This document shows positions 1 to 64,000 of a stretch of DNA of 64,000 nucleotides, in pieces. The notes below the pieces were generated by a model, which saw only the letters and a program-made list of their open reading frames with translations, did not search any database and had not been told where the DNA came from. The stretch is taken from contig JAXHLS010000002.1 of the NCBI GenBank assembly GCA_034522055.1, positions 1,922,001 through 1,986,000 of the forward strand, in the 5' to 3' direction. The stretch's first letter is position 1; each line of letters begins with the position of its first letter. This DNA comes from Gammaproteobacteria bacterium (GTDB lineage Bacteria; Pseudomonadota; Gammaproteobacteria; JAABTG01). The position numbers and the translations under genes were made by a program.

Positions 1-83
1 ACAACCCTTGACCACAATATCAGTAACAGCGATCATTCGCGTTAACTCACAAATAATATAATTATCATACTTCAGGGGGATAT

Positions 84-369
84 ATGGATGTAAAGACTCT
101 GGCCATCGCCATGGCGGCCGTCTGTACCTGCGTGTGGGCCGGTCCCGGGTTGGCCGATATGACCATGGAGGAGCGCATGGAACGTCTGGAGCAGCGCCTG
201 CGCTACCTGGAGAACCGCGTCAACGACCAGGACGAGACCATCCGCCAGAAGGATCGGACCATCGCCGAACTCAAGCGCCAGCAGGACAAGTTGGCACCGC
301 GCTGGGAGCGGGTGGAGGAACGGCTCGACGCGGGCGACACGGATGGTGGCTGGTTCCAGGGCGTGGAGG
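84..369 (+). pseudogene. LbtU-like outer-membrane porin, 5' fragment (split by IS21 element)
   Basis: This is the first 95 codons of a porin-type protein. It has a signal peptide (about residues 1-24, ending in the run WAGPGLADM) followed by a charged coiled coil (about residues 28-80, heptad-like MEERMERLEQRLRYLE). That start, coiled coil then beta-barrel, is typical of LbtU-family siderophore-uptake porins. The frame runs into a stop at 372-374, inside the inserted element. The codons GVEV at the junction continue in frame as GVEVGGLVEVE in the fragment starting at 3737, so the two parts were one gene of about 412 codons. The ATG at 84 follows an AGGGGGA ribosome site. An AT-rich stretch at about 50-70 might hold a Fur site, as expected for iron-uptake genes, but the match is weak. 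Other porin families with coiled-coil N-termini are possible. Confidence 0.75.
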
Positions 370-408
370 TGTAGATGGCTGTAAAAACCCGCGCATATCT
401 GGCGAAGG
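370..408 (+). repeat. IS21 left terminal inverted repeat
   Basis: This 39-bp end begins TGTAGATGGC and shares 29 of 39 positions with the reverse complement of the right end. The conserved inner block is CGCGCATA and TGGCGAAGG. It directly follows the GGAGG target duplication at 365-369. Confidence 0.9.
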
Positions 409-513
409 ATTGATTGGTAGGCCAACCAGTCGCTGAACCGGCTGGCGGGCGGCCGCGAGCAACCGGTGACAGGAGTGCCGGAATCGGGTAGATGAAGAGG
501 GGCCGTTGAGACA

Positions 514-563
514 GGTGCGATACCGGGTGTAATTGACTTGGCCGTCGACCCCGGTATCGCACC
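514..563. other. Stem-loop inside the IS upstream of its first gene
   Basis: A perfect 14-bp inverted repeat (GGTGCGATACCGGG at 514-527 and its complement at 550-563) encloses a 22-nt loop. It sits between the left end and the first gene of the element. There is no T-tract, so it is not a standard Rho-independent terminator. Similar subterminal structures in insertion sequences can shield transposition genes from outside transcription; that role is inferred here. Confidence 0.6.
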
Positions 564-643
564 CCGGGCCGTGCAGAGCACGAGCCCGCACACTATTTCT
601 CGTTTTCCCCTGACAATCAAGTCCTCATCGGCCTGGGTCGCCG

Positions 644-1105
644 ATGGAGAACTCTGCACGCCTGTACAACTGCGCTCGCTGTCACCGGCAGGTGATGATC
701 TGCAGCCGCTGTGACCGCGGCAACATCTATTGCCCTGAAGGGTGTGCGCAGGTGGCACGAAGCGCGTCTCTGCGGGCCGCCGGCTGGCGCTACCAGCAGA
801 GCCGCAATGGCCGGCACAAGCATGCCGAGCGGCAACGCCGCTACCGGGCGAGAAGGCAGAAAGTGACGCATCAGGGTTCCCCGGCCCCGTCCCCTCATGA
901 TCCACTATCCCCCGTTCCGGCGAGGCCGGCTGGCCGCCGCGGTACGGATGGCGCGCCGATGATGGCGTCCATTCGCTGCCACTTCTGCGGCCGTGAGTGC
1001 GGGCCCTTCCTGCGTACCGGCCCGCTTCATCGCACCACCGCCGCCGCTGCGCTCGGAACACTCACCCGACAGGGGCCGCCGGGCGCCCGGGCTCAGCCCC
1101 CTTGA
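644..1105 (+). CDS. IS21 passenger: small zinc-ribbon protein
   Basis: This encodes 153 residues. The N-terminal half holds paired cysteines (CARCHRQV, then [16 protein letters not shown]) spaced like a zinc ribbon, followed by a very basic stretch (residues about 50-72, rich in Arg). The C-terminal half has another CHFCGREC pair and is otherwise low in complexity. Proteins of this look occur upstream of istA in a subset of proteobacterial IS21-family elements. Their function is not established; nucleic-acid binding is a guess from the cysteines and charge. It lies on the same strand as istA and ends about 17 bp before the istA start at 1122. It is not needed for transposition in the classic IS21 model. 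Confidence 0.65.
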
Positions 1106-1121
1106 GCCGCCCGGCCACGAG

Positions 1122-2650
1122 ATGAGGAGAAACGCATTGGCCATCAGCAAAGAACAAGAGGCGCAGATCCTGCGCTATCACTACGTCGAGAAGTGGCGGG
1201 TGGGCACCATTGCCAGTCAGTTGGGCGTGCACCACAACGTCGTCAATCGGGTGCTCTCCCAGGCCGGCATGCCGAAGGTCGAGCGGGCTGCGCAGCCGTC
1301 GATGATCGATCCTTATCTGCCGTTCATCACCGACACCCTGGCCCAGTTCCCCAGGCTCACCGCCAGCCGCCTCTACGGCATGGTGCGTGAACGGGGCTAC
1401 CCCGGTGGCCCCGACCACTTCCGCCACCAGCTCGCCTGTTACCGGCCACGCCCCCAGCCCGAGGCCTTTCTGCGCCTGAAGACCCTGCCCGGCGAACAGG
1501 GACAGATCGACTGGGGCCATTTCGGCAAGCTCACCATCGGCCGCGCAACCCATGCCCTGATGGCCTTTGTCATGGTGCTCAGCTACTCCCGGCGCATTTT
1601 TTGCGCTTCTTCCTCGGTGCCAAGATGGCCAACTTCCTGCGGGGCCACGAGGCGGCCTTCACTGCCTCGAACGGCCTGCCCAAGGTCCTGCTCTACGACA
1701 ACCTGAAAAGCGCCGTGCTGGAGCGCCAGGGTGAGGCCATCCGCTTCCATCCCACCTTGCTCGAGTTCGCCGCCCACTACCGCTTTGAGCCCCGTCCGGT
1801 GGCGGTGGCCCGGGGCAACGAGAAGGGGCGGGTGGAGCGCGCCATCCGCACGATACGCGATAATTTCTGGCCGGCCCGCCAATGGACCGACATCGATGAT
1901 CTCAACGCCCAGGCCGAGGCCTGGTGCAACGGCTGGGCCATGGACCGGCCCTGCCCGGAGGACCGTGCCCTCTCGGTGCGCCAGGCCTTCGAGCAGGAGC
2001 CCCTGCTGGCGCTGCCCGATAACCCCTATCCCACCGACGAGCGGGTCGAGGTCCACATCGGCAAGACCCCTTACGCGCGCTTCGAGGGCAACGACTACAG
2101 CGTGCCCCACACCCATGTGCGCCGCACCCTCACCGTCTCGGCCTCACCCACCGAGGTGCGGATCCTCGACGGCGGAGACGTCATCGCCCGCCACCCGCGC
2201 AGCTACGACAAGGGCCGGCAGATCGAACAGCCGGAACACATCGAGGCACTGGTCCAGATCAAACGCCAGGCCCGGCATCATCGCGGCCAGGACCACCTGG
2301 CCCAAGCCGCACCGGCCAGCCGGCAATTGGCTGTCCAGGCCGCCGAGCGCGGCGACAACCTCGGCGCCATCACCGCAGCCCTGCTGCGCCTCCTCGATGC
2401 CTACGGCGCCCCCGAGCTGGAGGCGGCCATCCAGGAGAGCCTGGCCCACGGGGTGGCTCACCCCAATGGCGTGCGCATCGCCCTGCAGCGTAGGCGCGAG
2501 GCGAGAAACCAGCCGCCCCGGGTGGGGGTGCGCATCGACCACGCGCGCGCCAGGGGGCTGGTGGTACGCACCCATGATCTGGGCGGCTACGACGCCTTGC
2601 AGTCCACCCCGCCCGAAACCGAAGACGACGCCCAGGAGGAGCCCCAATGA
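1122..2650 (+). pseudogene. istA: IS21 transposase IstA, frameshifted
   Basis: IstA is the DDE transposase of IS21 elements. The N-terminal part (from the ATG at 1122) has a helix-turn-helix ([16 protein letters not shown]). The catalytic core shows GQIDWGHFG (first Asp), [10 protein letters not shown] (second Asp) and [11 protein letters not shown] (Glu). The reading frame changes at a run of six T at about 1597-1602: upstream it reads SYSRRIF, and the continuation [12 protein letters not shown] lies in the -1 frame. A seventh T would restore one frame of about 509 codons. This is either an inactivating 1-base deletion or, less likely, a slippery site. The stop codon overlaps the istB start as ATGA. 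A downstream TTG (1137) is an alternative start. Confidence 0.85.
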
Positions 2651-3415
2651 TCCCTAACGCATCCCTGAAAGAACGGGCCACGGCCCTCAAGCTCCATGGC
2701 CTGCTGAGCCATTGGGAGGAGAGCGCCGACGCTGGCTGGGTCGAGTCCCTGATCCAGTGGGAAGAGGAGGAACGCGCCCACCGCAGCCTCGAGCGGCGCA
2801 TGAAAGGGGCGCGGCTGGGCCGCTTCAAACCCCTGGCCGACTTCGACTGGGGCTGGCCCAGCCGCTGCGACCGGGAACTGGTCAGTGAGCTGATGCGCCT
2901 CGACTTCCTCACCGAGGCGGTCAATATCATCCTGGTGGGACCCAACGGGGTCGGCAAATCCACCCTGGCCCGCAACATCGCCCATCAAGCGGTGCTGGCC
3001 GGCCACAGCGTCCTCTTTACCAGCGTCGGCCAGATGCTCAATGACTTGGCCGCCCAGGATGGCGACAGCGCCCTCAAGCGGCGCCTCGCCCGCTACGCCC
3101 GCCCTCAACTGCTAGCGGTCGACGAGGTGGGGTATCTCGCCTACTCCAATCGCCATGCCGATCTGCTGTTCGAGATCGTCTCCCGCCGCTACGAGGAGAA
3201 ATCCACCCTGGTCACCACCAATCGGCCCTTCGCCGAATGGGGTGAAGTCTTTCCCAACGCCTCCTGCGTGGTCTCCCTCGTGGACCGGCTGGTACACCGC
3301 TCAGAGGATCCTCACCATCGAAGGCGAATCCTACCGGCTCAAGGAGGCCAAGGAGCGACAGCAGCAACAGGCACAGCGGCGCCGAGCCGCCGCCAAATCC
3401 AACAAAGGAGCCTAA
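2647..3415 (+). pseudogene. istB: IS21 helper ATPase IstB, frameshifted near the 3' end
   Basis: IstB is the AAA+ ATPase that assists IstA in target selection. Visible motifs are Walker A (GPNGVGKST, about residues 98-106), Walker B (LLAVDEVGYL) and the sensor region TTNRPFAEWGEVF. The family C-terminal run after DRLVHRSE changes frame at about 3306-3308, where GAGG should be GAG: removing one G restores ILTIEGESYRLKEAKERQ and an end at 3415. As it stands, the frame instead reads on into the small downstream gene, giving a 315-codon fusion. The last 35 or so native residues are therefore lost. It starts in the ATGA overlap with istA. Confidence 0.85.
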
Positions 3416-3417
3416 CC

Positions 3418-3594
3418 ATGACCCATCCCCCGATACCGGACGACTGGACACCAGAGCAGGCATTGGCAGTCTATGACTTTATCGACGAACTTCGCGATGC
3501 CATCTGGAGCCGATACGATCGGCAGCTGGTCGAACTCATGCAACAAGACCGCATAACGACCTTTGAAGTCGACGACGATGACTTGATCTTCTGA
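3418..3594 (+). CDS. IS21 passenger: small acidic protein
   Basis: This is a 58-codon gene preceded by a good ribosome site (AAAGGAG at 3405-3411) and directly following the true istB stop at 3413-3415. The product is acidic, beginning MTHPPIPDDWTPEQALAVYD and ending in a run of acids (VDDDDLIF). Short proteins beginning in this way commonly sit next to IS21-type helper genes; the role is unknown. Because of the istB frameshift it is also in frame with the istB 5' part, so some annotation would wrongly merge the two. Confidence 0.6.
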   Translation: MTHPPIPDDWTPEQALAVYDFIDELRDAIWSRYDRQLVELMQQDRITTFEVDDDDLIF

Positions 3595-3693
3595 GCCGAC
3601 CCTTAAACCCAAATCGGCGGCGTGACCTGGCTTGAGTCGAGGCGACCTATCCGCGCTGAGGCCGAGTCACGCCGCCTGAACCTGCGACTGCGA

Positions 3694-3732
3694 CCTTCGC
3701 CATTTATGCGCGGATTTACTCAGCCGCTAACA
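3694..3732 (-). repeat. IS21 right terminal inverted repeat
   Basis: This is the reverse-complement partner of the left end at 370-408. It ends in GCCGCTAACA and is followed at 3733-3737 by the second copy of the GGAGG target duplication. Confidence 0.9.
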
Positions 3733-3736
3733 GGAG

Positions 3737-4690
3737 GTGGGCGGCCTGGTGGAGGTGGAGGCCGGCTGGACGGATCCCTACAGCGGCGACGACGAGAGCG
3801 ACATCGTGCTGGCCACCATGGAACTCGGCATCGGCGCCCGCATCAACGACTGGACGCGGGCCGATATCCTGTTCCTCCACGAAGAGGATGACACCGATCT
3901 GGAGGTGGACGTAGGCACCATCACCATCGCCGCCCCCGACGGGCGCTGGGCGCTCACGGGCGGCCAGTTCTATCTGCCCTTCGGGATCTTCGACAGCCAC
4001 ATGGTGTCGGACCCCCTGACCCTGGAGTTGGGCGAGACGCGGGAATCCGCCGTGATGCTGGGTGCCGCGAAGAAAGAGTTCTCAGGTGGTGTCTACCTGT
4101 TCAACGGCGAGAACGATCCGGGCGGGGACCAGGACATCGACAACTGGGGTGCCGTCCTCGGCTATGCCACCGAAGGGGAGGGCCTCGGCCTCGCCGCCAA
4201 CATCGGCTTCATCGATGATCTGGGGGATTCCGATGCCCTCCAGGACACCATCGATGCCAGCCTCGCCGCTATCGGCTCCGGGCGGGCCGCGACCCTCGAT
4301 GGGCGTCGCGACGACGTCCATGGCTGGTTCGCCATTGCCGCGCTCACCAGCGGTCGCTTCACCCTCATCGGCGAGTACCTGGCCGCCACCGAGCGCTTCC
4401 GGGCCAACGAACTCATGGATGGCTCGGGACGGTTGAAGCCCGAGGCCTGGAACGTGGAGGCCGGAGCGGCCTTCCTCCTCACCGGGCGGGACGCCACCTT
4501 CGCCCTCGGCGTCCAGGGCACCCGGGACGCCGTGGCCCTGGAACTGCCCCGGCGGCGCTACCTGGCGACCCTGTCGGTGTGGGTGCTGGAAAACACCATG
4601 CTGTCCTTCGAGTGGGCCCATGACGAGGACTACGGTCGCAGCGACGACGACGCCGATACCGTCACGGCCCAGGTGGCGGTGGAGTTCTGA
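3737..4690 (+). pseudogene. LbtU-like outer-membrane porin, 3' fragment
   Basis: These 317 codons form the beta-barrel part of the porin interrupted at 369. The sequence alternates hydrophobic and polar residues, has barrel-type turns (GGQFYLPFGIFDSHMVSDPL) and ends in a terminal aromatic strand (TAQVAVEF), the usual signal for outer-membrane assembly. It opens with GTG only because the junction codon happens to be GTG; there is no ribosome site, so it is unlikely to be translated as an independent protein, and it lacks a signal peptide. The LbtU assignment rests on overall form (signal, coiled coil, about 300-residue barrel) and is moderate. Precise loss of the element would restore the gene. 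Confidence 0.75.
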
Positions 4691-4770
4691 AGCGCCGGTG
4701 GTTGCCCTGGGCTGCTCGCCATCGCCTTGCGGCCACCGGCCGAGCCCGCCCGGCCTGGAGTGGGCCATCC

Positions 4771-5463
4771 TCAAACGCCTGCCCCAACCGGGTCATAGCT
4801 GGGCTTCTCATACACTTCGGTAATGGCGCGCCTGTCCCAGACATAACAGAAATGCGGCCCCTGGATGACCGGGGAGAGCACCGGCCGGCGGAACACGGCC
4901 ACGCATTGCCTGCCCGGTTCACGGACACTGTCGTAGACGATCCCGTTCGAGCCGTGGGCCCGCAGTTCCCGGGACAGGGCCTGGGCGGCCCCGTACCTGG
5001 CCGGGTCCGGGTCGTACACCGCCGGCCAGGTGTCCTGGCCGCCACGGATATCGTGCAGCTCGGAATCGATATCACAGGCATAGGCCCGCATATCGATCTC
5101 GATGGGTGGCTCGTTCGTCATCGCCAGAAACCGCGCCCTGTGAAACCGCGTCTCGGCGATGGCCGTATGGATGGAGCGCGCCGCGTAATAAACGCCATAC
5201 GACCCGTCGGTGAAACGGCTGCCATCCGGATTGAGGTGGGTAAACGCGGCCATTATGGGTGTGGTGCCCGGGCCCGAAACCCGGTCCTCCGGCGGCACCA
5301 CGGACAGATCCCCCGCCTGCTGCCGTAGCCGGGGGTTGGTCAGGCCCTCGATGTGGAAGACCGCCTCGAGATCGGCGGGGTCGCCGACACGATCGAAGAT
5401 CCCCACCGGGGGAAAACGACTCGCCACGAGCCGCCATGCCCCTCGCCAGGTGATGCGCGACAG
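4771..5463 (-). pseudogene. RES-domain toxin, start codon not visible
   Basis: RES proteins are toxins of Xre-RES type systems that break down cellular NAD+. This frame has the family's hallmark run (FTDGSYGVYYAARS then AIAETRFH, with the conserved Glu), the SNGIVYDSVR segment and a C-terminal YVWDRRAITEVYE. The domain is complete from about the SRFPPVGIFDRV segment to the stop at 4771. No ATG or GTG with a ribosome site precedes it: the first in-frame candidates are CTG at 5463 and GTG at 5427, and the latter would remove conserved residues. Upstream the frame only continues through repeat DNA. It is most likely a decayed locus; use of a rare start cannot be excluded. Confidence 0.7.
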
Positions 5464-5477
5464 CCGCGGCTTTACGA

Positions 5478-5590
5478 CTACCCGCGCTGGGCATCGAGGT
5501 ACTGGCGCACCACGTAAAGGTCGGCCACATGACCGGCAAGCATGCGCTGCAGGGCAGGCCGCCCGCCGAAGGGCGCGGCCGCGTGTGGGG
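5478..5590 (-). pseudogene. C-terminal remnant of the gene upstream of the RES toxin (possible antitoxin)
   Basis: Immediately upstream of the RES frame, an open stretch reads ALQRMLAGHVADLYVVRQYL and ends DAQRG at a TAG (5478-5480). Its spacing fits the antitoxin gene that normally precedes a RES toxin. The open frame ends where the palindromic repeat block begins (5591), so only about 35 codons survive. The peptide is not recognisable as a specific antitoxin family, so the identification rests on position. Confidence 0.35.
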
Positions 5591-5832
5591 TGTCGGGCTG
5601 AAGCCCGACCTACAGCCCGACCTACACAACACCCTCCCTGTCCATTCCTACAGCCCGACCTACAGAGGCACCACCACCGCCCGTTCCTACGGCACGGATG
5701 TAGGTCGGGATTCATCCCGACATTCAAACCCGCCGCGCATACCACAGGCCGGGTCGGAACCACCCGCCAGCGTTGGGTGTCGGGCTGAAGCCCGACACAA
5801 CACCCCCACCGTCCATTCCTTTGGCACGGATG
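5591..5832. repeat. 132-bp palindromic repeat units (BIME-like), copy block 1
   Basis: The block contains REP-type palindromes. TGTCGGGCTGAAGCCCGACC sits at 5591, a second GTCGGGCTGAAGCCCGAC at about 5779, and the opposed form (TAGGTCGGGATTCATCCCGA) at 5701. Half-palindromes lie at about 5615 and 5651. The string CACGGATG at 5693 recurs as CACGGATGG at 5825, a spacing of exactly 132 bp. The same unit and period recur at 45091-45384. The palindromes face each other, as in bacterial interspersed mosaic elements. From 5833 to 6022 no gene is visible. Confidence 0.85.
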
Positions 5833-6022
5833 GTCGAGCTCACGCTGGGTCATCTTCGCCGCCGATGAGTACGACGTGTTCGCCTTCGAGCACGCGTGCC
5901 AGGTAAGGCCACTGACGAGAATTAGCCTGTCACTCTGATAGCCGCATCGAGCTTATCCGTAGTAGTCGCCAGATCGAAAGATGGCAAGTTAATTTCGATC
6001 AGACTCCTAAGCGGCTGAAATT

Positions 6023-6069
6023 ATTGGTGGCCAGGGACAGAATCGAACTGCCGACACGGGGATTTTCAG
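6023..6069. repeat. Left attachment site (attL), tRNA-Phe 3' fragment
   Basis: These 47 bp are identical to 22123-22169. They contain the 3' 45 nt of tRNA-Phe, from the anticodon loop to the CCA, and nothing upstream of it, so this is not a functional tRNA. From here to the SIR2 stop at 6361 there are about 290 bp of comparatively AT-rich DNA in which I see no convincing gene. Confidence 0.93.
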
Positions 6070-6360
6070 AGGCATAGGAATTCGTATGTGGTTGATTTGG
6101 TTGGAGCAGGCGACCTTCGGATCAGATAGCAAAAAGCGGATTGAAACAGTAGGTTGGCATAGGTTGGTGTAGATAGCGAAATTTCAGCAGTGATCCGGCT
6201 TTGTACCATGGATCCGAAAAAAATTTCATTGGCAGACGGCCAGGATCCAGCCTCCGAAGCGGGTCTCGCGCAATTCTCTTTGATCGTCCCGCTGGCATTC
6301 AATCGAGGAGGATCCTTAGCTTCAGATTCATTAGCGGCAAGGAATCTGTTCCCCCGCATG

Positions 6361-9300
6361 TCATTGTACGTGCCGCCGCGAATACTCCACGAGCCAACCA
6401 TAGCGCTGATCGGTATCCAGTTCCGACGCTGATGTGCGGATCGCTTCGAGGCAAGTGGCGAGGTCCCGCGGCGGCCATTGTGTCTGGTCGCCAATCACCA
6501 AGCTCAGAAAGTCCAGAGCCTGCGCCGGAAACTTGTCGCAAAGGCCGGCCTCATTAAGCCGATGCACCAGGTAGTCCGGGTGGGCCGGTGGTTGCAGCCA
6601 GGCGCGTAGCAACGTCAATGCTGCAGGGAACGCGTCTTGTGCCGCTACGCAGAGGCGCCCAAGGCTTTCGGCGATGGCTGGTGAAACGTTGTCTCGGGAT
6701 TTGGGCCAGATGGCATGCAGATACGGGGCGACGCGGTTGGACCAGTAGTCGGTACGTTGGTTACCCGCGCCCTCGAGTGCCCGCACCAGAGCCTGCGCTG
6801 CATCGTGCAAACCATCCGGCGGCAACGAGCGGGTGGCGGCCGCCAGTTCGGAATTGGTGAAAGTGTCACCTGGGTCCAGGGCGGCAAATGTCAGCAGCGA
6901 TGCGTATTGCCGGCCGTGATCACCCAAGTTCCGGTAATGCCGCGCGGTATCGAGGAAGGCTGGTTTGAGCATTTCCATCAAGGGGCGATACAACCGCGGT
7001 GACCATAGGAAGCCTTCCCAGGCAGCACGCGCTTCAACATGGGAGCTTTGCCAATCAAAAAGCGGTAACAGCCGTTGCGTCGCCCAATCCCGGTCGACTC
7101 GGAATAACGCGATAACATGCGCCGCCAACAACACACGACCATGCCGAAACTTCTCGATTTCACTATTGCAAAGCACGGTGAATGTAGGCTCGAGCTCTTC
7201 GGGCAAGCCTTGGTTATCCTCCAATGAGCGTCGATACCACCAGCGCAATAGCGCTTCGGTGACGTGGCCCACGGGATGATTGATGGCGCGCATAACCGGT
7301 TCGTCGGTGTCGACGCCGTCTTGAAGATCCAGAGCAAGGATTCGGCGACCCAGCGTGAAAAAGTGAGCTTCGTGGTCTTCGAAGGTCTTGGAAATGGCTT
7401 TCAGCCACCAACTGACGCCATGGGCGAGCGATTGCAGTACCGCGTTAGGCGCAGCGACAAGGATAGGCGCCATGTAGCGCCAGGACCGCTTCAGGTGTTT
7501 CTCCTCTGACCAGGCCTGAAGTGCCTCGCGCCAGCGCTCCGTCGGCCAGACACCTTCCTTGGCCAAGGCGCACAACGCACAAGCGGTCGTCGCAAAGTTG
7601 TCGCGGCAGCGCTGCCGCCAGTCGTCCTCCTGCCAGTGATCTGCACTGGGCGGTTGCCTCAGCCACTCCACCAGCTCGCGCCGACGACGCGGTGACGTGA
7701 CGAACTTGCGCCACTCGTCGCCATCGCCCGTCCAGAAAGGAAACTCGTCGCGCTGATCCGCAGCTAGCGTCCACTCCGGATACTGATCCGAGAGCTGCGC
7801 CAGCCGCTCCGAACCAGCCGCACTGAGGATGGCGCCGGTATCCGCCAACTTCGCCAGCCGCCGCCATATCTCGCGGTTCACAATCCGGGTCCAGTGCTCG
7901 CGCTCGATGTCGTCCTTGAACATCTCGCGGAGAGGGCCGGCGAGAACGGCCCGCTCCAGCTCGAGGAGCATCGCTTCATCGAGTCGCGTTGCCAGCGCCA
8001 CCAGTAGGCGCATGACTTCCCGTTCGGTCTCCACCGACCACAGCCACCAGTGGTCGTCGGCCAGCAGCCAGTCGAGTGCGCGGCGAAGAGGTATCACGTC
8101 GCCCTGCGCGGCGGCAAAGAAGGCGAGACGCCGGAACAGCGGGTAGGGCGTGTTACACCAGGATTCGGCCACAAGCGCTGCCCGCGCCGGCGACTGCGCC
8201 ACCGTGGTGAGCCAAGCGTCCCGTGTCAGGTCGATCAAGGCCGTCCAGTCGTGGAAGTCCCTGTTCTGTGGATGCTCGCTGATAGATGGTTGATCCACAT
8301 AGGAATGATCGCTCCTGTCATCGGCATTGCCGAGCTCTCGCATCAGGTCGAGCGCGTCGCGCAACAAGGAACTGACGTCAAACAGCAGGTCAGGCAATGC
8401 GTCAGTCCAGCGTTCATCCTTGGGCAGATCGCGTAGGCTGGAATGCACGTGATCCGTCGATAGCACGATCTCCCAGTCAACCAGATCCTTTATGCGCTCT
8501 GGCTCGTGGCTTTCGCCTTCGTCTGCTGGCCAGTTGAACGGCTCGCGAAACGATACGCGCGGTGTCAGCATCTCGCGCAGCTCAAGGCGCAGGGTGGTGG
8601 TAAGGCCATCGCGCTTGAATCGGTCGCGCCAACGATAGAGATCGAGGTCGCGCGACCACGATTTCACCCGCCCGGTCAGGAGTAGCCGCCACAACGTTCG
8701 CATCAGCGGGCCGGGGATGGCCTTCGGAGCGTTCGCGCGAATACGTGCTAGCTCTGCCGTGTTGCCGTCGCATTCGAGCTTGGCCAACTCGTCCAGGCGA
8801 CGTTCAATCCACCAGACCATATCTTCATGCAGCTGACCGCCACGCTTGGCCAGCCACAGGAGCAGCGCCGGGTCGTCGAGGTGACGGATAAGCCAGCGGG
8901 CCAATTGCCGCATCACCTCATCCCATCGGCTGCCCCGGGAGCCGGCGTCGACGACACACATCAAGGGCGCCAGGGGATAAGGCGAAGGTCGGCGGGTCAG
9001 GCTGAATGCGAGCTTGTCATCCACAGCCGGTTTGGGAGGCACGCCGAATCGGCCCAGATCAGCGTGCCGGTAGCGTTCCTCGCTCAAGGGTTCCAGCCAA
9101 TCCAGTGATGGAACCGGGTCCAAGTCCGCAAAGCGCCTCGCCGGCAGTCCGCCAGGATCGCTCAATGCCCAGAGCAGGCGGCCGACGAAGTCGTCCTGCC
9201 GGGTGCTCGCCAGCGGGCGTGCCATAGCCGACTCGACCACGATGCGCTCCTTGCCGCGCACACCGTCCCGGTAAGTTTCTGCCCAGGCACACAACGTCTT

Positions 9301-10140
9301 GTGCAGGTAAGCGTGGCGATTGTGCTCCCGGTAGAGGATGGGAGTGACGTTCTTGGCATGCCATTCGTTAGCCCGCTCCTCTTCCTTACCCCTGGAGTAG
9401 CTGCCAAACGAGAACATTTCAGGAGGTGACTCGCCAAGCAGACGGTCGGCGGCCAGTGCGTCCATCATGTAGCGCAGCACTGGGTCGTTGATGCTGTAAC
9501 CGACGAAACATACGGTGTAGTTGCGGAACAGCTCACTGACGAAGCGGGCCGCCCAGCGCTCCGTCAGATAGGCGAGGCCGAAATCGCCGCTGGATACGAC
9601 CAACCGGTCCAGGTCGCTCGCCGTCGGCGAGGCGCTGAGCAGGCCATGCAAATAGACCAGGCCGTCCCAGCGGTTCTTCGGCACTGGCAGCAGCGGGGCC
9701 TGAAAACCCTCGATGGTCAGCGCCTTCGCCGCAATCACTTCCTCGAAGAGGCGATCGAAGTTCGTGGTGATAAGCCGCGTTCTACCCTCGCGGCTCTTGC
9801 CAAGAATAAGCAATGCCTCGTGAGTTGCGGTAGCATTCCTGGCGCTGAGGTCGGGCGTCAGGATGCCCGTCAATGCCCTCCGCACGGTCTCGCGTCCGCC
9901 GACGATGTCCGCTTCCAGCAAGCCGACGGCGGTGTCGAATTGTCCGGCCCTGATCGCCGCTTTCTGCACTGCGGTCGGCGTGACCGCAAGGTTCGTGTAG
10001 AGCTTGTCGACCAGGCCTGAAAAGCTCGGCAGGCGAGCCGGGTAAGAGATACCTGCGCCGCAGAAGAACACCACACGGCCGTCCTCGTGCGCTTGCATAA
10101 GGCGTTCAGGTATTTCAGGACCGTTTCGAACGAACTGCAC
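6361..10140 (-). CDS. Large SIR2-domain defence-type protein (1,259 aa)
   Basis: The N-terminal ~250 residues form a SIR2-like NAD-binding domain: GAGIS at 28-32, TTNFD with Asn127, YLHG with His165, and GYSINDPV at 214-221. Asn and His at these spacings are the catalytic pair in defence-associated SIR2 NADases (ThsA, DSR-type proteins), which deplete NAD+ on phage infection. The remaining ~1,000 residues are alpha-helical and rich in Trp and Leu (HEDMVWWIERRLDEL), with no enzyme motif that I recognise; they could be the sensor part, and may include the DUF4020 region known from some SIR2 proteins. No signal or membrane segment is visible. The gene is the last of the minus-strand block, 65 bp after the metallopeptidase gene. 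NADase activity is inferred. Confidence 0.85.
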   Translation of the reverse strand: MQFVRNGPEIPERLMQAHEDGRVVFFCGAGISYPARLPSFSGLVDKLYTNLAVTPTAVQKAAIRAGQFDTAVGLLEADIVGGRETVRRALTGILTPDLSARNATATHEALLILGKSREGRTRLITTNFDRLFEEVIAAKALTIEGFQAPLLPVPKNRWDGLVYLHGLLSASPTASDLDRLVVSSGDFGLAYLTERWAARFVSELFRNYTVCFVGYSINDPVLRYMMDALAADRLLGESPPEMFSFGSYSRGKEEERANEWHAKNVTPILYREHNRHAYLHKTLCAWAETYRDGVRGKERIVVESAMARPLASTRQDDFVGRLLWALSDPGGLPARRFADLDPVPSLDWLEPLSEERYRHADLGRFGVPPKPAVDDKLAFSLTRRPSPYPLAPLMCVVDAGSRGSRWDEVMRQLARWLIRHLDDPALLLWLAKRGGQLHEDMVWWIERRLDELAKLECDGNTAELARIRANAPKAIPGPLMRTLWRLLLTGRVKSWSRDLDLYRWRDRFKRDGLTTTLRLELREMLTPRVSFREPFNWPADEGESHEPERIKDLVDWEIVLSTDHVHSSLRDLPKDERWTDALPDLLFDVSSLLRDALDLMRELGNADDRSDHSYVDQPSISEHPQNRDFHDWTALIDLTRDAWLTTVAQSPARAALVAESWCNTPYPLFRRLAFFAAAQGDVIPLRRALDWLLADDHWWLWSVETEREVMRLLVALATRLDEAMLLELERAVLAGPLREMFKDDIEREHWTRIVNREIWRRLAKLADTGAILSAAGSERLAQLSDQYPEWTLAADQRDEFPFWTGDGDEWRKFVTSPRRRRELVEWLRQPPSADHWQEDDWRQRCRDNFATTACALCALAKEGVWPTERWREALQAWSEEKHLKRSWRYMAPILVAAPNAVLQSLAHGVSWWLKAISKTFEDHEAHFFTLGRRILALDLQDGVDTDEPVMRAINHPVGHVTEALLRWWYRRSLEDNQGLPEELEPTFTVLCNSEIEKFRHGRVLLAAHVIALFRVDRDWATQRLLPLFDWQSSHVEARAAWEGFLWSPRLYRPLMEMLKPAFLDTARHYRNLGDHGRQYASLLTFAALDPGDTFTNSELAAATRSLPPDGLHDAAQALVRALEGAGNQRTDYWSNRVAPYLHAIWPKSRDNVSPAIAESLGRLCVAAQDAFPAALTLLRAWLQPPAHPDYLVHRLNEAGLCDKFPAQALDFLSLVIGDQTQWPPRDLATCLEAIRTSASELDTDQRYGWLVEYSRRHVQ

Positions 10141-10205
10141 TTAGGCAAGCCTCTTCCGAGACGTGCACGAGGCATCGAACTGCCGGGGTCGGGGCCGATA
10201 GTGCA

Positions 10206-10583
10206 TCACTTGCGCTCGACACTGGTTGGTCGGCGCCCGTTCTCCCCGGCGGTACTTCTCGGGGCCTCCCCGAGGCTTTCATGGCGGCGAAGCAGTGCCT
10301 CGCTGGCTTCCCAGTCTCCGACATGCGCGCGCATCAGGCTCTTCCACAACTTGCCATGGTTCGGCACGTTGAAATGCAGCAGCTCATGGACGATTATGTA
10401 ATCCCAGACCGTTGGCTCGAACTCGAGCAGCTCGGCGTTGAAACTCAGCACGCCATTCGACGAGCACGACGCCCACTTGGATCGCATGGGTCGAACGTAG
10501 ATGCTGGCGACGTTCACGCTGAGCTTGGCCGCCCATCGTCTGACGTGCGTCTTGAACTCGGCCTTGCGAGCGTCGCCGGACAT
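10206..10583 (-). CDS. YgjP/DUF45-type zinc metallopeptidase
   Basis: The product is 125 residues with the zinc-binding HELLHFNVPNHGKLW motif (HExxH followed by a downstream His), plus the family's SKWASCSSNGVLSFN segment. This matches the YgjP-like metallopeptidase family (DUF45), which is often found beside hsdR in type I restriction loci. The gene starts 4 bp after the hsdR stop, so the two are translationally linked. Family members usually run 170-240 residues; this one is short at the N-terminus but keeps the catalytic core. Its role in restriction systems is unknown; turnover of HsdR or of a regulator is a possibility only. Confidence 0.8.
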   Translation of the reverse strand: MSGDARKAEFKTHVRRWAAKLSVNVASIYVRPMRSKWASCSSNGVLSFNAELLEFEPTVWDYIIVHELLHFNVPNHGKLWKSLMRAHVGDWEASEALLRRHESLGEAPRSTAGENGRRPTSVERK

Positions 10584-10587
10584 CGAA

Positions 10588-13524
10588 TTACAGCCTCACG
10601 GCCTTGTCGAGTAGCGAAAACAGCCGGTCGACTATCGCCGCTACGCCCTCGACATCGTCGGATTCGGCCACCAGCGCGAAGGTGACCTTCTTCCGCAGCT
10701 CCCGGAGTGCAGCCTCGCTGGTCCGCCAGTTGGGGAATGCGGTGAAAGCCTCCTTGATCCGGCGACTTAAGTCCTCTGCATTGGGGAGCCCCTCGTCGAG
10801 CAGTGTTCGATATACGAAGTACGTCAGCCCGTCGAAGCCCCGCTCCGCCTGCTCTTTCTTTCGGGTTTCATTCTTGTCGACCTCCTGCAGTAGGTCGGCC
10901 AGGGCCTCTTCTGTCGTTGTCTGCCGTTCCTCGAAACTTTGCTGTACCGCCCGGGCACGCTCGGCCATGGCGATCAGGTACGGGTCGTCGCTGTGTTCCT
11001 CGGCGGTCTTCTCGATACTCTTCACGAGATTGATGATCTTCGTACCATCCCCCCCCTGGCCGGCCTTGATGAGCTCGATCGTCTCGGCATTGATCTCCAC
11101 CAAATCGGTCACGCCGCCGATGCCGTAGGTGCCGATTTGCTCGCTTACCAAGTTGTCGGTTTTACGCTGGAAATCCCTGTCCACGTAGACCGTCTTCGCG
11201 TAGGCCTTCCGAACCACGCTGAACATGGCCGCCAGCGTGCTGTATGTGTCGATGAACGGCCGTAGAAAGGCATCCGGCGAGATGATCTCGTAGAGCATCT
11301 CGATCTCCTTGAACTCCTTGAAGAACACCTTGCGCCGGTCGGGATCGCGGAAGTGTTCGATCAGGTTCTCGACGTCCTTGTCGTCGAAGTTCCGGTCGAT
11401 CAACGCAAGATAGGGCGGCGCCACGTCTTCCATCTTCGACTGGAATAGGACCTTCAGCAGCGCCAGGTCCTTGACGATGGCGTTGATCTCGTCGCTGTCG
11501 AACGCCAGCGCCCTTTCGAGTTTGTCGAATATGCCGACGAAATCGAGCACGAAGCCGTGGGGCTTCACCATCTCCTCGCGCTCGTTCTCGTAGGGGCGGT
11601 TGACTCGGGCGATGGCCTGCAGCAGCGTGTGGTCGCGCATTGGCTTGTCGAGGTACATGGCGTACAGCACGGGCGCGTCAAACCCGGTCAGTAGTTTCTC
11701 CGTCACAATCAGGATGTTGGGCTGCTGATCCAGCTTCCCGAAGCTCTTACGGATCTGGCGCTCCGTCTTCGGGTCGAGATGGAATTCCTTCAGCAGGGCA
11801 GAATCGTTGTTGTTGCCGGTGTAGACCACCGCGGAATACTCCGGCGGCAGTCCCAGCGCCGCAAATGCGGTATCGAGCGCATGCTTGTAGAGCGCGCAGG
11901 CCTCGCGGTCGACGCCAACCAGGAAGGCCTTGTAGCCGAGCGGCTCGACGTTCTCCGTGTAGTGACGGGCAACGAACTCGGCTACCTGTTGGATGCGCTC
12001 CCGGCCCTTGAGGAAATTCTTGAGGTTCACCGCCCGCTCGAGGATCTTGTTCAGCTCCTCGATGTCGGCCACGCCCTCGGCTTCGGCCAGGGAGAGGAAC
12101 TCGGCGTCCAGCGTCTCGTGTGGGACCAGGATTTCGTTGGGGGCAAGCTGGTAGTAGAGCGGCAGCGTGGTGCCGTCCTCGATGCTCTCCGCGATCGAGT
12201 ATTTGTGCAGATACCCGCGGTCGTCTTCACAGCCGAAGGTCTTGAAGGTGCCCTTGCCGTAGGCCGTCTTGTCCACCGGAGTGCCAGTGAACCCGATGTA
12301 GGTGGCTTTCGGCAGGCCCGCCATCAGGAAGTTGCCGAGGTCGCCGCCGGTGGTGCGGTGGGCCTCGTCGATCAGCACGTAGATGTTCGAGCGGGTATTC
12401 AGGTTGGCCGGCATGTCGCGGAACTTGTGGATTATCGTCACGATGATGCCGCGGTAGTCGTCCTTCAACAGCCTGGTCAAACGCTTGATGCTGCTGGCAT
12501 GCTCCAGGTTGCCGAGGCCCAGTGCGGCCAGGTTCTTGAGCATCTGGTCCTCGAGCTCGTTGCGGTCGATCATCAGCAGCACGGTCGGCTTGTCGGCCTG
12601 CGGTGCGCGGAACAGGCGTTCCGCTGCCTTGATCATGGTGAACGTCTTGCCGCTGCCCTGGGTATGCCAGACGAGGCCGCGGCTGCGTTCCTGGTCGAGC
12701 GCGCGGGCCACGGTCGCCTCCACTGCGGCGGTCTGGTGCTGGCGCAGGATGTACTTGTTCAGCTCCTCGTCTTTCTCGGCGAAGACGATGTAGTCCTTCA
12801 GGAAGGCGAGCACCTGCGGGATGGCGCAGAAGCTCGTTACCTTGGCCTCCAGCTTGCCGATCTCCTCGTGCTTCCAGTTGAAGATGTTCCGCCGCACGGT
12901 GTTCCAGCTCACCCCGTAGGAGAAGCCGATGGCGTCCGTGGCCGTGAAGAGCTGTTCCGGCACGAACAGCTCCGGGGTCTCGCGGTGGTAGCGGCGGATC
13001 TGGTCCACCCCCAGGGCAATCGCCTCGTCCTTGTTGGCGTTCTTGCACTCGATGACCAGTACAGGGATGCCGTTGATCAGAAAGACGACGTCCTCCCGCG
13101 TGTCGTAGTGGCCGTTGTGGTAGGCCCACTCTTCGGTGACCTCGAAGACATTGTGCGAGGGGGCCTCGTAGTCGATCAGGATCAGGTCCCGCTCGCGGTC
13201 CTCCTCGTGATCGAAGAACTTGCCCCGGTTGCGCAGGTGCTCGACGAAGTCACGGTTGCCATAGATGTCGGGGTGGAAGAGATGGAACCGCCCGAGCAAG
13301 GCTCCCGGACCATCAGCGTAGCGCGGGTTGAGCTCGCGCACCTTGGCATCGAGCAGATCGTCGAAGAACATTGAGCGGTCCCTGGCACGCTCGGCCGGCG
13401 GGTCGTCGGGATCGAAGCCACGGCGCCGCTCGGCCTCCTCGCGGGGCACGAAGGTCCAGCCGATCGCGTCGGCGTACTCGAGGATCCTCGCCTGGACGGT
13501 CTTGTGCTCTCCGGGTGTCGGCAT
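10588..13524 (-). CDS. hsdR: Type I restriction enzyme, R subunit
   Basis: The product is 978 residues and full length. The nuclease part has the PD-(D/E)xK pattern Asp145 ... VIECKNAN (Glu159, Lys161). The SF2 translocase has Walker A TQGSGKT (288-294), DEAH (386-389) and downstream helicase motifs such as FTGTPVDKT and the QAIARVNRPY arginine-finger region. HsdR with two HsdM and one HsdS cuts DNA far from an unmethylated site after ATP-driven translocation. It follows fic1 by 12 bp. It is not next to hsdM/hsdS: the Abi_C and Fic genes lie between. All motifs are intact, so loss of restriction would come from the broken HsdS. Confidence 0.96.
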   Translation of the reverse strand: MPTPGEHKTVQARILEYADAIGWTFVPREEAERRRGFDPDDPPAERARDRSMFFDDLLDAKVRELNPRYADGPGALLGRFHLFHPDIYGNRDFVEHLRNRGKFFDHEEDRERDLILIDYEAPSHNVFEVTEEWAYHNGHYDTREDVVFLINGIPVLVIECKNANKDEAIALGVDQIRRYHRETPELFVPEQLFTATDAIGFSYGVSWNTVRRNIFNWKHEEIGKLEAKVTSFCAIPQVLAFLKDYIVFAEKDEELNKYILRQHQTAAVEATVARALDQERSRGLVWHTQGSGKTFTMIKAAERLFRAPQADKPTVLLMIDRNELEDQMLKNLAALGLGNLEHASSIKRLTRLLKDDYRGIIVTIIHKFRDMPANLNTRSNIYVLIDEAHRTTGGDLGNFLMAGLPKATYIGFTGTPVDKTAYGKGTFKTFGCEDDRGYLHKYSIAESIEDGTTLPLYYQLAPNEILVPHETLDAEFLSLAEAEGVADIEELNKILERAVNLKNFLKGRERIQQVAEFVARHYTENVEPLGYKAFLVGVDREACALYKHALDTAFAALGLPPEYSAVVYTGNNNDSALLKEFHLDPKTERQIRKSFGKLDQQPNILIVTEKLLTGFDAPVLYAMYLDKPMRDHTLLQAIARVNRPYENEREEMVKPHGFVLDFVGIFDKLERALAFDSDEINAIVKDLALLKVLFQSKMEDVAPPYLALIDRNFDDKDVENLIEHFRDPDRRKVFFKEFKEIEMLYEIISPDAFLRPFIDTYSTLAAMFSVVRKAYAKTVYVDRDFQRKTDNLVSEQIGTYGIGGVTDLVEINAETIELIKAGQGGDGTKIINLVKSIEKTAEEHSDDPYLIAMAERARAVQQSFEERQTTTEEALADLLQEVDKNETRKKEQAERGFDGLTYFVYRTLLDEGLPNAEDLSRRIKEAFTAFPNWRTSEAALRELRKKVTFALVAESDDVEGVAAIVDRLFSLLDKAVRL

Positions 13525-13536
13525 CCTCGCTTCCCC

Positions 13537-14934
13537 TCAACGCCAGCCTTGCCGCCATGCTTGGTACTCGGCCGGGCGCAGGCGGTAGCGCGCGATGTTG
13601 CCTTCGTGGAGGCTCATTATCTCGGTCTCGACGACTTCGACAAATCGCGCCCGGTCCGCCGGCGGCACCTGTTCCGCCGCACGTTGGCGCGCCAGTGCAG
13701 TCGCCGCTTTCTTGTCCATTCCCGCACGCACCACCACGGCGATCAGCTCGGCAACCAGTGCCCGGTACCGCAGGCGGAACGGGTCCGGCTCGCCCAGAGA
13801 CTGGCTGACCGCGGAGTAGCGTGCGCTCGAGCGCTCGTAGGCCCAGACGAACACGTCGCGCAGCAGCTCGATGCGATTCAGCTCGTAGATGGCCAGCACG
13901 CCGTCGATGTAGGCGCGCTCCGGCACGTCGACGAAGGACAGGGGGCAGAGGTTGCCGCGGATCAGCGGGATATTCGCGGCGAGGCGGGAGACCCGCTTGT
14001 TGACGTCCTCGAAGCCCTGCAGGTAGGCGAGGTGCACGAGCGCGAAGAAGGCCTGCTCGAAGGGGTCCGTGATCGCGGCCGCAGTATCGAGAAATATCTC
14101 GAAGCATTCCTCGATGAGCTGCGGTACTTCCGGCGGATGGTAGACCGTGCCGTCGATCCCCACCGGGATGCGCCGCAGGCGGCCACCCGCCTGCGGGTCG
14201 GCGAGCAAGTTGTCTGCGAGCAAGGCGTGCAGATTCAGGATCGTGTAGCGGTTAAAACCGATCTCGTCGGCCTGGTCGACGAGCAGCTCGATGGCGGCTT
14301 TGTGGTTCAGGATCATCTGCGCTTCCAGCGCATCCTTGCCCTCGGCGGCCTCGCCCAGCTCCAGCAGGCGCTCGGTTTCGAGCAGCGAGTAGGTGTTGCC
14401 CTCCAGGCGGCTCGAGTTCCACGAGAGGTCGATCAGAAGGCGACTGTAGATTGTGCGGGCGTAGGTTCCCGCCGGGCGCTCGCCGTCGGGCGGGCGCCCC
14501 ATTTCGAGCAGGCGCTGACGCGTTTCCGCGGGCAGGTACCAAGTTTCGTTGGGCCGGTAGTCGTCCAGAAAGTCGCGCTGGTAGCCGACCGGCTTGCGTT
14601 CCTGGACGGGCGCCCGCACCGCTTGCTTGATCGCTTCCGCGTTAGGCGAGATCGGGACATAGACCTCTCCACGCCCCTCGACCGTCGCGCCACCCGCGAC
14701 CAGACTCCCTTTGCCGGTTATCGTCGCAGGTGAGCGATAGCGACGGCCCTTGCCTCGCCCGTCGGCGATCAGCCGCTTCTGTTCCACCAGCAGGGCCAGG
14801 CGTCGCTGCAGCATCCGCGGTGCCATGTCGTACGGCAGCCCCGCGCGGATGGTGCCGACCGGTACGCCCTCAGGGTGTACCGCCACGACCGCCAGGATGG
14901 CGTCGAGCTCTTGTTCGGGGACCCGCTTCGGCAT
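13537..14934 (-). CDS. Fic-family protein with N-terminal winged helix and a His-to-Gln Fic motif
   Basis: The product is 465 residues. Residues ~1-70 look like a winged helix (AGLPYDMAPRMLQRRLALLV). An inhibitory-helix motif, SSRLEGN, lies at 174-180, and the Fic core at ~220-330. The Fic loop reads YLQGFEDVNKRVSR: it has the F-x-D-x-N-K-R pattern of Doc-like proteins, but the position of the catalytic His is Gln306. Canonical Fic proteins need that His to attack AMP or UMP donors, so activity may be absent or altered. Proteins of this overall type occur near type I systems. The gene has its own upstream operator-like repeats and leads the fic-hsdR-peptidase-SIR2 half of the block. A regulatory role is inferred from the winged helix. 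Confidence 0.85.
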   Translation of the reverse strand: MPKRVPEQELDAILAVVAVHPEGVPVGTIRAGLPYDMAPRMLQRRLALLVEQKRLIADGRGKGRRYRSPATITGKGSLVAGGATVEGRGEVYVPISPNAEAIKQAVRAPVQERKPVGYQRDFLDDYRPNETWYLPAETRQRLLEMGRPPDGERPAGTYARTIYSRLLIDLSWNSSRLEGNTYSLLETERLLELGEAAEGKDALEAQMILNHKAAIELLVDQADEIGFNRYTILNLHALLADNLLADPQAGGRLRRIPVGIDGTVYHPPEVPQLIEECFEIFLDTAAAITDPFEQAFFALVHLAYLQGFEDVNKRVSRLAANIPLIRGNLCPLSFVDVPERAYIDGVLAIYELNRIELLRDVFVWAYERSSARYSAVSQSLGEPDPFRLRYRALVAELIAVVVRAGMDKKAATALARQRAAEQVPPADRARFVEVVETEIMSLHEGNIARYRLRPAEYQAWRQGWR

Positions 14935-15045
14935 GTGACGGATTATATGTCGCTAAAACGAATTATGCGACATTTAAAGCGCTTAATATGACGCATATCG
15001 TATTTTGTGTCGCATAAAGCGCTTTTGCCGTCGCAAACGTGCGTA
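14935..15045 (-). promoter_or_regulatory. Operator-like repeats upstream of the Fic/hsdR unit
   Basis: This 111-bp AT-rich gap contains the inverted repeat ATGTCGC (14947-14953) / GCGACAT (14967-14973). It also has two copies of a composite element, GCGACAT or GTCGCAT next to the palindrome AAAGCGCTT (14967-14984 and 15009-15025). The dense symmetry directly before the fic start at 14934 suggests a promoter with two binding sites. The binding protein is unknown; the winged-helix Fic encoded downstream is the obvious candidate. Confidence 0.6.
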
Positions 15046-15852
15046 TCATGGCGGCCCTTTGGTCGCCTCGTGCGTCTCGAACAGGAACACCGCCAGGGTC
15101 GAGGCCGCGCCCACGGCGAGCCGCGCGTGTCGCGCCGTCAGGCCGGACGCCGAGCCGTGCTGGCCGTGCCCGGTGCCATACAGGCCGCGCAGCTCGGCGA
15201 GACCCTGGCCGACGGTCGAGAGATTGCTCAACAGGCGCTTGATCACATCCGCGCCGCGGGCCGCGCTCGGAACGCCTTCAGGCACCAGGTTCAGCTCCTT
15301 GAGGGTCGCTTTGGTCAGCGTCGGGATGTCCGGCGCACCCGCAATCTCCTTGCCGCGCGCGGCCAGGATGGTCTTGCAGCAGGTCTCGATCAGCTCCTTC
15401 GCCGTGCCGATGGCGAGGCTCGGGTCCTTCTCCACGGAATCCTCCAGCCGGCGTATCTGCTCCGCGAGATGGCTCGCGTCGAGTACCCGTGCCTGCTGCT
15501 TGAGATCAGCGAGGCTCGGCCCGCCGGCCAGGAGACGAGTGGCAATTTCGCGGCAGCGGCCGGCGAGCTTCCGATCGTCCTCGTTGAATTCGCGGGACTT
15601 CTCCTCGGCAAAGTCGATCAGGGCACTCAGCAGCCGACCCACGAGATAGTCGGACTCGATCTCCCAGAACGCGCGCAGCTTCTTGGCTTTCGATGTGCCG
15701 TGGGTGAGGTACTTGTCCGAGTGGATGTCGATATCCCCCGCCTCTTCGCAGAACTCGCGGAAGGTACGGTCGGAGAAATTCAGGACGTAGCCCGAGCCCA
15801 TGCCCAGGAACTCCTCGAGCAGGCGCTTCTCACGCATACTCAGTGAGCTCAC
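15046..15852 (-). CDS. Abi_C-type abortive-infection protein
   Basis: The product is 268 residues. The C-terminal half has the pattern of the Abi_C domain: ELIETCCKTILAARG, then LLSNLSTVGQGLAELRGLYG, the GHGQHG turn, and ARLAVGAASTLAVFLFET. This domain ends several abortive-infection proteins and is frequent inside type I restriction operons. The N-terminal half is helical and of unknown role (FREFCEEAGDIDIHSDKYL). The GTG start at 15850-15852 overlaps the hsdS stop by four bases (GTGA), so the gene is translationally coupled to hsdS. The molecular activity of the family is not established. Confidence 0.75.
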   Translation of the reverse strand: MSSLSMREKRLLEEFLGMGSGYVLNFSDRTFREFCEEAGDIDIHSDKYLTHGTSKAKKLRAFWEIESDYLVGRLLSALIDFAEEKSREFNEDDRKLAGRCREIATRLLAGGPSLADLKQQARVLDASHLAEQIRRLEDSVEKDPSLAIGTAKELIETCCKTILAARGKEIAGAPDIPTLTKATLKELNLVPEGVPSAARGADVIKRLLSNLSTVGQGLAELRGLYGTGHGQHGSASGLTARHARLAVGAASTLAVFLFETHEATKGPP

Positions 15853-16575
15853 GCGCCTCGATCCTCAACTGCGAAATCGAGATCGTGCACGCGAATCGTC
15901 GCCGTCATAAGTTCATGCAGGAGCGTGCGGAAAAGGTCTAAAAGCTCAGTTTGTTTCCTAGTCGCTAGACCCTGTTTTGCGTCCAGCGATTCAAAGACAG
16001 CCACGATCTCCTCTTGCTCGCCGATGGGCGGAACGGGTATCGAAAGCGTCTTCAAGAATCCGCAAGTCAGAGCCCCTTTGGTACTTCCGCCGCCGTGGGC
16101 GATCGCTCGGAGGTAGTCGTATCGGGTTTGCATGAACCACAGCACGAAGTCAGGGACGACGATTGACGAATGGAATTGGGCATAGGCTAGGTGCTGATTG
16201 ATACACGTCTCGAACCGGGTGATTGCTGAATTACCCAACGTCTTGCCTTGGCCGGTGATGGCGACGAGTAGCTGTCCGGCGCAACTTTGGGTAGGTGGCA
16301 TTCCTTGACGGCTGGTGGTGTTACGAACTGGTCGGCTGCGGTAATGAACCGATCGTGAATCTTGGTGCTGTTGAGCCATGGGACGGTTCCGTCTTCCCAG
16401 TTTCAACGTCAAGGTACGCGACGTTCGAATAGTCGATTAGGCCCGAAGGCGTGAAGTTAGTGTTTCGGATTACCCCCGCTTCAATGAACGGTTCTTTCTT
16501 GCCTTTCCAGAGACCGTTGAGCGTCTCGAAGTACTCCGGGTCTGCGATAGGAACTGTTTCCACCTCCCAAGTCAT
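15849..16575 (-). pseudogene. hsdS: Type I restriction enzyme, S subunit, frameshifted twice
   Basis: HsdS gives the DNA specificity of the complex. The 5' part (MTWEVETVPIADPEYF, from 16575) starts in an ATGA overlap with hsdM. Homology-like reading passes through three frames. Frame one covers NVAYLDVETG; frame two covers WEDGTVPWLNSTKIHDRF and KECHLPKV; frame three covers LLVAITGQGKTLGNSAITRF to the C-terminus. The second shift, at about 16274-16283, is explained by one missing G (GCGCCGG for GCGCCGGG). The first lies near 16398-16404. Total coding length is only about 242 residues, roughly one target-recognition domain plus coiled coil, whereas normal HsdS has two (about 400). It is either a half-size HsdS that decayed or has been deleted as well. 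Confidence 0.8.
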
Positions 16576-18182
16576 ACGCCGATCTTCTCCAGAATATCCC
16601 GCAGCACCGCATCTGTTTCGCGTGCCTCCTCCTCAATGACGTCCAGCTCCTCGACGATCTCCGCAATCGACCGGTAGGTCTCGGCATCCGAGGTGTGGAT
16701 GTACCGGCTGGGGGAGATGTTGTAGTCGTTCTTCCGGATCTCGGCGAGCTCAACGACGCGGCTGAATTTCTCCTCTTCCGTCCAGTCTGAGAGTGCCTCG
16801 GTGACGCGTTCGATGCCCCCGGGCGGGATGAAATTCTTCGGGTCCCCCTTCTCGAACACTTGGCTGGCGTTCACCAGAAGCAGCTTGCCCTGCCGCTCCT
16901 TCGGCTTGGCCCTGTTGAGGAACAGCACGATGCCCGGCGCGCTGGTGTTGTAGAACAGGTTCTCGGGCAGGTAGAGCACGCTCTCGATGAGGTCGTGATC
17001 GACGAACCACTGGCGGACGGTCTTTTCCTTGTTGGTGCCGGTGTTGCCCGAGCCCCGCGAAGCGGCGCCCGTGTCCAGCACCACGGCGGCACGGCCGGCC
17101 CCGTTCAGGCTCGCGTGCATGTGCTGCACCCAGCCCCAGTCCGCGGAGGACTTGCCGGGGAAACCGGCGCCTGCCGGGAAGCGCCCTAGTTCATCAGCGT
17201 CGTAGTCGGCCTCGCTGAACCAGTTCTGGTTCCACATGGGATTGGCGACTACCCGGTCGAAGGTGCGCAGGCTGCCCTTGCTGTCGCGGAATTTCGGGTT
17301 CTTTAAGGTATCGCCGATCTCTATCTCGCCTTCGAAGTCGTGGATGATCAGGTTCATGTTGGCCATGGCCCAGGTGTCGGCGATGTACTCCTGGCCGTAG
17401 AGCCTGAGGGGCGTGTATTGCTTTGATTGCCCCCTCTCCCCAACCCTCCCCGACGGGGGCGAGGGGGAAGAAGCGGCCGCTTCCATGGCGATTTCACACT
17501 TGATCAGCAGGCCGGCCGAGCCGCAGCAGGGATCGTAGACCTCCATGCCCGGCTCGGGACTGATGACGCGGGACATGATGGTGCCGACTTCCGGCGGCGT
17601 GTAGAACTCGCCGGCGCTCTGTCCGCCACCCTCGGCGAACTTGCGGATCAGGTACTCGTAGCTCTTGCCGATGATGTCGGCCTCGACGTCGTCGAGCCCG
17701 AGGCGCTTGGTGCTGATGGCCTCGATCAGGTTCGAAAGGCGGTCGTCGTCGATATCGCGCTGGCCGTGAGTGGTGGCATTGAAATCGACACGGTCGATGA
17801 TGCCCTGCAGACGCGGGTTCTCTTTCGCAATCGCCCGCATGCGGCTGGTAATGCCTTCGCCGATCCTGTCGGCAAGCTTGCGGATCACGGACCAGACGGG
17901 CTGTTCGGGGTCGCCCGGCTCCAGCGGGAGGTAGAAGCGCACCAGCTTGTGGTCGGCCCTGGCGAGTTGGAAGGCCTTCTTGCGTGACCCCACCTCGGCG
18001 GCGATGCGATCGATCTCGTCGTCGAACACGTCGCACAGGCGTTTGGTGAAGATCAGCGGGAGGATGTAGTCCTTGTATTTGGGCGCGTCCTTGGCGCCGC
18101 GGATGGAGCAGGCGGCATCCCAGATCCAGGACTCGAGGGACTTTTCCTTTCCGTTGTTCGGTGACGTGTTCTTCTTGGCCAT
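16572..18182 (-). CDS. hsdM: Type I DNA methyltransferase, M subunit
   Basis: The product is 536 residues. It has an N-terminal helical HsdM domain, a GEFYTPPEV motif (191-199), SAM-binding motif I DPCCGSAG (217-224) and catalytic motif IV NPMWNQ (314-319, in place of the commoner NPPF). HsdM methylates adenine in the target when joined by HsdS. Between motif I and the LRLYGQEY segment, residues ~235-256 (AAASSPSPPSGRVGERGQSK) are encoded by a GC-rich palindrome (17430-17467) typical of intergenic repeats, apparently inserted in frame. The gene ends in an ATGA overlap with hsdS and begins 5 bp after fic2. Without a working HsdS it should lack specificity. Confidence 0.94.
   Translation of the reverse strand: MAKKNTSPNNGKEKSLESWIWDAACSIRGAKDAPKYKDYILPLIFTKRLCDVFDDEIDRIAAEVGSRKKAFQLARADHKLVRFYLPLEPGDPEQPVWSVIRKLADRIGEGITSRMRAIAKENPRLQGIIDRVDFNATTHGQRDIDDDRLSNLIEAISTKRLGLDDVEADIIGKSYEYLIRKFAEGGGQSAGEFYTPPEVGTIMSRVISPEPGMEVYDPCCGSAGLLIKCEIAMEAAASSPSPPSGRVGERGQSKQYTPLRLYGQEYIADTWAMANMNLIIHDFEGEIEIGDTLKNPKFRDSKGSLRTFDRVVANPMWNQNWFSEADYDADELGRFPAGAGFPGKSSADWGWVQHMHASLNGAGRAAVVLDTGAASRGSGNTGTNKEKTVRQWFVDHDLIESVLYLPENLFYNTSAPGIVLFLNRAKPKERQGKLLLVNASQVFEKGDPKNFIPPGGIERVTEALSDWTEEEKFSRVVELAEIRKNDYNISPSRYIHTSDAETYRSIAEIVEELDVIEEEARETDAVLRDILEKIGV
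17430..17467. repeat. Palindromic REP-like repeat inside hsdM
   Basis: The 38-bp sequence runs from CCCCCTCTCC to GGGCGAGGGGG and folds as a GC-rich stem. It resembles the CCCTCTCCC...GGGAGGGG palindromes common between genes in many proteobacteria. It is in frame within hsdM and encodes Pro/Ser/Gly residues not expected in this part of the enzyme. Confidence 0.6.
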
Positions 18183-18187
18183 GGCGT

Positions 18188-19339
18188 CTAGTCCAGCAAC
18201 TGCAGGTATTTGTCGTAGCGATAAAGACGGTCGCGCTTGCGCGCACCGACCTCGGCGAGGATGCCTGCCTTGATCAGCACGTCAATCGCCTTGCCGGCGG
18301 TCGGTTTGGTGATCGAAAGCAGCCGGGTCACGAGCGGCATGGTGATGACCGGGTGCTCCGGCAACAGCTCGAAGAGCTGGATGGCCGTCACGGTGGCACC
18401 CTGGGTCTCCAACAGCGCTCGACGGTCATCCCCCACCCGGCCGAAAAGGGCGCGCGCTCGCTGCGTGGCGTCGTCGGCAATCTCGGAGATGCCGTCCAGG
18501 AAGAATCGCAGCCAGCCGGCCCAGCCACCCTCCGTGCGGATCGCGGATAGCCAGCGGTAGTAGGCGGCCTGATTCTGCTTCAGGTACAGACTCAGGTACA
18601 GCAGCGGGCTCCTGAGCAGGCCCCAGTGGTCGAGCAACAGCGCGATCAGCATGCGCCCCAGCCTTCCGTTGCCGTCCAGGTACGGATGGATGGTCTCGAA
18701 CTGGACGTGGACGAGCCCGACCCGCAGTAGCGGCGCCAGGTCATCCTCGGCGTGGATGTAGCGCTCCAGGTCGCCCAGCAGGTCGGCGACCCGCTCCGGT
18801 GGCGGTGGCACGAATACGGCATTGCGCGGCCGACTGCCGCCGACCCAGTTCTGGGAACGGCGCAGCTCGCCAGGCTGCTTGTTGGCGCCGCGCACGCCCT
18901 GCATCAGGATGCGGTGGCAGTCGTTGAAGAGCCGGACGGAGATCGGCGCGCCCTTCGGCGAGTGAATCTGCTCGAAGGCGTAGTTGATGGCCGCGACGTA
19001 GTTGGTGACTTCCTCGATGTCCTCGATGCGGGAGTCGCCAGTGTGGTCGGTCTGCTCCCAGGCCAGTATGTCCACCAGCGTCGCCTGCGTGCCCTCGATT
19101 TCGGACGACAGCAGGGCCTCCTTGCGAACAAAGGCGTAGAGGAACCAGCCGAGGGAGGGGATCATCTCGCCGGCAAGGTCCAGCCGCGCGAGTGCCGCCT
19201 CGGCCTTGCGCAGGGGCTCGTCGAGGGTGGCCAGCTCCTTCGCCGCCAGCTTGGGCGGCAGCGGCTCGGGCACGAAGGCCTCGAAGGATTCGCCGGCGAC
19301 GGAAGCGGTGACGTATCGGCCTGTGGGCTGCGCAGTCAT
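18188..19339 (-). CDS. Fic-family adenylyltransferase-type protein with C-terminal winged helix
   Basis: The product is 383 residues. It has an N-terminal Fic_N-like part, the inhibitory motif SSEIEG (78-83), and a complete canonical Fic motif HPYLDGNGRLGR (218-229) with His218. The winged helix follows at about residues 320-383 (LVTRLLSITKPTAGKAIDVL). Fic enzymes of this class transfer AMP from ATP to a protein target, often themselves or gyrase/topoisomerase; the target here is unknown. The gene is first in the fic-hsdM-hsdS-abi unit, 5 bp before hsdM, and two palindromic sites lie just upstream of its start. The winged helix suggests it could bind those sites and link its AMP-transfer state to transcription; this is inference. 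Confidence 0.9.
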   Translation of the reverse strand: MTAQPTGRYVTASVAGESFEAFVPEPLPPKLAAKELATLDEPLRKAEAALARLDLAGEMIPSLGWFLYAFVRKEALLSSEIEGTQATLVDILAWEQTDHTGDSRIEDIEEVTNYVAAINYAFEQIHSPKGAPISVRLFNDCHRILMQGVRGANKQPGELRRSQNWVGGSRPRNAVFVPPPPERVADLLGDLERYIHAEDDLAPLLRVGLVHVQFETIHPYLDGNGRLGRMLIALLLDHWGLLRSPLLYLSLYLKQNQAAYYRWLSAIRTEGGWAGWLRFFLDGISEIADDATQRARALFGRVGDDRRALLETQGATVTAIQLFELLPEHPVITMPLVTRLLSITKPTAGKAIDVLIKAGILAEVGARKRDRLYRYDKYLQLLD

Positions 19340-19388
19340 GGTAAGTCAGTCTTTACCATGTTTGTCCAAAAGTAAAGACTGGTTTACC
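19340..19388 (-). promoter_or_regulatory. Two palindromic operator-like sites upstream of the Fic/hsdM unit
   Basis: Site one (19340-19357) is GGTAA-N8-TTACC; site two (19372-19387) is GTAAA-N6-TTTAC. Together they form a larger perfect inverted repeat, CAGTCTTTAC (19347-19356) and GTAAAGACTG (19372-19381), with a 15-bp spacer. Site one touches the fic2 start codon, so binding would block transcription or translation initiation. Confidence 0.65.
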
Positions 19389-19431
19389 ACGCTTGGCGCT
19401 GGGCAGTGTCGGCTTTACCGTCGGCAACATA

Positions 19432-19463
19432 CCCAGAGTGGGCGGCTTCATGCCCACTCTGGG
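19432..19463. other. 12-bp hairpin
   Basis: The arms CCCAGAGTGGGC (19432-19443) and GCCCACTCTGGG (19452-19463) are perfect complements with an 8-nt loop. No T-tract follows on either strand. Confidence 0.6.
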
Positions 19464-19830
19464 AATTCGTGCGGACCAGTGCGAGGCAGTCAGGTAAGTG
19501 TTTCTGACACTCCGCCAGCGCCGTGGCGCTGTCGGACCGCGCCTCGCCTTACGAGGCGGCGGTGCGTGTCGCGGGGGCACTACTCCCGCTTCAGTCTGGC
19601 CTGGTCTCAGGCCGCGCCGGGCGTTCCGGTGGGAACGGCGGTCGGCGCTTGCTGGCTCCTGCGAGCCGGTGGGTTGCTTGTCGATTCACCTCCTTGGGGT
19701 TGTTGCACACGGGTTTGCCACTTTGCCGCAGTGGCCGCGGATAAATCGGTTGCGTTGGAGTCATTCTGCGAACGCATCATTCGCGCGTCACTTGGAAAAT
19801 CGGCCGGGACGCCGCGCGGTTGTTGGGGTT

Positions 19831-19877
19831 GCCGCCCATGTCACTACCCCGCTGCGCTTGCTAGTGACATGGGCGGC
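19831..19877. other. 16-bp perfect inverted repeat
   Basis: The arms GCCGCCCATGTCACTA (19831-19846) and TAGTGACATGGGCGGC (19862-19877) are perfect complements with a 15-nt loop. It lies 78 bp past the end of the winged-helix gene, in position for a terminator, but has no T-run. A replication or mobilisation origin next to a replication-type gene is an alternative. Confidence 0.65.
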
Positions 19878-19955
19878 GTCGCGCGTTTTCGGCGGTCCGG
19901 TTCCGAGGTCGGCCGATTATTACAGTGTAATCGTGCGACATCGCGATCCCGACGA

Positions 19956-20633
19956 TTACAACAACGACGACACGACCCCCGCATATCGGGGGCTCATGTC
20001 GCCGTCCTGGCAGCGCGCGGCCAGCGTCTTGAGATACCCGAGTGGCGATCGCTTGACCGCACCGGCCGCCAGCGCGCCGGTCCACTCGTCAATGACGAGC
20101 TGGGCTTCGGCACTGTTGAGGTCGCCGACTAGCCGGGTGGCCGGCGCGTGCATCTCGGCCGGTAGCCAGCCGGGGAACCGGAGCGCGGACTGCTTCGCGG
20201 TCGCCGTCGCGTAGGTGTCTGTCGGTCTTGTTGTAGTAGTTGTTCTTTGGTTTCCATCGGTATTGGGTAATGCGCGCGTGTTTGCCTGACGCGGTGCAGC
20301 CAGAGCCGGCGCGTCCACATCCGGCGAAGCCGTATGCGGTATCTCGGAGACGATGTAGGTGCCGCCGCGCATGCGTCCGTGCGCATCGCGGTTGCGCTCG
20401 AAGTGCACGTAGCCGGCCTGGCGCAGTTCGCGCAGCAGGGCATAGATGCCGTCCCGCCCGAGATTGCCTCGTTTCTTGAGATCGTTGACCAGCACCTTCC
20501 AATCATCGGGGCGCGAGAGCAGGTAGGCGAGCAGACCGCGGGCGGCCCAGGAGAGGCGTGTGTCCTCTACGGCGGCCTGGTCGACGATGACGTACCGATG
20601 CCGGCGTGCGGCGCGGCGGATGGTCTGGGTCAT
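19956..20633 (-). CDS. Winged-helix, replication-initiator-like island protein
   Basis: The product is 225 residues. The N-terminal ~110 residues include RLSWAARGLLAYLLSRPDDW and LGRDGIYALLRELRQAGYV, a helix-turn-helix arrangement widely seen in plasmid and integrative-element proteins annotated as HTH or replication proteins. The middle is low-complexity (Thr-rich) and the C-terminal part (FPGWLPAEMHAPATRLV ... LGYLKTLAARCQDG) resembles the tail of the same proteins. The start ATG at 20633 overlaps the preceding stop in an ATGA junction. Its role in replicating or regulating the excised island is inferred from family and position. Confidence 0.65.
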   Translation of the reverse strand: MTQTIRRAARRHRYVIVDQAAVEDTRLSWAARGLLAYLLSRPDDWKVLVNDLKKRGNLGRDGIYALLRELRQAGYVHFERNRDAHGRMRGGTYIVSEIPHTASPDVDAPALAAPRQANTRALPNTDGNQRTTTTTRPTDTYATATAKQSALRFPGWLPAEMHAPATRLVGDLNSAEAQLVIDEWTGALAAGAVKRSPLGYLKTLAARCQDGDMSPRYAGVVSSLL

Positions 20634-20881
20634 TCGTCGTCCACAGCGCTGATGATGCGGGCGACCTCGATGGCCGGGTAGTACACGCGCCGGCCGATCC
20701 TGCGCCCGCAGGCCTTCAGCGCGCGGGTGCGGGCGTCGCTCGGCGTGCAGAGGCTGTAACGAAGGCCGCCGGCTGAACGGCCGAGCAGCTCGGCAAGCTG
20801 TGATTGCGTGAGTAGCGGGCCGAAGCGCTCGGTGAGCTGGCTTGCGAGTTCGCCCTGCGCGGGAATGGTCGTGGCTGGCAT
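20630..20881 (-). CDS. AlpA-like small DNA-binding regulator / excisionase-type protein
   Basis: The product is 83 residues with one helix-turn-helix (LLTQSQLAELLGRSAGGLRY) and a short wing with RIGRRVYYPAIEVARII. This form is common for regulators beside tyrosine integrases, where it may act as recombination directionality factor or activate integrase. The ATG at 20881 is chosen because an AGGAGA ribosome site precedes it; an upstream in-frame ATG at 20905 has none. The stop overlaps the next start (ATGA). Confidence 0.65.
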   Translation of the reverse strand: MPATTIPAQGELASQLTERFGPLLTQSQLAELLGRSAGGLRYSLCTPSDARTRALKACGRRIGRRVYYPAIEVARIISAVDDE

Positions 20882-20994
20882 GGTCTCTCCTTGTCTGCGG
20901 ATCACTGTGCAGACGAGAGAAGACCGGTTTCAGGCTTGCGAGGCGACAGATAACCCCATCCTGCCTCGTCGAGGTTTGGGCAACCGCAACGGGC

Positions 20995-22038
20995 CTAACG
21001 CACCCCGAGCTGATCCAGACGGTGCACCAGATCCTCCGCACGCAGGTGTGTATAGCGCCTGAGCATCTGCATCGACTTGTGTCCCGAGATTGCTGCAACC
21101 TCCTGATCGCCGAGCCCCGCTTCGACCAGGCGCGACACGGCCTCGTGCCTCAGGTCGTGGAAGCGCAGTCCTGGAATCCCAGTGCTTTGCAGGGTTCGAT
21201 GCCAGGCGACGCGGAACTCGTAAGGCCGCCGTACCTTGTCCCGACCGGGCTCGCCGAAGAACACGAGATCGGTATCGATGGGCCGCACCGGGTTCGCGAG
21301 CGCGTTGCGGAGCACGGCCGCCGCCGCGTACGAGAGCGGCACGGTGCGCGCGGTGCCGTTCTTGGTCTCGGTCAGCGTGACGGTGCGCTTATCGAGATTG
21401 ACCTGGTCGCGTCGGAGCGAGGCGATCTCGCCGGCGCGCATGCCGGTGTAGAGCGCGAGGCGCACGATCCAGCCGAGCATGGGGTTCGAGTGCTGGTCGC
21501 AGGCTTTGAGCAGCATCTGCTCCTCTTCGACGGCCAGGCGCCGGTTGCGGCCCTTGTGCGGCGCGGGCTTGCGGATGTTCGCGACGGGGTTGTAGACGAG
21601 GCCGATGCGCCACTCCTTGATCGCCACGGTGTAGAGGTGGGAGAGGAGGGCCAGCTCGATGCGCACGCTGCTTGCTGACATGCCCGCCTCCAGGCGCTTG
21701 TCGCGGTAGTTGGCGACGATGTCGGGCGTGACGGCGGCGAGGCTGTACTGGCCGAGCGCGCTTCTCAGCCTGGCGCACACACCTGCCTCGCGCCGTTGGG
21801 TCGAGGCACGCTTGGTGGGCGTGACTTCGGCGGCATAGCGACTGAGCGCCTGCTTCAGAAGCATGCGCTCGGACGCCGCGCGATCGATGTACACGCCGCG
21901 CACCATCTCGTCCTCGGTGCGCCGTGCCCAGTCCTCGGCGTCGCGCTTGGTGCGGAAGGTCTTGATGACGGTCGGCCACCCGCGTTTGCGGATCACCGCC
22001 TTCCAGGTCGCCGACGGCGTCTTCCTCAGCGTGGCCAT
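20995..22038 (-). CDS. Tyrosine-recombinase integrase of the island
   Basis: The product is 347 residues with the catalytic set of tyrosine recombinases: Arg201 (YTGMRAGEI), His294 and Arg297 (HDLRHE), His320 (SGHKSMQ) and Tyr329 (RRYTHL). An N-terminal arm-binding part and a SAM-like core (~residues 60-150) precede it. The ATG at 22038 is taken as the start, since the open frame upstream runs through the tRNA gene. It lies 85 bp from the attachment repeat at the 3' end of tRNA-Phe, the usual position for an integrase that uses that tRNA. It should catalyse integration and excision between the two 47-bp repeats. Confidence 0.94.
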   Translation of the reverse strand: MATLRKTPSATWKAVIRKRGWPTVIKTFRTKRDAEDWARRTEDEMVRGVYIDRAASERMLLKQALSRYAAEVTPTKRASTQRREAGVCARLRSALGQYSLAAVTPDIVANYRDKRLEAGMSASSVRIELALLSHLYTVAIKEWRIGLVYNPVANIRKPAPHKGRNRRLAVEEEQMLLKACDQHSNPMLGWIVRLALYTGMRAGEIASLRRDQVNLDKRTVTLTETKNGTARTVPLSYAAAAVLRNALANPVRPIDTDLVFFGEPGRDKVRRPYEFRVAWHRTLQSTGIPGLRFHDLRHEAVSRLVEAGLGDQEVAAISGHKSMQMLRRYTHLRAEDLVHRLDQLGVR

Positions 22039-22122
22039 GACATGCTCCGGATCGCAGGTGATCCGAAAATGTACCGCGCGACGCAGGGACTGGAAGGGGA
22101 AAGTCCGCAAGGTGATGATTTG

Positions 22123-22169
22123 ATTGGTGGCCAGGGACAGAATCGAACTGCCGACACGGGGATTTTCAG
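22123..22169. repeat. Right attachment site (attR) within tRNA-Phe
   Basis: These 47 bp are identical to 6023-6069. They cover the 3' 45 nt of the intact tRNA-Phe gene and two further bases. Confidence 0.93.
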
Positions 22170-22200
22170 TCCCCTGCTCTACCAACTGAGCTACCTGGCC
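22125..22200 (-). tRNA. tRNA-Phe (GAA)
   Basis: This 76-nt cloverleaf has acceptor GGCCAGG / CCTGGCC, a D-arm with AGCTCAGTTGGTAGAGC, and anticodon stem GGGGA / TCCCC around loop CTGAAAA (anticodon GAA). The T-arm is GGCAG-TTCGATT-CTGTC, followed by an encoded CCA. Its 3' half is the integration site of the island, and the gene stays intact. Confidence 0.97.
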
Positions 22201-22284
22201 GCGTAAGAAAGCGGGACGCCACAGGCCCGGGCTCGGGGGGCTTTGGCGGGTTCCCGGGGCCTGGGGGGCCGAACGGGAGGGCGA

Positions 22285-22313
22285 ATTAAACCGGTATTGG
22301 CGGGGTGAGTCAA
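22285..22313 (-). promoter_or_regulatory. Sigma-70 promoter of tRNA-Phe
   Basis: Reading the minus strand, TTGACT (-35) is separated by 17 bp from TTTAAT (-10). A GC-rich discriminator follows, and the tRNA begins about 80 nt downstream of the -10. The GC-rich discriminator is typical of stable-RNA promoters under stringent control. Confidence 0.75.
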
Positions 22314-22372
22314 GCAACCCCTTGATTCTTCGGGTTGCCCCCCGGGGGCGGTGGGTTTAGGGTCGCCGGACC

Positions 22373-23452
22373 ATGAATATTCCCGTGACCGACACCGTCT
22401 CCCGGCCCGCGCCTGCGGCCTATCAGTTGGTGCCGACCCGCCTGCAGGAGAAGCTGGCCGACGGCAAGACGCGCTGCAACCTGTGCCTGTGGCGTTGCGG
22501 CCTCAAGCATGGGCAGCGGGGTTTCTGTCAGGCCCATGTGAACCGCAACGGCACCCTCTACAACCTGTCATACGGCATCATCTCGGCCATAGAGGTGTCT
22601 GCGGTGGAGGAGAAGCCGGTGCGCCACTACCGGCCGGGTACCCGGGTGTTGAACATCGGCAGCTACGGTTGCTCCTTTCGCTGTGGCGGCTGCCACAACC
22701 TGGAGATCTCCTGGGGCACCCAGGCGCTGGATGCCCTGGCCCGGGGGGAGTCCACGGCGGTCTACGCCACGCCGCAGGAGGTCGTGGATGCGGCCATCCG
22801 CCAGGGGGTGCAGGGCATCGCCTTTACCTACTCGGAGCCGGCGGTGTGGCTGGAGTACGTGCTGGACGTGTCGCGGGTGGCGCGGGCGGCGGGGTTGTAT
22901 ACGGTCTATGTCTCCAACAGCTCGGTGACGGACGAGGCCCTGGAGGAGATGGCGCCCTGGGTGGACGTGCTGTGCTCGGACATCAAGAGCATGCGGGACG
23001 ATTTCTACAAGGAGATCTGCGGCACCATCACGGTGGAGCAGGTGCTGCATTCCATCGAGACGGCCCAGCGCCTCGGCATCCACGTGGAGACCCGCACCAA
23101 TGTCATCCCCGGCAAGAACGACGACCCCGTGGAGCTGGAAGCCATCGCCTGCTGGATCAGGGACCACCTGGGGGCGGACAGCCCGTGGCACGTGACGCGC
23201 TTCTTCCCCGCCTACAAGCTGTCTCACGTCCCCGCCACGGATCCGGCCCTGCTGCGGGCCACCGGCGCGGCGGCCCGGGCGGTGGGCCTCAACAACGTCT
23301 ATGTCTACGACGAGAAGGGTTGCGACTGCGCGGCGGAGAACCTGCCCGTGAGCGCCTATCTGGGGGGTGACGATGCGGCCCTGCACCAGGTGAAGAAGTG
23401 CGCTGCGGACTGCTGTGGCGACGAGGGGGTGCTGCTCAAGAAATACGAGTAG
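22373..23452 (+). CDS. amrS: AmmeMemoRadiSam-system radical SAM enzyme
   Basis: The product is 359 residues. The radical SAM cluster motif CxxxCxxC appears as SYGCSFRCGGCHN (about 99-111). An N-terminal cysteine set (CNLCLWRCGLKHGQRGFCQ) and a C-terminal Cys-rich tail (CAADCCGDEG) mark the AmrS / PflA-like family. The family is named for its genetic link to AMMECR1 and Memo proteins; the reaction is unknown. Neither partner is present in this window, so if the trio exists in this genome it is split. The gene is divergent from the tRNA-Phe promoter and the ribosome site is weak. Confidence 0.85.
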   Translation: MNIPVTDTVSRPAPAAYQLVPTRLQEKLADGKTRCNLCLWRCGLKHGQRGFCQAHVNRNGTLYNLSYGIISAIEVSAVEEKPVRHYRPGTRVLNIGSYGCSFRCGGCHNLEISWGTQALDALARGESTAVYATPQEVVDAAIRQGVQGIAFTYSEPAVWLEYVLDVSRVARAAGLYTVYVSNSSVTDEALEEMAPWVDVLCSDIKSMRDDFYKEICGTITVEQVLHSIETAQRLGIHVETRTNVIPGKNDDPVELEAIACWIRDHLGADSPWHVTRFFPAYKLSHVPATDPALLRATGAAARAVGLNNVYVYDEKGCDCAAENLPVSAYLGGDDAALHQVKKCAADCCGDEGVLLKKYE

Positions 23453-23509
23453 GGACGCGCTCGATCATTCAGCGCGGCCCAGGGCTGGGCCATCTGGCCC
23501 CCCGCCGTT

Positions 23510-23749
23510 TCAGGTCTCTTCGCCGAACAGGAATTTCTTCATCTCCTTTTCCAGGAACTTGCGGGCCTCGGGGTCCACCACGCTCAGGCGGTATTCGTTG
23601 ATGAGCATGGTCTGGTGCTGCATCCAGCCCTGCCATGCCTCCCTGGAGATGTTGTCGTAGATGCGCTGGCCGAGTTCTCCCGGGTAGGGGGGCTTCGGCA
23701 GGCCCTCGGCCTCGCGGCCGAGCTTCACACATTGCACGTTACGGGTCAC
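23510..23749 (-). CDS. yggX: YggX-type Fe(II)-trafficking / oxidative-damage protection protein
   Basis: The product is 79 residues with the near-N-terminal Cys of the family (VQCVKLG) and the [19 protein letters not shown] and [17 protein letters not shown] segments that define YggX. It protects iron-sulfur proteins and supports MutY. The GTG start at 23749 lies inside the end of mutY (stop 23739-23741), preceded by GAGGAG, so it is coupled to mutY, the usual arrangement in gammaproteobacteria. Confidence 0.93.
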
Positions 23750-24827
23750 TGGGGGGCTCCTCGGAAACCAGGCGGGCCAACAGCCGGGCCACGGGGGCGG
23801 CGATGCCCACGGGCTGGTTGGCGGGGTCATTTTTATACCAAAGCATCCGATCGCCATCCAACACCCGGTCTCTGGGGGAATCCACCTCGAGGTGCACCGG
23901 TTGCATCTCGAGGCGAAAGTGGGTGAAGACGTGGGTGACCACCGGCCATGGCGTCATGGTCCGGGGTGGCTTCCCGAGAAAGCGCTCCACCCATGCCGCG
24001 GGGTCCGTAGCGGTGGCGCACTGGGGCGGACACCACAGCCCGCCCCAGATCCCGGTGGGGGGACGCTGTTCCAGCAGCACCTCGCCGGCCGTGTTTTCGA
24101 CGATGAGGAACGTGGCCTGCCGCGTGGGGATGGCGCGTTTGGGCCGCGGAGCGGGAAGGAGGTGGGTCTCGCCGTGGTTGTGGGCGTGGCAGTCGGCCTC
24201 GAGGGGGCATGCGCCGCAGCGGGGCCGGCGCCTGGCGCACACCGTGGCCCCGAGGTCCATGATGGCCTGGGTGTAATGAGCCACCCGCTGCCAGGGGGTG
24301 TGGTGGTCCGCCAGGGCCCAGAGTTCGCGCTGTACGGCGGCCTGGCCGGTCCAGCCGCGGACGCCGTGGTAGCGGGCCAGCACGCGCTTGACGTTGCCGT
24401 CGAGGATGGGCTCGCGGCGTTCCCAGGCGAGGGCGAGGATGGCCCCGGCCGTGGAGCGGCCGATGCCGGGCAGGGCGGCCAGGGCCTCCGGGCCCTCCGG
24501 CAGTCGCCCGCCGTGCTCCCGGGCCAGGATGCGGGCGGCGCGATGCAGGTTGCGGCCGCGGGCATAGTAGCCGAGGCCGCTCCAGTGGTGCAGGACTTCG
24601 TCCACGGTGGCGTGGGCCAGGGTCTCGATGGTAGGGAAACGGGCCATGAAACGGGTGAAATAGGGGATGACCGTCGCCACCTGGGTCTGCTGCAGCATGA
24701 CCTCGGACACCCATACGCGGTAGGGGCTGGCGGGGGCCTGCCAGGGCAGATCATGGCGGCCGTGGTGGTCGAACCAGGCCAGCAACGGCGGGGCGATGGC
24801 GGGACGCGGGTCACCGGCCGGGGGCAT
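23739..24827 (-). CDS. mutY: A/G-specific adenine DNA glycosylase MutY
   Basis: The product is 362 residues. It removes adenine mispaired with 8-oxoguanine. The sequence has [18 protein letters not shown] near the N-terminus, a helix-hairpin-helix ([20 protein letters not shown]) followed by the catalytic Asp region ([15 protein letters not shown]), and the iron-sulfur set [19 protein letters not shown]-terminal NUDIX-like domain ([11 protein letters not shown]) recognises 8-oxoG. Its 5' end overlaps the preceding SRPBCC gene by 17 bp. Confidence 0.96.
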
Positions 24828-25419
24828 AGGCCGTGTCCTCCCCCTGGGCGGACAGGTGCTCGGTCGGCAGTTCTCCCTTCATCGCCAGGGCCTTGATGGT
24901 CTCGTGGATATCCTCGGCCACCTGGGTGAGCCGATGCCTGAGGACCCAGCCGCCGATGACGGGGGGGACCCAGAATTCCGGTTCCACCTCCGACAGGAAG
25001 GTCAGGCGCGTGCCGTCGCCCTCGGGCAGGACGGTCCATTCGAAGCGGCCGTAGGCGAAGTCGCTGGCGGTGGGGTCCGCCTGGGCCACCAGCAGCCCTT
25101 CAGAGACCCGGGTGAACAGGGAGGTGTGGCTGAACTCCACGCAGTAGATGACGATGGGGCAGTCCCGGTAGGTGGTGCGGACCCGGGCACCCCCCGCTTC
25201 GTGGCCGATGAGCCTGCTGTCCCGCACCATGGGGTGCAGGCGTTCGAAGCCCTCGTAGTCCGTCAGCAGGGCCATCACCCGCCGCGGCGGGGCGGGCACG
25301 TAGCTGGTGACGCTGACGTGGTAGCGCTCCCCGGTGTGGCTGACGCCGGTGGACTGAACCTCCGCCGATGCCTCGCCCGCGCCGGCCAGGGCCAGCGCCA
25401 GGAGCGCCAGCCGCATCAT
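24811..25419 (-). CDS. Secreted SRPBCC (START-like) family protein
   Basis: The product is 202 residues: a signal peptide (MMRLALLALALAGAGEASA, residues 1-19) followed by a START/polyketide-cyclase-like fold with SYVPAPPRRVMALLTDYEGF and GDGTRLTFLSEVEPEFWVPP. Such proteins bind hydrophobic ligands; the ligand here is unknown. It should act in the periplasm. It lies between asmA and mutY, one base from the asmA stop, so the four genes asmA-SRPBCC-mutY-yggX form a tight unit. Confidence 0.8.
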   Translation of the reverse strand: MMRLALLALALAGAGEASAEVQSTGVSHTGERYHVSVTSYVPAPPRRVMALLTDYEGFERLHPMVRDSRLIGHEAGGARVRTTYRDCPIVIYCVEFSHTSLFTRVSEGLLVAQADPTASDFAYGRFEWTVLPEGDGTRLTFLSEVEPEFWVPPVIGGWVLRHRLTQVAEDIHETIKALAMKGELPTEHLSAQGEDTAYAPGR

Positions 25420-25420
25420 G

Positions 25421-27553
25421 CTAGTTGAACAGCCCCTTGAGGAGCTCCTGGCCCTTTTCTCCGCCGAGTTTGTCCTTGAGCTTGTCGCCCAGTTTCTCTT
25501 TCACCTTCTCCTCGGCCTTTTTCTTTATCTCCTGGGTGGCCTTGGATTTCAACACCTCGCCCAAGTCCGGTTTGAAGCTCGGTTTCTGAAAGGTACCGCC
25601 CACCCGCACCGGGATGGGGACCCCCTGCAGCTCTTCGAGTTCCTTGCCCCCCTGGCCCTTGAGGGTGCCCACGATGGTGGTGGTGAGGAGGTAGTCGATC
25701 TCCTCCGCGAGGAGATTCGCCATACCCTTGCCGTTGATGCGCAGCAGGGGCGACTTGGCGTACAGGTCGTCATTGGTGACGATGCCGTCGGTGATGCGCA
25801 CGCTGCCCGTTAGTTCCGAGAAGTCGGTCTGCTTTTCCTGGTCGTCCGGCGGCAGGGTCTTGCCCGCGAGCCTGGCCCGGGCCTCCCGGATGAGGCGGCC
25901 GATGTTGATCCCCTTCACCGTGCCCTCCAGGAAGGCGAAATCGGCGGTGCCCTCGAGGGTCCTCTTGATGGTGTCGGGGTCCATGCCCGCCAGGGTCACG
26001 TCGACGTTCACCTGGCCGGTGCCCGTAAGGAGCTCCTTTTTACCCGTCAGGTCCCGGAGCAGGGGGCCGGCCTGGATGCCCTTGAGGGACTTCTTGACGG
26101 CGAGGCGGGGCACGTCCTTGCGGGCGTCCAGGGTCACCTGGCCCTTGAACAGCCCCTCGTAGAGTTCGGCGGATATGGGGTCGAGCTTGACCAGTCCGTT
26201 CTTACCATCGAGGCGTACCAGGATATCCGTCAGGGTGAGCTTGTTGATGACGAGCCGGCCGATGCGCAGGTTGCCGGCGGCATCCAGGGTGCGCAGGGGG
26301 GCCAGGGCCGCCGCCTGGGCGGGCGGGGCGCCGGAGCCGGCCGCGCCGCCTCCGCCTTCACCCGAGGACGCCGACGCGTCGCCGGCCTCGGCCGCGGGTG
26401 GCAGATAGCGGTCGGCGTCGATGGCGTCCATCTGCAGGTCGAAGCGGATGGCCGGCTGGCCGAAGTTGGCCACCCCGAGGTTACCCGTGAGGGTGCTGTC
26501 GTCGAGCTTGAGGTTGAAGTCTTCCAGTTTCACCTCGTCGGCCGTGCCGTCGATGCGGGTGCTCATGCTGATGGCCTTCAGCACCTCCGGGTCGGCGGTC
26601 TCCACCGGCGGCGTGTCGAGCTCCGCCAGCAGGTCGCGGAGGTTCATCTCGGCGAGGCTGAGGGTGCCAGTGTAGGCGGGGGCGTCCACGATGCGGGTGG
26701 CCTTGAGTTCGCCGCTGGCGTCGAGACCGAGGGCGCTGAGCTTCAGGTTCCGCACATCGGCGGTCTGGGCCGCGATATCCACGGCCACGTCGCTCGTCAG
26801 GACGGCCTCGAGTTCCGCCACCGGCAGCCCGTCACCGCTGGCCGTCACCGTGAGCCGGAGGCCGTCGGCGTCGTAACGCTGGGCCTCGATGTCCAGGGTC
26901 AGATCGGTCTGAAGCCTGATGTCGGCGGTCATCTGCGGCTGCTCGCCGGTGAGGCGGAAACCGAAGTCCACGTCCACTGGCTCCCCCAGCTCGATGGCGC
27001 CGGTGGTGAGGTAGAGATCCGCCAGTTCGTAGTGCTGGCCGCTCTCGGCGTCGCGCCACTGGATGCGGGCGTCCTTCACGTCGAGGCCGCCGATGGCGAG
27101 GGCGGCGATGGGCGGGGCCCCTGCCGGGTCCTGCTTCTCCTGGGGCTTGCCCGCCGTCAGGTCCTCCCAGTTGGTCTTGCCGGCCGCGTTACGCGCCAGG
27201 TTCACCCGCAGGCCGTGGAGGGTGACGGTGTCCATCTCCACTTCCTGCTTGATGAGGGGCAACAGCTTGATGGAGACCCGCATGGTCTCCACTCCCGCGA
27301 ATACGGGCTCCTCGAAGCCCTGGGCGTTGCCCAGGCTCACGTCCTTCATCTCCACCGCGATCCAGGGGAAGAAGGTGAGGCCGATCTCGCCGCCGATGGT
27401 CAACTCGCGGCCGGTCTGGTCCTTCACCGCGCTGGCCATCTGCTCCTTGTAGTCGTTGGGGTCGAAGTAGAGGTACACCAGGCCCACCGCACCGATGACC
27501 AGCACCACCAGGACGATGACGAGATAGAACAGGACTTTGAACAGTTTTTTCAT
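25421..27553 (-). CDS. AsmA-family protein
   Basis: The product is 710 residues with an N-terminal membrane anchor (LFYLVIVLVVLVIGAVGLVY, about 7-26). The AsmA N-terminal motif YFDPNDYKEQMASAVKDQTG and a long beta-rich body follow, with a C-terminal AsmA repeat (LTGSVRITDGIVTNDDLYAK). AsmA-type proteins sit in the inner membrane and span the periplasm; relatives (YhdP, TamB, YdbH) carry phospholipids to the outer membrane. The tail is lysine-rich (KKKAEEKVKEKLGDKLKDKL), likely a coiled coil. A linker rich in Ala/Gly/Ser lies near residues 385-410. Confidence 0.92.
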   Translation of the reverse strand: MKKLFKVLFYLVIVLVVLVIGAVGLVYLYFDPNDYKEQMASAVKDQTGRELTIGGEIGLTFFPWIAVEMKDVSLGNAQGFEEPVFAGVETMRVSIKLLPLIKQEVEMDTVTLHGLRVNLARNAAGKTNWEDLTAGKPQEKQDPAGAPPIAALAIGGLDVKDARIQWRDAESGQHYELADLYLTTGAIELGEPVDVDFGFRLTGEQPQMTADIRLQTDLTLDIEAQRYDADGLRLTVTASGDGLPVAELEAVLTSDVAVDIAAQTADVRNLKLSALGLDASGELKATRIVDAPAYTGTLSLAEMNLRDLLAELDTPPVETADPEVLKAISMSTRIDGTADEVKLEDFNLKLDDSTLTGNLGVANFGQPAIRFDLQMDAIDADRYLPPAAEAGDASASSGEGGGGAAGSGAPPAQAAALAPLRTLDAAGNLRIGRLVINKLTLTDILVRLDGKNGLVKLDPISAELYEGLFKGQVTLDARKDVPRLAVKKSLKGIQAGPLLRDLTGKKELLTGTGQVNVDVTLAGMDPDTIKRTLEGTADFAFLEGTVKGINIGRLIREARARLAGKTLPPDDQEKQTDFSELTGSVRITDGIVTNDDLYAKSPLLRINGKGMANLLAEEIDYLLTTTIVGTLKGQGGKELEELQGVPIPVRVGGTFQKPSFKPDLGEVLKSKATQEIKKKAEEKVKEKLGDKLKDKLGGEKGQELLKGLFN

Positions 27554-27580
27554 GGCACGGACTTCCTTCGGTGCGAGGGT

Positions 27581-27946
27581 TCAGTCGTAATCTTCGGCCC
27601 GGCGCGCGTCGCCCCGGACCTTGTGGGCAGGATAGCGCGATTCGTTGATATGGATCTTGGTATGGGCGGCGGCGATGAGGTCCACCCCCAGCTTGTCCCC
27701 CAGGCGGATGAGATAGATGAGGATATCCGCGAGTTCCAGGCTTACGTCCCGCAGCTTCTCCGCCTCCAGTCGTCGGCTCTGGTCCTGGGACAGCCACTGG
27801 AAGTGCTCCAGCAGCTCGCCCGCCTCCCCCGCCAGGGCCATGGCGAGATTCTTGGGGGAATGGAACTGGTCCCAGTCCCGTACCGCGGCGAAGTCGGCCA
27901 GCCGTCGCCGCAACTGCTCCAGGCTGTCTGCAGGGGGTTGTTCCAT
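27581..27946 (-). CDS. MazG-like nucleotide pyrophosphohydrolase
   Basis: The product is 121 residues with the metal-binding pattern of the MazG / dCTPase superfamily: EAGELLEHFQWL and, further on, ELADILIYLIRL. Members of this short class (RS21-C6/dCTPase-like) clean up non-canonical or methylated dCTP. It precedes asmA by 27 bp on the same strand and follows argH. House-cleaning of nucleotides is the likely role; the exact substrate is not visible. Confidence 0.88.
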   Translation of the reverse strand: MEQPPADSLEQLRRRLADFAAVRDWDQFHSPKNLAMALAGEAGELLEHFQWLSQDQSRRLEAEKLRDVSLELADILIYLIRLGDKLGVDLIAAAHTKIHINESRYPAHKVRGDARRAEDYD

Positions 27947-27970
27947 GGGGCTCCCGATGGTCAGGCCGGA

Positions 27971-29386
27971 TTACCTGGGCCGCGCCCGGTGTTCCGCGGC
28001 CAGGGCCGCGCGGGCGGCCTGCACCGCCAGCCGCACTTGGCGGGGGGCGGTGCCCCCGACGTGGTCGCGGGCTTCCACCGAGCCCTCCAGGGTGAGGACA
28101 TCATAGACGTCCGCGGCGATGGTGGGGGAGAAGCCCTGGAGGGTCTCCAGGGGCAGATCGGCGAGGTCGACTCCGAGTTCGATGGCGCGGCGCACCGCCT
28201 GTCCCACCACCTCGTGGGCGTCCCGGAAAGCCACGCCGCGGCGCACCAGGTAATCCGCCAGATCGGTGGCGGTGGCGTAGCCTCGCCGGGCGGCCTCCCG
28301 CATGGCGTCGCCCTTGACGGTCATCACCGGCACCAGGTCGCCGTAGACCCGCAGGGCGCCCTTGATGGTGTCCACGGTGTCGAACAGGGGCTCCTTGTCC
28401 TCCTGGTTGTCCTTGTTGTAGGCCAGCGGCTGGCCCTTGGTGAGGGTCAGCAGGGACATGAGGTGGCCGTAAACCCGGCCGGTCTTGCCGCGTACCAGTT
28501 CGGGGACGTCGGGATTCTTCTTCTGGGGCATGATGGAGGAGCCGGTGCAGAAGGCGTCCCCCAGATCGACGAAATCGAACTGGGCCGAACTCCACAACAC
28601 CAGTTCCTCGGAGCAGCGGGACAGATGGGCCATCAGCAGGCTGGCGGCGGCACAGAATTCGATGACGAAGTCGCGGTCGCTGACGGCGTCCAGGGAGTTG
28701 GCGCAGGGGGCGTCGAAGCCGAGCAGCTCGGCCGTCATGGCGCGGTCCACCGGGAAGGTGGTGCCGGCCAGGGCCGCCGCCCCCAGGGGCATGTGGTTGA
28801 GGCGGCCGCGGGCGTCCCGGAAACGTGCCGCATCCCGCGTCAGCATCTCGTACCACGCCATCATGTGGTGGCCGAAGGTGACGGGCTGGGCGGTCTGCAG
28901 GTGGGTGAAGCCGGGCATGATGGTGCCGGCCTCGCGCTCGGCCACCGCCAGCAAGCCCTGGCGCAGCCGCTTGAGCTCATCCAGCACGATGTCGGTCTCT
29001 TCCCGCAGCCACAGGCGCAGATCGGTGGCCACCTGGTCGTTGCGGGAGCGCCCGGTGTGGAGTTTCTTGCCCACCGCGCCGATACGCTCCGTGAGGGCGG
29101 ATTCCACGTTCATGTGGACGTCTTCCAGGGCGACGGACCAGGTGAACTCGCCGCGGTCGATGTCGCGGCGGATGTCTTCGAGACCGGCGATGATGGCGTC
29201 CCGTTCGGCGTCGCTGAGTATGCCCACCGCGCCCAGCATGGTGGCATGGGCGATGGACCCGGCGATGTCCTGGCGATACAGACGCCGGTCGAAGTCCACG
29301 GAGGCGGTGAAGGCCTCTACGAAGGCATCGGTGGGGGCCGTGAAGCGGCCCGTCCAGGGTTTCTTGGCGGGGTCTCGTGAATTCAT
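27971..29386 (-). CDS. argH: Argininosuccinate lyase
   Basis: The product is 471 residues. It splits argininosuccinate into arginine and fumarate, the last step of arginine synthesis. The fumarase-superfamily signature [15 protein letters not shown] is present, along with the [12 protein letters not shown] and [14 protein letters not shown] segments. The ATG at 29386 ([11 protein letters not shown]) matches the usual length; the frame remains open upstream without need. It is back to back with algZ, the same neighbourhood as argH-algZ-algR in Pseudomonas. Confidence 0.97.
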
Positions 29387-29502
29387 GGACGCAAACGTGG
29401 CACGGCAGATGGCGGGGAGTATAACGTATTCGTGGATGAGGGCCCGCCGGGGATCCGCCATCCCGGGCCCACCGGGGGTGGGACGGCCCGTGCCCAGGCC
29501 AC

Positions 29503-30615
29503 ATGGAGGCGCCGGATTGGTCGGTGCCTCGCGACCGCGGGGGGGGGCTGATGAAAGTGGGAACGGAGGAGAACCATGGCGCTGCGGTGCCCGCGCTGCT
29601 GCCGGACTTCTGTGACGCCCGGGTGATCTTCTCGGTGGTGCTGATGGTGCAGATCGTCGCCCTGGTGGTGGCCCTGGTTCCCATCGCCAGCCGTGACTTC
29701 TGGCTGGAACTGGCCATGGTGTCTTTCTTCGCCCATTGGGTGGCGGTGAGCAGCCTGGTGATCCTGTGCCTGCTGAAACGGGTCCTGGCGCGCCTCGCCG
29801 GCGGTCCCGCGGCCCTGGTCACCGGGGCCGTGGTCATCGTGGTCACGGCCGTGGTGAGCGAGGGTGCCCTGCAGGCCCTGGAACTGCTGGTGCTGCCACC
29901 CTTCGACAGGCCGGGACGCATGGATTTCATGGGTCGTAACGTGGCCATCGCCGCCATCGTCTACGCGGCGGTGCTGCGCTATTTCTATGTCCGACACCAG
30001 TGGCGGCGCAACGTGGAACTGGGCAGCCAGGCCCGGGTGGCGGCGTTGCAGGCCCGTATCCGGCCCCACTTCCTGTTCAACAGCATGAATACCATCGCCA
30101 GCCTGACCCGCAGCCGACCGGCGGTGGCGGAGCAGGTGGTGGAGGATCTGGCGGCCCTGTTCCGGGTGACCCTGAAGGAGGGCGATACGCCGGCCACCCT
30201 GGCCCAGGAACTGGAGGTGTGCCGGCGCTATCTGGCTATCGAGGCCCAGCGCCTGGGTGAACGCCTGCGGGTGGCGTGGGACATCGGCGAGGGGGTGGAG
30301 GCCGCGCGGCTGCCGCCCCTGACCCTGCAGCCCCTGGTGGAGAATGCGGTCTACCATGGGGTGGAGCCCAGCATAGGCGGGGGCGAGGTCAGGATCCGGG
30401 TGCGCCGGGACGGCCCGTGGTTAGACGTGGAGGTGAGCAACCCGCTGCCGCAAGCCGGGCAAGTCGCCCCCCGCGCCGGCAACCGTATGGCCCAGGCCAA
30501 CGTGGCGGAGCGCCTGGCCGCCTTCTTCGATGCCGCCGTCACCTTCGAGACGGCGGCGGGACCGGATCTTTACCGGTTGCATATGCGGCTGCCCTACCGG
30601 GAGACGCCGCCGTGA
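29503..30615 (+). CDS. algZ: LytS/AlgZ-family sensor histidine kinase
   Basis: The product is up to 370 residues. Four hydrophobic segments lie at ~42-160 ([15 protein letters not shown] between them). The His_kinase motif [15 protein letters not shown] carries the phosphate-accepting His, and an ATPase part with [12 protein letters not shown] follows. This is the AlgZ/FimS type that works with AlgR to control type IV pili, alginate and biofilm in Pseudomonas. The stop overlaps the algR GTG start. An alternative start at ATG 29551 has a better G-rich ribosome site; either is possible. Confidence 0.88.
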
Positions 30616-31340
30616 AGGTGCTGGTGGCGGACGATGAACCCCTGGCCCGGGAACGCCTGCGTGCCCTGCTGGAGGAGATAGCCGAGGTAGGCACCGTGCT
30701 GGAGGCGGCGGACGGCCGCAGCGCCCTGGATCTGGTGATGGCCGAGCACCCCGACGTGGTACTGCTGGACATCCGCATGCCGGGCATGGATGGCCTCGAG
30801 GCGGCGCGCCACATGGCCGCCCTGGAATCCCCGCCACCCGTGGTGTTCACCACGGCCTACGAGCAGCATGCCCTGGATGCCTTCGAGGTGCGCGCGGTGG
30901 ATTATCTTCTGAAGCCCATCGGCCGGGAGCGTCTGGCCCAGGCCCTGACCCGCGCCCACAGCCTCGGCCCGGCCCTGCTGGCGGTGCTGGAGGAACGGCG
31001 CCGTGGCGGCCGCAGCCATATCTCCGCGCCGTCCCGCCAAGGCCTGTCGATCGTCCCGGTGGACGAAGTGCGATTCCTGCTGGCGGACAACAAGTACGTC
31101 ACCGTGGGCTGGCCCGGGGGCGAACTGCTCACGGAGGAGCCCTTGAAGGCCTTCGCCGAGGAGTTCGGCGAGCGTTTCATCCGCATCCACCGCGCCGCCC
31201 TGGTGGCGGGGGCCCATGTGAGGGCCCTGGAACGGACCCGTGACGGCCGCCATGAGGTGGCGATGACGGGAGTGGAACGCCGGCTGGAGGTGAGCCGGCG
31301 CCTGCTGCCCGAGGTCCGGCGCCGCCTGCGCGGGGGCTGA
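30612..31340 (+). CDS. algR: LytTR-type response regulator AlgR
   Basis: The product is 242 residues. The receiver domain has acidic residues DDE near the start, the phosphorylation Asp in VVLLDIRMPG (about residue 54) and Lys in DYLLKPIG. The C-terminal LytTR DNA-binding domain has EVRFLLADNKYVTVGW and FIRIHRAALV. It starts with GTG inside the algZ stop. AlgR binds DNA upstream of pilus and biofilm genes. In Pseudomonas hemC-hemD follow; here gshA follows in the opposite direction. Confidence 0.92.
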   Translation: MKVLVADDEPLARERLRALLEEIAEVGTVLEAADGRSALDLVMAEHPDVVLLDIRMPGMDGLEAARHMAALESPPPVVFTTAYEQHALDAFEVRAVDYLLKPIGRERLAQALTRAHSLGPALLAVLEERRRGGRSHISAPSRQGLSIVPVDEVRFLLADNKYVTVGWPGGELLTEEPLKAFAEEFGERFIRIHRAALVAGAHVRALERTRDGRHEVAMTGVERRLEVSRRLLPEVRRRLRGG

Positions 31341-31385
31341 GGCCGGAGGGGCGGGACCGCGGCGCCTCTACGCTGGCGGCGGGCG

Positions 31386-32720
31386 TCAGGCCACCCCGGC
31401 CTGCTGCGTCGCGCCGTCGCTGCATTCTTCCTCGGGGCGCGGGCCGGGTGCGAGTTCGCGGGCCGCGGCCAGGGTGGCGAGGCGGGCGATGACGCCGTAG
31501 GCGTAGAAGCGATTGGGCTCGGCATCGGGGGCCTGGTCCTGGTCCGGCAGGATGCAGGTCTGGGCGAAGGCCAGGGGCTCGAAGCGCATGCCCGGGGCGT
31601 TGAGGTTCTCGTCGGTGCTGCGCTTGGTGTGGACGCGATAGAAGCCCCCCACCACGTGGCGGTCCACCATATAGACCACGGGCTCGGCGATGGCATCCTC
31701 GCCCCAGGTCTCCATGGTATAGACCCCCTCCTGAACGATGACCTTGGAAACCTGGACGCCCCCCTTGGTCTTGGCCATGCGGGTGCGCTGCTTGCGGTTC
31801 AGGTCGTGCACCTCGGCGGCGCTCTTCACCGTCATCACCGCCATGCCGTAGGTGCCGGCATCGGCTTTGACCATGACGAAGGGTTCCTTGGTGACGCCGT
31901 ACTCCTTGTACTTTTTGCGGATCATGGCCAACAGGGCGTCCACGTTGTCCGCCAGGCACTCCTCGCCGTCACGCTTCATGAAGTCGATGTGGCCGCAGTT
32001 ACGGAACAGGGGGTCGATAAGCCACGGGTCGATATCCACCAGTTCGGCGAACTCCTTCGCCACCAGGGCGTATTCGCGGAAGTGGTCCGACTTCAGCCGG
32101 TGGGCCCATCCGAGGGCCAGGGGCGGGACGATGACCTGCTCGATGTCCTCGAGTTCCGCCGGTGGGCCGTTGGACATGTCGTTGTTGAGCAGCACCAGGC
32201 AGGGCGAGAAGCCATCGACGCCGACGCGCGCGCCCCGGCGTACCACCGGTTCCAGGCGCACGGCACGTCCCGAGGGCAGCTCCACGTCCCGCGGCGCCTT
32301 CAGCTCTGCGGCAAAGGAACCGATGCGTACCTCGAGCCCCGCCTTTTGGAACATCTCCGAGAGGCTGGCCAGGCTTTCCATGTAAGGAAGATTGCGGGTA
32401 TGGCTCTCGGCGATGATGAGCACGCGCAGGGCCGACGGCAGCACCTGGTCCACCGCCGACTGTATGGCCTGTACCCCCAGGGGCAGGAATTCGGGATTCA
32501 GGTTGTTGAAGCCCGCCGGAAACAGGTTGGTATCCACGGGGGCCAGTTTGAAACCGGCGTTGCGCAGGTCGATGGAGGTGTAGAAGGGCGGCGGCGATTC
32601 GTGCCACTGGCGGCGCAGCCAGGATTCGATGGCCGCCTGGTGACCGAGGATGTGCTCCTCGATCTGCTCCAGGGGTCCGCGCAGGGCGGTGGTGAGGTGG
32701 GGGACTTCGCTCATGGGCAT
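31386..32720 (-). CDS. gshA: Glutamate-cysteine ligase
   Basis: The product is 444 residues. It forms gamma-glutamylcysteine, the first step of glutathione synthesis. The sequence belongs to the proteobacterial GshA type distinct from the E. coli enzyme, with FYTSIDLRNAGFKLAPVDTN, MVKADAGTYGMAVMTVKSA and GGFYRVHTKRSTDENLNAPG, the latter reminiscent of the ATP-grasp fold. The start ATG at 32720 is chosen for its GAAAGG ribosome site; an ATG two codons later is an alternative. It is divergent from the pil-chp operon. No gshB is in the window. Confidence 0.9.
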   Translation of the reverse strand: MPMSEVPHLTTALRGPLEQIEEHILGHQAAIESWLRRQWHESPPPFYTSIDLRNAGFKLAPVDTNLFPAGFNNLNPEFLPLGVQAIQSAVDQVLPSALRVLIIAESHTRNLPYMESLASLSEMFQKAGLEVRIGSFAAELKAPRDVELPSGRAVRLEPVVRRGARVGVDGFSPCLVLLNNDMSNGPPAELEDIEQVIVPPLALGWAHRLKSDHFREYALVAKEFAELVDIDPWLIDPLFRNCGHIDFMKRDGEECLADNVDALLAMIRKKYKEYGVTKEPFVMVKADAGTYGMAVMTVKSAAEVHDLNRKQRTRMAKTKGGVQVSKVIVQEGVYTMETWGEDAIAEPVVYMVDRHVVGGFYRVHTKRSTDENLNAPGMRFEPLAFAQTCILPDQDQAPDAEPNRFYAYGVIARLATLAAARELAPGPRPEEECSDGATQQAGVA

Positions 32721-32954
32721 AATGGCCTTTCGACTTGGCTGAGAAGATCCCTCATTCGACGGGAAGCGCAGGGTGGTTTTCAACCCCAACCCATCTGTGG
32801 GCAGACGAGATGCTAATGTACTACCATCAAGAATTGCCCAATCTTGCAAAAAGGACAATAGATCGGAGCGCGGGGCGGTCCCGCCGCGTCCCGGCCCGGT
32901 GTGGAAGGCGACCGTGGCGTAGCGGCTGCCGGGGCAGGCACGGAGCGGGTTGAC

Positions 32955-33356
32955 GTGGTGTCAGAGACGCAAACAGAAGCTTTCAAGGGCACGAAGGTCC
33001 TGGTGGTGGACGACAGCAAGACCATCCGGTGCACCGCCGAGAGTCTGCTGAAACAAGTGGGTTGCGACGTCGTCACCGCCGTGGACGGTTTCGACGCCCT
33101 GGCGCGGGTGGTGGATTATCGTCCCCACATCATCTTCGTGGACATCATGATGCCGCGCCTCGACGGCTATCAGACCTGCGCCCTCATCAAGAACAACGAC
33201 GTGTTCAAGGGCACACCCGTCATCATGCTCTCCAGCAAGGACGGTCTCTTCGATCGGGCCCGCGGTCGTGTGGTGGGCGGCGACGAATTTCTCACCAAGC
33301 CTTTCACCAGCGATGAGTTACTGGACGCCATCGGGCGGCACGTGGCTCCCCGCTGA
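32955..33356 (+). CDS. pilG: PilG-type response regulator
   Basis: The product is 133 residues, a stand-alone receiver domain: VLVVDDSKTIRCTAESLLKQ, the phosphorylated Asp in IIFVDIMMPRLDGYQ, and Lys in EFLTKPF. This is the CheY-like PilG, which with ChpA drives pilus extension and cAMP signalling. GTG at 32955 is the likely start (GGAG 9 bp upstream); GTG at 32958 is an alternative. The stop overlaps the pilI ATG by one base. Confidence 0.9.
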   Translation: MVSETQTEAFKGTKVLVVDDSKTIRCTAESLLKQVGCDVVTAVDGFDALARVVDYRPHIIFVDIMMPRLDGYQTCALIKNNDVFKGTPVIMLSSKDGLFDRARGRVVGGDEFLTKPFTSDELLDAIGRHVAPR

Positions 33357-33910
33357 TGCCTGAGGTCATGAGGGTTCCGGAGCAGACGCCCTTCCAGTTG
33401 CTGTGCGCCTGGGAGGCGCGCGTGCGCGAGGTGGGGCGGACCCTGCCCCGCAGCGAGGCGCGCCCGGAAGCCCGCTGGACGGGCATCGGTTTCTTCGTGG
33501 GGGACGAGCGCCTGGTGGTGCCCATGGAGCAGGTGCTGGAGATCGGACATCTGCCTCGCCTCACCCGGGTGCCGGGCTGCAAGGCATGGCTGCGGGGCAT
33601 GGCCAACCTGCGCGGGCGACTGGCGGCGGTGGCGGACCTGGGCGGTTTTCTCACCGGGTCCAACACCGTGGTCAGCCCCCGCACTCGGGTGCTGGAGGTG
33701 CGTGACGAATTCGTTCCCGTGGGTCTGCTGGTGACCGAGATGGCCGGCCTGCGGCACTTCAGGGCGAGCCAGCAGACCGCCAACCAGGGCGTGGCGGACT
33801 GGCTCGTGCCCTATTTCACCGGGCGCGTGGTGGATGACAGGGGGGCGTGGACGGTGATGGACCTCAACCGCATCGTCCGCCATCCGGCGTTTCTGCATGT
33901 GGGGCTGTAG
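33356..33910 (+). CDS. pilI: PilI-type CheW adaptor
   Basis: The product is 184 residues and contains a CheW domain: GIGFFVGDERLVVPMEQVLE, VPGCKAWLRGMANLRGRLAA and VVDDRGAWTVMDL. It should couple the receptor PilJ to the kinase ChpA. It lies directly between pilG and pilJ; the pilH gene that separates pilG and pilI in Pseudomonas is missing. Confidence 0.9.
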   Translation: MPEVMRVPEQTPFQLLCAWEARVREVGRTLPRSEARPEARWTGIGFFVGDERLVVPMEQVLEIGHLPRLTRVPGCKAWLRGMANLRGRLAAVADLGGFLTGSNTVVSPRTRVLEVRDEFVPVGLLVTEMAGLRHFRASQQTANQGVADWLVPYFTGRVVDDRGAWTVMDLNRIVRHPAFLHVGL

Positions 33911-34001
33911 CCGGGGCGCGAGCGACTCGCGGGACGGGGGGCAGGGGCATGGATTGAAATGGCAAGCGGCGGCAACGGCCGCGGTATTCTGAGGAGGGGC
34001 T

Positions 34002-36152
34002 ATGGAGACGTCGGCTGGCAGTGTGCCGCTGAACAAGGAGAGTCGAGGTGTCGCACGGCAACTGGTCATGGGGTTGCTGGTGGTATTCGTGGTGGCCACC
34101 GTGGCGGTCTACCTGCGGGTGGTGGTGCAGGGCGAAACCGACCGGCGGATCCTGGAACTGCTGGGCCAGCAGAAGGTGTTGGCCCAGCAACTCGAAAAGT
34201 TCGCGGGCGAGGCCGCCGACGGCAGCTGGACCGCCTTCGGCGCCCTGCGACAGGTGCGGCGTGACTATGCCGCCAATCTCGACATGTTGCGCCATGGTGA
34301 CACCGGGTCCGGCCTGCCTCCCTTGCCCGCGGAGTTTTCCGCCGAACTCTCCACCATGGAAACCGCATGGCAGCGGGCCGACGCCAGCATCGAGGCGGTG
34401 CTCGATGTGGAGGGCCCCATCACCCGGATGTTCTCCGCGGTGCAGGCCTTCAACGCCTTCTCCGCCAGCGTCGCCCTGAAGACGGAGGATCTGGTCAACG
34501 TGATGATGGAGACCGGGGCCAGTCCCAACCAGATCTACATCGCCACCCGCCAGTTCATGCTGCTGGAGCGAGCCGCCAACAACCTGCGCATGGCGTGGCA
34601 GGGCGGGGTAGGTGCCGCCACTGCGGTGTCCCGTTTCGGCCGCGACATCAAGCTCATGAGTGAGGTGTTCCAGGGCCTCCTCGCCGGTGACGAACGCAAG
34701 GGGCTGGAGCCCCTGGCCGAGGCCGAGTCCCGGGCCCTGCTGGAGGGCATCATCCGCACGGTGGAGCAGAATCAGGGCCTGTTGCAGGGGGTGATCGCCA
34801 ATGACCGCGTGTTCGACAGCCTCGAGGCCTCCAACAGCGTCTTCGTGGCCAGCGATACCCTGCTGGAGGTGGCGGATTCCCTGTCGGCGCTCTATCGCGA
34901 GTACATGAACGAGCGGCTGGTGTCGCCCATGCTCGGCAACGTCTTCGCCGCCCTGGCGCTGGCCATGTTGATCCTGGTGGGCTTCCAGATGACCCGCGAT
35001 GCCCGGCTCGCCGCCGAGGCGGCCCGCGCCCGTGCCGAAGAGGCCCGGGCGCGGGAGGAGGAGGCCCGCGCCCGCGAGGAGGAGAGCAAGGAGACCAACC
35101 GCCGCAACCAGGAGGCCATCCTGCGCCTGTTGGGGGAGATCACGGACCTGGCGGATGGCGACCTCACGGTGAACGCCACCGTCACCGAGGATTTCACCGG
35201 GGCCATCGCAGACGCCATCAACTACGCCATCGAGGAGATGCGCGGCCTGGTGTCCAACATCAACCGCACCTCCGTGCAGGTGGCATCGGCCGCCCAGCAC
35301 ACCCGCAACACGGCCATCTCCCTGTCGGAATCCAGTGAGCGCCAGGCGGGTCAGATCACCCATGCGGCAGATGCCGTGGGCGCCATGGCGGATGCCTTCG
35401 AGGGGGTCTCCGAACTCGCCGCACGGTCCCAGGAGGTCGCGGAACAGTCCGAGACCCTGGCAGGCAAGGGGGCCGGCGCGGTGCGGGATACCATCTCCGG
35501 CATGGACAGCATCCGCGAGACCATCCAGGAGACCTCCAAGCGTATCAAGCGCCTGGGCGAGAGTTCCCAGGAGATCGGGGATATCGTCGGGCTCATCGAC
35601 GACATCGCCGACCAGACCAACATCCTGGCGTTGAACGCCGCCATCCAGGCCTCCATGGCGGGTGAGGCCGGCCGTGGCTTCGCCGTGGTGGCAGACGAGG
35701 TGCAGCGCCTCGCGGAGCGTTCCAGTCACGCCACCCACCAGCTCGAAGGGCTGGTGAGAACCATCCAGTCCGATACCAGGGACGCCGTCATCTCCATGGA
35801 GCAGAGCACCACCGGGGTGGTGCAGGGGGCGAAGCTGGCGGAGGATGCGGGTGACGCCCTGGTGGAGATCGACCGGGTGTCGAAGCGGCTTGCCGAACTG
35901 GTGCGGGAGATCGCCGGCGCCGCCCAGTCCCAGACCCAGACCGCCCTGGCCGTCTCCAGGGATATGGACGACATCCGCCAGGTGACGGTCACCGCCACCG
36001 AGGGGACCCGGGATACCGCCCATTCGATCGGCGAACTGGCCGAACTCGCGGCCGATCTGCGACGCTCGGTAGCAGGCTTCAAGCTGCCTCGCGAGGAAGC
36101 CGAAGAAGGGCCTGGTGTCACCTCGGAGGCCGCGAAAAGCGGCACGGCATAG
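34002..36152 (+). CDS. pilJ: Methyl-accepting chemotaxis protein PilJ
   Basis: The product is 716 residues. A first membrane segment lies at about 23-39 (LVMGLLVVFVVATVAVYL), followed by a periplasmic PilJ-type sensor part with the NMLLERAANN-like run FMLLERAANNLRMAWQ. A second membrane segment sits at ~308-328, then an Ala/Arg/Glu-rich helix, HAMP-like region and signalling domain with the hairpin tip DQTNILALNAAIQASMAGEA. It should sense pilus state and control ChpA. A GAGGAG site precedes the ATG. Confidence 0.93.
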   Translation: METSAGSVPLNKESRGVARQLVMGLLVVFVVATVAVYLRVVVQGETDRRILELLGQQKVLAQQLEKFAGEAADGSWTAFGALRQVRRDYAANLDMLRHGDTGSGLPPLPAEFSAELSTMETAWQRADASIEAVLDVEGPITRMFSAVQAFNAFSASVALKTEDLVNVMMETGASPNQIYIATRQFMLLERAANNLRMAWQGGVGAATAVSRFGRDIKLMSEVFQGLLAGDERKGLEPLAEAESRALLEGIIRTVEQNQGLLQGVIANDRVFDSLEASNSVFVASDTLLEVADSLSALYREYMNERLVSPMLGNVFAALALAMLILVGFQMTRDARLAAEAARARAEEARAREEEARAREEESKETNRRNQEAILRLLGEITDLADGDLTVNATVTEDFTGAIADAINYAIEEMRGLVSNINRTSVQVASAAQHTRNTAISLSESSERQAGQITHAADAVGAMADAFEGVSELAARSQEVAEQSETLAGKGAGAVRDTISGMDSIRETIQETSKRIKRLGESSQEIGDIVGLIDDIADQTNILALNAAIQASMAGEAGRGFAVVADEVQRLAERSSHATHQLEGLVRTIQSDTRDAVISMEQSTTGVVQGAKLAEDAGDALVEIDRVSKRLAELVREIAGAAQSQTQTALAVSRDMDDIRQVTVTATEGTRDTAHSIGELAELAADLRRSVAGFKLPREEAEEGPGVTSEAAKSGTA

Positions 36153-36186
36153 CGGCGTACAGGGTACTTAGGAAGACCATCCGGGC

Positions 36187-39100
36187 ATGCATTACTCCAC
36201 ACGGCTGCGTTGGATCAAACCGGGCCTCGACGAGGAACTGGCCGGCTTGCGCCACCTCCTATCCGAAGTCTCGGAGGGCGTGCTGGCGCCTGAGCACCTG
36301 GAAGAGGTGCGCCATTCCCTGGCCCGCATCCGCGGCGTCCTCGAGCTGATATCCGTCTACGGTGCCGTGCTGCTGGTGGAGGAGATGGAGGCCCTGGTGG
36401 TGTCCCTGACCCGGGGCCGCGTGGAGCAGCGGGATGATGGCCTGCGCCTGCTAATGCAAGGGGTGTTGCAGCTGCCCCATTATCTGGAGCGGGTCCAGCG
36501 TTCCGGCCGGGACATCCCCGTTCTCCTGATGCCCCTGCTGAACGACATCCGCGCGGTGTTGCGCCGGCGTCTGTTGTCGGAGACCAGCCTGTTTTCCCCC
36601 GATCTGACCACCGTCATCCCCGACCTGCCGTTGTCCGCCGTGGTCCAGGGGGCCGTCAGCGAGGATGGCGTCAAGGCCTACGCCAAGCGCCTGCGCACCC
36701 GGTACCAGAAGGGTCTGGTGGACTGGTTCCGGGACGAGGAGGGCCACGGCCTCGGTACCCTGGCGGCCGTGCTGCGCTATCTGGAGCGGCTGTCCGGCAA
36801 CAGTCCCCTCGGGACTCTGTGGTGGGTCGCCCTGGGCGCGGTGGCCGCCCTGCGGGACGGCAGCCTGCCCGCCGGGGTCTCCATCAAGCTGCTCCTGGGC
36901 CAGATCGATCTGCAGATCAGAGAACTCGCCGAGACGGGCGTGGACCATCTGGATCACCCGCCGCCTCCCGAGCTGATGAAGAATCTGCTGTTCTACGTCG
37001 GTCGCTTCCGCTCCTCCCGCCCGCGGGTGCAACGCATCGCAGAGGTCTATCGCCTCGACGACCTGCTGCCCGAGGAGGACGAGGACGGCTTTCTGGGGCC
37101 TGGTCTGGAGGTGCTGGATGCCGTCAACGAGGCGTTGTCAGACGATCTGTCCCGGGTCAAGGAGGTGATGGACATCTTCGTGCGTTCCGAGGCCGCCACC
37201 ATCGAGGACCTGCGCCCCACCATCGGCATGCTGTCGCGGGTGGCCGACACCCTGGCGCTGCTGGGACTGGGGGGCGCCCGCCACACGGTACGCGAGCAGA
37301 TACAGCGGCTGACGGACTGCCTGGAGGGCCGCGAGGCCCCGGACACCCACACTCTGCTGGCCATCGCCGGCCAACTCCTGGAGGTCGATGCGGCCCTGTC
37401 GGCGCTGGCCTCCCGCGGTCTCGACGAGGCCCTGCGGGCAGACCGCGGGGTTGGACAGATCGAGGCTCTCGAGGACCACCATCAGCGGCAGCTGACCGCC
37501 GCCGCGGTGGGGGAGTTGCGGGTTGATCTGGTGACCATCAAGGAGCACTCGGAGGCCTTCATCGCCGATCCCGGGGCCATCCATCATCTGGACGGTATCC
37601 AGGAAGGTTTCCAGCGCGTGGTGGGGGGGCTGCGGATGCTGGACCTGGGACCGCTGGCGGACTTCATGAGTGAAGCCGCCCGCTACGTGCGGGAACGGTT
37701 GCGCGAAAGCGCCCCCCAGCTGCCGTCCCGGGAACACCTGGAGGCCTACGCCGACACCGTCATGAGCGCGGATTATTTCCTCGAGGGCTACCTCGAGGGT
37801 CGGCAGGACACGGATGAGATCCTCGACCGTATCCGCGCCGCTGTGGCGGCCCTCGAGCTGCCGCCGGACGTGGATGTGGACGAGGAGCTGGATTTCGCTG
37901 ACAACAACGAGGACATAGAGCTGGCGCCGCCGCCGCCTGAGCGGCTGGAAGCGGAAGGCCTCGCCGCCCTCGAGGTGGACGAGGGACTGGTCTTCGGCGA
38001 CGACGAGGAGATCACCCTGGCCTCGTTCCCGGGAGAGGCCTGGACCGACGACGAGGAGGACGAGACGCCGGCAGAGATGCCGGGACACGTCAGGGCCAGC
38101 CTCGAGGACGCCAGCGCGCGCCTGCGCCGCCTGGACCACGACGATGCGCCGGCACCGCCGGAGCCTGAAGCGGCTGCCACGCACCCTGGTGGCGGGGTAG
38201 CGGCGGACGAGGCACCCGGTGAGGAGATCGTCGCCATCTTTCTCGAGGAGGCGGAGGAGACCCTCGCCGCCATTGCCGGGAGCCTGGAACGCTGGCAGGA
38301 GGCACCGCAGCAAAGGGAACCCCTGGGGGTCCTGAGGCGCAGCTTTCACACCCTCAAGGGCAGCGGGCGTCTGGTGGGCGCCTTGCACGTGGGCGAGCTG
38401 GCGGGGGCCATGGAGCGGCTGCTGAACCGGCTGCTGGAGGGCACCCTGGGTTACCGCCCGGCGATCCCGGAACTGTTGTGGGAAGCCCACGGACTCATGC
38501 CTGAGCTGGTGGCGGCCTACCGGTCGGGCCGCGAGGCGCCGCCGGCCTGCCGTGAGCTCATCCGGCGTGCCGAGGCCCTGGTCGATGGGCGGCCACCGGG
38601 GGCGGAGCGGGACGAGCCCGAGGACGGCGGGGAGGGCGGCGACGGGGAGGGAACGGACTCTCCCGGGCCGCTCCCGGGAGGACACGTGGCGGCCCCCGTC
38701 CCGGCGAGCCGGTCCGCCATGTCCGTGGGCGCCATGGATGCCGCCATGCTGCAGGTATTCCTGGCGGAGGCCGAGGGCGTGCTGGCGGGTCTGCAGGGGA
38801 TCTGTTCCCAACTGACCCTGGCCGGCGGCGGGTTGGTGGACGAGAGTCTGGTGCGTCATTGTCACACCCTGAAGGGCATTACCCGGCTGGCCTCCCTGGA
38901 TGGGCATTCCCGCCTCTACGGTGCCCTGGAGATCGTCTTCGACCTCCACCGCAAGGGCGTCAAGCCCGTGTCCATCGACGGCTGCGTGCTGCTCCAGGAG
39001 GGCGTGGATGTGCTCGCCGCCACCCTGGATGCCCTGCGCGCCGGGCGCGAGCCCGAGGCGCCGGAGGAGGGCCTCATCGCCCGCGCCCGGACCCTCGCCG

Positions 39101-41490
39101 AGGCTCCCATCAGTGTGCGGGAGGTTGCGGTGCCGGGGCGGGAAGAGGACGAGCTGGCGGCCGAGTTGCGCGAGGTATTCGTGGAGGAGGCCGAGGAGAT
39201 CCAGCAGTCCTGCGATCAACTGCTGGAGAAATGGCAAGGTCCCGACGTGGATGCGGGCACCCTCGTCGCATTGCAGCGCCACATCCATACCCTCAAAGGC
39301 GGCGCGCGGATGGCGGAGTTGACCGCCCTGGTGGCCCTCAGTCACAGCCTCGAAACCCTGCTGGGGCGTCTGGCCGAGACCCGGGTCTCGCCTTCGGCGC
39401 GCCGCCGGGAGGTGATCCAGCAGGGGCTGGATGCCGTGGCCGATATGCTCGATGAGGTGCGTTCCGGGCGCACACCCGGGGAGGCGACGGCCCTGGTGGC
39501 GGCCATCGAAGGGGCGGCGGCGACGCCGGCCGCCGGGGACACCGCGGCCGACGACGAGCCGGCGCCCGAACCTGAGGTGGCGGTACTGGAGCACCCGCCG
39601 GTGGTGAGCCTGGCGACCGACAGCCTCGTTGGATCAGGCGATGGAGAGAGAGAGTTGCCGGGTATCGAAAAGGTGGCGGTGGAGGTCAATCTACTGGATC
39701 ACCTGGTGTCCACGTCGGGTGAGATCAGCATCTCGCGGTCACGGGTGGAGCAACAGGTGGGCGCGCTGGGCTCCACCATCAAGGAGATGGAACAGACCAT
39801 CGGCAGGCTGCGTTCACAGCTGCGGCGTCTCGAGATCGAGACCGAATCCCAGATCCTGTTCCGTCACGAGCGGGCGCCCCAGGAGTCCCCGGGCAGTACC
39901 TTCGACCCCCTGGAGCTGGATCGCTATACCGAGGCCCAGCAGCTGTCCCGCGGCCTCACCGAGAGTGTCTCCGATCTCGAGAGCATCCAGGGCCAGCTCA
40001 CCGATCTGGTGCGGGACTCGGAGGCCTTTCTGCTCGAGCAGGCCCGTCTCTCCTGCGATCTCCAGGAACGCCTGCTCACCACCCGCCTGGTGCCGGTGGC
40101 CCGCTACATCCCGCGGCTGCGCCGCCTCGTAAGGCAGACGGCGAAGGAACTGCACAAAAAGGTGGAACTGCATGTGCGGGGTCACGACGAGGAACTGGAC
40201 CACACCATCATCGGCCCGCTGGTGGGGGCCCTCGAGCATATGCTCAACAACGCCGTGGACCACGGCATCGAAACCCCGGAGGAACGTCACCGACGGGGCA
40301 AGCCAGCCGTGGGCCGCATCGACTTGGCGGTGGAGCGGGATCACGGTGACATCGTCATCCACCTGCGGGACGATGGCGCGGGCATGGATCGCGAGGCGAT
40401 TCGCGCCCGGGCCCTGGAGCGTGGTTTGATGAGTGACCGGGTGGAGGTCACGGATGCCGAGCTGGTGCAATTCGTATTCGAGCAAAGCTTTTCCACCGTC
40501 GCCGAGGTCACCCGCATCTCCGGGCGTGGCGTGGGCCTCGACGTGGTCAACGCCGCCATCAATCAACTGGGCGGCTCCCTGACGGTGGATACCAATGCCG
40601 GTATCGGCACCGGCTTCGTCATCCGCCTCCCCACTACGCTCTCCGTCAGTCAGGCCCTGATGGTCCAGATAGAGGAGGAACGGTTCGCGGTGCCCCTGTC
40701 CCACCTGGAGGGGGTCATGCGCCTGTCCCGGGATGAGGCCACGGTCCTCCTCGCCGAACCCGCGCCCGCCCTCAATTATCTGGGGGAGACCTATCAGCTG
40801 TTTTCCCTGGCGTGCCTGCTGGGGGTGGTGGGCGGCATGGCGCCGTCCGCCCTGGTGCGCCGGGTGGCGGTGTTGTTCGTGCGGGTAGGGGATCGGCGCA
40901 TGGCCTTCCTGGTGGATGCCCTCGGCGCCCACGAGGAGGTGGTGATCAAGCCCGTGGGCCCCCAGATAGGCACCGTGAGCTGGATCCTCGGCGCCACGGT
41001 CATGGGCGACGGTCGGGTGGTACTGGTGTTCGATCTGCCGGCGCTGGTTCGTCTCGCCGCCACCCGGCCGGCCCTCCGGGAGTGGCGACGGGCCGCGGGG
41101 CAGGAGACGGGACGCCCCCCCCTGGTGCTGGTGGTGGACGACTCCCTGACCGTGCGCCGGGTGGCCGAACGCTTCCTGGAGCGCAATGGCATGGAGGTAC
41201 TCACCGCGCGGGATGGCCTGGAGGCCCTCGCATTGCTGGAGGAACACGCGCCGGACGTCATGCTGCTGGACATCGAGATGCCGCGCATGGATGGCTATGA
41301 GTTGGCTACCTCGGTGCGCAACGACGCCCGTCTTCGCCATCTGCCCATCATCATGATCACCTCCCGCAGCGGCCACAAGCATAGCGAGCGGGCCCGTTCC
41401 CTCGGCGTGAATCACTACCTCAACAAGCCCTACCAGGAGTTCGAACTCCTCGATCGCATCCACGCCTTGACGGCTCCCGGCGATGGCTGA
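36187..41490 (+). CDS. chpA: ChpA/PilL hybrid chemosensory kinase
   Basis: The product is 1,767 residues. The N-terminal ~550 residues are FimL-like helical repeats without a phosphate-accepting His. Three Hpt domains follow, with His in HTLKG at about 721, 893 and 1034. Then come a dimerisation part, a CheA-type ATPase (HMLNNAVDHGIETPEE at ~1350, DDGAGMD, GRGVGLDVVN), a CheW domain and a C-terminal receiver with Asp at about 1695 (VMLLDIEMPRMDGYE). Pseudomonas ChpA is larger, with six Hpt-type modules, so this is a shorter form. Linkers are very acidic. It phosphorylates PilG. The stop overlaps chpC. Confidence 0.95.
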   Translation: MHYSTRLRWIKPGLDEELAGLRHLLSEVSEGVLAPEHLEEVRHSLARIRGVLELISVYGAVLLVEEMEALVVSLTRGRVEQRDDGLRLLMQGVLQLPHYLERVQRSGRDIPVLLMPLLNDIRAVLRRRLLSETSLFSPDLTTVIPDLPLSAVVQGAVSEDGVKAYAKRLRTRYQKGLVDWFRDEEGHGLGTLAAVLRYLERLSGNSPLGTLWWVALGAVAALRDGSLPAGVSIKLLLGQIDLQIRELAETGVDHLDHPPPPELMKNLLFYVGRFRSSRPRVQRIAEVYRLDDLLPEEDEDGFLGPGLEVLDAVNEALSDDLSRVKEVMDIFVRSEAATIEDLRPTIGMLSRVADTLALLGLGGARHTVREQIQRLTDCLEGREAPDTHTLLAIAGQLLEVDAALSALASRGLDEALRADRGVGQIEALEDHHQRQLTAAAVGELRVDLVTIKEHSEAFIADPGAIHHLDGIQEGFQRVVGGLRMLDLGPLADFMSEAARYVRERLRESAPQLPSREHLEAYADTVMSADYFLEGYLEGRQDTDEILDRIRAAVAALELPPDVDVDEELDFADNNEDIELAPPPPERLEAEGLAALEVDEGLVFGDDEEITLASFPGEAWTDDEEDETPAEMPGHVRASLEDASARLRRLDHDDAPAPPEPEAAATHPGGGVAADEAPGEEIVAIFLEEAEETLAAIAGSLERWQEAPQQREPLGVLRRSFHTLKGSGRLVGALHVGELAGAMERLLNRLLEGTLGYRPAIPELLWEAHGLMPELVAAYRSGREAPPACRELIRRAEALVDGRPPGAERDEPEDGGEGGDGEGTDSPGPLPGGHVAAPVPASRSAMSVGAMDAAMLQVFLAEAEGVLAGLQGICSQLTLAGGGLVDESLVRHCHTLKGITRLASLDGHSRLYGALEIVFDLHRKGVKPVSIDGCVLLQEGVDVLAATLDALRAGREPEAPEEGLIARARTLAEAPISVREVAVPGREEDELAAELREVFVEEAEEIQQSCDQLLEKWQGPDVDAGTLVALQRHIHTLKGGARMAELTALVALSHSLETLLGRLAETRVSPSARRREVIQQGLDAVADMLDEVRSGRTPGEATALVAAIEGAAATPAAGDTAADDEPAPEPEVAVLEHPPVVSLATDSLVGSGDGERELPGIEKVAVEVNLLDHLVSTSGEISISRSRVEQQVGALGSTIKEMEQTIGRLRSQLRRLEIETESQILFRHERAPQESPGSTFDPLELDRYTEAQQLSRGLTESVSDLESIQGQLTDLVRDSEAFLLEQARLSCDLQERLLTTRLVPVARYIPRLRRLVRQTAKELHKKVELHVRGHDEELDHTIIGPLVGALEHMLNNAVDHGIETPEERHRRGKPAVGRIDLAVERDHGDIVIHLRDDGAGMDREAIRARALERGLMSDRVEVTDAELVQFVFEQSFSTVAEVTRISGRGVGLDVVNAAINQLGGSLTVDTNAGIGTGFVIRLPTTLSVSQALMVQIEEERFAVPLSHLEGVMRLSRDEATVLLAEPAPALNYLGETYQLFSLACLLGVVGGMAPSALVRRVAVLFVRVGDRRMAFLVDALGAHEEVVIKPVGPQIGTVSWILGATVMGDGRVVLVFDLPALVRLAATRPALREWRRAAGQETGRPPLVLVVDDSLTVRRVAERFLERNGMEVLTARDGLEALALLEEHAPDVMLLDIEMPRMDGYELATSVRNDARLRHLPIIMITSRSGHKHSERARSLGVNHYLNKPYQEFELLDRIHALTAPGDG

Positions 41491-41968
41491 AGAGCCGGAT
41501 GCCATCCGCGTGTTGTTACTGCCCCTCGACGGGCCGCCGGCCCTGGTGCCCATGGCCGTGGTGGCGGAGGTGACGGCCTACGGCACCCCGGAGATGCTGA
41601 ATGAAGGGCCCGACTGGCTCATGGGCTTCATTCATTGGCGCGGCCAGCGGGTGCCCTTGGTGTCCCTCGACCGCGCCCTCGGCCGCGGGTCCGGCCCCGG
41701 ACGCACCGGCAGGCCGCGCAGCCTGGTGGTGTTCCACGCCATGACCCGGGATCCGGACCTGCCCTACTACGCCGTGGTGACGGCCGCGCCTCCTCACCCC
41801 ACCATGGCCCGCGAAATGGAATTGGGCCATCGCGGCCGGGCCGCCGAGCCCTATGGCTGGGGATGCGTAGAGCTGGCAGAGGCGGGGATGGTGGATATCC
41901 CCGACCTCGAGCGCCTCGAGGCCGACCTGGTAGAGGCGGTTCGCCGCTGCAGCATCACCAGCGCCTGA
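41483..41968 (+). CDS. chpC: ChpC-type CheW protein
   Basis: The product is 161 residues of CheW type, with LVPMAVVAEVTAYGTPEML and GFIHWRGQRVPLVSLDRALG. It starts 8 bp inside the chpA end. ChpC is a second coupling protein of the Chp system, thought to link extra receptors. The methylase (pilK) and methylesterase (chpB) genes that surround it in Pseudomonas are absent here. Confidence 0.85.
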   Translation: MAEEPDAIRVLLLPLDGPPALVPMAVVAEVTAYGTPEMLNEGPDWLMGFIHWRGQRVPLVSLDRALGRGSGPGRTGRPRSLVVFHAMTRDPDLPYYAVVTAAPPHPTMAREMELGHRGRAAEPYGWGCVELAEAGMVDIPDLERLEADLVEAVRRCSITSA

Positions 41969-42034
41969 AGAAGTCGCGTGGCAGCCGGAGGGGTGCAGGA
42001 TGCGGCCGGCGTTGCCCATGGCGGGGTCCGCTTC

Positions 42035-42787
42035 TCAGGGCCCCGGCGATGGCCGGAAGTCCCCCCACAGGGACTGCAGGGCCGCCAGCACCGCCAGGGG
42101 CGCCGTTTCCGCCCGCAGCACCCGGGGGCCGAGGGTGATGCCCCGAAACCCATGCCGGACTGCCGCGGCCAGTTCACCGTCCGTGAGGCCGCCCTCCGGG
42201 CCCACGAGGATGACGACGCCGTCGGCCGGGGGGGCGATGTCAGCCAGGGCCCCACCGCCCGCCGGATCGAGCACCAGCCGGGTGGCGGGCGCCGGCGGTA
42301 GCCGCTCCAGGCCCTCCTGCAGGTTCACGGGCGGGGCGAGCCGGGGTATGCGGGCGCGGCCGCACTGCTCCGCGGCGCCCCTGACGATGCCCTGCCAATG
42401 CTCCAGGCGGCGCGGGACCTGGCGCGCCTCCAGGTTGACGCCGCAGCGTTCGGTGAACACCGGGGTGAGGGCCGACGCCCCCAGTTCCACCGCCTTCTGC
42501 AGGGCGACGTCCATGCGGGAGCCCCGGGTCACGGCGAGCATGAGGTGGCTGAACAACGGACTCTCGGTGGCGACGGCTTGGGGCGGTCCCAGCCGCAGGG
42601 TCATCGTGCCACGCCCGGCCGTGGCCACGGTGGCCGGATAATCCAGGCCGTAGCCGTCGAACAACAGGCATTCGTCGCCGGCCTTCAGGCGCAGCACGCG
42701 CCCGAGATAATGGGCGCGATCCCCCGTCAGGGTGAGGTTCGGGGTGTCGGCGAGGGGATTGGGGACGTACAGGCGGGGCCGGCGCAC
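42035..42787 (-). CDS. rsmE: 16S rRNA (uracil1498-N3)-methyltransferase
   Basis: The product is 250 residues with an N-terminal PUA-like part (GDRAHYLGRVLRLKAGDE) and a SPOUT methyltransferase with the trefoil-knot motifs VILVGPEGGLTDGELAAA and TLGPRVLRAETAPLAVLAAL. It methylates U1498 of 16S rRNA. It is convergent with chpC. Confidence 0.95.
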   Translation of the reverse strand: MRRPRLYVPNPLADTPNLTLTGDRAHYLGRVLRLKAGDECLLFDGYGLDYPATVATAGRGTMTLRLGPPQAVATESPLFSHLMLAVTRGSRMDVALQKAVELGASALTPVFTERCGVNLEARQVPRRLEHWQGIVRGAAEQCGRARIPRLAPPVNLQEGLERLPPAPATRLVLDPAGGGALADIAPPADGVVILVGPEGGLTDGELAAAVRHGFRGITLGPRVLRAETAPLAVLAALQSLWGDFRPSPGP

Positions 42788-42808
42788 GGGCAGGCTGGAG
42801 GGAGACCC

Positions 42809-43267
42809 TCAGTCCTTGTCGAGGAGGGCGGAGAAGACCTCGTCTTCCTTTTCGAAACGTTCCGCGAGCACCTCACCCAGATGGGACAGGTCGCCGGGCA
42901 GGGAGCCCTTCAGGTGTTCCGCATCACTGCCATCGTATTTGTCGTTGAAGTCCACCGCCTGTTGGGTGGTGTGGGCCACGAAGTCGTAGTTCCTGTCGGC
43001 GGCATCCAACACGCTGCGGCGGCGCTCCGAGCCCTCGGACAGCCGCGAGAACACCTCGAAATGCACCGCCGCCACATAGTCCACCAGGATCTGGCAGAAA
43101 TCCCCCACCATGCGCTCCACGGGGGTTTCTTCGGTGTAGGGTTCGAGGCCCGCCACCTTGCAGTAGAGGACGAGGAGCTGTTCGCGCTCCTGCAGCAGAT
43201 TGTCGATGACCATGCGGCTGTTGTCGCGACGCTCGATGGTCGTAGTGGGGGAGCCCGGATGATTCAT
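42809..43267 (-). CDS. rsd: Rsd/AlgQ-family regulator of sigma-70
   Basis: The product is 152 all-helical residues with the family runs IDNLLQEREQLLVLYCKVAG and CQILVDYVAAVHFEVFSRL. Rsd binds sigma-70 and in stationary phase frees core RNA polymerase for other sigmas; in Pseudomonas the homologue AlgQ affects alginate and siderophore production. It is 21 bp upstream of rsmE on the same strand. Confidence 0.9.
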   Translation of the reverse strand: MNHPGSPTTTIERRDNSRMVIDNLLQEREQLLVLYCKVAGLEPYTEETPVERMVGDFCQILVDYVAAVHFEVFSRLSEGSERRRSVLDAADRNYDFVAHTTQQAVDFNDKYDGSDAEHLKGSLPGDLSHLGEVLAERFEKEDEVFSALLDKD

Positions 43268-43485
43268 GATGTGAGGGGATTTCCTTGGATGCGGCAGCCC
43301 TGGACGGTACCCCTATTTTTCCCTGCTGCCAAGGGGGCGCGGGGCCGTGGCGGACGGTCCTTTCGCGGTGGTGCGGCGGTGCTGTGGGACGGGGTCAACA
43401 TATCCCCGAGTAAAGATCCAGATTGGAATCCATCGGGGTGGAGCGCGGATAATCGCGCCCTTGTTTTGTCTCCCGGGAAAAAATC

Positions 43486-44397
43486 GTGTGGTTTAAGAAT
43501 CTGCGTATATATCGGCTGGCTGGTGCCCTCGAACTCATGGAGCAGGAAGTGGAAGATGGGCTCGCCACCCAGTCCTTCAGGCCGTGCGGGCAAATGGAGT
43601 TGGATTCGGCGGGCTTCGTGCCGCCCCTGGGTCAGGATGACGGGCCCTTGAGCCATAGCGTCAACGGCTGCCGCCTGTTCTGTATGCGCCGAGCCGAGCG
43701 GCTGCTGCCGGCGGCGGTGGTGAACGAGGTGGTGGCCGAAAAGGTGGCCCACATCGAGGATACCGAGGGCTACCCGGTGCGGCGCCAGGAGCGCAACCGC
43801 ATCAAGGATGCGGTGTTTCACGAGCTTCTGCCCCAGGCCTTCGTGCGTTCCCGTCTGGTGTGGGCCTATCTGGACGAGTCCACGGGACTGCTGCTGGTGG
43901 ACGCGGCCTCCGCCAACCGGGCGGAGGAGTTCCTCGTGGTGTTGCGTGAGGCCCTGGGCTCCCTGCCGGTGTATCCCCTCACAGTCGCCCAGTCGCCGGC
44001 CAACATCATGTCCGCCTGGCTGCGGGGCGATGACCGCATCGCCGGGCTGTCCCTGGGCGAGGAGTGCGAGCTGCGCGACCCCGAGGGCGCCGAGGGGGTG
44101 GTGCGCTGCCGCGGCGTGGACCTGTCCGATCCGGAGGTCCAGGCCCATCTGGAGCATGGGCGCTATGCCGTGCGCCTGGCCCTGGACTGGGAGGACCGCC
44201 TGTCCTTCGTGCTTGGTGACGATTTCGTCATCCGGCGCCTGCGCTTCGGCGACCGGCTGCTGGAGGAACGGGAGCGCGACGAGGCGGATGACGAGGCCTC
44301 CCGCAGGGATGCCGACTTCGCCCTCATGGCCCTGGAGTTGCGGACCTTCCTGCCGCGCCTGATCGAGGCCTTTGGCGGTATCGCGGAGAATCCCTGA
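43486..44397 (+). CDS. rdgC: Recombination-associated protein RdgC
   Basis: The product is 303 residues of the RdgC family: MWFKNLRIYRLAG at the start, RRQERNRIKDAVFHELLPQA and WLRGDDRIAGLSLGEECELR. RdgC forms a ring on duplex DNA and limits RecA loading. GTG at 43486 is the start. The gene is monocistronic; the 218 bp before it hold no other gene. Confidence 0.95.
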   Translation: MWFKNLRIYRLAGALELMEQEVEDGLATQSFRPCGQMELDSAGFVPPLGQDDGPLSHSVNGCRLFCMRRAERLLPAAVVNEVVAEKVAHIEDTEGYPVRRQERNRIKDAVFHELLPQAFVRSRLVWAYLDESTGLLLVDAASANRAEEFLVVLREALGSLPVYPLTVAQSPANIMSAWLRGDDRIAGLSLGEECELRDPEGAEGVVRCRGVDLSDPEVQAHLEHGRYAVRLALDWEDRLSFVLGDDFVIRRLRFGDRLLEERERDEADDEASRRDADFALMALELRTFLPRLIEAFGGIAENP

Positions 44398-44480
44398 GCG
44401 AACATGTCAGGCCGGCAGTGACTGAAGGTAGGTGGCTGCGGGAAGCCGGAAGCGGGGGAATGATGCCGTGGAGGAGCAAC

Positions 44481-44498
44481 CGTCAAAGAATTCCTACA
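44481..44498 (+). promoter_or_regulatory. Degenerate GacA-box-like site upstream of the GGA-rich RNA
   Basis: The 18-mer CGTCAAAGAATTCCTACA matches the GacA upstream site TGTAAG-N6-CTTACA at 8 of 12 fixed positions, mostly in the right half. It lies about 60 bp before the inferred RNA start, closer than usual. Confidence 0.25.
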
Positions 44499-44549
44499 CG
44501 ATCGGTAAAAATGTTGATTTCTTTTCCCCGCCCGTTTTTGCAACATAGA

Positions 44550-44715
44550 TCCCGTGCCCGAGACGGGGCTTGGAAGCCCAACTCAAGGAAGGCCGGGGGA
44601 CAAGGAACCCTCCCGGACCGGCTCCTCAAAGGATTGGAGCCAGTGTGTTCAGGAAACCTCGTGCGCGCATACTCTCTGGACTTAGCGCCCGCTTCCCCAG
44701 CGGGCGTACTTTTTT
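44550..44715 (+). ncRNA. RsmY/RsmZ/CsrB-like GGA-rich small RNA
   Basis: About 165 nt end in a strong terminator. Nine GGA triplets fall between 44572 and 44680. Several sit in hairpin loops: GGGCTTGGAAGCCC (44566-44579); CCGGG/CCCGG stem around ACAAGGAAC (44593-44616); GCTCC/GGAGC stem around TCAAAGGATT (44621-44640); and GTT/AAC around CAGGA (44647-44657). Repeated GGA in loops is the hallmark of RNAs that bind and sequester CsrA/RsmA. No open frame explains the segment. The 5' end is not fixed by a clear promoter. If correct, it would relieve CsrA repression, usually under GacS/GacA control, and so influence motility and biofilm. Confidence 0.65.
44686..44715 (+). terminator. Rho-independent terminator of the GGA-rich RNA
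   Basis: A perfect 8-bp stem, CGCCCGCT (44686-44693) and AGCGGGCG (44699-44706), with loop TCCCC is followed by TAC and six T. It is the clearest terminator in the window. Confidence 0.88.
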
Positions 44716-44788
44716 GTGCCTCGCTTTTTTATCGGCGCGAATTGATTCAAGTTAACCAGGAAAGCGGCGGTTTGGGAAGAGGGGGGTA

Positions 44789-44865
44789 TGGTGGGCCCTG
44801 CAGGACTCGAACCTGCGACCTACCGATTATGAGTCGGCGGCTCTAACCAACTGAGCTAAGGGCCC
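44789..44865 (-). tRNA. ileX: tRNA with CAU anticodon, probably tRNA-Ile2
   Basis: This 77-nt cloverleaf has acceptor GGGCCCT / AGGGCCC, anticodon loop CTCATAA (CAU) in stem GCCGA / TCGGT, a normal T-arm and encoded CCA. The body resembles E. coli tRNA-Ile2 (ileX), whose C34 is changed to lysidine to read AUA, more than elongator tRNA-Met. ileX also lies beside rpoD in E. coli, as this gene does here, which supports the assignment. Confidence 0.9.
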
Positions 44866-45023
44866 GTCTGGAACCTCGCTGGCACTGCCATTCTTCTTCG
44901 TGCGGCTCCCTTTGGCCAGAGCCCTCGCAAGCACTCATCCCTGGCGTCGCACCCAGCTCGGCATCCATGCCTCGCGTTCGCCGGGCTGCGTTCTGACATT
45001 AAGTCAGAACGGTCCCGGCTCAC

Positions 45024-45071
45024 CCTACCGATTATGAGTCGGCGGCTCTAACCAACTGAGCTAAGGGCCCG
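45024..45071 (-). repeat. Duplicated 5' part of the tRNA-Ile2 gene
   Basis: These 48 bp are identical to 44819-44866. They cover the 5' end of the tRNA through the anticodon stem-loop, without the T-arm or 3' acceptor strand. The fragment lies 205 bp upstream of the intact gene in the same direction and cannot make a tRNA. The DNA between (44867-45023) has no gene; it includes an imperfect palindrome around TTCTGACATTAAGTCAGAA at about 44991. Confidence 0.9.
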
Positions 45072-45090
45072 GAGATGAACTGTCCCGGAG

Positions 45091-45384
45091 CACGGATGTA
45101 GGTCGGGATTCATCCCGACATCCGGCCCGGTTTCATGCACCCGGCGTTGGGCCGGAACCCTCACCGGCGGGCTGTCGGGCTGAAGCCCGACCTACACAAC
45201 CCCCCACCGCCTATTCCTTTGGCACGGATGTAGGTCGGGATTCATCCCGACATCCGGCCCGGTTTCATGCACCCGGCGTTGGGCCGGAACCCTCACCGGC
45301 GGGCTGTCGGGCTGAAGCCCGACCTACACACCCCGCCACCGCCTATTCCTTTGGCACGGATGTAGGTCGGGATTCATCCCGACA
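45091..45384. repeat. 132-bp tandem palindromic repeat units (BIME-like), copy block 2
   Basis: Two full units and the start of a third begin at 45091, 45223 and 45355, exactly 132 bp apart. Each has a palindrome with TAGGTCGGGATTCATCCCGA near its start and the opposed GTCGGGCTGAAGCCCGACC about 80 bp later. Units one and two differ at only a few bases. The same unit, more diverged, is at 5693-5832. The block ends 11 bp from the rpoD stop, so it may act in transcript ending. Confidence 0.92.
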
Positions 45385-45395
45385 CCCCATCTTCC

Positions 45396-47279
<1,884 letters not shown>

Positions 47280-47360
47280 GGTTGACCGGCAATGTTGTGT
47301 GAGCCCTTTTTGGCGGGCGAAGCTCTCAATAATGACACGGATCTCGTTCGATTTCCATGT

Positions 47361-49115
47361 TCAGCCCCGCGATGTCAGGCCCTTGGCCGTGGCCAGGGCC
47401 CGTTGATACTGTTTCAGTTCGTCCTCTGAGGCGGTCCCTGCCTTGATTTTCTGGCGTAACGGCTGGATCTGTTGTTCCTCCATGAGACGTGCCAGTGCCC
47501 CCGTGAAGTCCGCCTGGGGGTCGAAACCCGCCGGCTCCGGCTCCATGGTGCGGGCGATCTTGTCCAGGAATACCCCGGTCTCCGTGTCTCTGAAGTGTTC
47601 CATCACCACTCCCATGGACACTTGGGGGCTTTGCTCCAGGAACTCAAGCATGGCGTCGAGGACGGCCGCGCCCGCCACGGGCAGGTCGCGCACCGCCTGC
47701 CGCTCCGGGACGTGGGCGGCGAGTCCGGGATGCCGCAACAGCAATGTCACGAGGTTGCGCATGGGTGTTTTCTTTGAATGACGCTGGGCGCGGAAGTTCT
47801 GGGCCGGGGCGTGGTCGGCGGCAGAACGGCCCTGGAGAACACGGTCGAGCTGCTGGGAGGCCATGCGGCAGCGCTCGGCCAGATTGTCCACTACGACACG
47901 GCGCAGCGCGCCCGGCGGCAGGTGGGCGATATAAGGCCGGGCCAGGTCGATGAGATGGGCGCGCCCGTCGGGGGTGGCGAGGTTGGTCCTGGCCGCCAGG
48001 CTGTCCAGCAGGAAGGCGGACAGGGTGGCCGATTCATCCAGCCGCGCCGCGAAGGCTGCGGCGCCCCGAGTGCGCACCAGGGAGTCGGGGTCCTCGCCCT
48101 CGGGCAGGAAGGCGAACCGCGCCTGGCGTCCCTCCTGCATCCGCGGCAGGGCGTTCTCCAGCGCCCGCCACGCCGCACGCCGGCCCGCGTCGTCGCCGTC
48201 GAAGCAGAACACCAACTCCGGGGCGGTCTTGAACAAGGCCTCGATCTGTTCCGTGGTGGCGGCGGTGCCGAGGTTGGCAGTGGCATAGAGGATGCCGTGC
48301 TGGGCCAGGGTCACCACGTCCATATAGCCCTCCACCAGCACCAGTCGCTCCAGGCTGCGGTTGGCCTGCCGGGCCTCGTGGAGCCCATAGACCTCGCGGC
48401 CCTTGTGAAACACGGGGGTCTCGGGCGAGTTGAGGTATTTGGGCTCACCGTCGCCCATCACGCGGCCGCCGAAGCCGACGATGCGTCCGCGGCGGTCACG
48501 GATGGGGAAGATGATGCGATCCCGGAAGCGATCATAAGGACGGCCCCCTTCCTTGGCGTTGGCCAGCCCCGCCTTGACTGCCAGTTCCAGGCGCTGGCTG
48601 TCGCCCCCCAGGGTGCCGACGAAGCCGTCCCAGCCGGGCGGCGCGTAGCCCAGGCCGAAGCGTGCGGCCGTCTCCCCCGTCACCCCACGCTCCTTGAGGT
48701 ACTCCACGGCCTTGGGTGCCTGGCGGAGCTGGCCGCGGAAGTAGCGCGCGGCCTCTTCCATGATGTCGAACAACGGTCCGTCATCGTGGCGTGCCGGGCG
48801 CGCCTCCCCGCCGCCCTCCCGGGGCACCGTGAGGCCGGCGCGATGGGCGAGTTCCTCCACCGCCTCGACGAACTCCATGTGCTGGTATTCCATGAGAAAA
48901 CCCAGCGCCGTGCCGTGGGCCCCACAGCCGAAACAGTGATAGAACTGTTTGTCGGGACTGACGGTGAAGGATGGGGTCTTCTCGCTGTGGAAGGGGCAGC
49001 AGGCCTTGTATTCCCGGCCCGCCCGCTTGAGGGGGACGAAGCGATCGATGAGGTCGACGATGTCCGTACGGGCAACCAGGTCATCTATGAAGTCGTTGGG
49101 GATGCGCCCGGCCAT
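47361..49115 (-). CDS. dnaG: DNA primase
   Basis: The product is 584 residues. The N-terminal CHC2 zinc finger (CCPFHSEKTPSFTV ... YHCFGCGAHG) is followed by the Toprim core (LERLVLVEGYMDVV and ELVFCFDGDDAGRRA) and a C-terminal DnaB-binding region. It makes RNA primers at replication forks. It lies between yqeY and rpoD on the minus strand; about 80 bp separate it from rpoD. Confidence 0.98.
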   Translation of the reverse strand: MAGRIPNDFIDDLVARTDIVDLIDRFVPLKRAGREYKACCPFHSEKTPSFTVSPDKQFYHCFGCGAHGTALGFLMEYQHMEFVEAVEELAHRAGLTVPREGGGEARPARHDDGPLFDIMEEAARYFRGQLRQAPKAVEYLKERGVTGETAARFGLGYAPPGWDGFVGTLGGDSQRLELAVKAGLANAKEGGRPYDRFRDRIIFPIRDRRGRIVGFGGRVMGDGEPKYLNSPETPVFHKGREVYGLHEARQANRSLERLVLVEGYMDVVTLAQHGILYATANLGTAATTEQIEALFKTAPELVFCFDGDDAGRRAAWRALENALPRMQEGRQARFAFLPEGEDPDSLVRTRGAAAFAARLDESATLSAFLLDSLAARTNLATPDGRAHLIDLARPYIAHLPPGALRRVVVDNLAERCRMASQQLDRVLQGRSAADHAPAQNFRAQRHSKKTPMRNLVTLLLRHPGLAAHVPERQAVRDLPVAGAAVLDAMLEFLEQSPQVSMGVVMEHFRDTETGVFLDKIARTMEPEPAGFDPQADFTGALARLMEEQQIQPLRQKIKAGTASEDELKQYQRALATAKGLTSRG

Positions 49116-49212
49116 GTTCAGAGGGTGGCGGGTCGCCGGGCGTTGGGGGCTGCGGGACGTTGGCGCGGGGAGCGGTCCACCTTCGGGGCCTGCGGGACCG
49201 GATGTGAGGGGG

Positions 49213-49665
49213 TCAGCCCCCGAGGCGCTGCTTGACCAGCCCGCTCACCCTGCCCATGTCGGCGCGGCTCTCGATGCGCCCTTTGAGGAGCCCCATCACC
49301 CGCCCCATATCCTTGACGGCAGCGGCCGCGCTCTCGGCGATGGCGGCATCGATCAGGCCCGCCAGCTCGTCGTCGCCGAGGGGAGTGGGCATGTACTCCT
49401 CGATGATGCCGATCTCGAGACTTTCCTGGTCCGCCAGGTCCTGGCGCCCGGCAGCGGTGTACTGCTCCAGGGAGTCCCGGCGCTGCTTGAGCATCTTCTG
49501 GAGCACGTTCGCCACTTCGGCATCGTCGAGCTCTGTGCGTTCGTCGACCTCACGCTGCTTGATGGCGGCACTGATGAGACGCAGGGTATCGAGGCGCGCC
49601 TTGTCCCTGGCCCGCATGGCGTCCTTGATGTGGCTCTGGATGGTGGCCCTGAGATCGCCGCCCAT
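49213..49665 (-). CDS. yqeY: GatB/YqeY-domain protein
   Basis: The product is 150 residues with the YqeY pattern: ARLDTLRLISAAIKQREVDE, LGDDELAGLIDAAIAE and DMGRVMGLLKGRI. The domain is shared with the tRNA-binding tail of GatB, but the role of the free protein is unknown. Its place between rpsU and dnaG is widely conserved in this class. Confidence 0.93.
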   Translation of the reverse strand: MGGDLRATIQSHIKDAMRARDKARLDTLRLISAAIKQREVDERTELDDAEVANVLQKMLKQRRDSLEQYTAAGRQDLADQESLEIGIIEEYMPTPLGDDELAGLIDAAIAESAAAAVKDMGRVMGLLKGRIESRADMGRVSGLVKQRLGG

Positions 49666-49679
49666 GGTCGCGGGGGCCG

Positions 49680-49901
49680 TCAGTAACGCCGCTGGGGCTT
49701 GGAGCGTAGGATGTTACGGGCCTGGCGTTTCTGGGAGCGCTTGACGGCCGCCGCCGCCTTGCGCTTGCGCACCGAGGTGGGTTTTTCGTAGAACTCGCGG
49801 CGCCGGACCTCGGTGAGGATGCCCGCCTTCTCGCAGGAGCGCTTGAAGCGCCGCAGGGCGATGTCGAACGGTTCGTTTTCCTTGACTTGTACGGTTGGCA
49901 T
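49680..49901 (-). CDS. rpsU: Ribosomal protein bS21
   Basis: The product is 73 residues, very basic, with the bS21 sequence [20 protein letters not shown] and [20 protein letters not shown]. The ATG at 49901 (MPTVQVKE) fits the family; the upstream in-frame ATG at 49919 would add six residues. First gene of the rpsU-yqeY-dnaG-rpoD block. Confidence 0.97.
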
Positions 49902-49939
49902 AGGGAACCAAACACTCACTGTGGTGAATAGAGCACGGC

Positions 49940-49969
49940 ATAGTAATTAGAATGGCCGGGTGATGTAAA
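49940..49969 (-). promoter_or_regulatory. Sigma-70-like promoter of the rpsU block
   Basis: On the minus strand, TTTACA (-35) and TACTAT (-10) are 18 bp apart. The rpsU start lies about 40 bp downstream of the -10. It is in the divergent gap with tsaD. Confidence 0.6.
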
Positions 49970-49998
49970 GTGCGGGTTTTTCCGCGGGGACGCGACCC

Positions 49999-51024
49999 AT
50001 GAACATCCTTGGTATCGAGACCTCCTGCGACGAGACCGGCGTGGCCGTCTACGGCGCTGGCGGTGGCCTCCTCGGTCACCGCCTGTATAGCCAGGTGGCG
50101 CTCCACGCGGCCTATGGCGGCGTGGTGCCCGAACTGGCCTCGCGGGACCACGTGCGGCGCCTGCTGCCACTGGTGGGCGAGCTGCTGGAGGACACGGGCC
50201 TCGCGCGCACGGACATCCACGGCGTGGCCTACACCGCCGGGCCGGGTCTGGCGGGCGCCCTGCTGGTGGGAGCCGCCCTCGGGCGGGGGGTGGCGTGGGC
50301 CCTGGACGTGCCCGCCGTGGGGGTCCATCACATGGAGGCCCACCTGCTGGCCCCGATGCTGGAGGATCCCGCTCCAGATTTCCCTTTCCTCGCCTTGTTG
50401 GTCTCCGGTGGCCACACCCAACTGGTGGCGGTGGAAGGCGTGGGACGGTACCGACTGCTGGGGGAATCCGTGGACGATGCGGCCGGCGAGGCCTTCGATA
50501 AGACCGCCAAGCTGCTGGGTCTCGGCTACCCCGGCGGGCCGGCTATCAGCCGGCTGGCGGGCGCGGCCGCGGGCGGGCGCTACCGCTTTCCCCGTCCCAT
50601 GACCGATCGGCCGGGCCTGGATTTCAGTTTCAGCGGCCTCAAGACCTTCGCCGTCAATACCCTGAGGGCGGACAGCGGTGACGCCGACAAGGCGGAGATC
50701 GCCCGGGCCTTCGAGGAGGCGGTGGTGGACACCCTCATCATCAAGTGCCGGCGGGCCCTGGAGGCCACCGCCTATCGCCGTCTCATCATCGCCGGCGGTG
50801 TGAGCGCCAACGCCCGCCTGCGCGAGGCCCTGGCGGTCCTGGCGGCGGAGCGGGGGGTGGAGGTCTATTTCCCCCGCCTGGAGTTCTGTACCGACAATGG
50901 GGCCATGGTGGCCTACCTGGGATACCTGCGCCTAGTGGCGGGTCAGCGCGAGCCCACGGGGTTCACCATTCGCCCGCGCTGGCCCCTCGACACCCTCGTC
51001 GCACCCTCGGGCACAGGGACGTGA
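49999..51024 (+). CDS. tsaD: tRNA threonylcarbamoyladenosine synthase subunit TsaD
   Basis: The product is 341 residues of the ASKHA/Kae1 family. Metal-binding His residues are in [14 protein letters not shown], with the [13 protein letters not shown] start, SGGHTQLV and [13 protein letters not shown] motifs. With TsaB and TsaE it transfers the threonylcarbamoyl group to A37 of ANN-reading tRNAs. It is divergent from rpsU, the standard order in gammaproteobacteria. Confidence 0.97.
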
Positions 51025-51120
51025 CGCCATTCGTGATCACCCCCGGGTGTCCGGGATGAAGTCGGCGGAGAATCACGCTTTCCCGGCGTTTCCCCGCAGC
51101 GCCGGGGTGGACCACCGGGG

Positions 51121-51762
51121 TCAGTTGCCGGCGCCGTCCAGGGTCTGCCCCTCGCTCTCGGTGGCCGGGGGCTTGCGGGTACCGATCTTGTCTTCGCGGC
51201 CCGCCAACAGGTTGCGCAGGTTGGAGCGGTGCCGCCACAGCAGCAGGATGCTCATGGCCGTCACGACGGCCAGTTCGCCGGTGCCGGCATCGAGGGCATA
51301 GGCGTAGGCGGGGGCCAGCAGGGCCCCGCACAGGGCCGCCAGGGAGGAATAGCGAAAGGCGACGGCCACCACCAGCCAGGTGGCCAGCACCGCCAGGGCC
51401 AGCGGCCAGGACAGGCCCAGCATGGCGCCGAAGGCGGTGGCCACGCCCTTGCCGCCGCGAAAGCCGAAGAACACGGGGTAGAGGTGTCCCAGGAAGGCCG
51501 CTAAGGCTACCAGGGCGGGCACCAGTGAACCCGTCGAGAAGGCGACCGCCACCAGCACCGGCACCAGGCCTTTGAGCACGTCGCCGGCGAGGGTCAGGAT
51601 GGCCGCCCGCCGGCCGCCCTCCCGCAGCACGTTGGTGGCTCCGGGATTGCCGGACCCCACCGTGCGGGGATCGGGCAGTCCCATGAGGCGGCAGGTGATG
51701 ACGGCGGTGGCGACGGAGCCCACGAGGTAGCCGCCGAGGATGAGCAGGACATCGGTCAACAT
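51121..51762 (-). CDS. plsY: Glycerol-3-phosphate acyltransferase PlsY
   Basis: The product is 213 residues with several membrane segments and the PlsY motifs GSGNPGATNVLR and FFGFRGGKGVATAFGA. It acylates glycerol-3-phosphate from acyl-phosphate in the inner membrane. The ATG at 51762 gives the family's normal N-terminus (MLTDVLLILGGYLVGS); the frame is open further up without a match. The hydrophilic tail of about 20 residues is unremarkable. Confidence 0.96.
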   Translation of the reverse strand: MLTDVLLILGGYLVGSVATAVITCRLMGLPDPRTVGSGNPGATNVLREGGRRAAILTLAGDVLKGLVPVLVAVAFSTGSLVPALVALAAFLGHLYPVFFGFRGGKGVATAFGAMLGLSWPLALAVLATWLVVAVAFRYSSLAALCGALLAPAYAYALDAGTGELAVVTAMSILLLWRHRSNLRNLLAGREDKIGTRKPPATESEGQTLDGAGN

Positions 51763-51891
51763 GCCGCTATTTGACGCGCGCCCTGCGATCCAGTCAATGG
51801 CCCGGACGGGAGTGGGCGCGTAGGAATTGGCTGGCGGCTCCTTTAACATTGGCGCGCCGACCCGACCCGGATACAGAATCCCAAGCTTGCG

Positions 51892-52254
51892 ATGGACATT
51901 ACCTTCATAAAAGAACTGCGTGTGGACACGATCATCGGTATCTACGACTGGGAACGGGACATCCGCCAGACCGTGATCATCGATCTGGAGATGGGTGGTG
52001 ACATCCGGGCCGCCGCCGCCACCGATAACATCGCCGATGCCATCGACTACAAGGCCGTGGGCAAGCGTCTCATCGCCTTCGTGGAGGGCGCGGAATTTCA
52101 GTTGGTTGAGACCCTGGCGGAACGTCTGGCCGAGATCGTGCGCGAAGAATTCCGGGTGCCGTGGCTGCGTCTCACCATCAACAAGGAAAAGGCATTGCGG
52201 GGCGCCGCCGGAGTGGGCGTCATGATCGAGCGCGGGCAGCGCGCCTGGCCATGA
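51892..52254 (+). CDS. folB: Dihydroneopterin aldolase
   Basis: The product is 120 residues with the FolB sequence IKELRVDTIIGIYDWERDI, the DYKAVGKRLIAFVE segment and catalytic LVETLAERLAEIV. It forms 6-hydroxymethyl-dihydropterin in folate synthesis. The stop overlaps the folK ATG. Confidence 0.96.
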   Translation: MDITFIKELRVDTIIGIYDWERDIRQTVIIDLEMGGDIRAAAATDNIADAIDYKAVGKRLIAFVEGAEFQLVETLAERLAEIVREEFRVPWLRLTINKEKALRGAAGVGVMIERGQRAWP

Positions 52255-52748
52255 CCCGGGCCTATGTGAGTGTCGGCAGCAACGTGGCGCCCCGGGCGAA
52301 CGTCGCGCGGGGCATCGCTGGACTGGAGCGGCTGTTCGCGCCGCTGGTGGTGTCTCCCATCTACGAGGCCCGGGCCGTGGGCTTCGCCGGCAACGACTTT
52401 CTCAACCTGGTAGTGGCCTTCGATACCGACATGGGTGCCGAGGCCCTCCATGAGGCCCTGCGGGCCATCGAAGACGCCGCCGGGCGGCGACGCGGCGGGC
52501 CCAAATTCGCGGACCGCACCCTGGACCTGGACCTGTTGCTGTATGGGGACGAGGTGCGGGACGACGATGATCTGGAGTTGCCGCGTCCCGAGATCCTGCG
52601 CTATGCCTTCGTGTTACGACCACTGGCCGACATCGCGCCGGACACGAAGCACCCCGTGGCCGGCCAGTCGTTCCGCCACCTGTGGGCGGCCTTCGATGAC
52701 CCCGCACAGGTCCTGAGACCGGTGGTCCCGGACGGAGAAACACCATGA
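52251..52748 (+). CDS. folK: 2-amino-4-hydroxy-6-hydroxymethyldihydropteridine pyrophosphokinase
   Basis: The product is 165 residues with the HPPK signature [19 protein letters not shown] and the N-terminal [14 protein letters not shown]. It acts directly after FolB in folate synthesis. The ATG is inside the folB end and the stop overlaps the next ATG, so folB-folK-nudix are co-translated. Confidence 0.96.
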
Positions 52749-53293
52749 AGTTCTGCAGTGAGTGTGGTTCCCGGACCATGGAATGGCGCGTGCCCGAGGG
52801 CGACAACCGGCCCCGCCACGTGTGTGGCGAGTGCGGTGTCATCTTCTACCAGAATCCCAAGATCGTGGCGGGCTGCCTGCCGGTGTGGGAGGACCGGGTG
52901 CTGCTGTGCCGGCGTGCCATCGAGCCCCGCTATGGCTATTGGACCCTGCCGGCAGGCTTCATGGAAAACGGCGAGACCACCGAGGAGGCGGCGGTCCGCG
53001 AGACCCTGGAGGAGGCAAGCGCCCGGGTCCGCATCCAGGGCCTTTACACCGTGCTGAGCCTGCCCCACGTGAGTCAGGTCTACATGCTTTTCCGCAGCGA
53101 ACTGACGGACCTGGACTTCGGCCCCGGTGCCGAGAGCCTCGAGGTGGCCTTGTTTCGGGAGGCGGAGATCCCGTGGGACGAGCTGGCGTTTGCCACCATT
53201 CGCGAGACCTTGAAGGCCTACTTCCATGATCGCCGCGAGGGCATGTTTCCGGTACATATCGGCACCATCTTGCGTGCCCTCGCCGCCGGCTGA
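52745..53293 (+). CDS. Zinc-ribbon NUDIX hydrolase
   Basis: The product is 182 residues: an N-terminal zinc ribbon ([11 protein letters not shown] ... CGECG), then a NUDIX box [20 protein letters not shown]. The layout recalls NADH pyrophosphatase NudC without its N-terminal domain. Linkage to folB and folK suggests a dephosphorylation step on a pterin precursor, but the substrate is not shown by sequence. Confidence 0.88.
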
Positions 53294-53361
53294 GCCGCCG
53301 TTCCCGGGCCTACCCCTTGCCGGCCTGCCGCTGCGGAGGCCCGGTGTCCATGGTCGGCGGG

Positions 53362-54117
53362 TCAGTAACCGAGGGTGCGGCCGCCATCCACGGCGATGAT
53401 CTGGCCGGTGATGTAAGGCGCCTCGAGGGCCAGGAAACGCACCGTGGCGGCGACGTCCCGGGGGTCGCCCTGGCGCTTGAGGGCGGTGCGGTTGACGATA
53501 CGCTGGCGACCCACGTCGTCCATGCCCGAGGCGGGCCACAGGATGGCCCCCGGCGCCACGCCGTTGACGCGCACCTCGGGGCCCAGCTCGCGGGCGAGAC
53601 TACGGGTGAGCATGATGTTGCCGGCCTTGGCGCAGGAGTAGACCGGGTGCTCCTTCAGGGGTTGCTGGCCATGGATGTCGGCGAGGTTCACGATACTGCC
53701 CTCGACGGCCCGCAGGTGGGGGGCCGCCGCCTGGGCGAGGAAGAAGGGGGCCTTGAGATTAGTGTCCAGCAGGTCATCCCATTGGGTCTCGGAGGCGTGA
53801 CCCAAGGGCGTGGGATAGAAGGTGGAGGCGTTGTTCACCAGCAGGTCGAGGCGCGCCCGCCACTCCACCACCGCATCCACCAGTTGGTTTATCTGGCGGA
53901 TCTCCCGCAGGTCGGCCTGGAACAGCGCCGCGGAGTCGCCGCGCGCCGTGTTCAACTCCGCCACGAGCCTCAGCGCCGCGTCCCGGGAGCGCCGGTAGTG
54001 AAGGGCAACGTCCATGCCGGCGCCGTGCAGGACACGTACGATGGCGGCGCCGATGCGCTGGGAGCCGCCGGTCACCAGGGCGACCCGAGTCTCGGGCTGA
54101 TCGTTATGATTTGTCAT
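53362..54117 (-). CDS. folM: Pteridine reductase (short-chain dehydrogenase)
   Basis: The product is 251 residues with the SDR pattern ALVTGGSQRIGAAIV at the N-terminus, LLVNNAS, and the catalytic YSCAKAG. The arginine in the cofactor loop (TGGSQRIG) is typical of NADPH-using pteridine reductases. It reduces dihydrofolate or dihydrobiopterin. It is convergent with the NUDIX gene and next to folate genes, which supports the assignment. Confidence 0.88.
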   Translation of the reverse strand: MTNHNDQPETRVALVTGGSQRIGAAIVRVLHGAGMDVALHYRRSRDAALRLVAELNTARGDSAALFQADLREIRQINQLVDAVVEWRARLDLLVNNASTFYPTPLGHASETQWDDLLDTNLKAPFFLAQAAAPHLRAVEGSIVNLADIHGQQPLKEHPVYSCAKAGNIMLTRSLARELGPEVRVNGVAPGAILWPASGMDDVGRQRIVNRTALKRQGDPRDVAATVRFLALEAPYITGQIIAVDGGRTLGY

Positions 54118-54202
54118 CTGGTTCTCCCGGGGCGTTGGGTGGGGGTGTTTCGGCCCCTCTCATCCAAAGCCCCTCATCTTATGCCAGCCGCGCAAAAACA
54201 TC

Positions 54203-55387
54203 ATGGTGGCTGAACTCGGTCCGCTTCCCTCGCCGGCGGCCGAAGGGCTCGCGCGATCGACGGCCCTCGGTACCCGCATCCGCGAGGCCATCGACGACGG
54301 CGGGGGGGCCATCGACTTCGCCCGTTACATGGAGATGGCCCTCTATACCCCGGGGCTGGGCTATTACAGCGGCGCCGGCAGCCCCTTCGGGTCCGCCGGC
54401 GATTTCATCACCGCGCCCGAGATATCCGCTCTCTTCGGCCAGTGCCTGGCGGCGTACCTGGCGCCCGTGCTGGGGCACCTTGGGGATGCCGACGTGCTGG
54501 AGTTCGGGCCCGGCAGCGGGGCCCTCGCGGTGGCGGTGCTCAATACCCTGGCGACCCTGGATCGGGTGCCCCGCAGATACCGCATGCTCGAACTGTCGGG
54601 TACGCTGGCGGCGGCCCAGCGGACCACCCTGGAGGCCCTCGATGGCCCCCTGCGGGAACGCGTCGAGTGGCTGGACCGGCTGCCGGCGACGGGCCTGCGA
54701 GGCTGCTTCATCGCCAACGAGGTGGCTGACGCCATCCCCTTCCGGCGGCTGCGCATCGGTCGGGAGACGGTGCAGGAATGGCGGGTGGCCTGGCAGGATG
54801 GGGGACCGGCGTGGGCCCTCGGGCCGCTGCGGGACGATGGGTTGGCGGCGGCCGTGGCGCGGCTGCGACCATTCCTCGCGGCGGACTCCCTGCCCTACGA
54901 CACCGAGGTGGCACCGGCGCGCCGGGCCTGGCTCGCCAGCGCCGCGGCCACCCTGCGGGAGGGCGCCATGGTGGTGCTCGACTACGGCTTCGAGCGCCGC
55001 GAACTCTGCCGCGCCGGCCGCCACGGCGGCACCATGGCCTGCCACTATCGCCACCATACCCATGACGATCCCCTCATTCTGCCGGGCCTGCAGGACATCA
55101 CCAGTCACGTCGATTTCACCGATCTGGCGGAGGCCGCCGTGGATGCCGGACTCGATGTGGCGGGCTTCACCACCCAGGCTCAGTTCCTCCTCGGTCAGGG
55201 CTTGCTGGAGCGGGCCGCGGCCGCCGGCGCCGACCTGAGTCTGGCGGCTCTGGCCCGCAGCGGCGAGATCAAGCGCCTTACCCTGCCGGGGGAGATGGGT
55301 GAGGTGTTCAAGGTGTTGGCCCTGGGCCGCCAGCTGCCGCCCGGCCTGCTCACCTTTCCCGGCCGGGACATGCGGGCGCGGCTGTAA
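54203..55387 (+). CDS. MidA/NDUFAF7-family SAM-dependent methyltransferase
   Basis: The product is 394 residues of the MidA family: DFARYMEMALYTPGLGYYS, the SAM motif DVLEFGPGSGALAVAVL, IANEVADAIPFRRL and VVLDYGFERREL. The human homologue methylates an arginine of a respiratory complex I subunit; the bacterial target is unknown. It precedes uppP by 98 bp. Confidence 0.9.
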   Translation: MVAELGPLPSPAAEGLARSTALGTRIREAIDDGGGAIDFARYMEMALYTPGLGYYSGAGSPFGSAGDFITAPEISALFGQCLAAYLAPVLGHLGDADVLEFGPGSGALAVAVLNTLATLDRVPRRYRMLELSGTLAAAQRTTLEALDGPLRERVEWLDRLPATGLRGCFIANEVADAIPFRRLRIGRETVQEWRVAWQDGGPAWALGPLRDDGLAAAVARLRPFLAADSLPYDTEVAPARRAWLASAAATLREGAMVVLDYGFERRELCRAGRHGGTMACHYRHHTHDDPLILPGLQDITSHVDFTDLAEAAVDAGLDVAGFTTQAQFLLGQGLLERAAAAGADLSLAALARSGEIKRLTLPGEMGEVFKVLALGRQLPPGLLTFPGRDMRARL

Positions 55388-55485
55388 CCCGTTGGCGCTA
55401 GAATGAGCGTTTGTCGGGGCCCCCGCGGCCGGGCCACCACGCCCGGCGCCCATGCGTCCGACAACAACTGACCCCGGAGACTATC

Positions 55486-56283
55486 TTGGACCCCTGGCAC
55501 GTCATCGCCCTCGCCCTCATGCAGGGGCTCACCGAATTCCTGCCCATCTCCAGCTCGGCTCATCTCATCCTCCTGCCCGCCCTGAGTGGTTGGGAGGACC
55601 AGGGTCTGTCCCTGGACGTGGCGGTGCACGTGGGCACCCTGGCCGCCGTGGTCGGTTACTTTCGCGCCAGCCTCGTGGTGCTGGCCCGGGACTGGGCGGC
55701 CTCCCTCTATCAGCGCCGCAGCGTCGGCGAGAGCCGGCTGGCCTGGGGGGTGTTATGGGGCACGGTTCCGGTGGGACTGGCGGGGCTGCTGTTCTCGGGT
55801 TTCATCGAGACCCATCTGCGTTCGGCCCTGGTGATCGCCTGGGCCACCATCGCCTTCGGCCTGCTGCTGTGGTGGGCCGATGCGGCGGGCCGCGGGGCGC
55901 GCAGCGAGCACGGCCTGCGCTGGCGGGACGTGGCCATCATCGGCCTGGCCCAGGCCCTGGCCCTCATCCCCGGCACGTCGCGCTCGGGTATCACCATCAC
56001 CGCGGCCCTCGCCCTCGGCCTCAGCCGTGAGGCGGCCGCCCGTTTCTCCTTCCTGCTGTCCATCCCCGTCATCAGCCTGGCGGGGGCCCACGAAGGTTAC
56101 CGCGCCCTCGGTGAGGGCGCGGCCCTGGACTGGGTGGCCGTGGCCCTGGGAACGGTGGCGGCCGGCATCAGTGCCTACCTGTGCATACACTTGTTCCTGA
56201 AGCTGGTGGAGCGCATCGGCATGCTGCCTTTCGTGGCCTATCGCCTGATCCTCGGCGCGGTGCTGCTGCTGTTCTTCGTCTGA
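55486..56283 (+). CDS. uppP: Undecaprenyl-diphosphatase UppP
   Basis: The product is 265 residues with many membrane segments and the UppP motifs GLTEFLPISSSAHL and LIPGTSRSGITITAAL. It recycles undecaprenyl pyrophosphate for cell-wall synthesis and gives bacitracin resistance. The start is TTG at 55486, preceded by GGAG 6 bp upstream; earlier in-frame codons would add an unrelated N-terminus. Confidence 0.95.
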   Translation: MDPWHVIALALMQGLTEFLPISSSAHLILLPALSGWEDQGLSLDVAVHVGTLAAVVGYFRASLVVLARDWAASLYQRRSVGESRLAWGVLWGTVPVGLAGLLFSGFIETHLRSALVIAWATIAFGLLLWWADAAGRGARSEHGLRWRDVAIIGLAQALALIPGTSRSGITITAALALGLSREAAARFSFLLSIPVISLAGAHEGYRALGEGAALDWVAVALGTVAAGISAYLCIHLFLKLVERIGMLPFVAYRLILGAVLLLFFV

Positions 56284-56316
56284 TCGGACACCGATGGTAC
56301 GCGCCAGGCGCCTGGG

Positions 56317-57531
56317 TCAACCATCGGAGAGGGCCGCGGCGATGGCCCGGGTGCGGGCCTCGCGCAGGGCGATGCCGAGGTCGCGGCCGCTGAGGCCCCG
56401 GGCCGCCAGGGGCCCGGCCTCCACGGCGCGGGCGGCGGCGAAGGCCCGGCGAAAGCGCTCGGCCTGGGGGTAGGGGCGCTCCTCCAGGCCTGTGCGGCCG
56501 CGGGCGTCCGCCTCGCAGGCGGTGAGAAACTGGTCCAGGCGGCCGGGGCGGCGGAAGCTGTCCAGGGCCAGCAGCACCTTCATCAGGGTGGCGGGTTTGA
56601 GTTCCATGGCGCGGTGGCAGTGGCCGTGGTAGGTGGCCACCAGCACACCCATGTCCCGGAATTCGTTGGGGATCCGCAGCCGCTTGCACAGGTCATCGAT
56701 GCGCAACAGGCCGAGGCGCTCGTGGCCGTGGTGGCGGGGCCACAGGTTGGGGTTGGTGTCGCCCTTGCCGAGGTCATGCACCAGGGCGGCGAAACGTACC
56801 ACCGGGTCAGCGCTCGAGGCGGCGGCCTGGTCCAGCACCATGAGGGTGTGGATGCCGGTATCCACCTCCGGGTGGTGTTGCGGGGGCTGGGGCACGCCGA
56901 ACAGGCGGTCCACCTCGGGAAACAGCCGCTTGCGCGCGCCGCAGGCCCCCAACACCTCGAAGAAGCGGCTGGGCCGCGGGCTCTCCAGGGCCTTGCGCAG
57001 CTCGCCCCACACCCGTTCCGGCACCAGGGCGTCCACCTCCCCCGATGCCACCATCTGCCGTAGCAGGGCCAGGGTCTCGGGGGCCAGCTCGAAGTCCAGG
57101 GCGGCGGCAAAACGGGCGGCGCGCAGCAGGCGCACGGGGTCCTCCACGAAGGCGGGAGAGACATGGCGCAGTACCCTCGCCTCCAGATCCGCCCGGCCGT
57201 CGAAGGGGTCGAACAGCCGTCCCTCGGCGTCCTCGGCCATGGCGTTGATGGTGAAGTCCCGGCGCGCCAGGTCCGCCTCGAGGGTGACATCGGGGCTGGC
57301 ATGGAAGGTGAAGCCGGTGTAGCCGGGGGCCACCTTGCGCTCGGTGCGCGCCAGGGCATATTCCTCGCCGCTGTCGGGGTGGAGGAACACGGGGAAGTCC
57401 TTGCCCACGGGGCGGAAGCCCTGGGCCAGCAATTCTTCCGGGGTGGCCCCCACCACCACCCAGTCGCGGTCGGTGAGGGGGCGACCGAGGAGGCGATCGC
57501 GGACGGCACCGCCGACCTGGTACGCCTCCAC
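56317..57531 (-). CDS. cca: Multifunctional CCA-adding enzyme
   Basis: The product is 404 residues with the class II nucleotidyltransferase motif [35 protein letters not shown], and a C-terminal HD domain with [15 protein letters not shown]. It adds or repairs the CCA tail and, through the HD part, has phosphatase/phosphodiesterase activity, as in E. coli. It lies 7 bp after the NDUFA9-like gene on the same strand. Confidence 0.96.
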
Positions 57532-57538
57532 GGCGGCC

Positions 57539-58492
57539 TCAGCCGCGGCGTGCGGCGGAGCGGAGGTTCTGCAGGTAGCGGTCCCGGCCGCTCCGGGAGA
57601 GGTAGGCGGGCACCACGGTCTCCAGCTCGGTGGCGCGGATCCCCAGGGCCGCGAGGCCGTCGCTGTGGCACACGCTGTCCACGCTCATGGAGGCCAGGTT
57701 GTCGCGGGTCATGGGGGGGGTGGGCAGGAACTCCATGGCTCGGGCCAGCAGCCGCGCCGGTCCGGGCCCGAGGCCGATGACGGGACGCCGGTGGCCGCTG
57801 TAACGGCCACTGAGCCTGACCAGTTCCCGCAGGGTATAGACCTTGGGGCCGCACAGTTCGTAGGCCTGGCCGTAGCTGTCGCGGTTACGGAGGCAGCGGG
57901 CGAAGGCCTCCACCACGTCGCCCACGAACACCGGCGCGAAACGGGTATCCGCCCCCGCCAGGGGCATGAAGGGGGCCAGGCGCAGCAGCCGGGCGAACTG
58001 GTTGAAGAAATTGTCCTCGGGCCCGAATACCACGGATGGCTTGAAGACCGTTGCGTCCATGTCCGGGGCGCCCAGTACCGCCTGCTCCCCCGCGCCCTTG
58101 GTGCGCTGGTATTCGCTCGGACCCTCCGTCGAGGACTGCAGGGCGCTCATGTGCAGCAGGCGCCGGATGCCGTTGAAGCGGCAGGCTTCCACCACCTTGG
58201 CGGGCAGGTCCGCATGCACCGTCTTGAAGTCGCCGTGGGGGCCGGCGGCGGGATTGAGGATCCCGGTGAGGTTGATCACCGTATCGCAGTCCTTGAACTG
58301 GCTGCTGAGCTCCGACACCAGATGGACATCGGTCTCCACCAGTTCGAGAGTGGGGATCACCAGCAGATCGCGATGGCCTTCGCGACGGCGTGTCAGGACC
58401 CGCAGGCGGTGGCCGTCGCGGGCCAGCACGAACAACAGATTGTGGCCGATGAAGCCCGTTCCACCGAGCACACAGATGTTTAATTTCTTCAT
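57539..58492 (-). CDS. NDUFA9-like NAD(P)-binding protein
   Basis: The product is 317 residues of the atypical SDR family related to complex I subunit NDUFA9: [20 protein letters not shown] at the N-terminus (nucleotide binding), then [14 protein letters not shown] and [20 protein letters not shown]. Its enzymatic role in bacteria is not known. The ATG at 58492 has an AAGGAA site. It heads a two-gene unit with cca. Confidence 0.87.
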
Positions 58493-58687
58493 TGCTTTCA
58501 GTTCCTTTCGGTGCTCGCCACGGTCCGGCCGGGGGGGGGCAATCATTCTCACGGGTGGGCCGGTGACGGTCAAGCCGCGGGAGCCGCCATGTAGTCAGTG
58601 CCTGGAATCAGGATTTTCTGTATCATCCCCACCCCTTCTCAATGTGAAAGTCGCGGAGCAAGCGGGCTGTTCCGGAGGGCATGAACC

Positions 58688-59095
58688 ATGAGCGAGTCGT
58701 GGCTCGACGAAATCAAGTGGACGGCGGACGGCTTGGTGCCCGCCATCGCGCAGGAGCAGGGTTCCGGCGCGGTGCTCATGATGGCGTGGATGAATCGCGA
58801 GTCCCTGGCCCTCACGGTGCAGGAAGGGCGCGCCATCTATTGGTCACGCTCCCGGGGTAGGCTGTGGCGCAAGGGAGAGGAGTCGGGCAACGTGCAACGC
58901 CTGCGGGATGTGCGGCTCGACTGTGACAACGACGTGGTATTGTTGACAGTGGAGCAGATCGGTGGCATTGCCTGTCATACGGGCAGGCATCGCTGTTTCT
59001 ACAGGCAGCTCCGGGATGGCGAGTGGGTGGAGGTGGAGCCCGTGGTGAAGGACCCCGCCGTCCTCTACGGCGACCAGGCCAAGTACGATGTCTGA
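58688..59095 (+). CDS. hisI: Phosphoribosyl-AMP cyclohydrolase
   Basis: The product is 135 residues with the HisI motifs [20 protein letters not shown] and [14 protein letters not shown], and the zinc-binding [10 protein letters not shown]. It catalyses the third step of histidine synthesis. It overlaps hisE by 8 bp. The rest of the his operon is not in the window. Confidence 0.97.
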
Positions 59096-59429
59096 CGTCC
59101 TCGCGCGGCTCGCGGGGGTGTTACGGGAACGGCGGGGGGCGCCGCCCGAGGATTCCTACGTGGCACGCCTCTACCACAAGGGGCTGGATGCCATCCTCAA
59201 GAAGGTGGGCGAGGAGGCGACGGAGGTGGTTCTGGCGGCGAAAGGTGGTGATCGGGCGGCGATCATTCATGAAACCGCCGATCTCTGGTTTCATACCCTG
59301 GTGATGCTGGAGCATCAGGGGCTCGCTCCAGAGGATGTCCTGCAGGAGCTGGAACGCCGTTTCGGCCTGTCCGGGCTGGAGGAGAAGGCGCGCCGGAACC
59401 CGCCCGCGGGCGATGACGAACGGCAATGA
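59088..59429 (+). CDS. hisE: Phosphoribosyl-ATP pyrophosphohydrolase
   Basis: The product is 113 residues of the MazG-like HisE family: [40 protein letters not shown] and [13 protein letters not shown]. It acts immediately before HisI. The gene is separate from hisI, as in many proteobacteria, and is followed 25 bp later by tatA. Confidence 0.97.
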
Positions 59430-59454
59430 CTTAGTGTAGCGAGGAGAACGCGAT

Positions 59455-59724
59455 ATGGGGCTCGGTGGAATCAGTATCTGGCAGCTGTTGATCGTATTGG
59501 CGATCGTGGTGCTGTTGTTCGGCACCAAGAAGCTCCGCAACGTGGGCGGCGACCTCGGGGCGGCGCTGAAGAACTTCAAGGGCGCGGTGAAGGACGGCGA
59601 TAGCGAGAAGGATAAGGACGACGAGGAGGACGACGGGCAGCCCAAGTCCCTGGCCGAGGGGGCCACGGCGGAGAATGCCGCCGGGACATCGGAGGCCGCG
59701 GAAAAGGAAAAAGAGAAGGCCTAG
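59455..59724 (+). CDS. tatA: Twin-arginine translocase subunit TatA
   Basis: The product is 89 residues: a short N-terminal membrane helix ([16 protein letters not shown]), the FGTKKLRN hinge, an amphipathic helix and a charged tail. It forms the pore of the Tat pathway for folded proteins. Gene order hisI-hisE-tatA-tatB-tatC is common in gammaproteobacteria. Confidence 0.95.
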
Positions 59725-59764
59725 GTGCGGCGCCCGTCCGCCCGTCCCGACATCCTGACCCCTC

Positions 59765-60181
59765 ATGTTTGACATCGGTTTTCTCGAGATCCTGCTCATC
59801 GGCGTGGTGGCGCTGTTGGTGGTGGGGCCCGAGCGCCTGCCCCGCCTCGCCCGTACCCTGGGTCTGTGGATCGGGCGGGCGCGCCGCTATGCGTCCACGG
59901 TCAAGGACGACGTGCAGCGGGAGCTGCGGGAGCACGAGATCCAGCAGGCCATGGGTGGCAAGCCGGAGATGAAGGACATCTATGACATCGTCGAGGATGC
60001 CCAGGAGTCAGTGAGGGACGTGGCCGAGGACGTGGATGCCCTGGGCTCGGAACTCAATGCCTCGGACGGCCCTGCCAGCGGCGCCGTCGCCAAGCCCGAT
60101 CCCGGCGCCCCCGCGGCGCCGGAGCGGGGCAAGGCCGACAAGGAGACCAGCAGGCCGTCCCCGCCGGACAGCCATGAATAA
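59765..60181 (+). CDS. tatB: Twin-arginine translocase subunit TatB
   Basis: The product is 138 residues: the N-terminal [20 protein letters not shown] helix with Glu8, then [13 protein letters not shown] and a long amphipathic helix. The acidic and Pro-rich tail is variable in the family. It binds signal peptides with TatC. It overlaps the tatC start. Confidence 0.95.
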
Positions 60182-61022
60182 GCGCCAGGAGACGCCGGGA
60201 GACCAGCAGCAGGAGATGCCGTTCCTCCAGCACCTGGTGGAGCTGCGGGATCGGCTGTTGCGGGTGGTGCTGGCGGTGCTGGTAGTGTTCCTGTGCCTGT
60301 TCCCCTTCGCCAACGACCTCTACCACATCCTGGCGGAGCCGTTGTTGCGGCACATGCCGGCGGGCACCAGCATGATCGCCACCGAGGTGGCATCACCCTT
60401 TCTCACCCCCTTCAAGTTGTCCCTGGTACTGGCGGTGTTCCTCGCCGTGCCCTTCATTCTGCATCAGATATGGGCCTTCGTGGCGCCGGGGTTGTACCAG
60501 CACGAGAAGCGTCTGGCCATGCCCTTGCTGGCGGCCAGCGTGCTGCTGTTCTATCTGGGCATGGTGTTCGCGTACTTCGTGGTGTTCCCCCTGGTGTTCG
60601 GTTTCTTCATCAGCGTCACCCCGGAGGGGGTGGCGGTGATGACAGACATCGCCCGCTACCTGGATTTCGTGCTCAAGCTCTTCTTCGCCTTCGGTCTGGC
60701 CTTCGAGGTGCCCGTCATCGCCGTGGCCATGGTGTGGAGCGGCATCAGCACGCCCGAGTCCCTGGCGGAGAAACGCCCCTACATCATCGTCGGCACCTTC
60801 GCTTTCGGCATGTTGCTGACCCCGCCGGACGTCATCTCCCAGACCCTCCTGGCCGTGCCCATGTGGCTGTTGTTCGAGCTGGGGCTGTGGTTCTCCCGCC
60901 GTTTCGTGACCCGCCGCGCCCCGGCTGCCGGCGCGGACGACGACGGCGATGACGAGTTCGACCGGGCGGAGCGCCAGGAAGCGGATCTCGATGGCAAGGG
61001 GGACGGCAAGGGCGGCGGCTGA
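60174..61022 (+). CDS. tatC: Twin-arginine translocase subunit TatC
   Basis: The product is 282 residues with six membrane helices; the motifs [16 protein letters not shown] and [16 protein letters not shown] are diagnostic. It is the receptor for twin-arginine signal peptides. The ATG at 60174 overlaps the tatB stop. The C-terminal ~30 residues are an acidic, hydrophilic extension beyond the usual end. Confidence 0.96.
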
Positions 61023-61054
61023 GCCCGCGGCCCCCGTCGTTCGGAACGCCCCCC

Positions 61055-62422
61055 TCAGCCCTTCGGCACCACCAGGTCGTATTTCTGGATCTTGCGGTCC
61101 AGGGCGGGCCGTGAGATCTGCAGGATGTCGCAGCTTCGGCCCTTGTGGCCGCCGGTGTGGTCGAGGACCCGCTGCACATGGGCCGCCTCTACCTCGTCGA
61201 GGGTGGCCAGCACGGGCACTTCGGGGGGCAGGGCCTCGCTGCCCCCGCCCGCGGTGGTCTCCGGCAGTGGCAGCATCTCCGGCGTCAGCACGCCGTCGCG
61301 GGAGCGCACCATGCATTGGGTGAGCACGTTCTCCAGTTCCCTCACGTTGCCTGGCCAGTTGTAGCTTTGCAGGCGTGCCATGGCCTCCGGCGACAGGCTC
61401 AAGGGGGGCTTGTGGAGGTTGCGGCCGATACGGCCCAGCAGGCCCTCCACCAGCAGGGGGATGTCCTCGCGACGCTCCCGCAGGGGCGGCAGGGCGATGG
61501 TAATGACGTTGAGGCGGTAGAGCAGATCCTCGCGAAAACGCTTTTCTGCCACCTCGTGCTCCAGGTCACGGTTGGTGGCGGCGATGATGCGGGCGTTGGT
61601 GGTGAGGGTCTGGGTGCCCCCCACCCGTTCGAAGGCGTGCTCCTGCAGCACCCGCAGCAGCTTGGCCTGCAGGGACATGGGGAGTTCGCCGATCTCGTCC
61701 AGGAACAGGGTGCCGTCGCGGGCCAGCTCGAACTTGCCGATCTTGCGGGCCACGGCGCCGGTGAAGGCCCCCTTCTCGTGGCCGAACAGCTCGCTCTCCA
61801 GCAGGGTCTCGACGATGGCGGCGCTGTTGACCGCCACGAAGGGCCCTTGCAGGCCGCTGTGCTGATGGATGGAGCGCGCCACCACTTCCTTGCCGGTACC
61901 GCTCTCCCCCACCAGCAGTACGTTGGCCTGGGACGGTGCGGTCAGGGCGATCTCCTTGCTCACCTTGAGCATGGCATCGCCGCGCCCGAGCAGTTCTCCG
62001 CCGGGGGTGGCGGCGGGCTCCTCGGGGGGCGTGAGGGCGGCCACCCGGCGCACCAGGCGGCGGTGCTCCAGGGCCTTGCGGATGGCGTGTTCCAGCTCCT
62101 CGTTCTTGACCGGCTTGTGGATGAAGTCCCGCGCCCCCTTCTTGATGGACTCGATGGCCAGTTCCAGGTCGTGGGCACCGGTCATCATCACCACGGGCAC
62201 GCCGGGGGCGCGGCGCAGCAGTTCATCCAGCAGTTCCACGCCACGGCCGTCGGGCAGCTGTTGGTCCAGCAGGATGACGTCGGGTTCGCCGGTCTCCAGC
62301 AGCGCCAGCCCACTGGCACAGGACTCGGCGCGGGACGTGGCGTAGCCCAGGTCCTCGAAATGGAGTTCGAGCATCTGGGACAGGGCCGCGTCGTCGTCGA
62401 TGATGAGGATGTGCTCGGGCAT
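61055..62422 (-). CDS. Sigma-54-dependent NtrC-family response regulator
   Basis: The product is 455 residues. It has a receiver domain (Asp in VILLDQQLPDGRG), then an AAA+ domain with Walker A GESGTGKE and the sigma-54 contact loop GAFTGA, and a Fis-type helix-turn-helix at the end (HKGRSCDILQISRPALDRKI). It activates sigma-54 promoters on phosphorylation. No partner kinase is next to it in the window, so its signal is not known. It is convergent with tatC. Confidence 0.92.
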   Translation of the reverse strand: MPEHILIIDDDAALSQMLELHFEDLGYATSRAESCASGLALLETGEPDVILLDQQLPDGRGVELLDELLRRAPGVPVVMMTGAHDLELAIESIKKGARDFIHKPVKNEELEHAIRKALEHRRLVRRVAALTPPEEPAATPGGELLGRGDAMLKVSKEIALTAPSQANVLLVGESGTGKEVVARSIHQHSGLQGPFVAVNSAAIVETLLESELFGHEKGAFTGAVARKIGKFELARDGTLFLDEIGELPMSLQAKLLRVLQEHAFERVGGTQTLTTNARIIAATNRDLEHEVAEKRFREDLLYRLNVITIALPPLRERREDIPLLVEGLLGRIGRNLHKPPLSLSPEAMARLQSYNWPGNVRELENVLTQCMVRSRDGVLTPEMLPLPETTAGGGSEALPPEVPVLATLDEVEAAHVQRVLDHTGGHKGRSCDILQISRPALDRKIQKYDLVVPKG

Positions 62423-62478
62423 GGTCTCAGGGTCGATGGCGCGTCGTGAATCTGGAGGCTCGCCACGGCCCCGGGGCG

Positions 62479-63381
62479 CTACCGTGTGGCGGCAGGGGGC
62501 GGCGGGTCTCGCGGAGTGGCGCTGGCATCTTCGGGTCGTCTTTCAGGTTCCAGGAGGCGCTCGGCGAGGTGTTCCGGGACCACGTAGGCGAGGCCCTTGG
62601 CGGGGCGCAGGAACAGGGTATCGCCGTCCTTTTCCAAGACCCGGAAGGTGATGCTTTGCTTTCCGTCTCCCAACTCCACCACGACCTCTTCCCCCTCCGC
62701 GGCAGTGGTCTCGTGCGGCCTGACGGCGACGGCCCGCGCCTCCTGCCACGCCCGCGCCAGGCGGGCCTCGGCATCCGCCACCAGGCCGGCATCGGCCGGC
62801 TCCACCGTCCAGCCTTCATCCCCCCGCTCCACCCGCAGCCGCCCCAGGCGGATGGCGTGCGGCATGGCGTCGGGTGGCAACAGGCGGTAGCTCACGAAGC
62901 CCGTGGGGGCGGTGTTCAACTGGGGAAAGTAGCGGTCCTGCACCAGGTGTACCCGGCCGTCCACGCGCACATAGCGGTAGCCATCGATGGCCTCGGTAGC
63001 GCCGAAGGCCACCGGGAAATCGTCGAATCGCACCACCGCCCGCGGCGGGGCCAGGCCGAAGGGGGCGAGGTCGTCTCCGGCGACGGCCACGGTACCCTGG
63101 CTGGGGGCCTCGAGCAGGTCCAGCAGGGTGCCGGCCTTGAAGGCGTTGGCAGGCAGGTCGTAGGGCGTGGCCAGCCACCAGCCCTCGCCGTGGCGCTCCA
63201 GGATTAGACCGGGACGCCCGCCGGGATAGTCGATGGCGATGCGCTCCACCGTGGTGCCGTCGACGGTGGTGATGGGGGCCCGCGGCGGGTCCCCTTCCTT
63301 GCCGGGCTCCAGCCATACCACCAGGGCGAGGGCCGCGACCATCGTCAGCAATGCCAGATTGAGCAGCAGCCGGCGGGCCAT
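62479..63381 (-). CDS. DUF4340-type membrane-anchored protein
   Basis: The product is 300 residues with an N-terminal membrane anchor (LLLNLALLTMVAALALVVWL) and a periplasmic beta-rich body containing TVERIAIDYPGG and DRYFPQLNTAPTGFVSYRL. DUF4340 proteins usually follow GldG-like genes in an ABC-type export operon (GldA/GldF/GldG-like), as here. Its role is unknown. Confidence 0.8.
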   Translation of the reverse strand: MARRLLLNLALLTMVAALALVVWLEPGKEGDPPRAPITTVDGTTVERIAIDYPGGRPGLILERHGEGWWLATPYDLPANAFKAGTLLDLLEAPSQGTVAVAGDDLAPFGLAPPRAVVRFDDFPVAFGATEAIDGYRYVRVDGRVHLVQDRYFPQLNTAPTGFVSYRLLPPDAMPHAIRLGRLRVERGDEGWTVEPADAGLVADAEARLARAWQEARAVAVRPHETTAAEGEEVVVELGDGKQSITFRVLEKDGDTLFLRPAKGLAYVVPEHLAERLLEPERRPEDASATPRDPPPPAATR

Positions 63382-63383
63382 GG

Positions 63384-64000
63384 TCAGCGCTTGCGGCGCC
63401 GCAGCCAGATGACGATGCCGGTGCCCAGCAGCAGGGCCGGCAGGACGAACAGGAAGCCGACGCCGATGACCACCACGGCGGTGGGGGAGAAGGCGAGCCG
63501 GGTATCCGGAGCCGTCTTGGCGGGGATGTTCATGAGGGTGTCGTCGGTGGCCAGCCAGTTGACGATGTTGAAACCGAGATCCAGGTTACCGCCGTTGCCG
63601 AGATAGGTATTGGAGAGGAAGTCACCGTCACCGACGACGACCACCCGCTGGCGTGCGGGGGCCACGGTGTCCGCCTCCGCCGCGGCGGGCCCGCCCTCGC
63701 CGCCGGGCCGCTCCCGCTCCAGGGCCAGGCCGATGTCGAAGGGGCCGGGTAGATCGCTGGCCTCGTCGAAGCCGATCTCGCCCTGCAATTCGCCGGTCTC
63801 GGACCAGGCCGCCCCGGCGCTGGTGAGGATGGGGTCCGGTTGCCAGTCCCGGGGCGCCTCGGCGGTGATGCCGGCGGCCTGGGGAAACACGGTGAGGAGA
63901 TCGAAGTCGCGGGTCACGGGGTGGAAGCCGTAGCTGGTCACCAGGGCCATGGCGGGGTGCTCGATGCCGAAGAGCTGGGAGGTGGGGTCCACGATGATCC
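63384..64000 (-). CDS. GldG-like ABC-transport auxiliary protein, 3' part
   Basis: The last about 205 codons of a gene that runs past the window end are visible. Recognisable parts are RVVVVGDGDFLSNTYLGNGG, NLDLGFNIVNWLATDDTLMN and a C-terminal membrane helix (VVVIGVGFLFVLPALLLGTG). These match the C-terminal domain of GldG / IFT52-like proteins in ABC-type systems linked to gliding or surface polysaccharide. The frame is open at 64000, so no start can be given. It ends 2 bp before the DUF4340 gene. Confidence 0.8.
   Translation of the reverse strand, partial: IIVDPTSQLFGIEHPAMALVTSYGFHPVTRDFDLLTVFPQAAGITAEAPRDWQPDPILTSAGAAWSETGELQGEIGFDEASDLPGPFDIGLALERERPGGEGGPAAAEADTVAPARQRVVVVGDGDFLSNTYLGNGGNLDLGFNIVNWLATDDTLMNIPAKTAPDTRLAFSPTAVVVIGVGFLFVLPALLLGTGIVIWLRRRKR

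Follow-up and report, generated by a model that had tools for sequence, protein, structure and literature searches.

The 64,000-nucleotide stretch of DNA analysed here (the window) carries an integrative defence island in which, in our judgement, two independent negative-feedback circuits probably operate, each built on a Fic protein joined to a winged helix. Fic1 is very probably an autorepressor, as judged from its orthologs and their upstream regions, and Fic2 is, within the same explanation, most likely a SoFic-family anti-phage AMPylator with an intact catalytic site that would repress its own promoter. What is new here is a family of Fic proteins with glutamine in place of the catalytic histidine (Gln-Fic) and with co-diverging operators, which in places is harnessed to the restriction gene hsdR.

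Island structure and gene order

The two fic genes lie in a 16.1-kb integrative genomic island at tRNA-Phe that carries defence genes (Table 1). The open reading frame of its integrase crosses the tRNA with its 5' end; the true start lies further in. Further genes form two tightly packed runs, fic2-hsdM-hsdS'-abi and fic1-hsdR-ygjP(-dsr1), with one Fic gene at the head of each. The gaps measure 5 bp between fic2 and hsdM, 12 bp between fic1 and hsdR and 4 bp between hsdR and ygjP, and dsr1, 65 bp from ygjP, could have a promoter of its own. The initial annotation had placed the winged helix at the N-terminus of Fic1 and at the C-terminus of Fic2, with coordinates, strands and domains that prove correct, and had suggested that each half of the block could be controlled by its own Fic protein. 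The gene order agrees with that suggestion, as one Fic gene and its operator head each run.

A functional type I restriction-modification (RM) system requires intact hsdM, hsdR and hsdS. The first two are intact in the window, and hsdS is split and half-length, with the Methylase_S match (Pfam) confined to its 3' part, compared with 420-468 aa for the full HsdS at two loci of Fic1 orthologs (L053, L061). The state of hsdS makes the RM system of the window, as read, probably inactive, which weakens the earlier proposal of RM control at this locus.

Table 1. Features of the island, with positions in the window
Feature	Position	Strand	Basis or remark
Integrative genomic island, 16.1 kb	6023..22169	.	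47-bp direct repeats at both ends, right one inside tRNA-Phe
Exact 47-bp repeat, left copy	6023..6069		
Exact 47-bp repeat, right copy	22123..22169		
tRNA-Phe	22125..22200		ARAGORN
Island tyrosine integrase ORF	20995..22317	-	Pfam Phage_integrase PF00589, 2.7e-31
Fic2 operator, CAGTCTTTAC-N15-GTAAAGACTG, 10-bp inverted repeat, 15-bp spacer	19347..19381	.	Pattern search, shuffles
fic2, SoFic-family Fic with C-terminal winged helix, 383 aa	18188..19339	-	Fic_N + Fic (Pfam), PADLOC
Fic2 catalytic motif HPYLDGNGRLGR, intact	18653..18688	-	Motif in translation, orthologs
hsdM	16572..18182	-	Pfam N6_Mtase 4.5e-85, HsdM_N
hsdS remnant, ~240 codons, one target-recognition domain, frame broken	15849..16575	-	Two overlapping frames
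Abi_C / AbiJ-like gene (abi)	15046..15852	-	Profile matches (Pfam among them)
Fic1 box 1, GCGACg on - strand, imperfect	15029..15034	-	Some orthologs also with a box near -100
Fic1 box 2, GCGACA, position -79	15008..15013	-	Ortholog alignment
Fic1 box 3, GCGTCA, imperfect, position -60	14989..14994	-	Ortholog alignment
Fic1 box 4, reverse orientation, TGTCGC on - strand, position -38	14967..14972	+	Ortholog alignment
Fic1 box 5, GCGACA, position -19, fused to -10 hexamer	14948..14953	-	Ortholog alignment
TATAAT -10 hexamer at -13 (spans 8-13 nt ahead of ATG)	14942..14947	-	Ortholog comparison
fic1, Gln-Fic protein with N-terminal winged helix, 465 aa	13537..14934	-	Pfam, orthologs, AlphaFold model
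Fic1 recognition helix, residues 39-51 (PRMLQRRLALLVE)	14782..14820	-	AlphaFold model
Fic1 inhibitory-helix motif SSRLEG, class II position	14398..14415	-	Ortholog alignment
Fic1 active-site motif QGFEDVNKRVSR, Gln306 in place of catalytic His	13984..14019	-	Alignment
hsdR	10588..13524	-	TIGR00348, 456 bits
YgjP-like metallopeptidase (ygjP)	10206..10583	-	Pfam 1.1e-26
dsr1, defence-associated sirtuin	6361..10140	-	NCBIfam Dsr1, 2011 bits

The Fic1 operator array and the winged helix

The operator of fic1 consists of five TGTCGC/GCGACA boxes at 14948-15034, spaced 19-22 bp apart. In a set of 20 sequences (the window and 19 orthologs of box class GCGAC with at least 66% identity), boxes 2 to 5 hold to about the positions listed in Table 1 within otherwise unrelated surroundings, and a -10-like hexamer occurs at -12/-13 in 19 of the 20. 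The transcript is predicted to be leaderless, starting about at the ATG. The fic1 promoter has a poor -35 and was for that reason missed by a sigma-70 scan. The 150 bp upstream of fic1 contain 13 exact 7-mer repeat pairs compared with a shuffle mean of 1.9, and none of 100 shuffles reaches 13. Over the ortholog set (n = 102) the upstream regions score 15.4 repeat pairs against 1.4 in shuffled sequence, 2.2 within genes and 4.0 further upstream. By exact repeats 16 of the 102 regions fail to attain significance at the 5% level, and several of the 16 have degenerate boxes by eye; exact pairs proved more sensitive than 7-mer counts allowing one mismatch. The array is no accident.

The GTCGC repeats pointed out upstream of fic1 by the initial annotation are part of the operator, whereas AAGCGCTT, which it had also named, was rejected, as its two copies are spacer between boxes and lack conservation in orthologs. 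The information content of columns in an ungapped stack did not separate boxes from spacer because the boxes slip by 1-2 bp. A search for a wider regulon found TGTCGC-N8-24-GCGACA nine times in the genome compared with five for the reversed control pattern, and among these genome matches only the one at the fic1 promoter is AT-rich by eye. Single boxes elsewhere in the window occur at chance frequency.

The AlphaFold model of Fic1 places the winged helix at residues 7-67 (mean pLDDT 82), with helices 7-18, 26-32 and 39-51 and strands 56-58 and 65-67; for Fic2 the DNA-binding domain is recognised by alignment to the structure 3eqx. Among 101 Fic1 orthologs, operator similarity follows winged-helix identity after Fic-domain identity is removed (partial Mantel r = 0.209, 0 of 999 permutations). 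The converse correlation, between operator and Fic domain given the helix, is 0.025, and three control regions gave 0.006-0.024 in the same partial Mantel test, which is not significant. GCGAC operators are set apart from GCGCC operators best by the alignment columns of five residues (39, 32, 41, 25 and 28), each of which lies in the winged helix, and residues 39, 41 and 44 of the recognition helix covary with box class. Orthologs with Y, H or F at residue 44 have TTGCG boxes in 13 of 13 cases, against 1 of 54 with other residues, an association backed by only two strongly supported independent changes. Fic1 of the window has R at residue 44. The arrays of two orthologous loci (L101 and L117) read TTGCGCAA.

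The DNA-binding helix of Fic1 thus looks as if it co-evolved with the conserved operator array ahead of its gene. Iterons also hold short repeated boxes and the gene is mobile, which could suggest that the Fic1 boxes serve a different host regulator or the mobile element itself (as iterons or recombination sites) rather than Fic1. We consider this very improbable, as the boxes track the winged helix of the protein encoded next to them with no residual signal for the rest of the protein, their spacing to the -10 and the ATG is fixed, and the recombination sites of the island are located elsewhere. The autorepressor reading of Fic1, which computation supports through box geometry and co-divergence, has the N-terminal winged helix binding the regularly spaced boxes over the predicted promoter, where it would limit transcription of fic1 and of the downstream hsdR, ygjP and probably dsr1. 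We infer repression rather than activation, as well as co-transcription of the run.

The Gln-Fic domain and its link to restriction genes

Fic1 has a Fic fold (Pfam PF02661, E = 1.8e-8), and its top Foldseek matches are FICD and C. elegans Fic-1 (E about 1e-6). The catalytic motif HxFx[D/E]GN[G/K]R with its general-base His is absent, as Gln306 aligns with the His of FICD/Fic-1 in a profile alignment and the same replacement is found in the window and in 102 of 102 orthologs. Residues Q306, N312, K313, R314 and R317 are invariant among 45 sequences of the family, indicating strong purifying selection on the motif. The class II inhibitory motif ([ST]xxxE[GN] ahead of the Fic core) is also present, as SSRLEGNT in 100 of the 102 orthologs and SCRLEGNT in the other 2. 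We know of no characterised Fic reaction in which the general base is other than His. The loss of His together with the apparent co-evolution of helix and operator makes the Fic1 family look like a repressor, not an AMPylating enzyme. With the residues of the nucleotide site and inhibitory helix kept, the Fic domain would most likely serve to sense a bound ligand and to oligomerise.

Strong purifying selection on the motif would also be expected if the Gln-Fic domain were an enzyme of different chemistry (e.g., a Doc-like kinase, NKR being part of the Doc motif as well), with the winged helix merely keeping the dose low, and it has been argued that Gln variants of Fic could retain some catalysis (PMC4454073). 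We regard this possibility as rather unlikely in view of the role of His as general base in the characterised reactions, where H194A in EcSofic (PMC12249575) and H192A in CccR (PMC9755527) are dead mutants.

Whether the regulator serves restriction is a separate question. An hsdR homologue occurs in about 8 of the 80 Fic1 loci with flanks, and is full and directly downstream in about 3; most of the 80 have no conserved neighbour and are surrounded by ordinary chromosomal genes. RM genes are thereby ruled out as the conserved partner of Fic1, most orthologs being free-standing, and the control of restriction put forward earlier is a local use at best. Fic1 is found in about 11% of the sampled genomes of the class (41 of 369), at loci titled Verrucomicrobia, Chlamydiae, Acidobacteria, Nitrospirae and Desulfo- groups, and on plasmids. 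A search within the same order covered only five genomes and yielded no Fic1 ortholog, and in phages a single distant Fic match was found. Fic1 also persists next to decayed RM pieces (L040, L044, L045, L046, L079). The wide spread, this persistence and the lack of conserved neighbours all favour a self-sufficient system of one gene, whether solitary regulator, toxin or defence protein, which limits its own expression and stands only incidentally before hsdR in this island, a reading to which we assign somewhat less than an even chance. Against it, an intact hsdR begins at most about 25 bp from fic1 in the window and at three further loci (L053, L058, L061), so that read-through is nearly unavoidable there, and hsdR stubs in related loci suggest an old link.

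To our knowledge, Fic proteins have been investigated almost solely as enzymes and toxins. A Gln-Fic family spread over many phyla, with a helix co-diverging with its own operator, would represent a Fic domain turned transcriptional sensor, and a readable protein-DNA recognition code would follow, relating residues 39, 41 and 44 to box sequence. We tentatively speculate, without counting it the likelier case, that the His-to-Gln family has evolved into ligand-sensing transcription factors whose operator code diversifies fast and that in some mobile defence islands it has been recruited as a controller timing type I restriction. If the hsdR-linked members do time restriction, this would help to explain why certain mobile islands with type I RM genes do not kill a new host.

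Fic2 and comparison with known systems

Fic2 resembles SoFic over its full length (PADLOC 363 bits, residues 18-382), and its alignment to the SoFic structures 3eqx, 3zcn and 9tcl covers residues 17-382, with the C-terminal domain of DNA-binding type among them. Its score of 165 against the NCBIfam SoFic equivalog, where the cut-off is 550, places it in the same family as SoFic but in another equivalog. The class II motif reads SSEIEG, and sampled orthologs are alike. The operator pattern upstream of fic2 has its sole match in the window at this site and none in 100 shuffles, and when the 100 bp upstream of fic2 are shuffled, one shuffle in 100 yields an inverted repeat as long. The GGTAA/TTACC pairs described earlier overlap it. 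A 69% identical ortholog (L120) keeps the 15-bp spacer with arms TTCTTTAC/GTAAAGAA, and significant inverted repeats lie upstream in 16 of 30 Fic2 orthologs, which we count as an operator of its own. Each Fic gene thus has, as the initial annotation held, its own and different operator (a 10-bp inverted repeat versus a five-box array), and the test that it had set, conservation upstream of orthologous genes, is passed very strongly by Fic1 and moderately by Fic2.

The published precedent is CccR of Yersinia pseudotuberculosis, a Fic protein with a C-terminal HTH for which footprinting and repression of its own promoter have been reported (PMC9755527), so that Fic autorepression is not a wholly new mode of control. 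CccR acts on its own promoter through inverted repeats near -35/-10, and Fic1 and Fic2 would likewise act on theirs. Fic2 shares with CccR the Fic-then-HTH order and a 10-bp inverted repeat, through which it would repress its promoter likewise, with hsdM, the hsdS remnant and abi carried on the fic2 transcript. Fic1 differs in its N-terminal winged helix and in an array of five short boxes where CccR has inverted repeats, and has Gln where CccR, catalytically active and secreted, has an intact His.

The initial annotation had seen in AMPylation state a possible switch for restriction gene expression. Both proteins do combine a Fic domain with one for DNA binding, the HPYLDGNGRLGR motif of Fic2 is intact and accompanied by its inhibitory motif, and (de)AMPylation by CbFic2 of Coxiella burnetii is stimulated by DNA binding (PMC10628234). 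We nevertheless find such a switch improbable. It is unsupported for Fic1, whose orthologs all lack the catalytic His; the intact site of Fic2 is what marks a SoFic anti-phage AMPylator; the isolated C-terminal DNA-binding fragment of CccR (residues 201-380), which lacks the Fic domain, has about the same KD for the promoter as the whole protein (PMC9755527); and the direction in CbFic2 is from DNA to enzyme, not from enzyme to promoter. CbFic2 is like Fic1 and Fic2 in combining Fic and HTH, with DNA binding tied to the state of the Fic domain, and differs in its C-terminal HTH, intact active site and action on histone H3; the passages of PMC10628234 consulted here describe no operator.

SoFic itself (3eqx, 3zcn; EcSofic, PMC12249575) matches Fic2 in full-length alignment and in intact catalytic and inhibitory motifs. 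Fic2 differs from it in heading a run with hsdM and in having a conserved operator; EcSofic has an AS1 antitoxin downstream (PMC12249575). Fic1, in turn, can be likened by motif to Doc clade D2 of Khater and Mohanty (Qx[FY]x[DE][GV]NKR, usually single-domain; PMC4454073), as its QGFEDVNKR fits that pattern with the same His-to-Gln change. It is not a single-domain Doc, having about 465 aa, a winged helix, a class II motif and FICD-like best structures.

RptR, which represses type I RM islands (PMC12255303), resembles Fic1 in leading a type I RM defence unit; it represses its own promoter through several short repeats that overlap the -10, and some RptR loci also lack hsdS (PMC12255303). Fic1 falls outside this group of small helical proteins with TAGCTA repeats: RptR is a small all-helical TAGCTA binder strongly associated with RM, whereas Fic1 is unrelated, has GCGACA boxes and is mostly not RM-linked.

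Controller (C) proteins are small HTH autoregulators of type II RM systems. Fic1 shares with them the place of a DNA-binding autoregulator directly ahead of a restriction gene, and differs in being a large winged-helix Fic protein ahead of a type I hsdR. Its promoter would put restriction under feedback limitation apart from the promoter of modification, an arrangement that would resemble a C protein in its action upon arrival of the island in a new host. If that is true, Fic1 would be a Fic-based counterpart of the type II C proteins.

Gene order in the tRNA-Phe island

The whole defence block lies in a genomic island of 16.1 kb that has inserted into tRNA-Phe, enclosed between 47-bp exact direct repeats, and a tyrosine integrase adjoins the tRNA at the island edge. 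Reading leftward on the minus strand, the genes are an HTH-domain ORF, fic2, hsdM, an hsdS remnant, an Abi_C gene, fic1, hsdR, a YgjP-like peptidase gene and dsr1. A gap of 111 bp separates the Abi_C gene from fic1, and within the fic2 and fic1 runs neighbouring genes lie -4 to +12 bp apart, the 65 bp ahead of dsr1 being the one exception. Given such tight gaps, the simplest reading is two transcription units, one headed by fic2 and one by fic1. The initial annotation was correct in this, and its observation of two winged-helix Fic proteins, each with its own operator, around RM genes is confirmed.

The hsdS remnant is frame-broken, split and half-length, with a single target-recognition domain, so that the type I system as read would be without a specificity subunit and the RM system in the island is probably not working. 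Three hsdS loci occur elsewhere in the same genome (5.1 Mb), which contains ten Fic-domain matches.

Features of the island and its edge
Feature	Position	Remark
Island	6023-22169
Direct repeat	6023-6069	exact copy of the tRNA part, at the far end
Direct repeat	22123-22169	within tRNA-Phe
RES-domain protein	4771-5853	Pfam 4.2e-36; immediately outside island; possibly member of a RES-Xre toxin-antitoxin pair
dsr1	6361-10140	full-length Dsr1, defence-associated sirtuin, NCBIfam 2011 bits; final gene of fic1-hsdR run
hsdS remnant	15849-16575
Fic2 operator	19347-19381	CAGTCTTTAC-N15-GTAAAGACTG; no second copy in window

Fic1 and its box array

In the AlphaFold model of Fic1, built from 45 aligned relatives, residues 7-67 form a winged helix and are joined to a Fic domain; FICD and C. 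elegans Fic-1 are the top structural matches. Gln306 stands in place of the catalytic His, which makes AMPylation by Fic1 unlikely. Glutamine occupies this position in all orthologs from the whole-protein search and in 102 of 102 orthologs overall; the peptide patterns of the large scan did not cover position 306. The inhibitory motif SSRLEGN and N312, K313, R314 and R317 show little or no variation, and the variant Qx[FY]x[DE][GV]NKR has been noted computationally in a clade of Doc proteins (PMC4454073).

Ahead of fic1 the boxes are, in order toward the gene, GCGACg, GCGACA, GCGTCA, TGTCGC (reversed) and GCGACA, spaced 19-22 bp apart. The last is directly joined to TATAAT at -13, which should place the transcript start at or near the ATG. 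Another 19 orthologs of the same box class have their boxes at about -79, -60, -38 and -19, some loci lacking some of them, and a -10-like hexamer is present at -12/-13 in 19 of these 20 sequences. Exact repeat pairs in the 150 bp upstream of fic1 average 15.4 over 102 loci; the corresponding averages are 1.4 after dinucleotide shuffling, 2.2 within the gene body and 4.0 for the adjoining 300 bp farther upstream. Of the 102 regions, 84% reach the level of 5 in 100 shuffles or better.

Orthologs differ in box sequence, with GCGAC, GCGCC and TTGCGCAA among the versions. Once Fic-domain identity is removed, similarity between operators still tracks winged-helix identity over 101 orthologs (partial r 0.209, 0 of 999 permutations); Fic-domain identity contributes nothing past the winged helix (0.025), and three control regions taken from these loci gave no winged-helix relation (0.006-0.024). 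The columns most informative between GCGAC and GCGCC are residues 39, 32, 41, 25 and 28, all within the winged helix. Fic1 is accordingly predicted to read its own boxes. Residue 44, which belongs to the recognition helix, is Y, H or F with 13 of 14 TTGCG operators and with 0 of 53 others. Since the tree holds few independent changes (5 in all, 2 well supported), a residue-44 recognition code is suggestive rather than proven.

Probable autorepression and the link to restriction

The boxes overlie the -10 and the upstream region, and CccR of Yersinia pseudotuberculosis, the Fic-HTH case found with a characterised promoter, acts in this way, which makes autorepression the economical reading for Fic1. 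A genome search revealed no apparent further sites like the array. Because hsdR begins 12 bp past fic1 in the window, it would be subject to the same control there. Among 80 Fic1 relatives with flanks, 8 have an hsdR homologue of any kind, intact and adjacent in about 3, and other neighbours are ordinary; self-control of fic1 is thus the probable conserved function, and restriction control would be a local use of it. In some relatives fic1 is intact beside mere stubs of hsdR, hsdM or abi; those at five loci (L040, L044, L045, L046 and L079) are decayed remains of the same RM arrangement.

Fic2 and comparison with known systems

Fic2 belongs to the SoFic family (PADLOC, 363 bits), aligns with SoFic crystal structures over its full length, the C-terminal domain of DNA-binding type included, and has an intact catalytic motif, HPYLDGNGRLGR, and the inhibitory motif SSEIEG. 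SoFic acts against phage as a single protein, and its AMPylation is toxic (PMC12249575). The closest Fic2 ortholog (69%, locus L120) retains TTCTTTAC-N15-GTAAAGAA; among 30 diverse orthologs, 16 carry an upstream inverted repeat matched by at most 5 of 100 shuffles. CccR shares the domain order of Fic2 and represses itself via inverted repeats of 10 bp, whose spacer is 26 bp (PMC9755527) compared with 15 bp for Fic2. Together with family and operator retention, this precedent makes it probable that Fic2 is an ordinary SoFic that represses itself.

Fic1 and SoFic are both present in 14 of 369 genomes searched, compared with 7 expected (Fisher p 0.004, uncorrected for relatedness). At one locus from another genome of the same class (L165, 8769-11568) the two genes are divergent, 346 bp apart, each with its own operator type, and at a second (L166) they are 2.7 kb apart. 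We regard these as hints of a partnership, not evidence.

The proposal that each half of the block could be controlled by its own Fic protein is backed, as a prediction, by anatomy and conservation; the proposed switch by AMPylation state is not supported for Fic1, with its Gln for the catalytic His, and is unproven for Fic2. Fic-HTH autorepression is already known from CccR, and type I RM islands already have a known repressor in RptR (PMC12255303). The open-licence literature searched yielded no description of a Gln-Fic winged-helix family with co-diverging operator arrays, which, as far as that literature shows, is new here.
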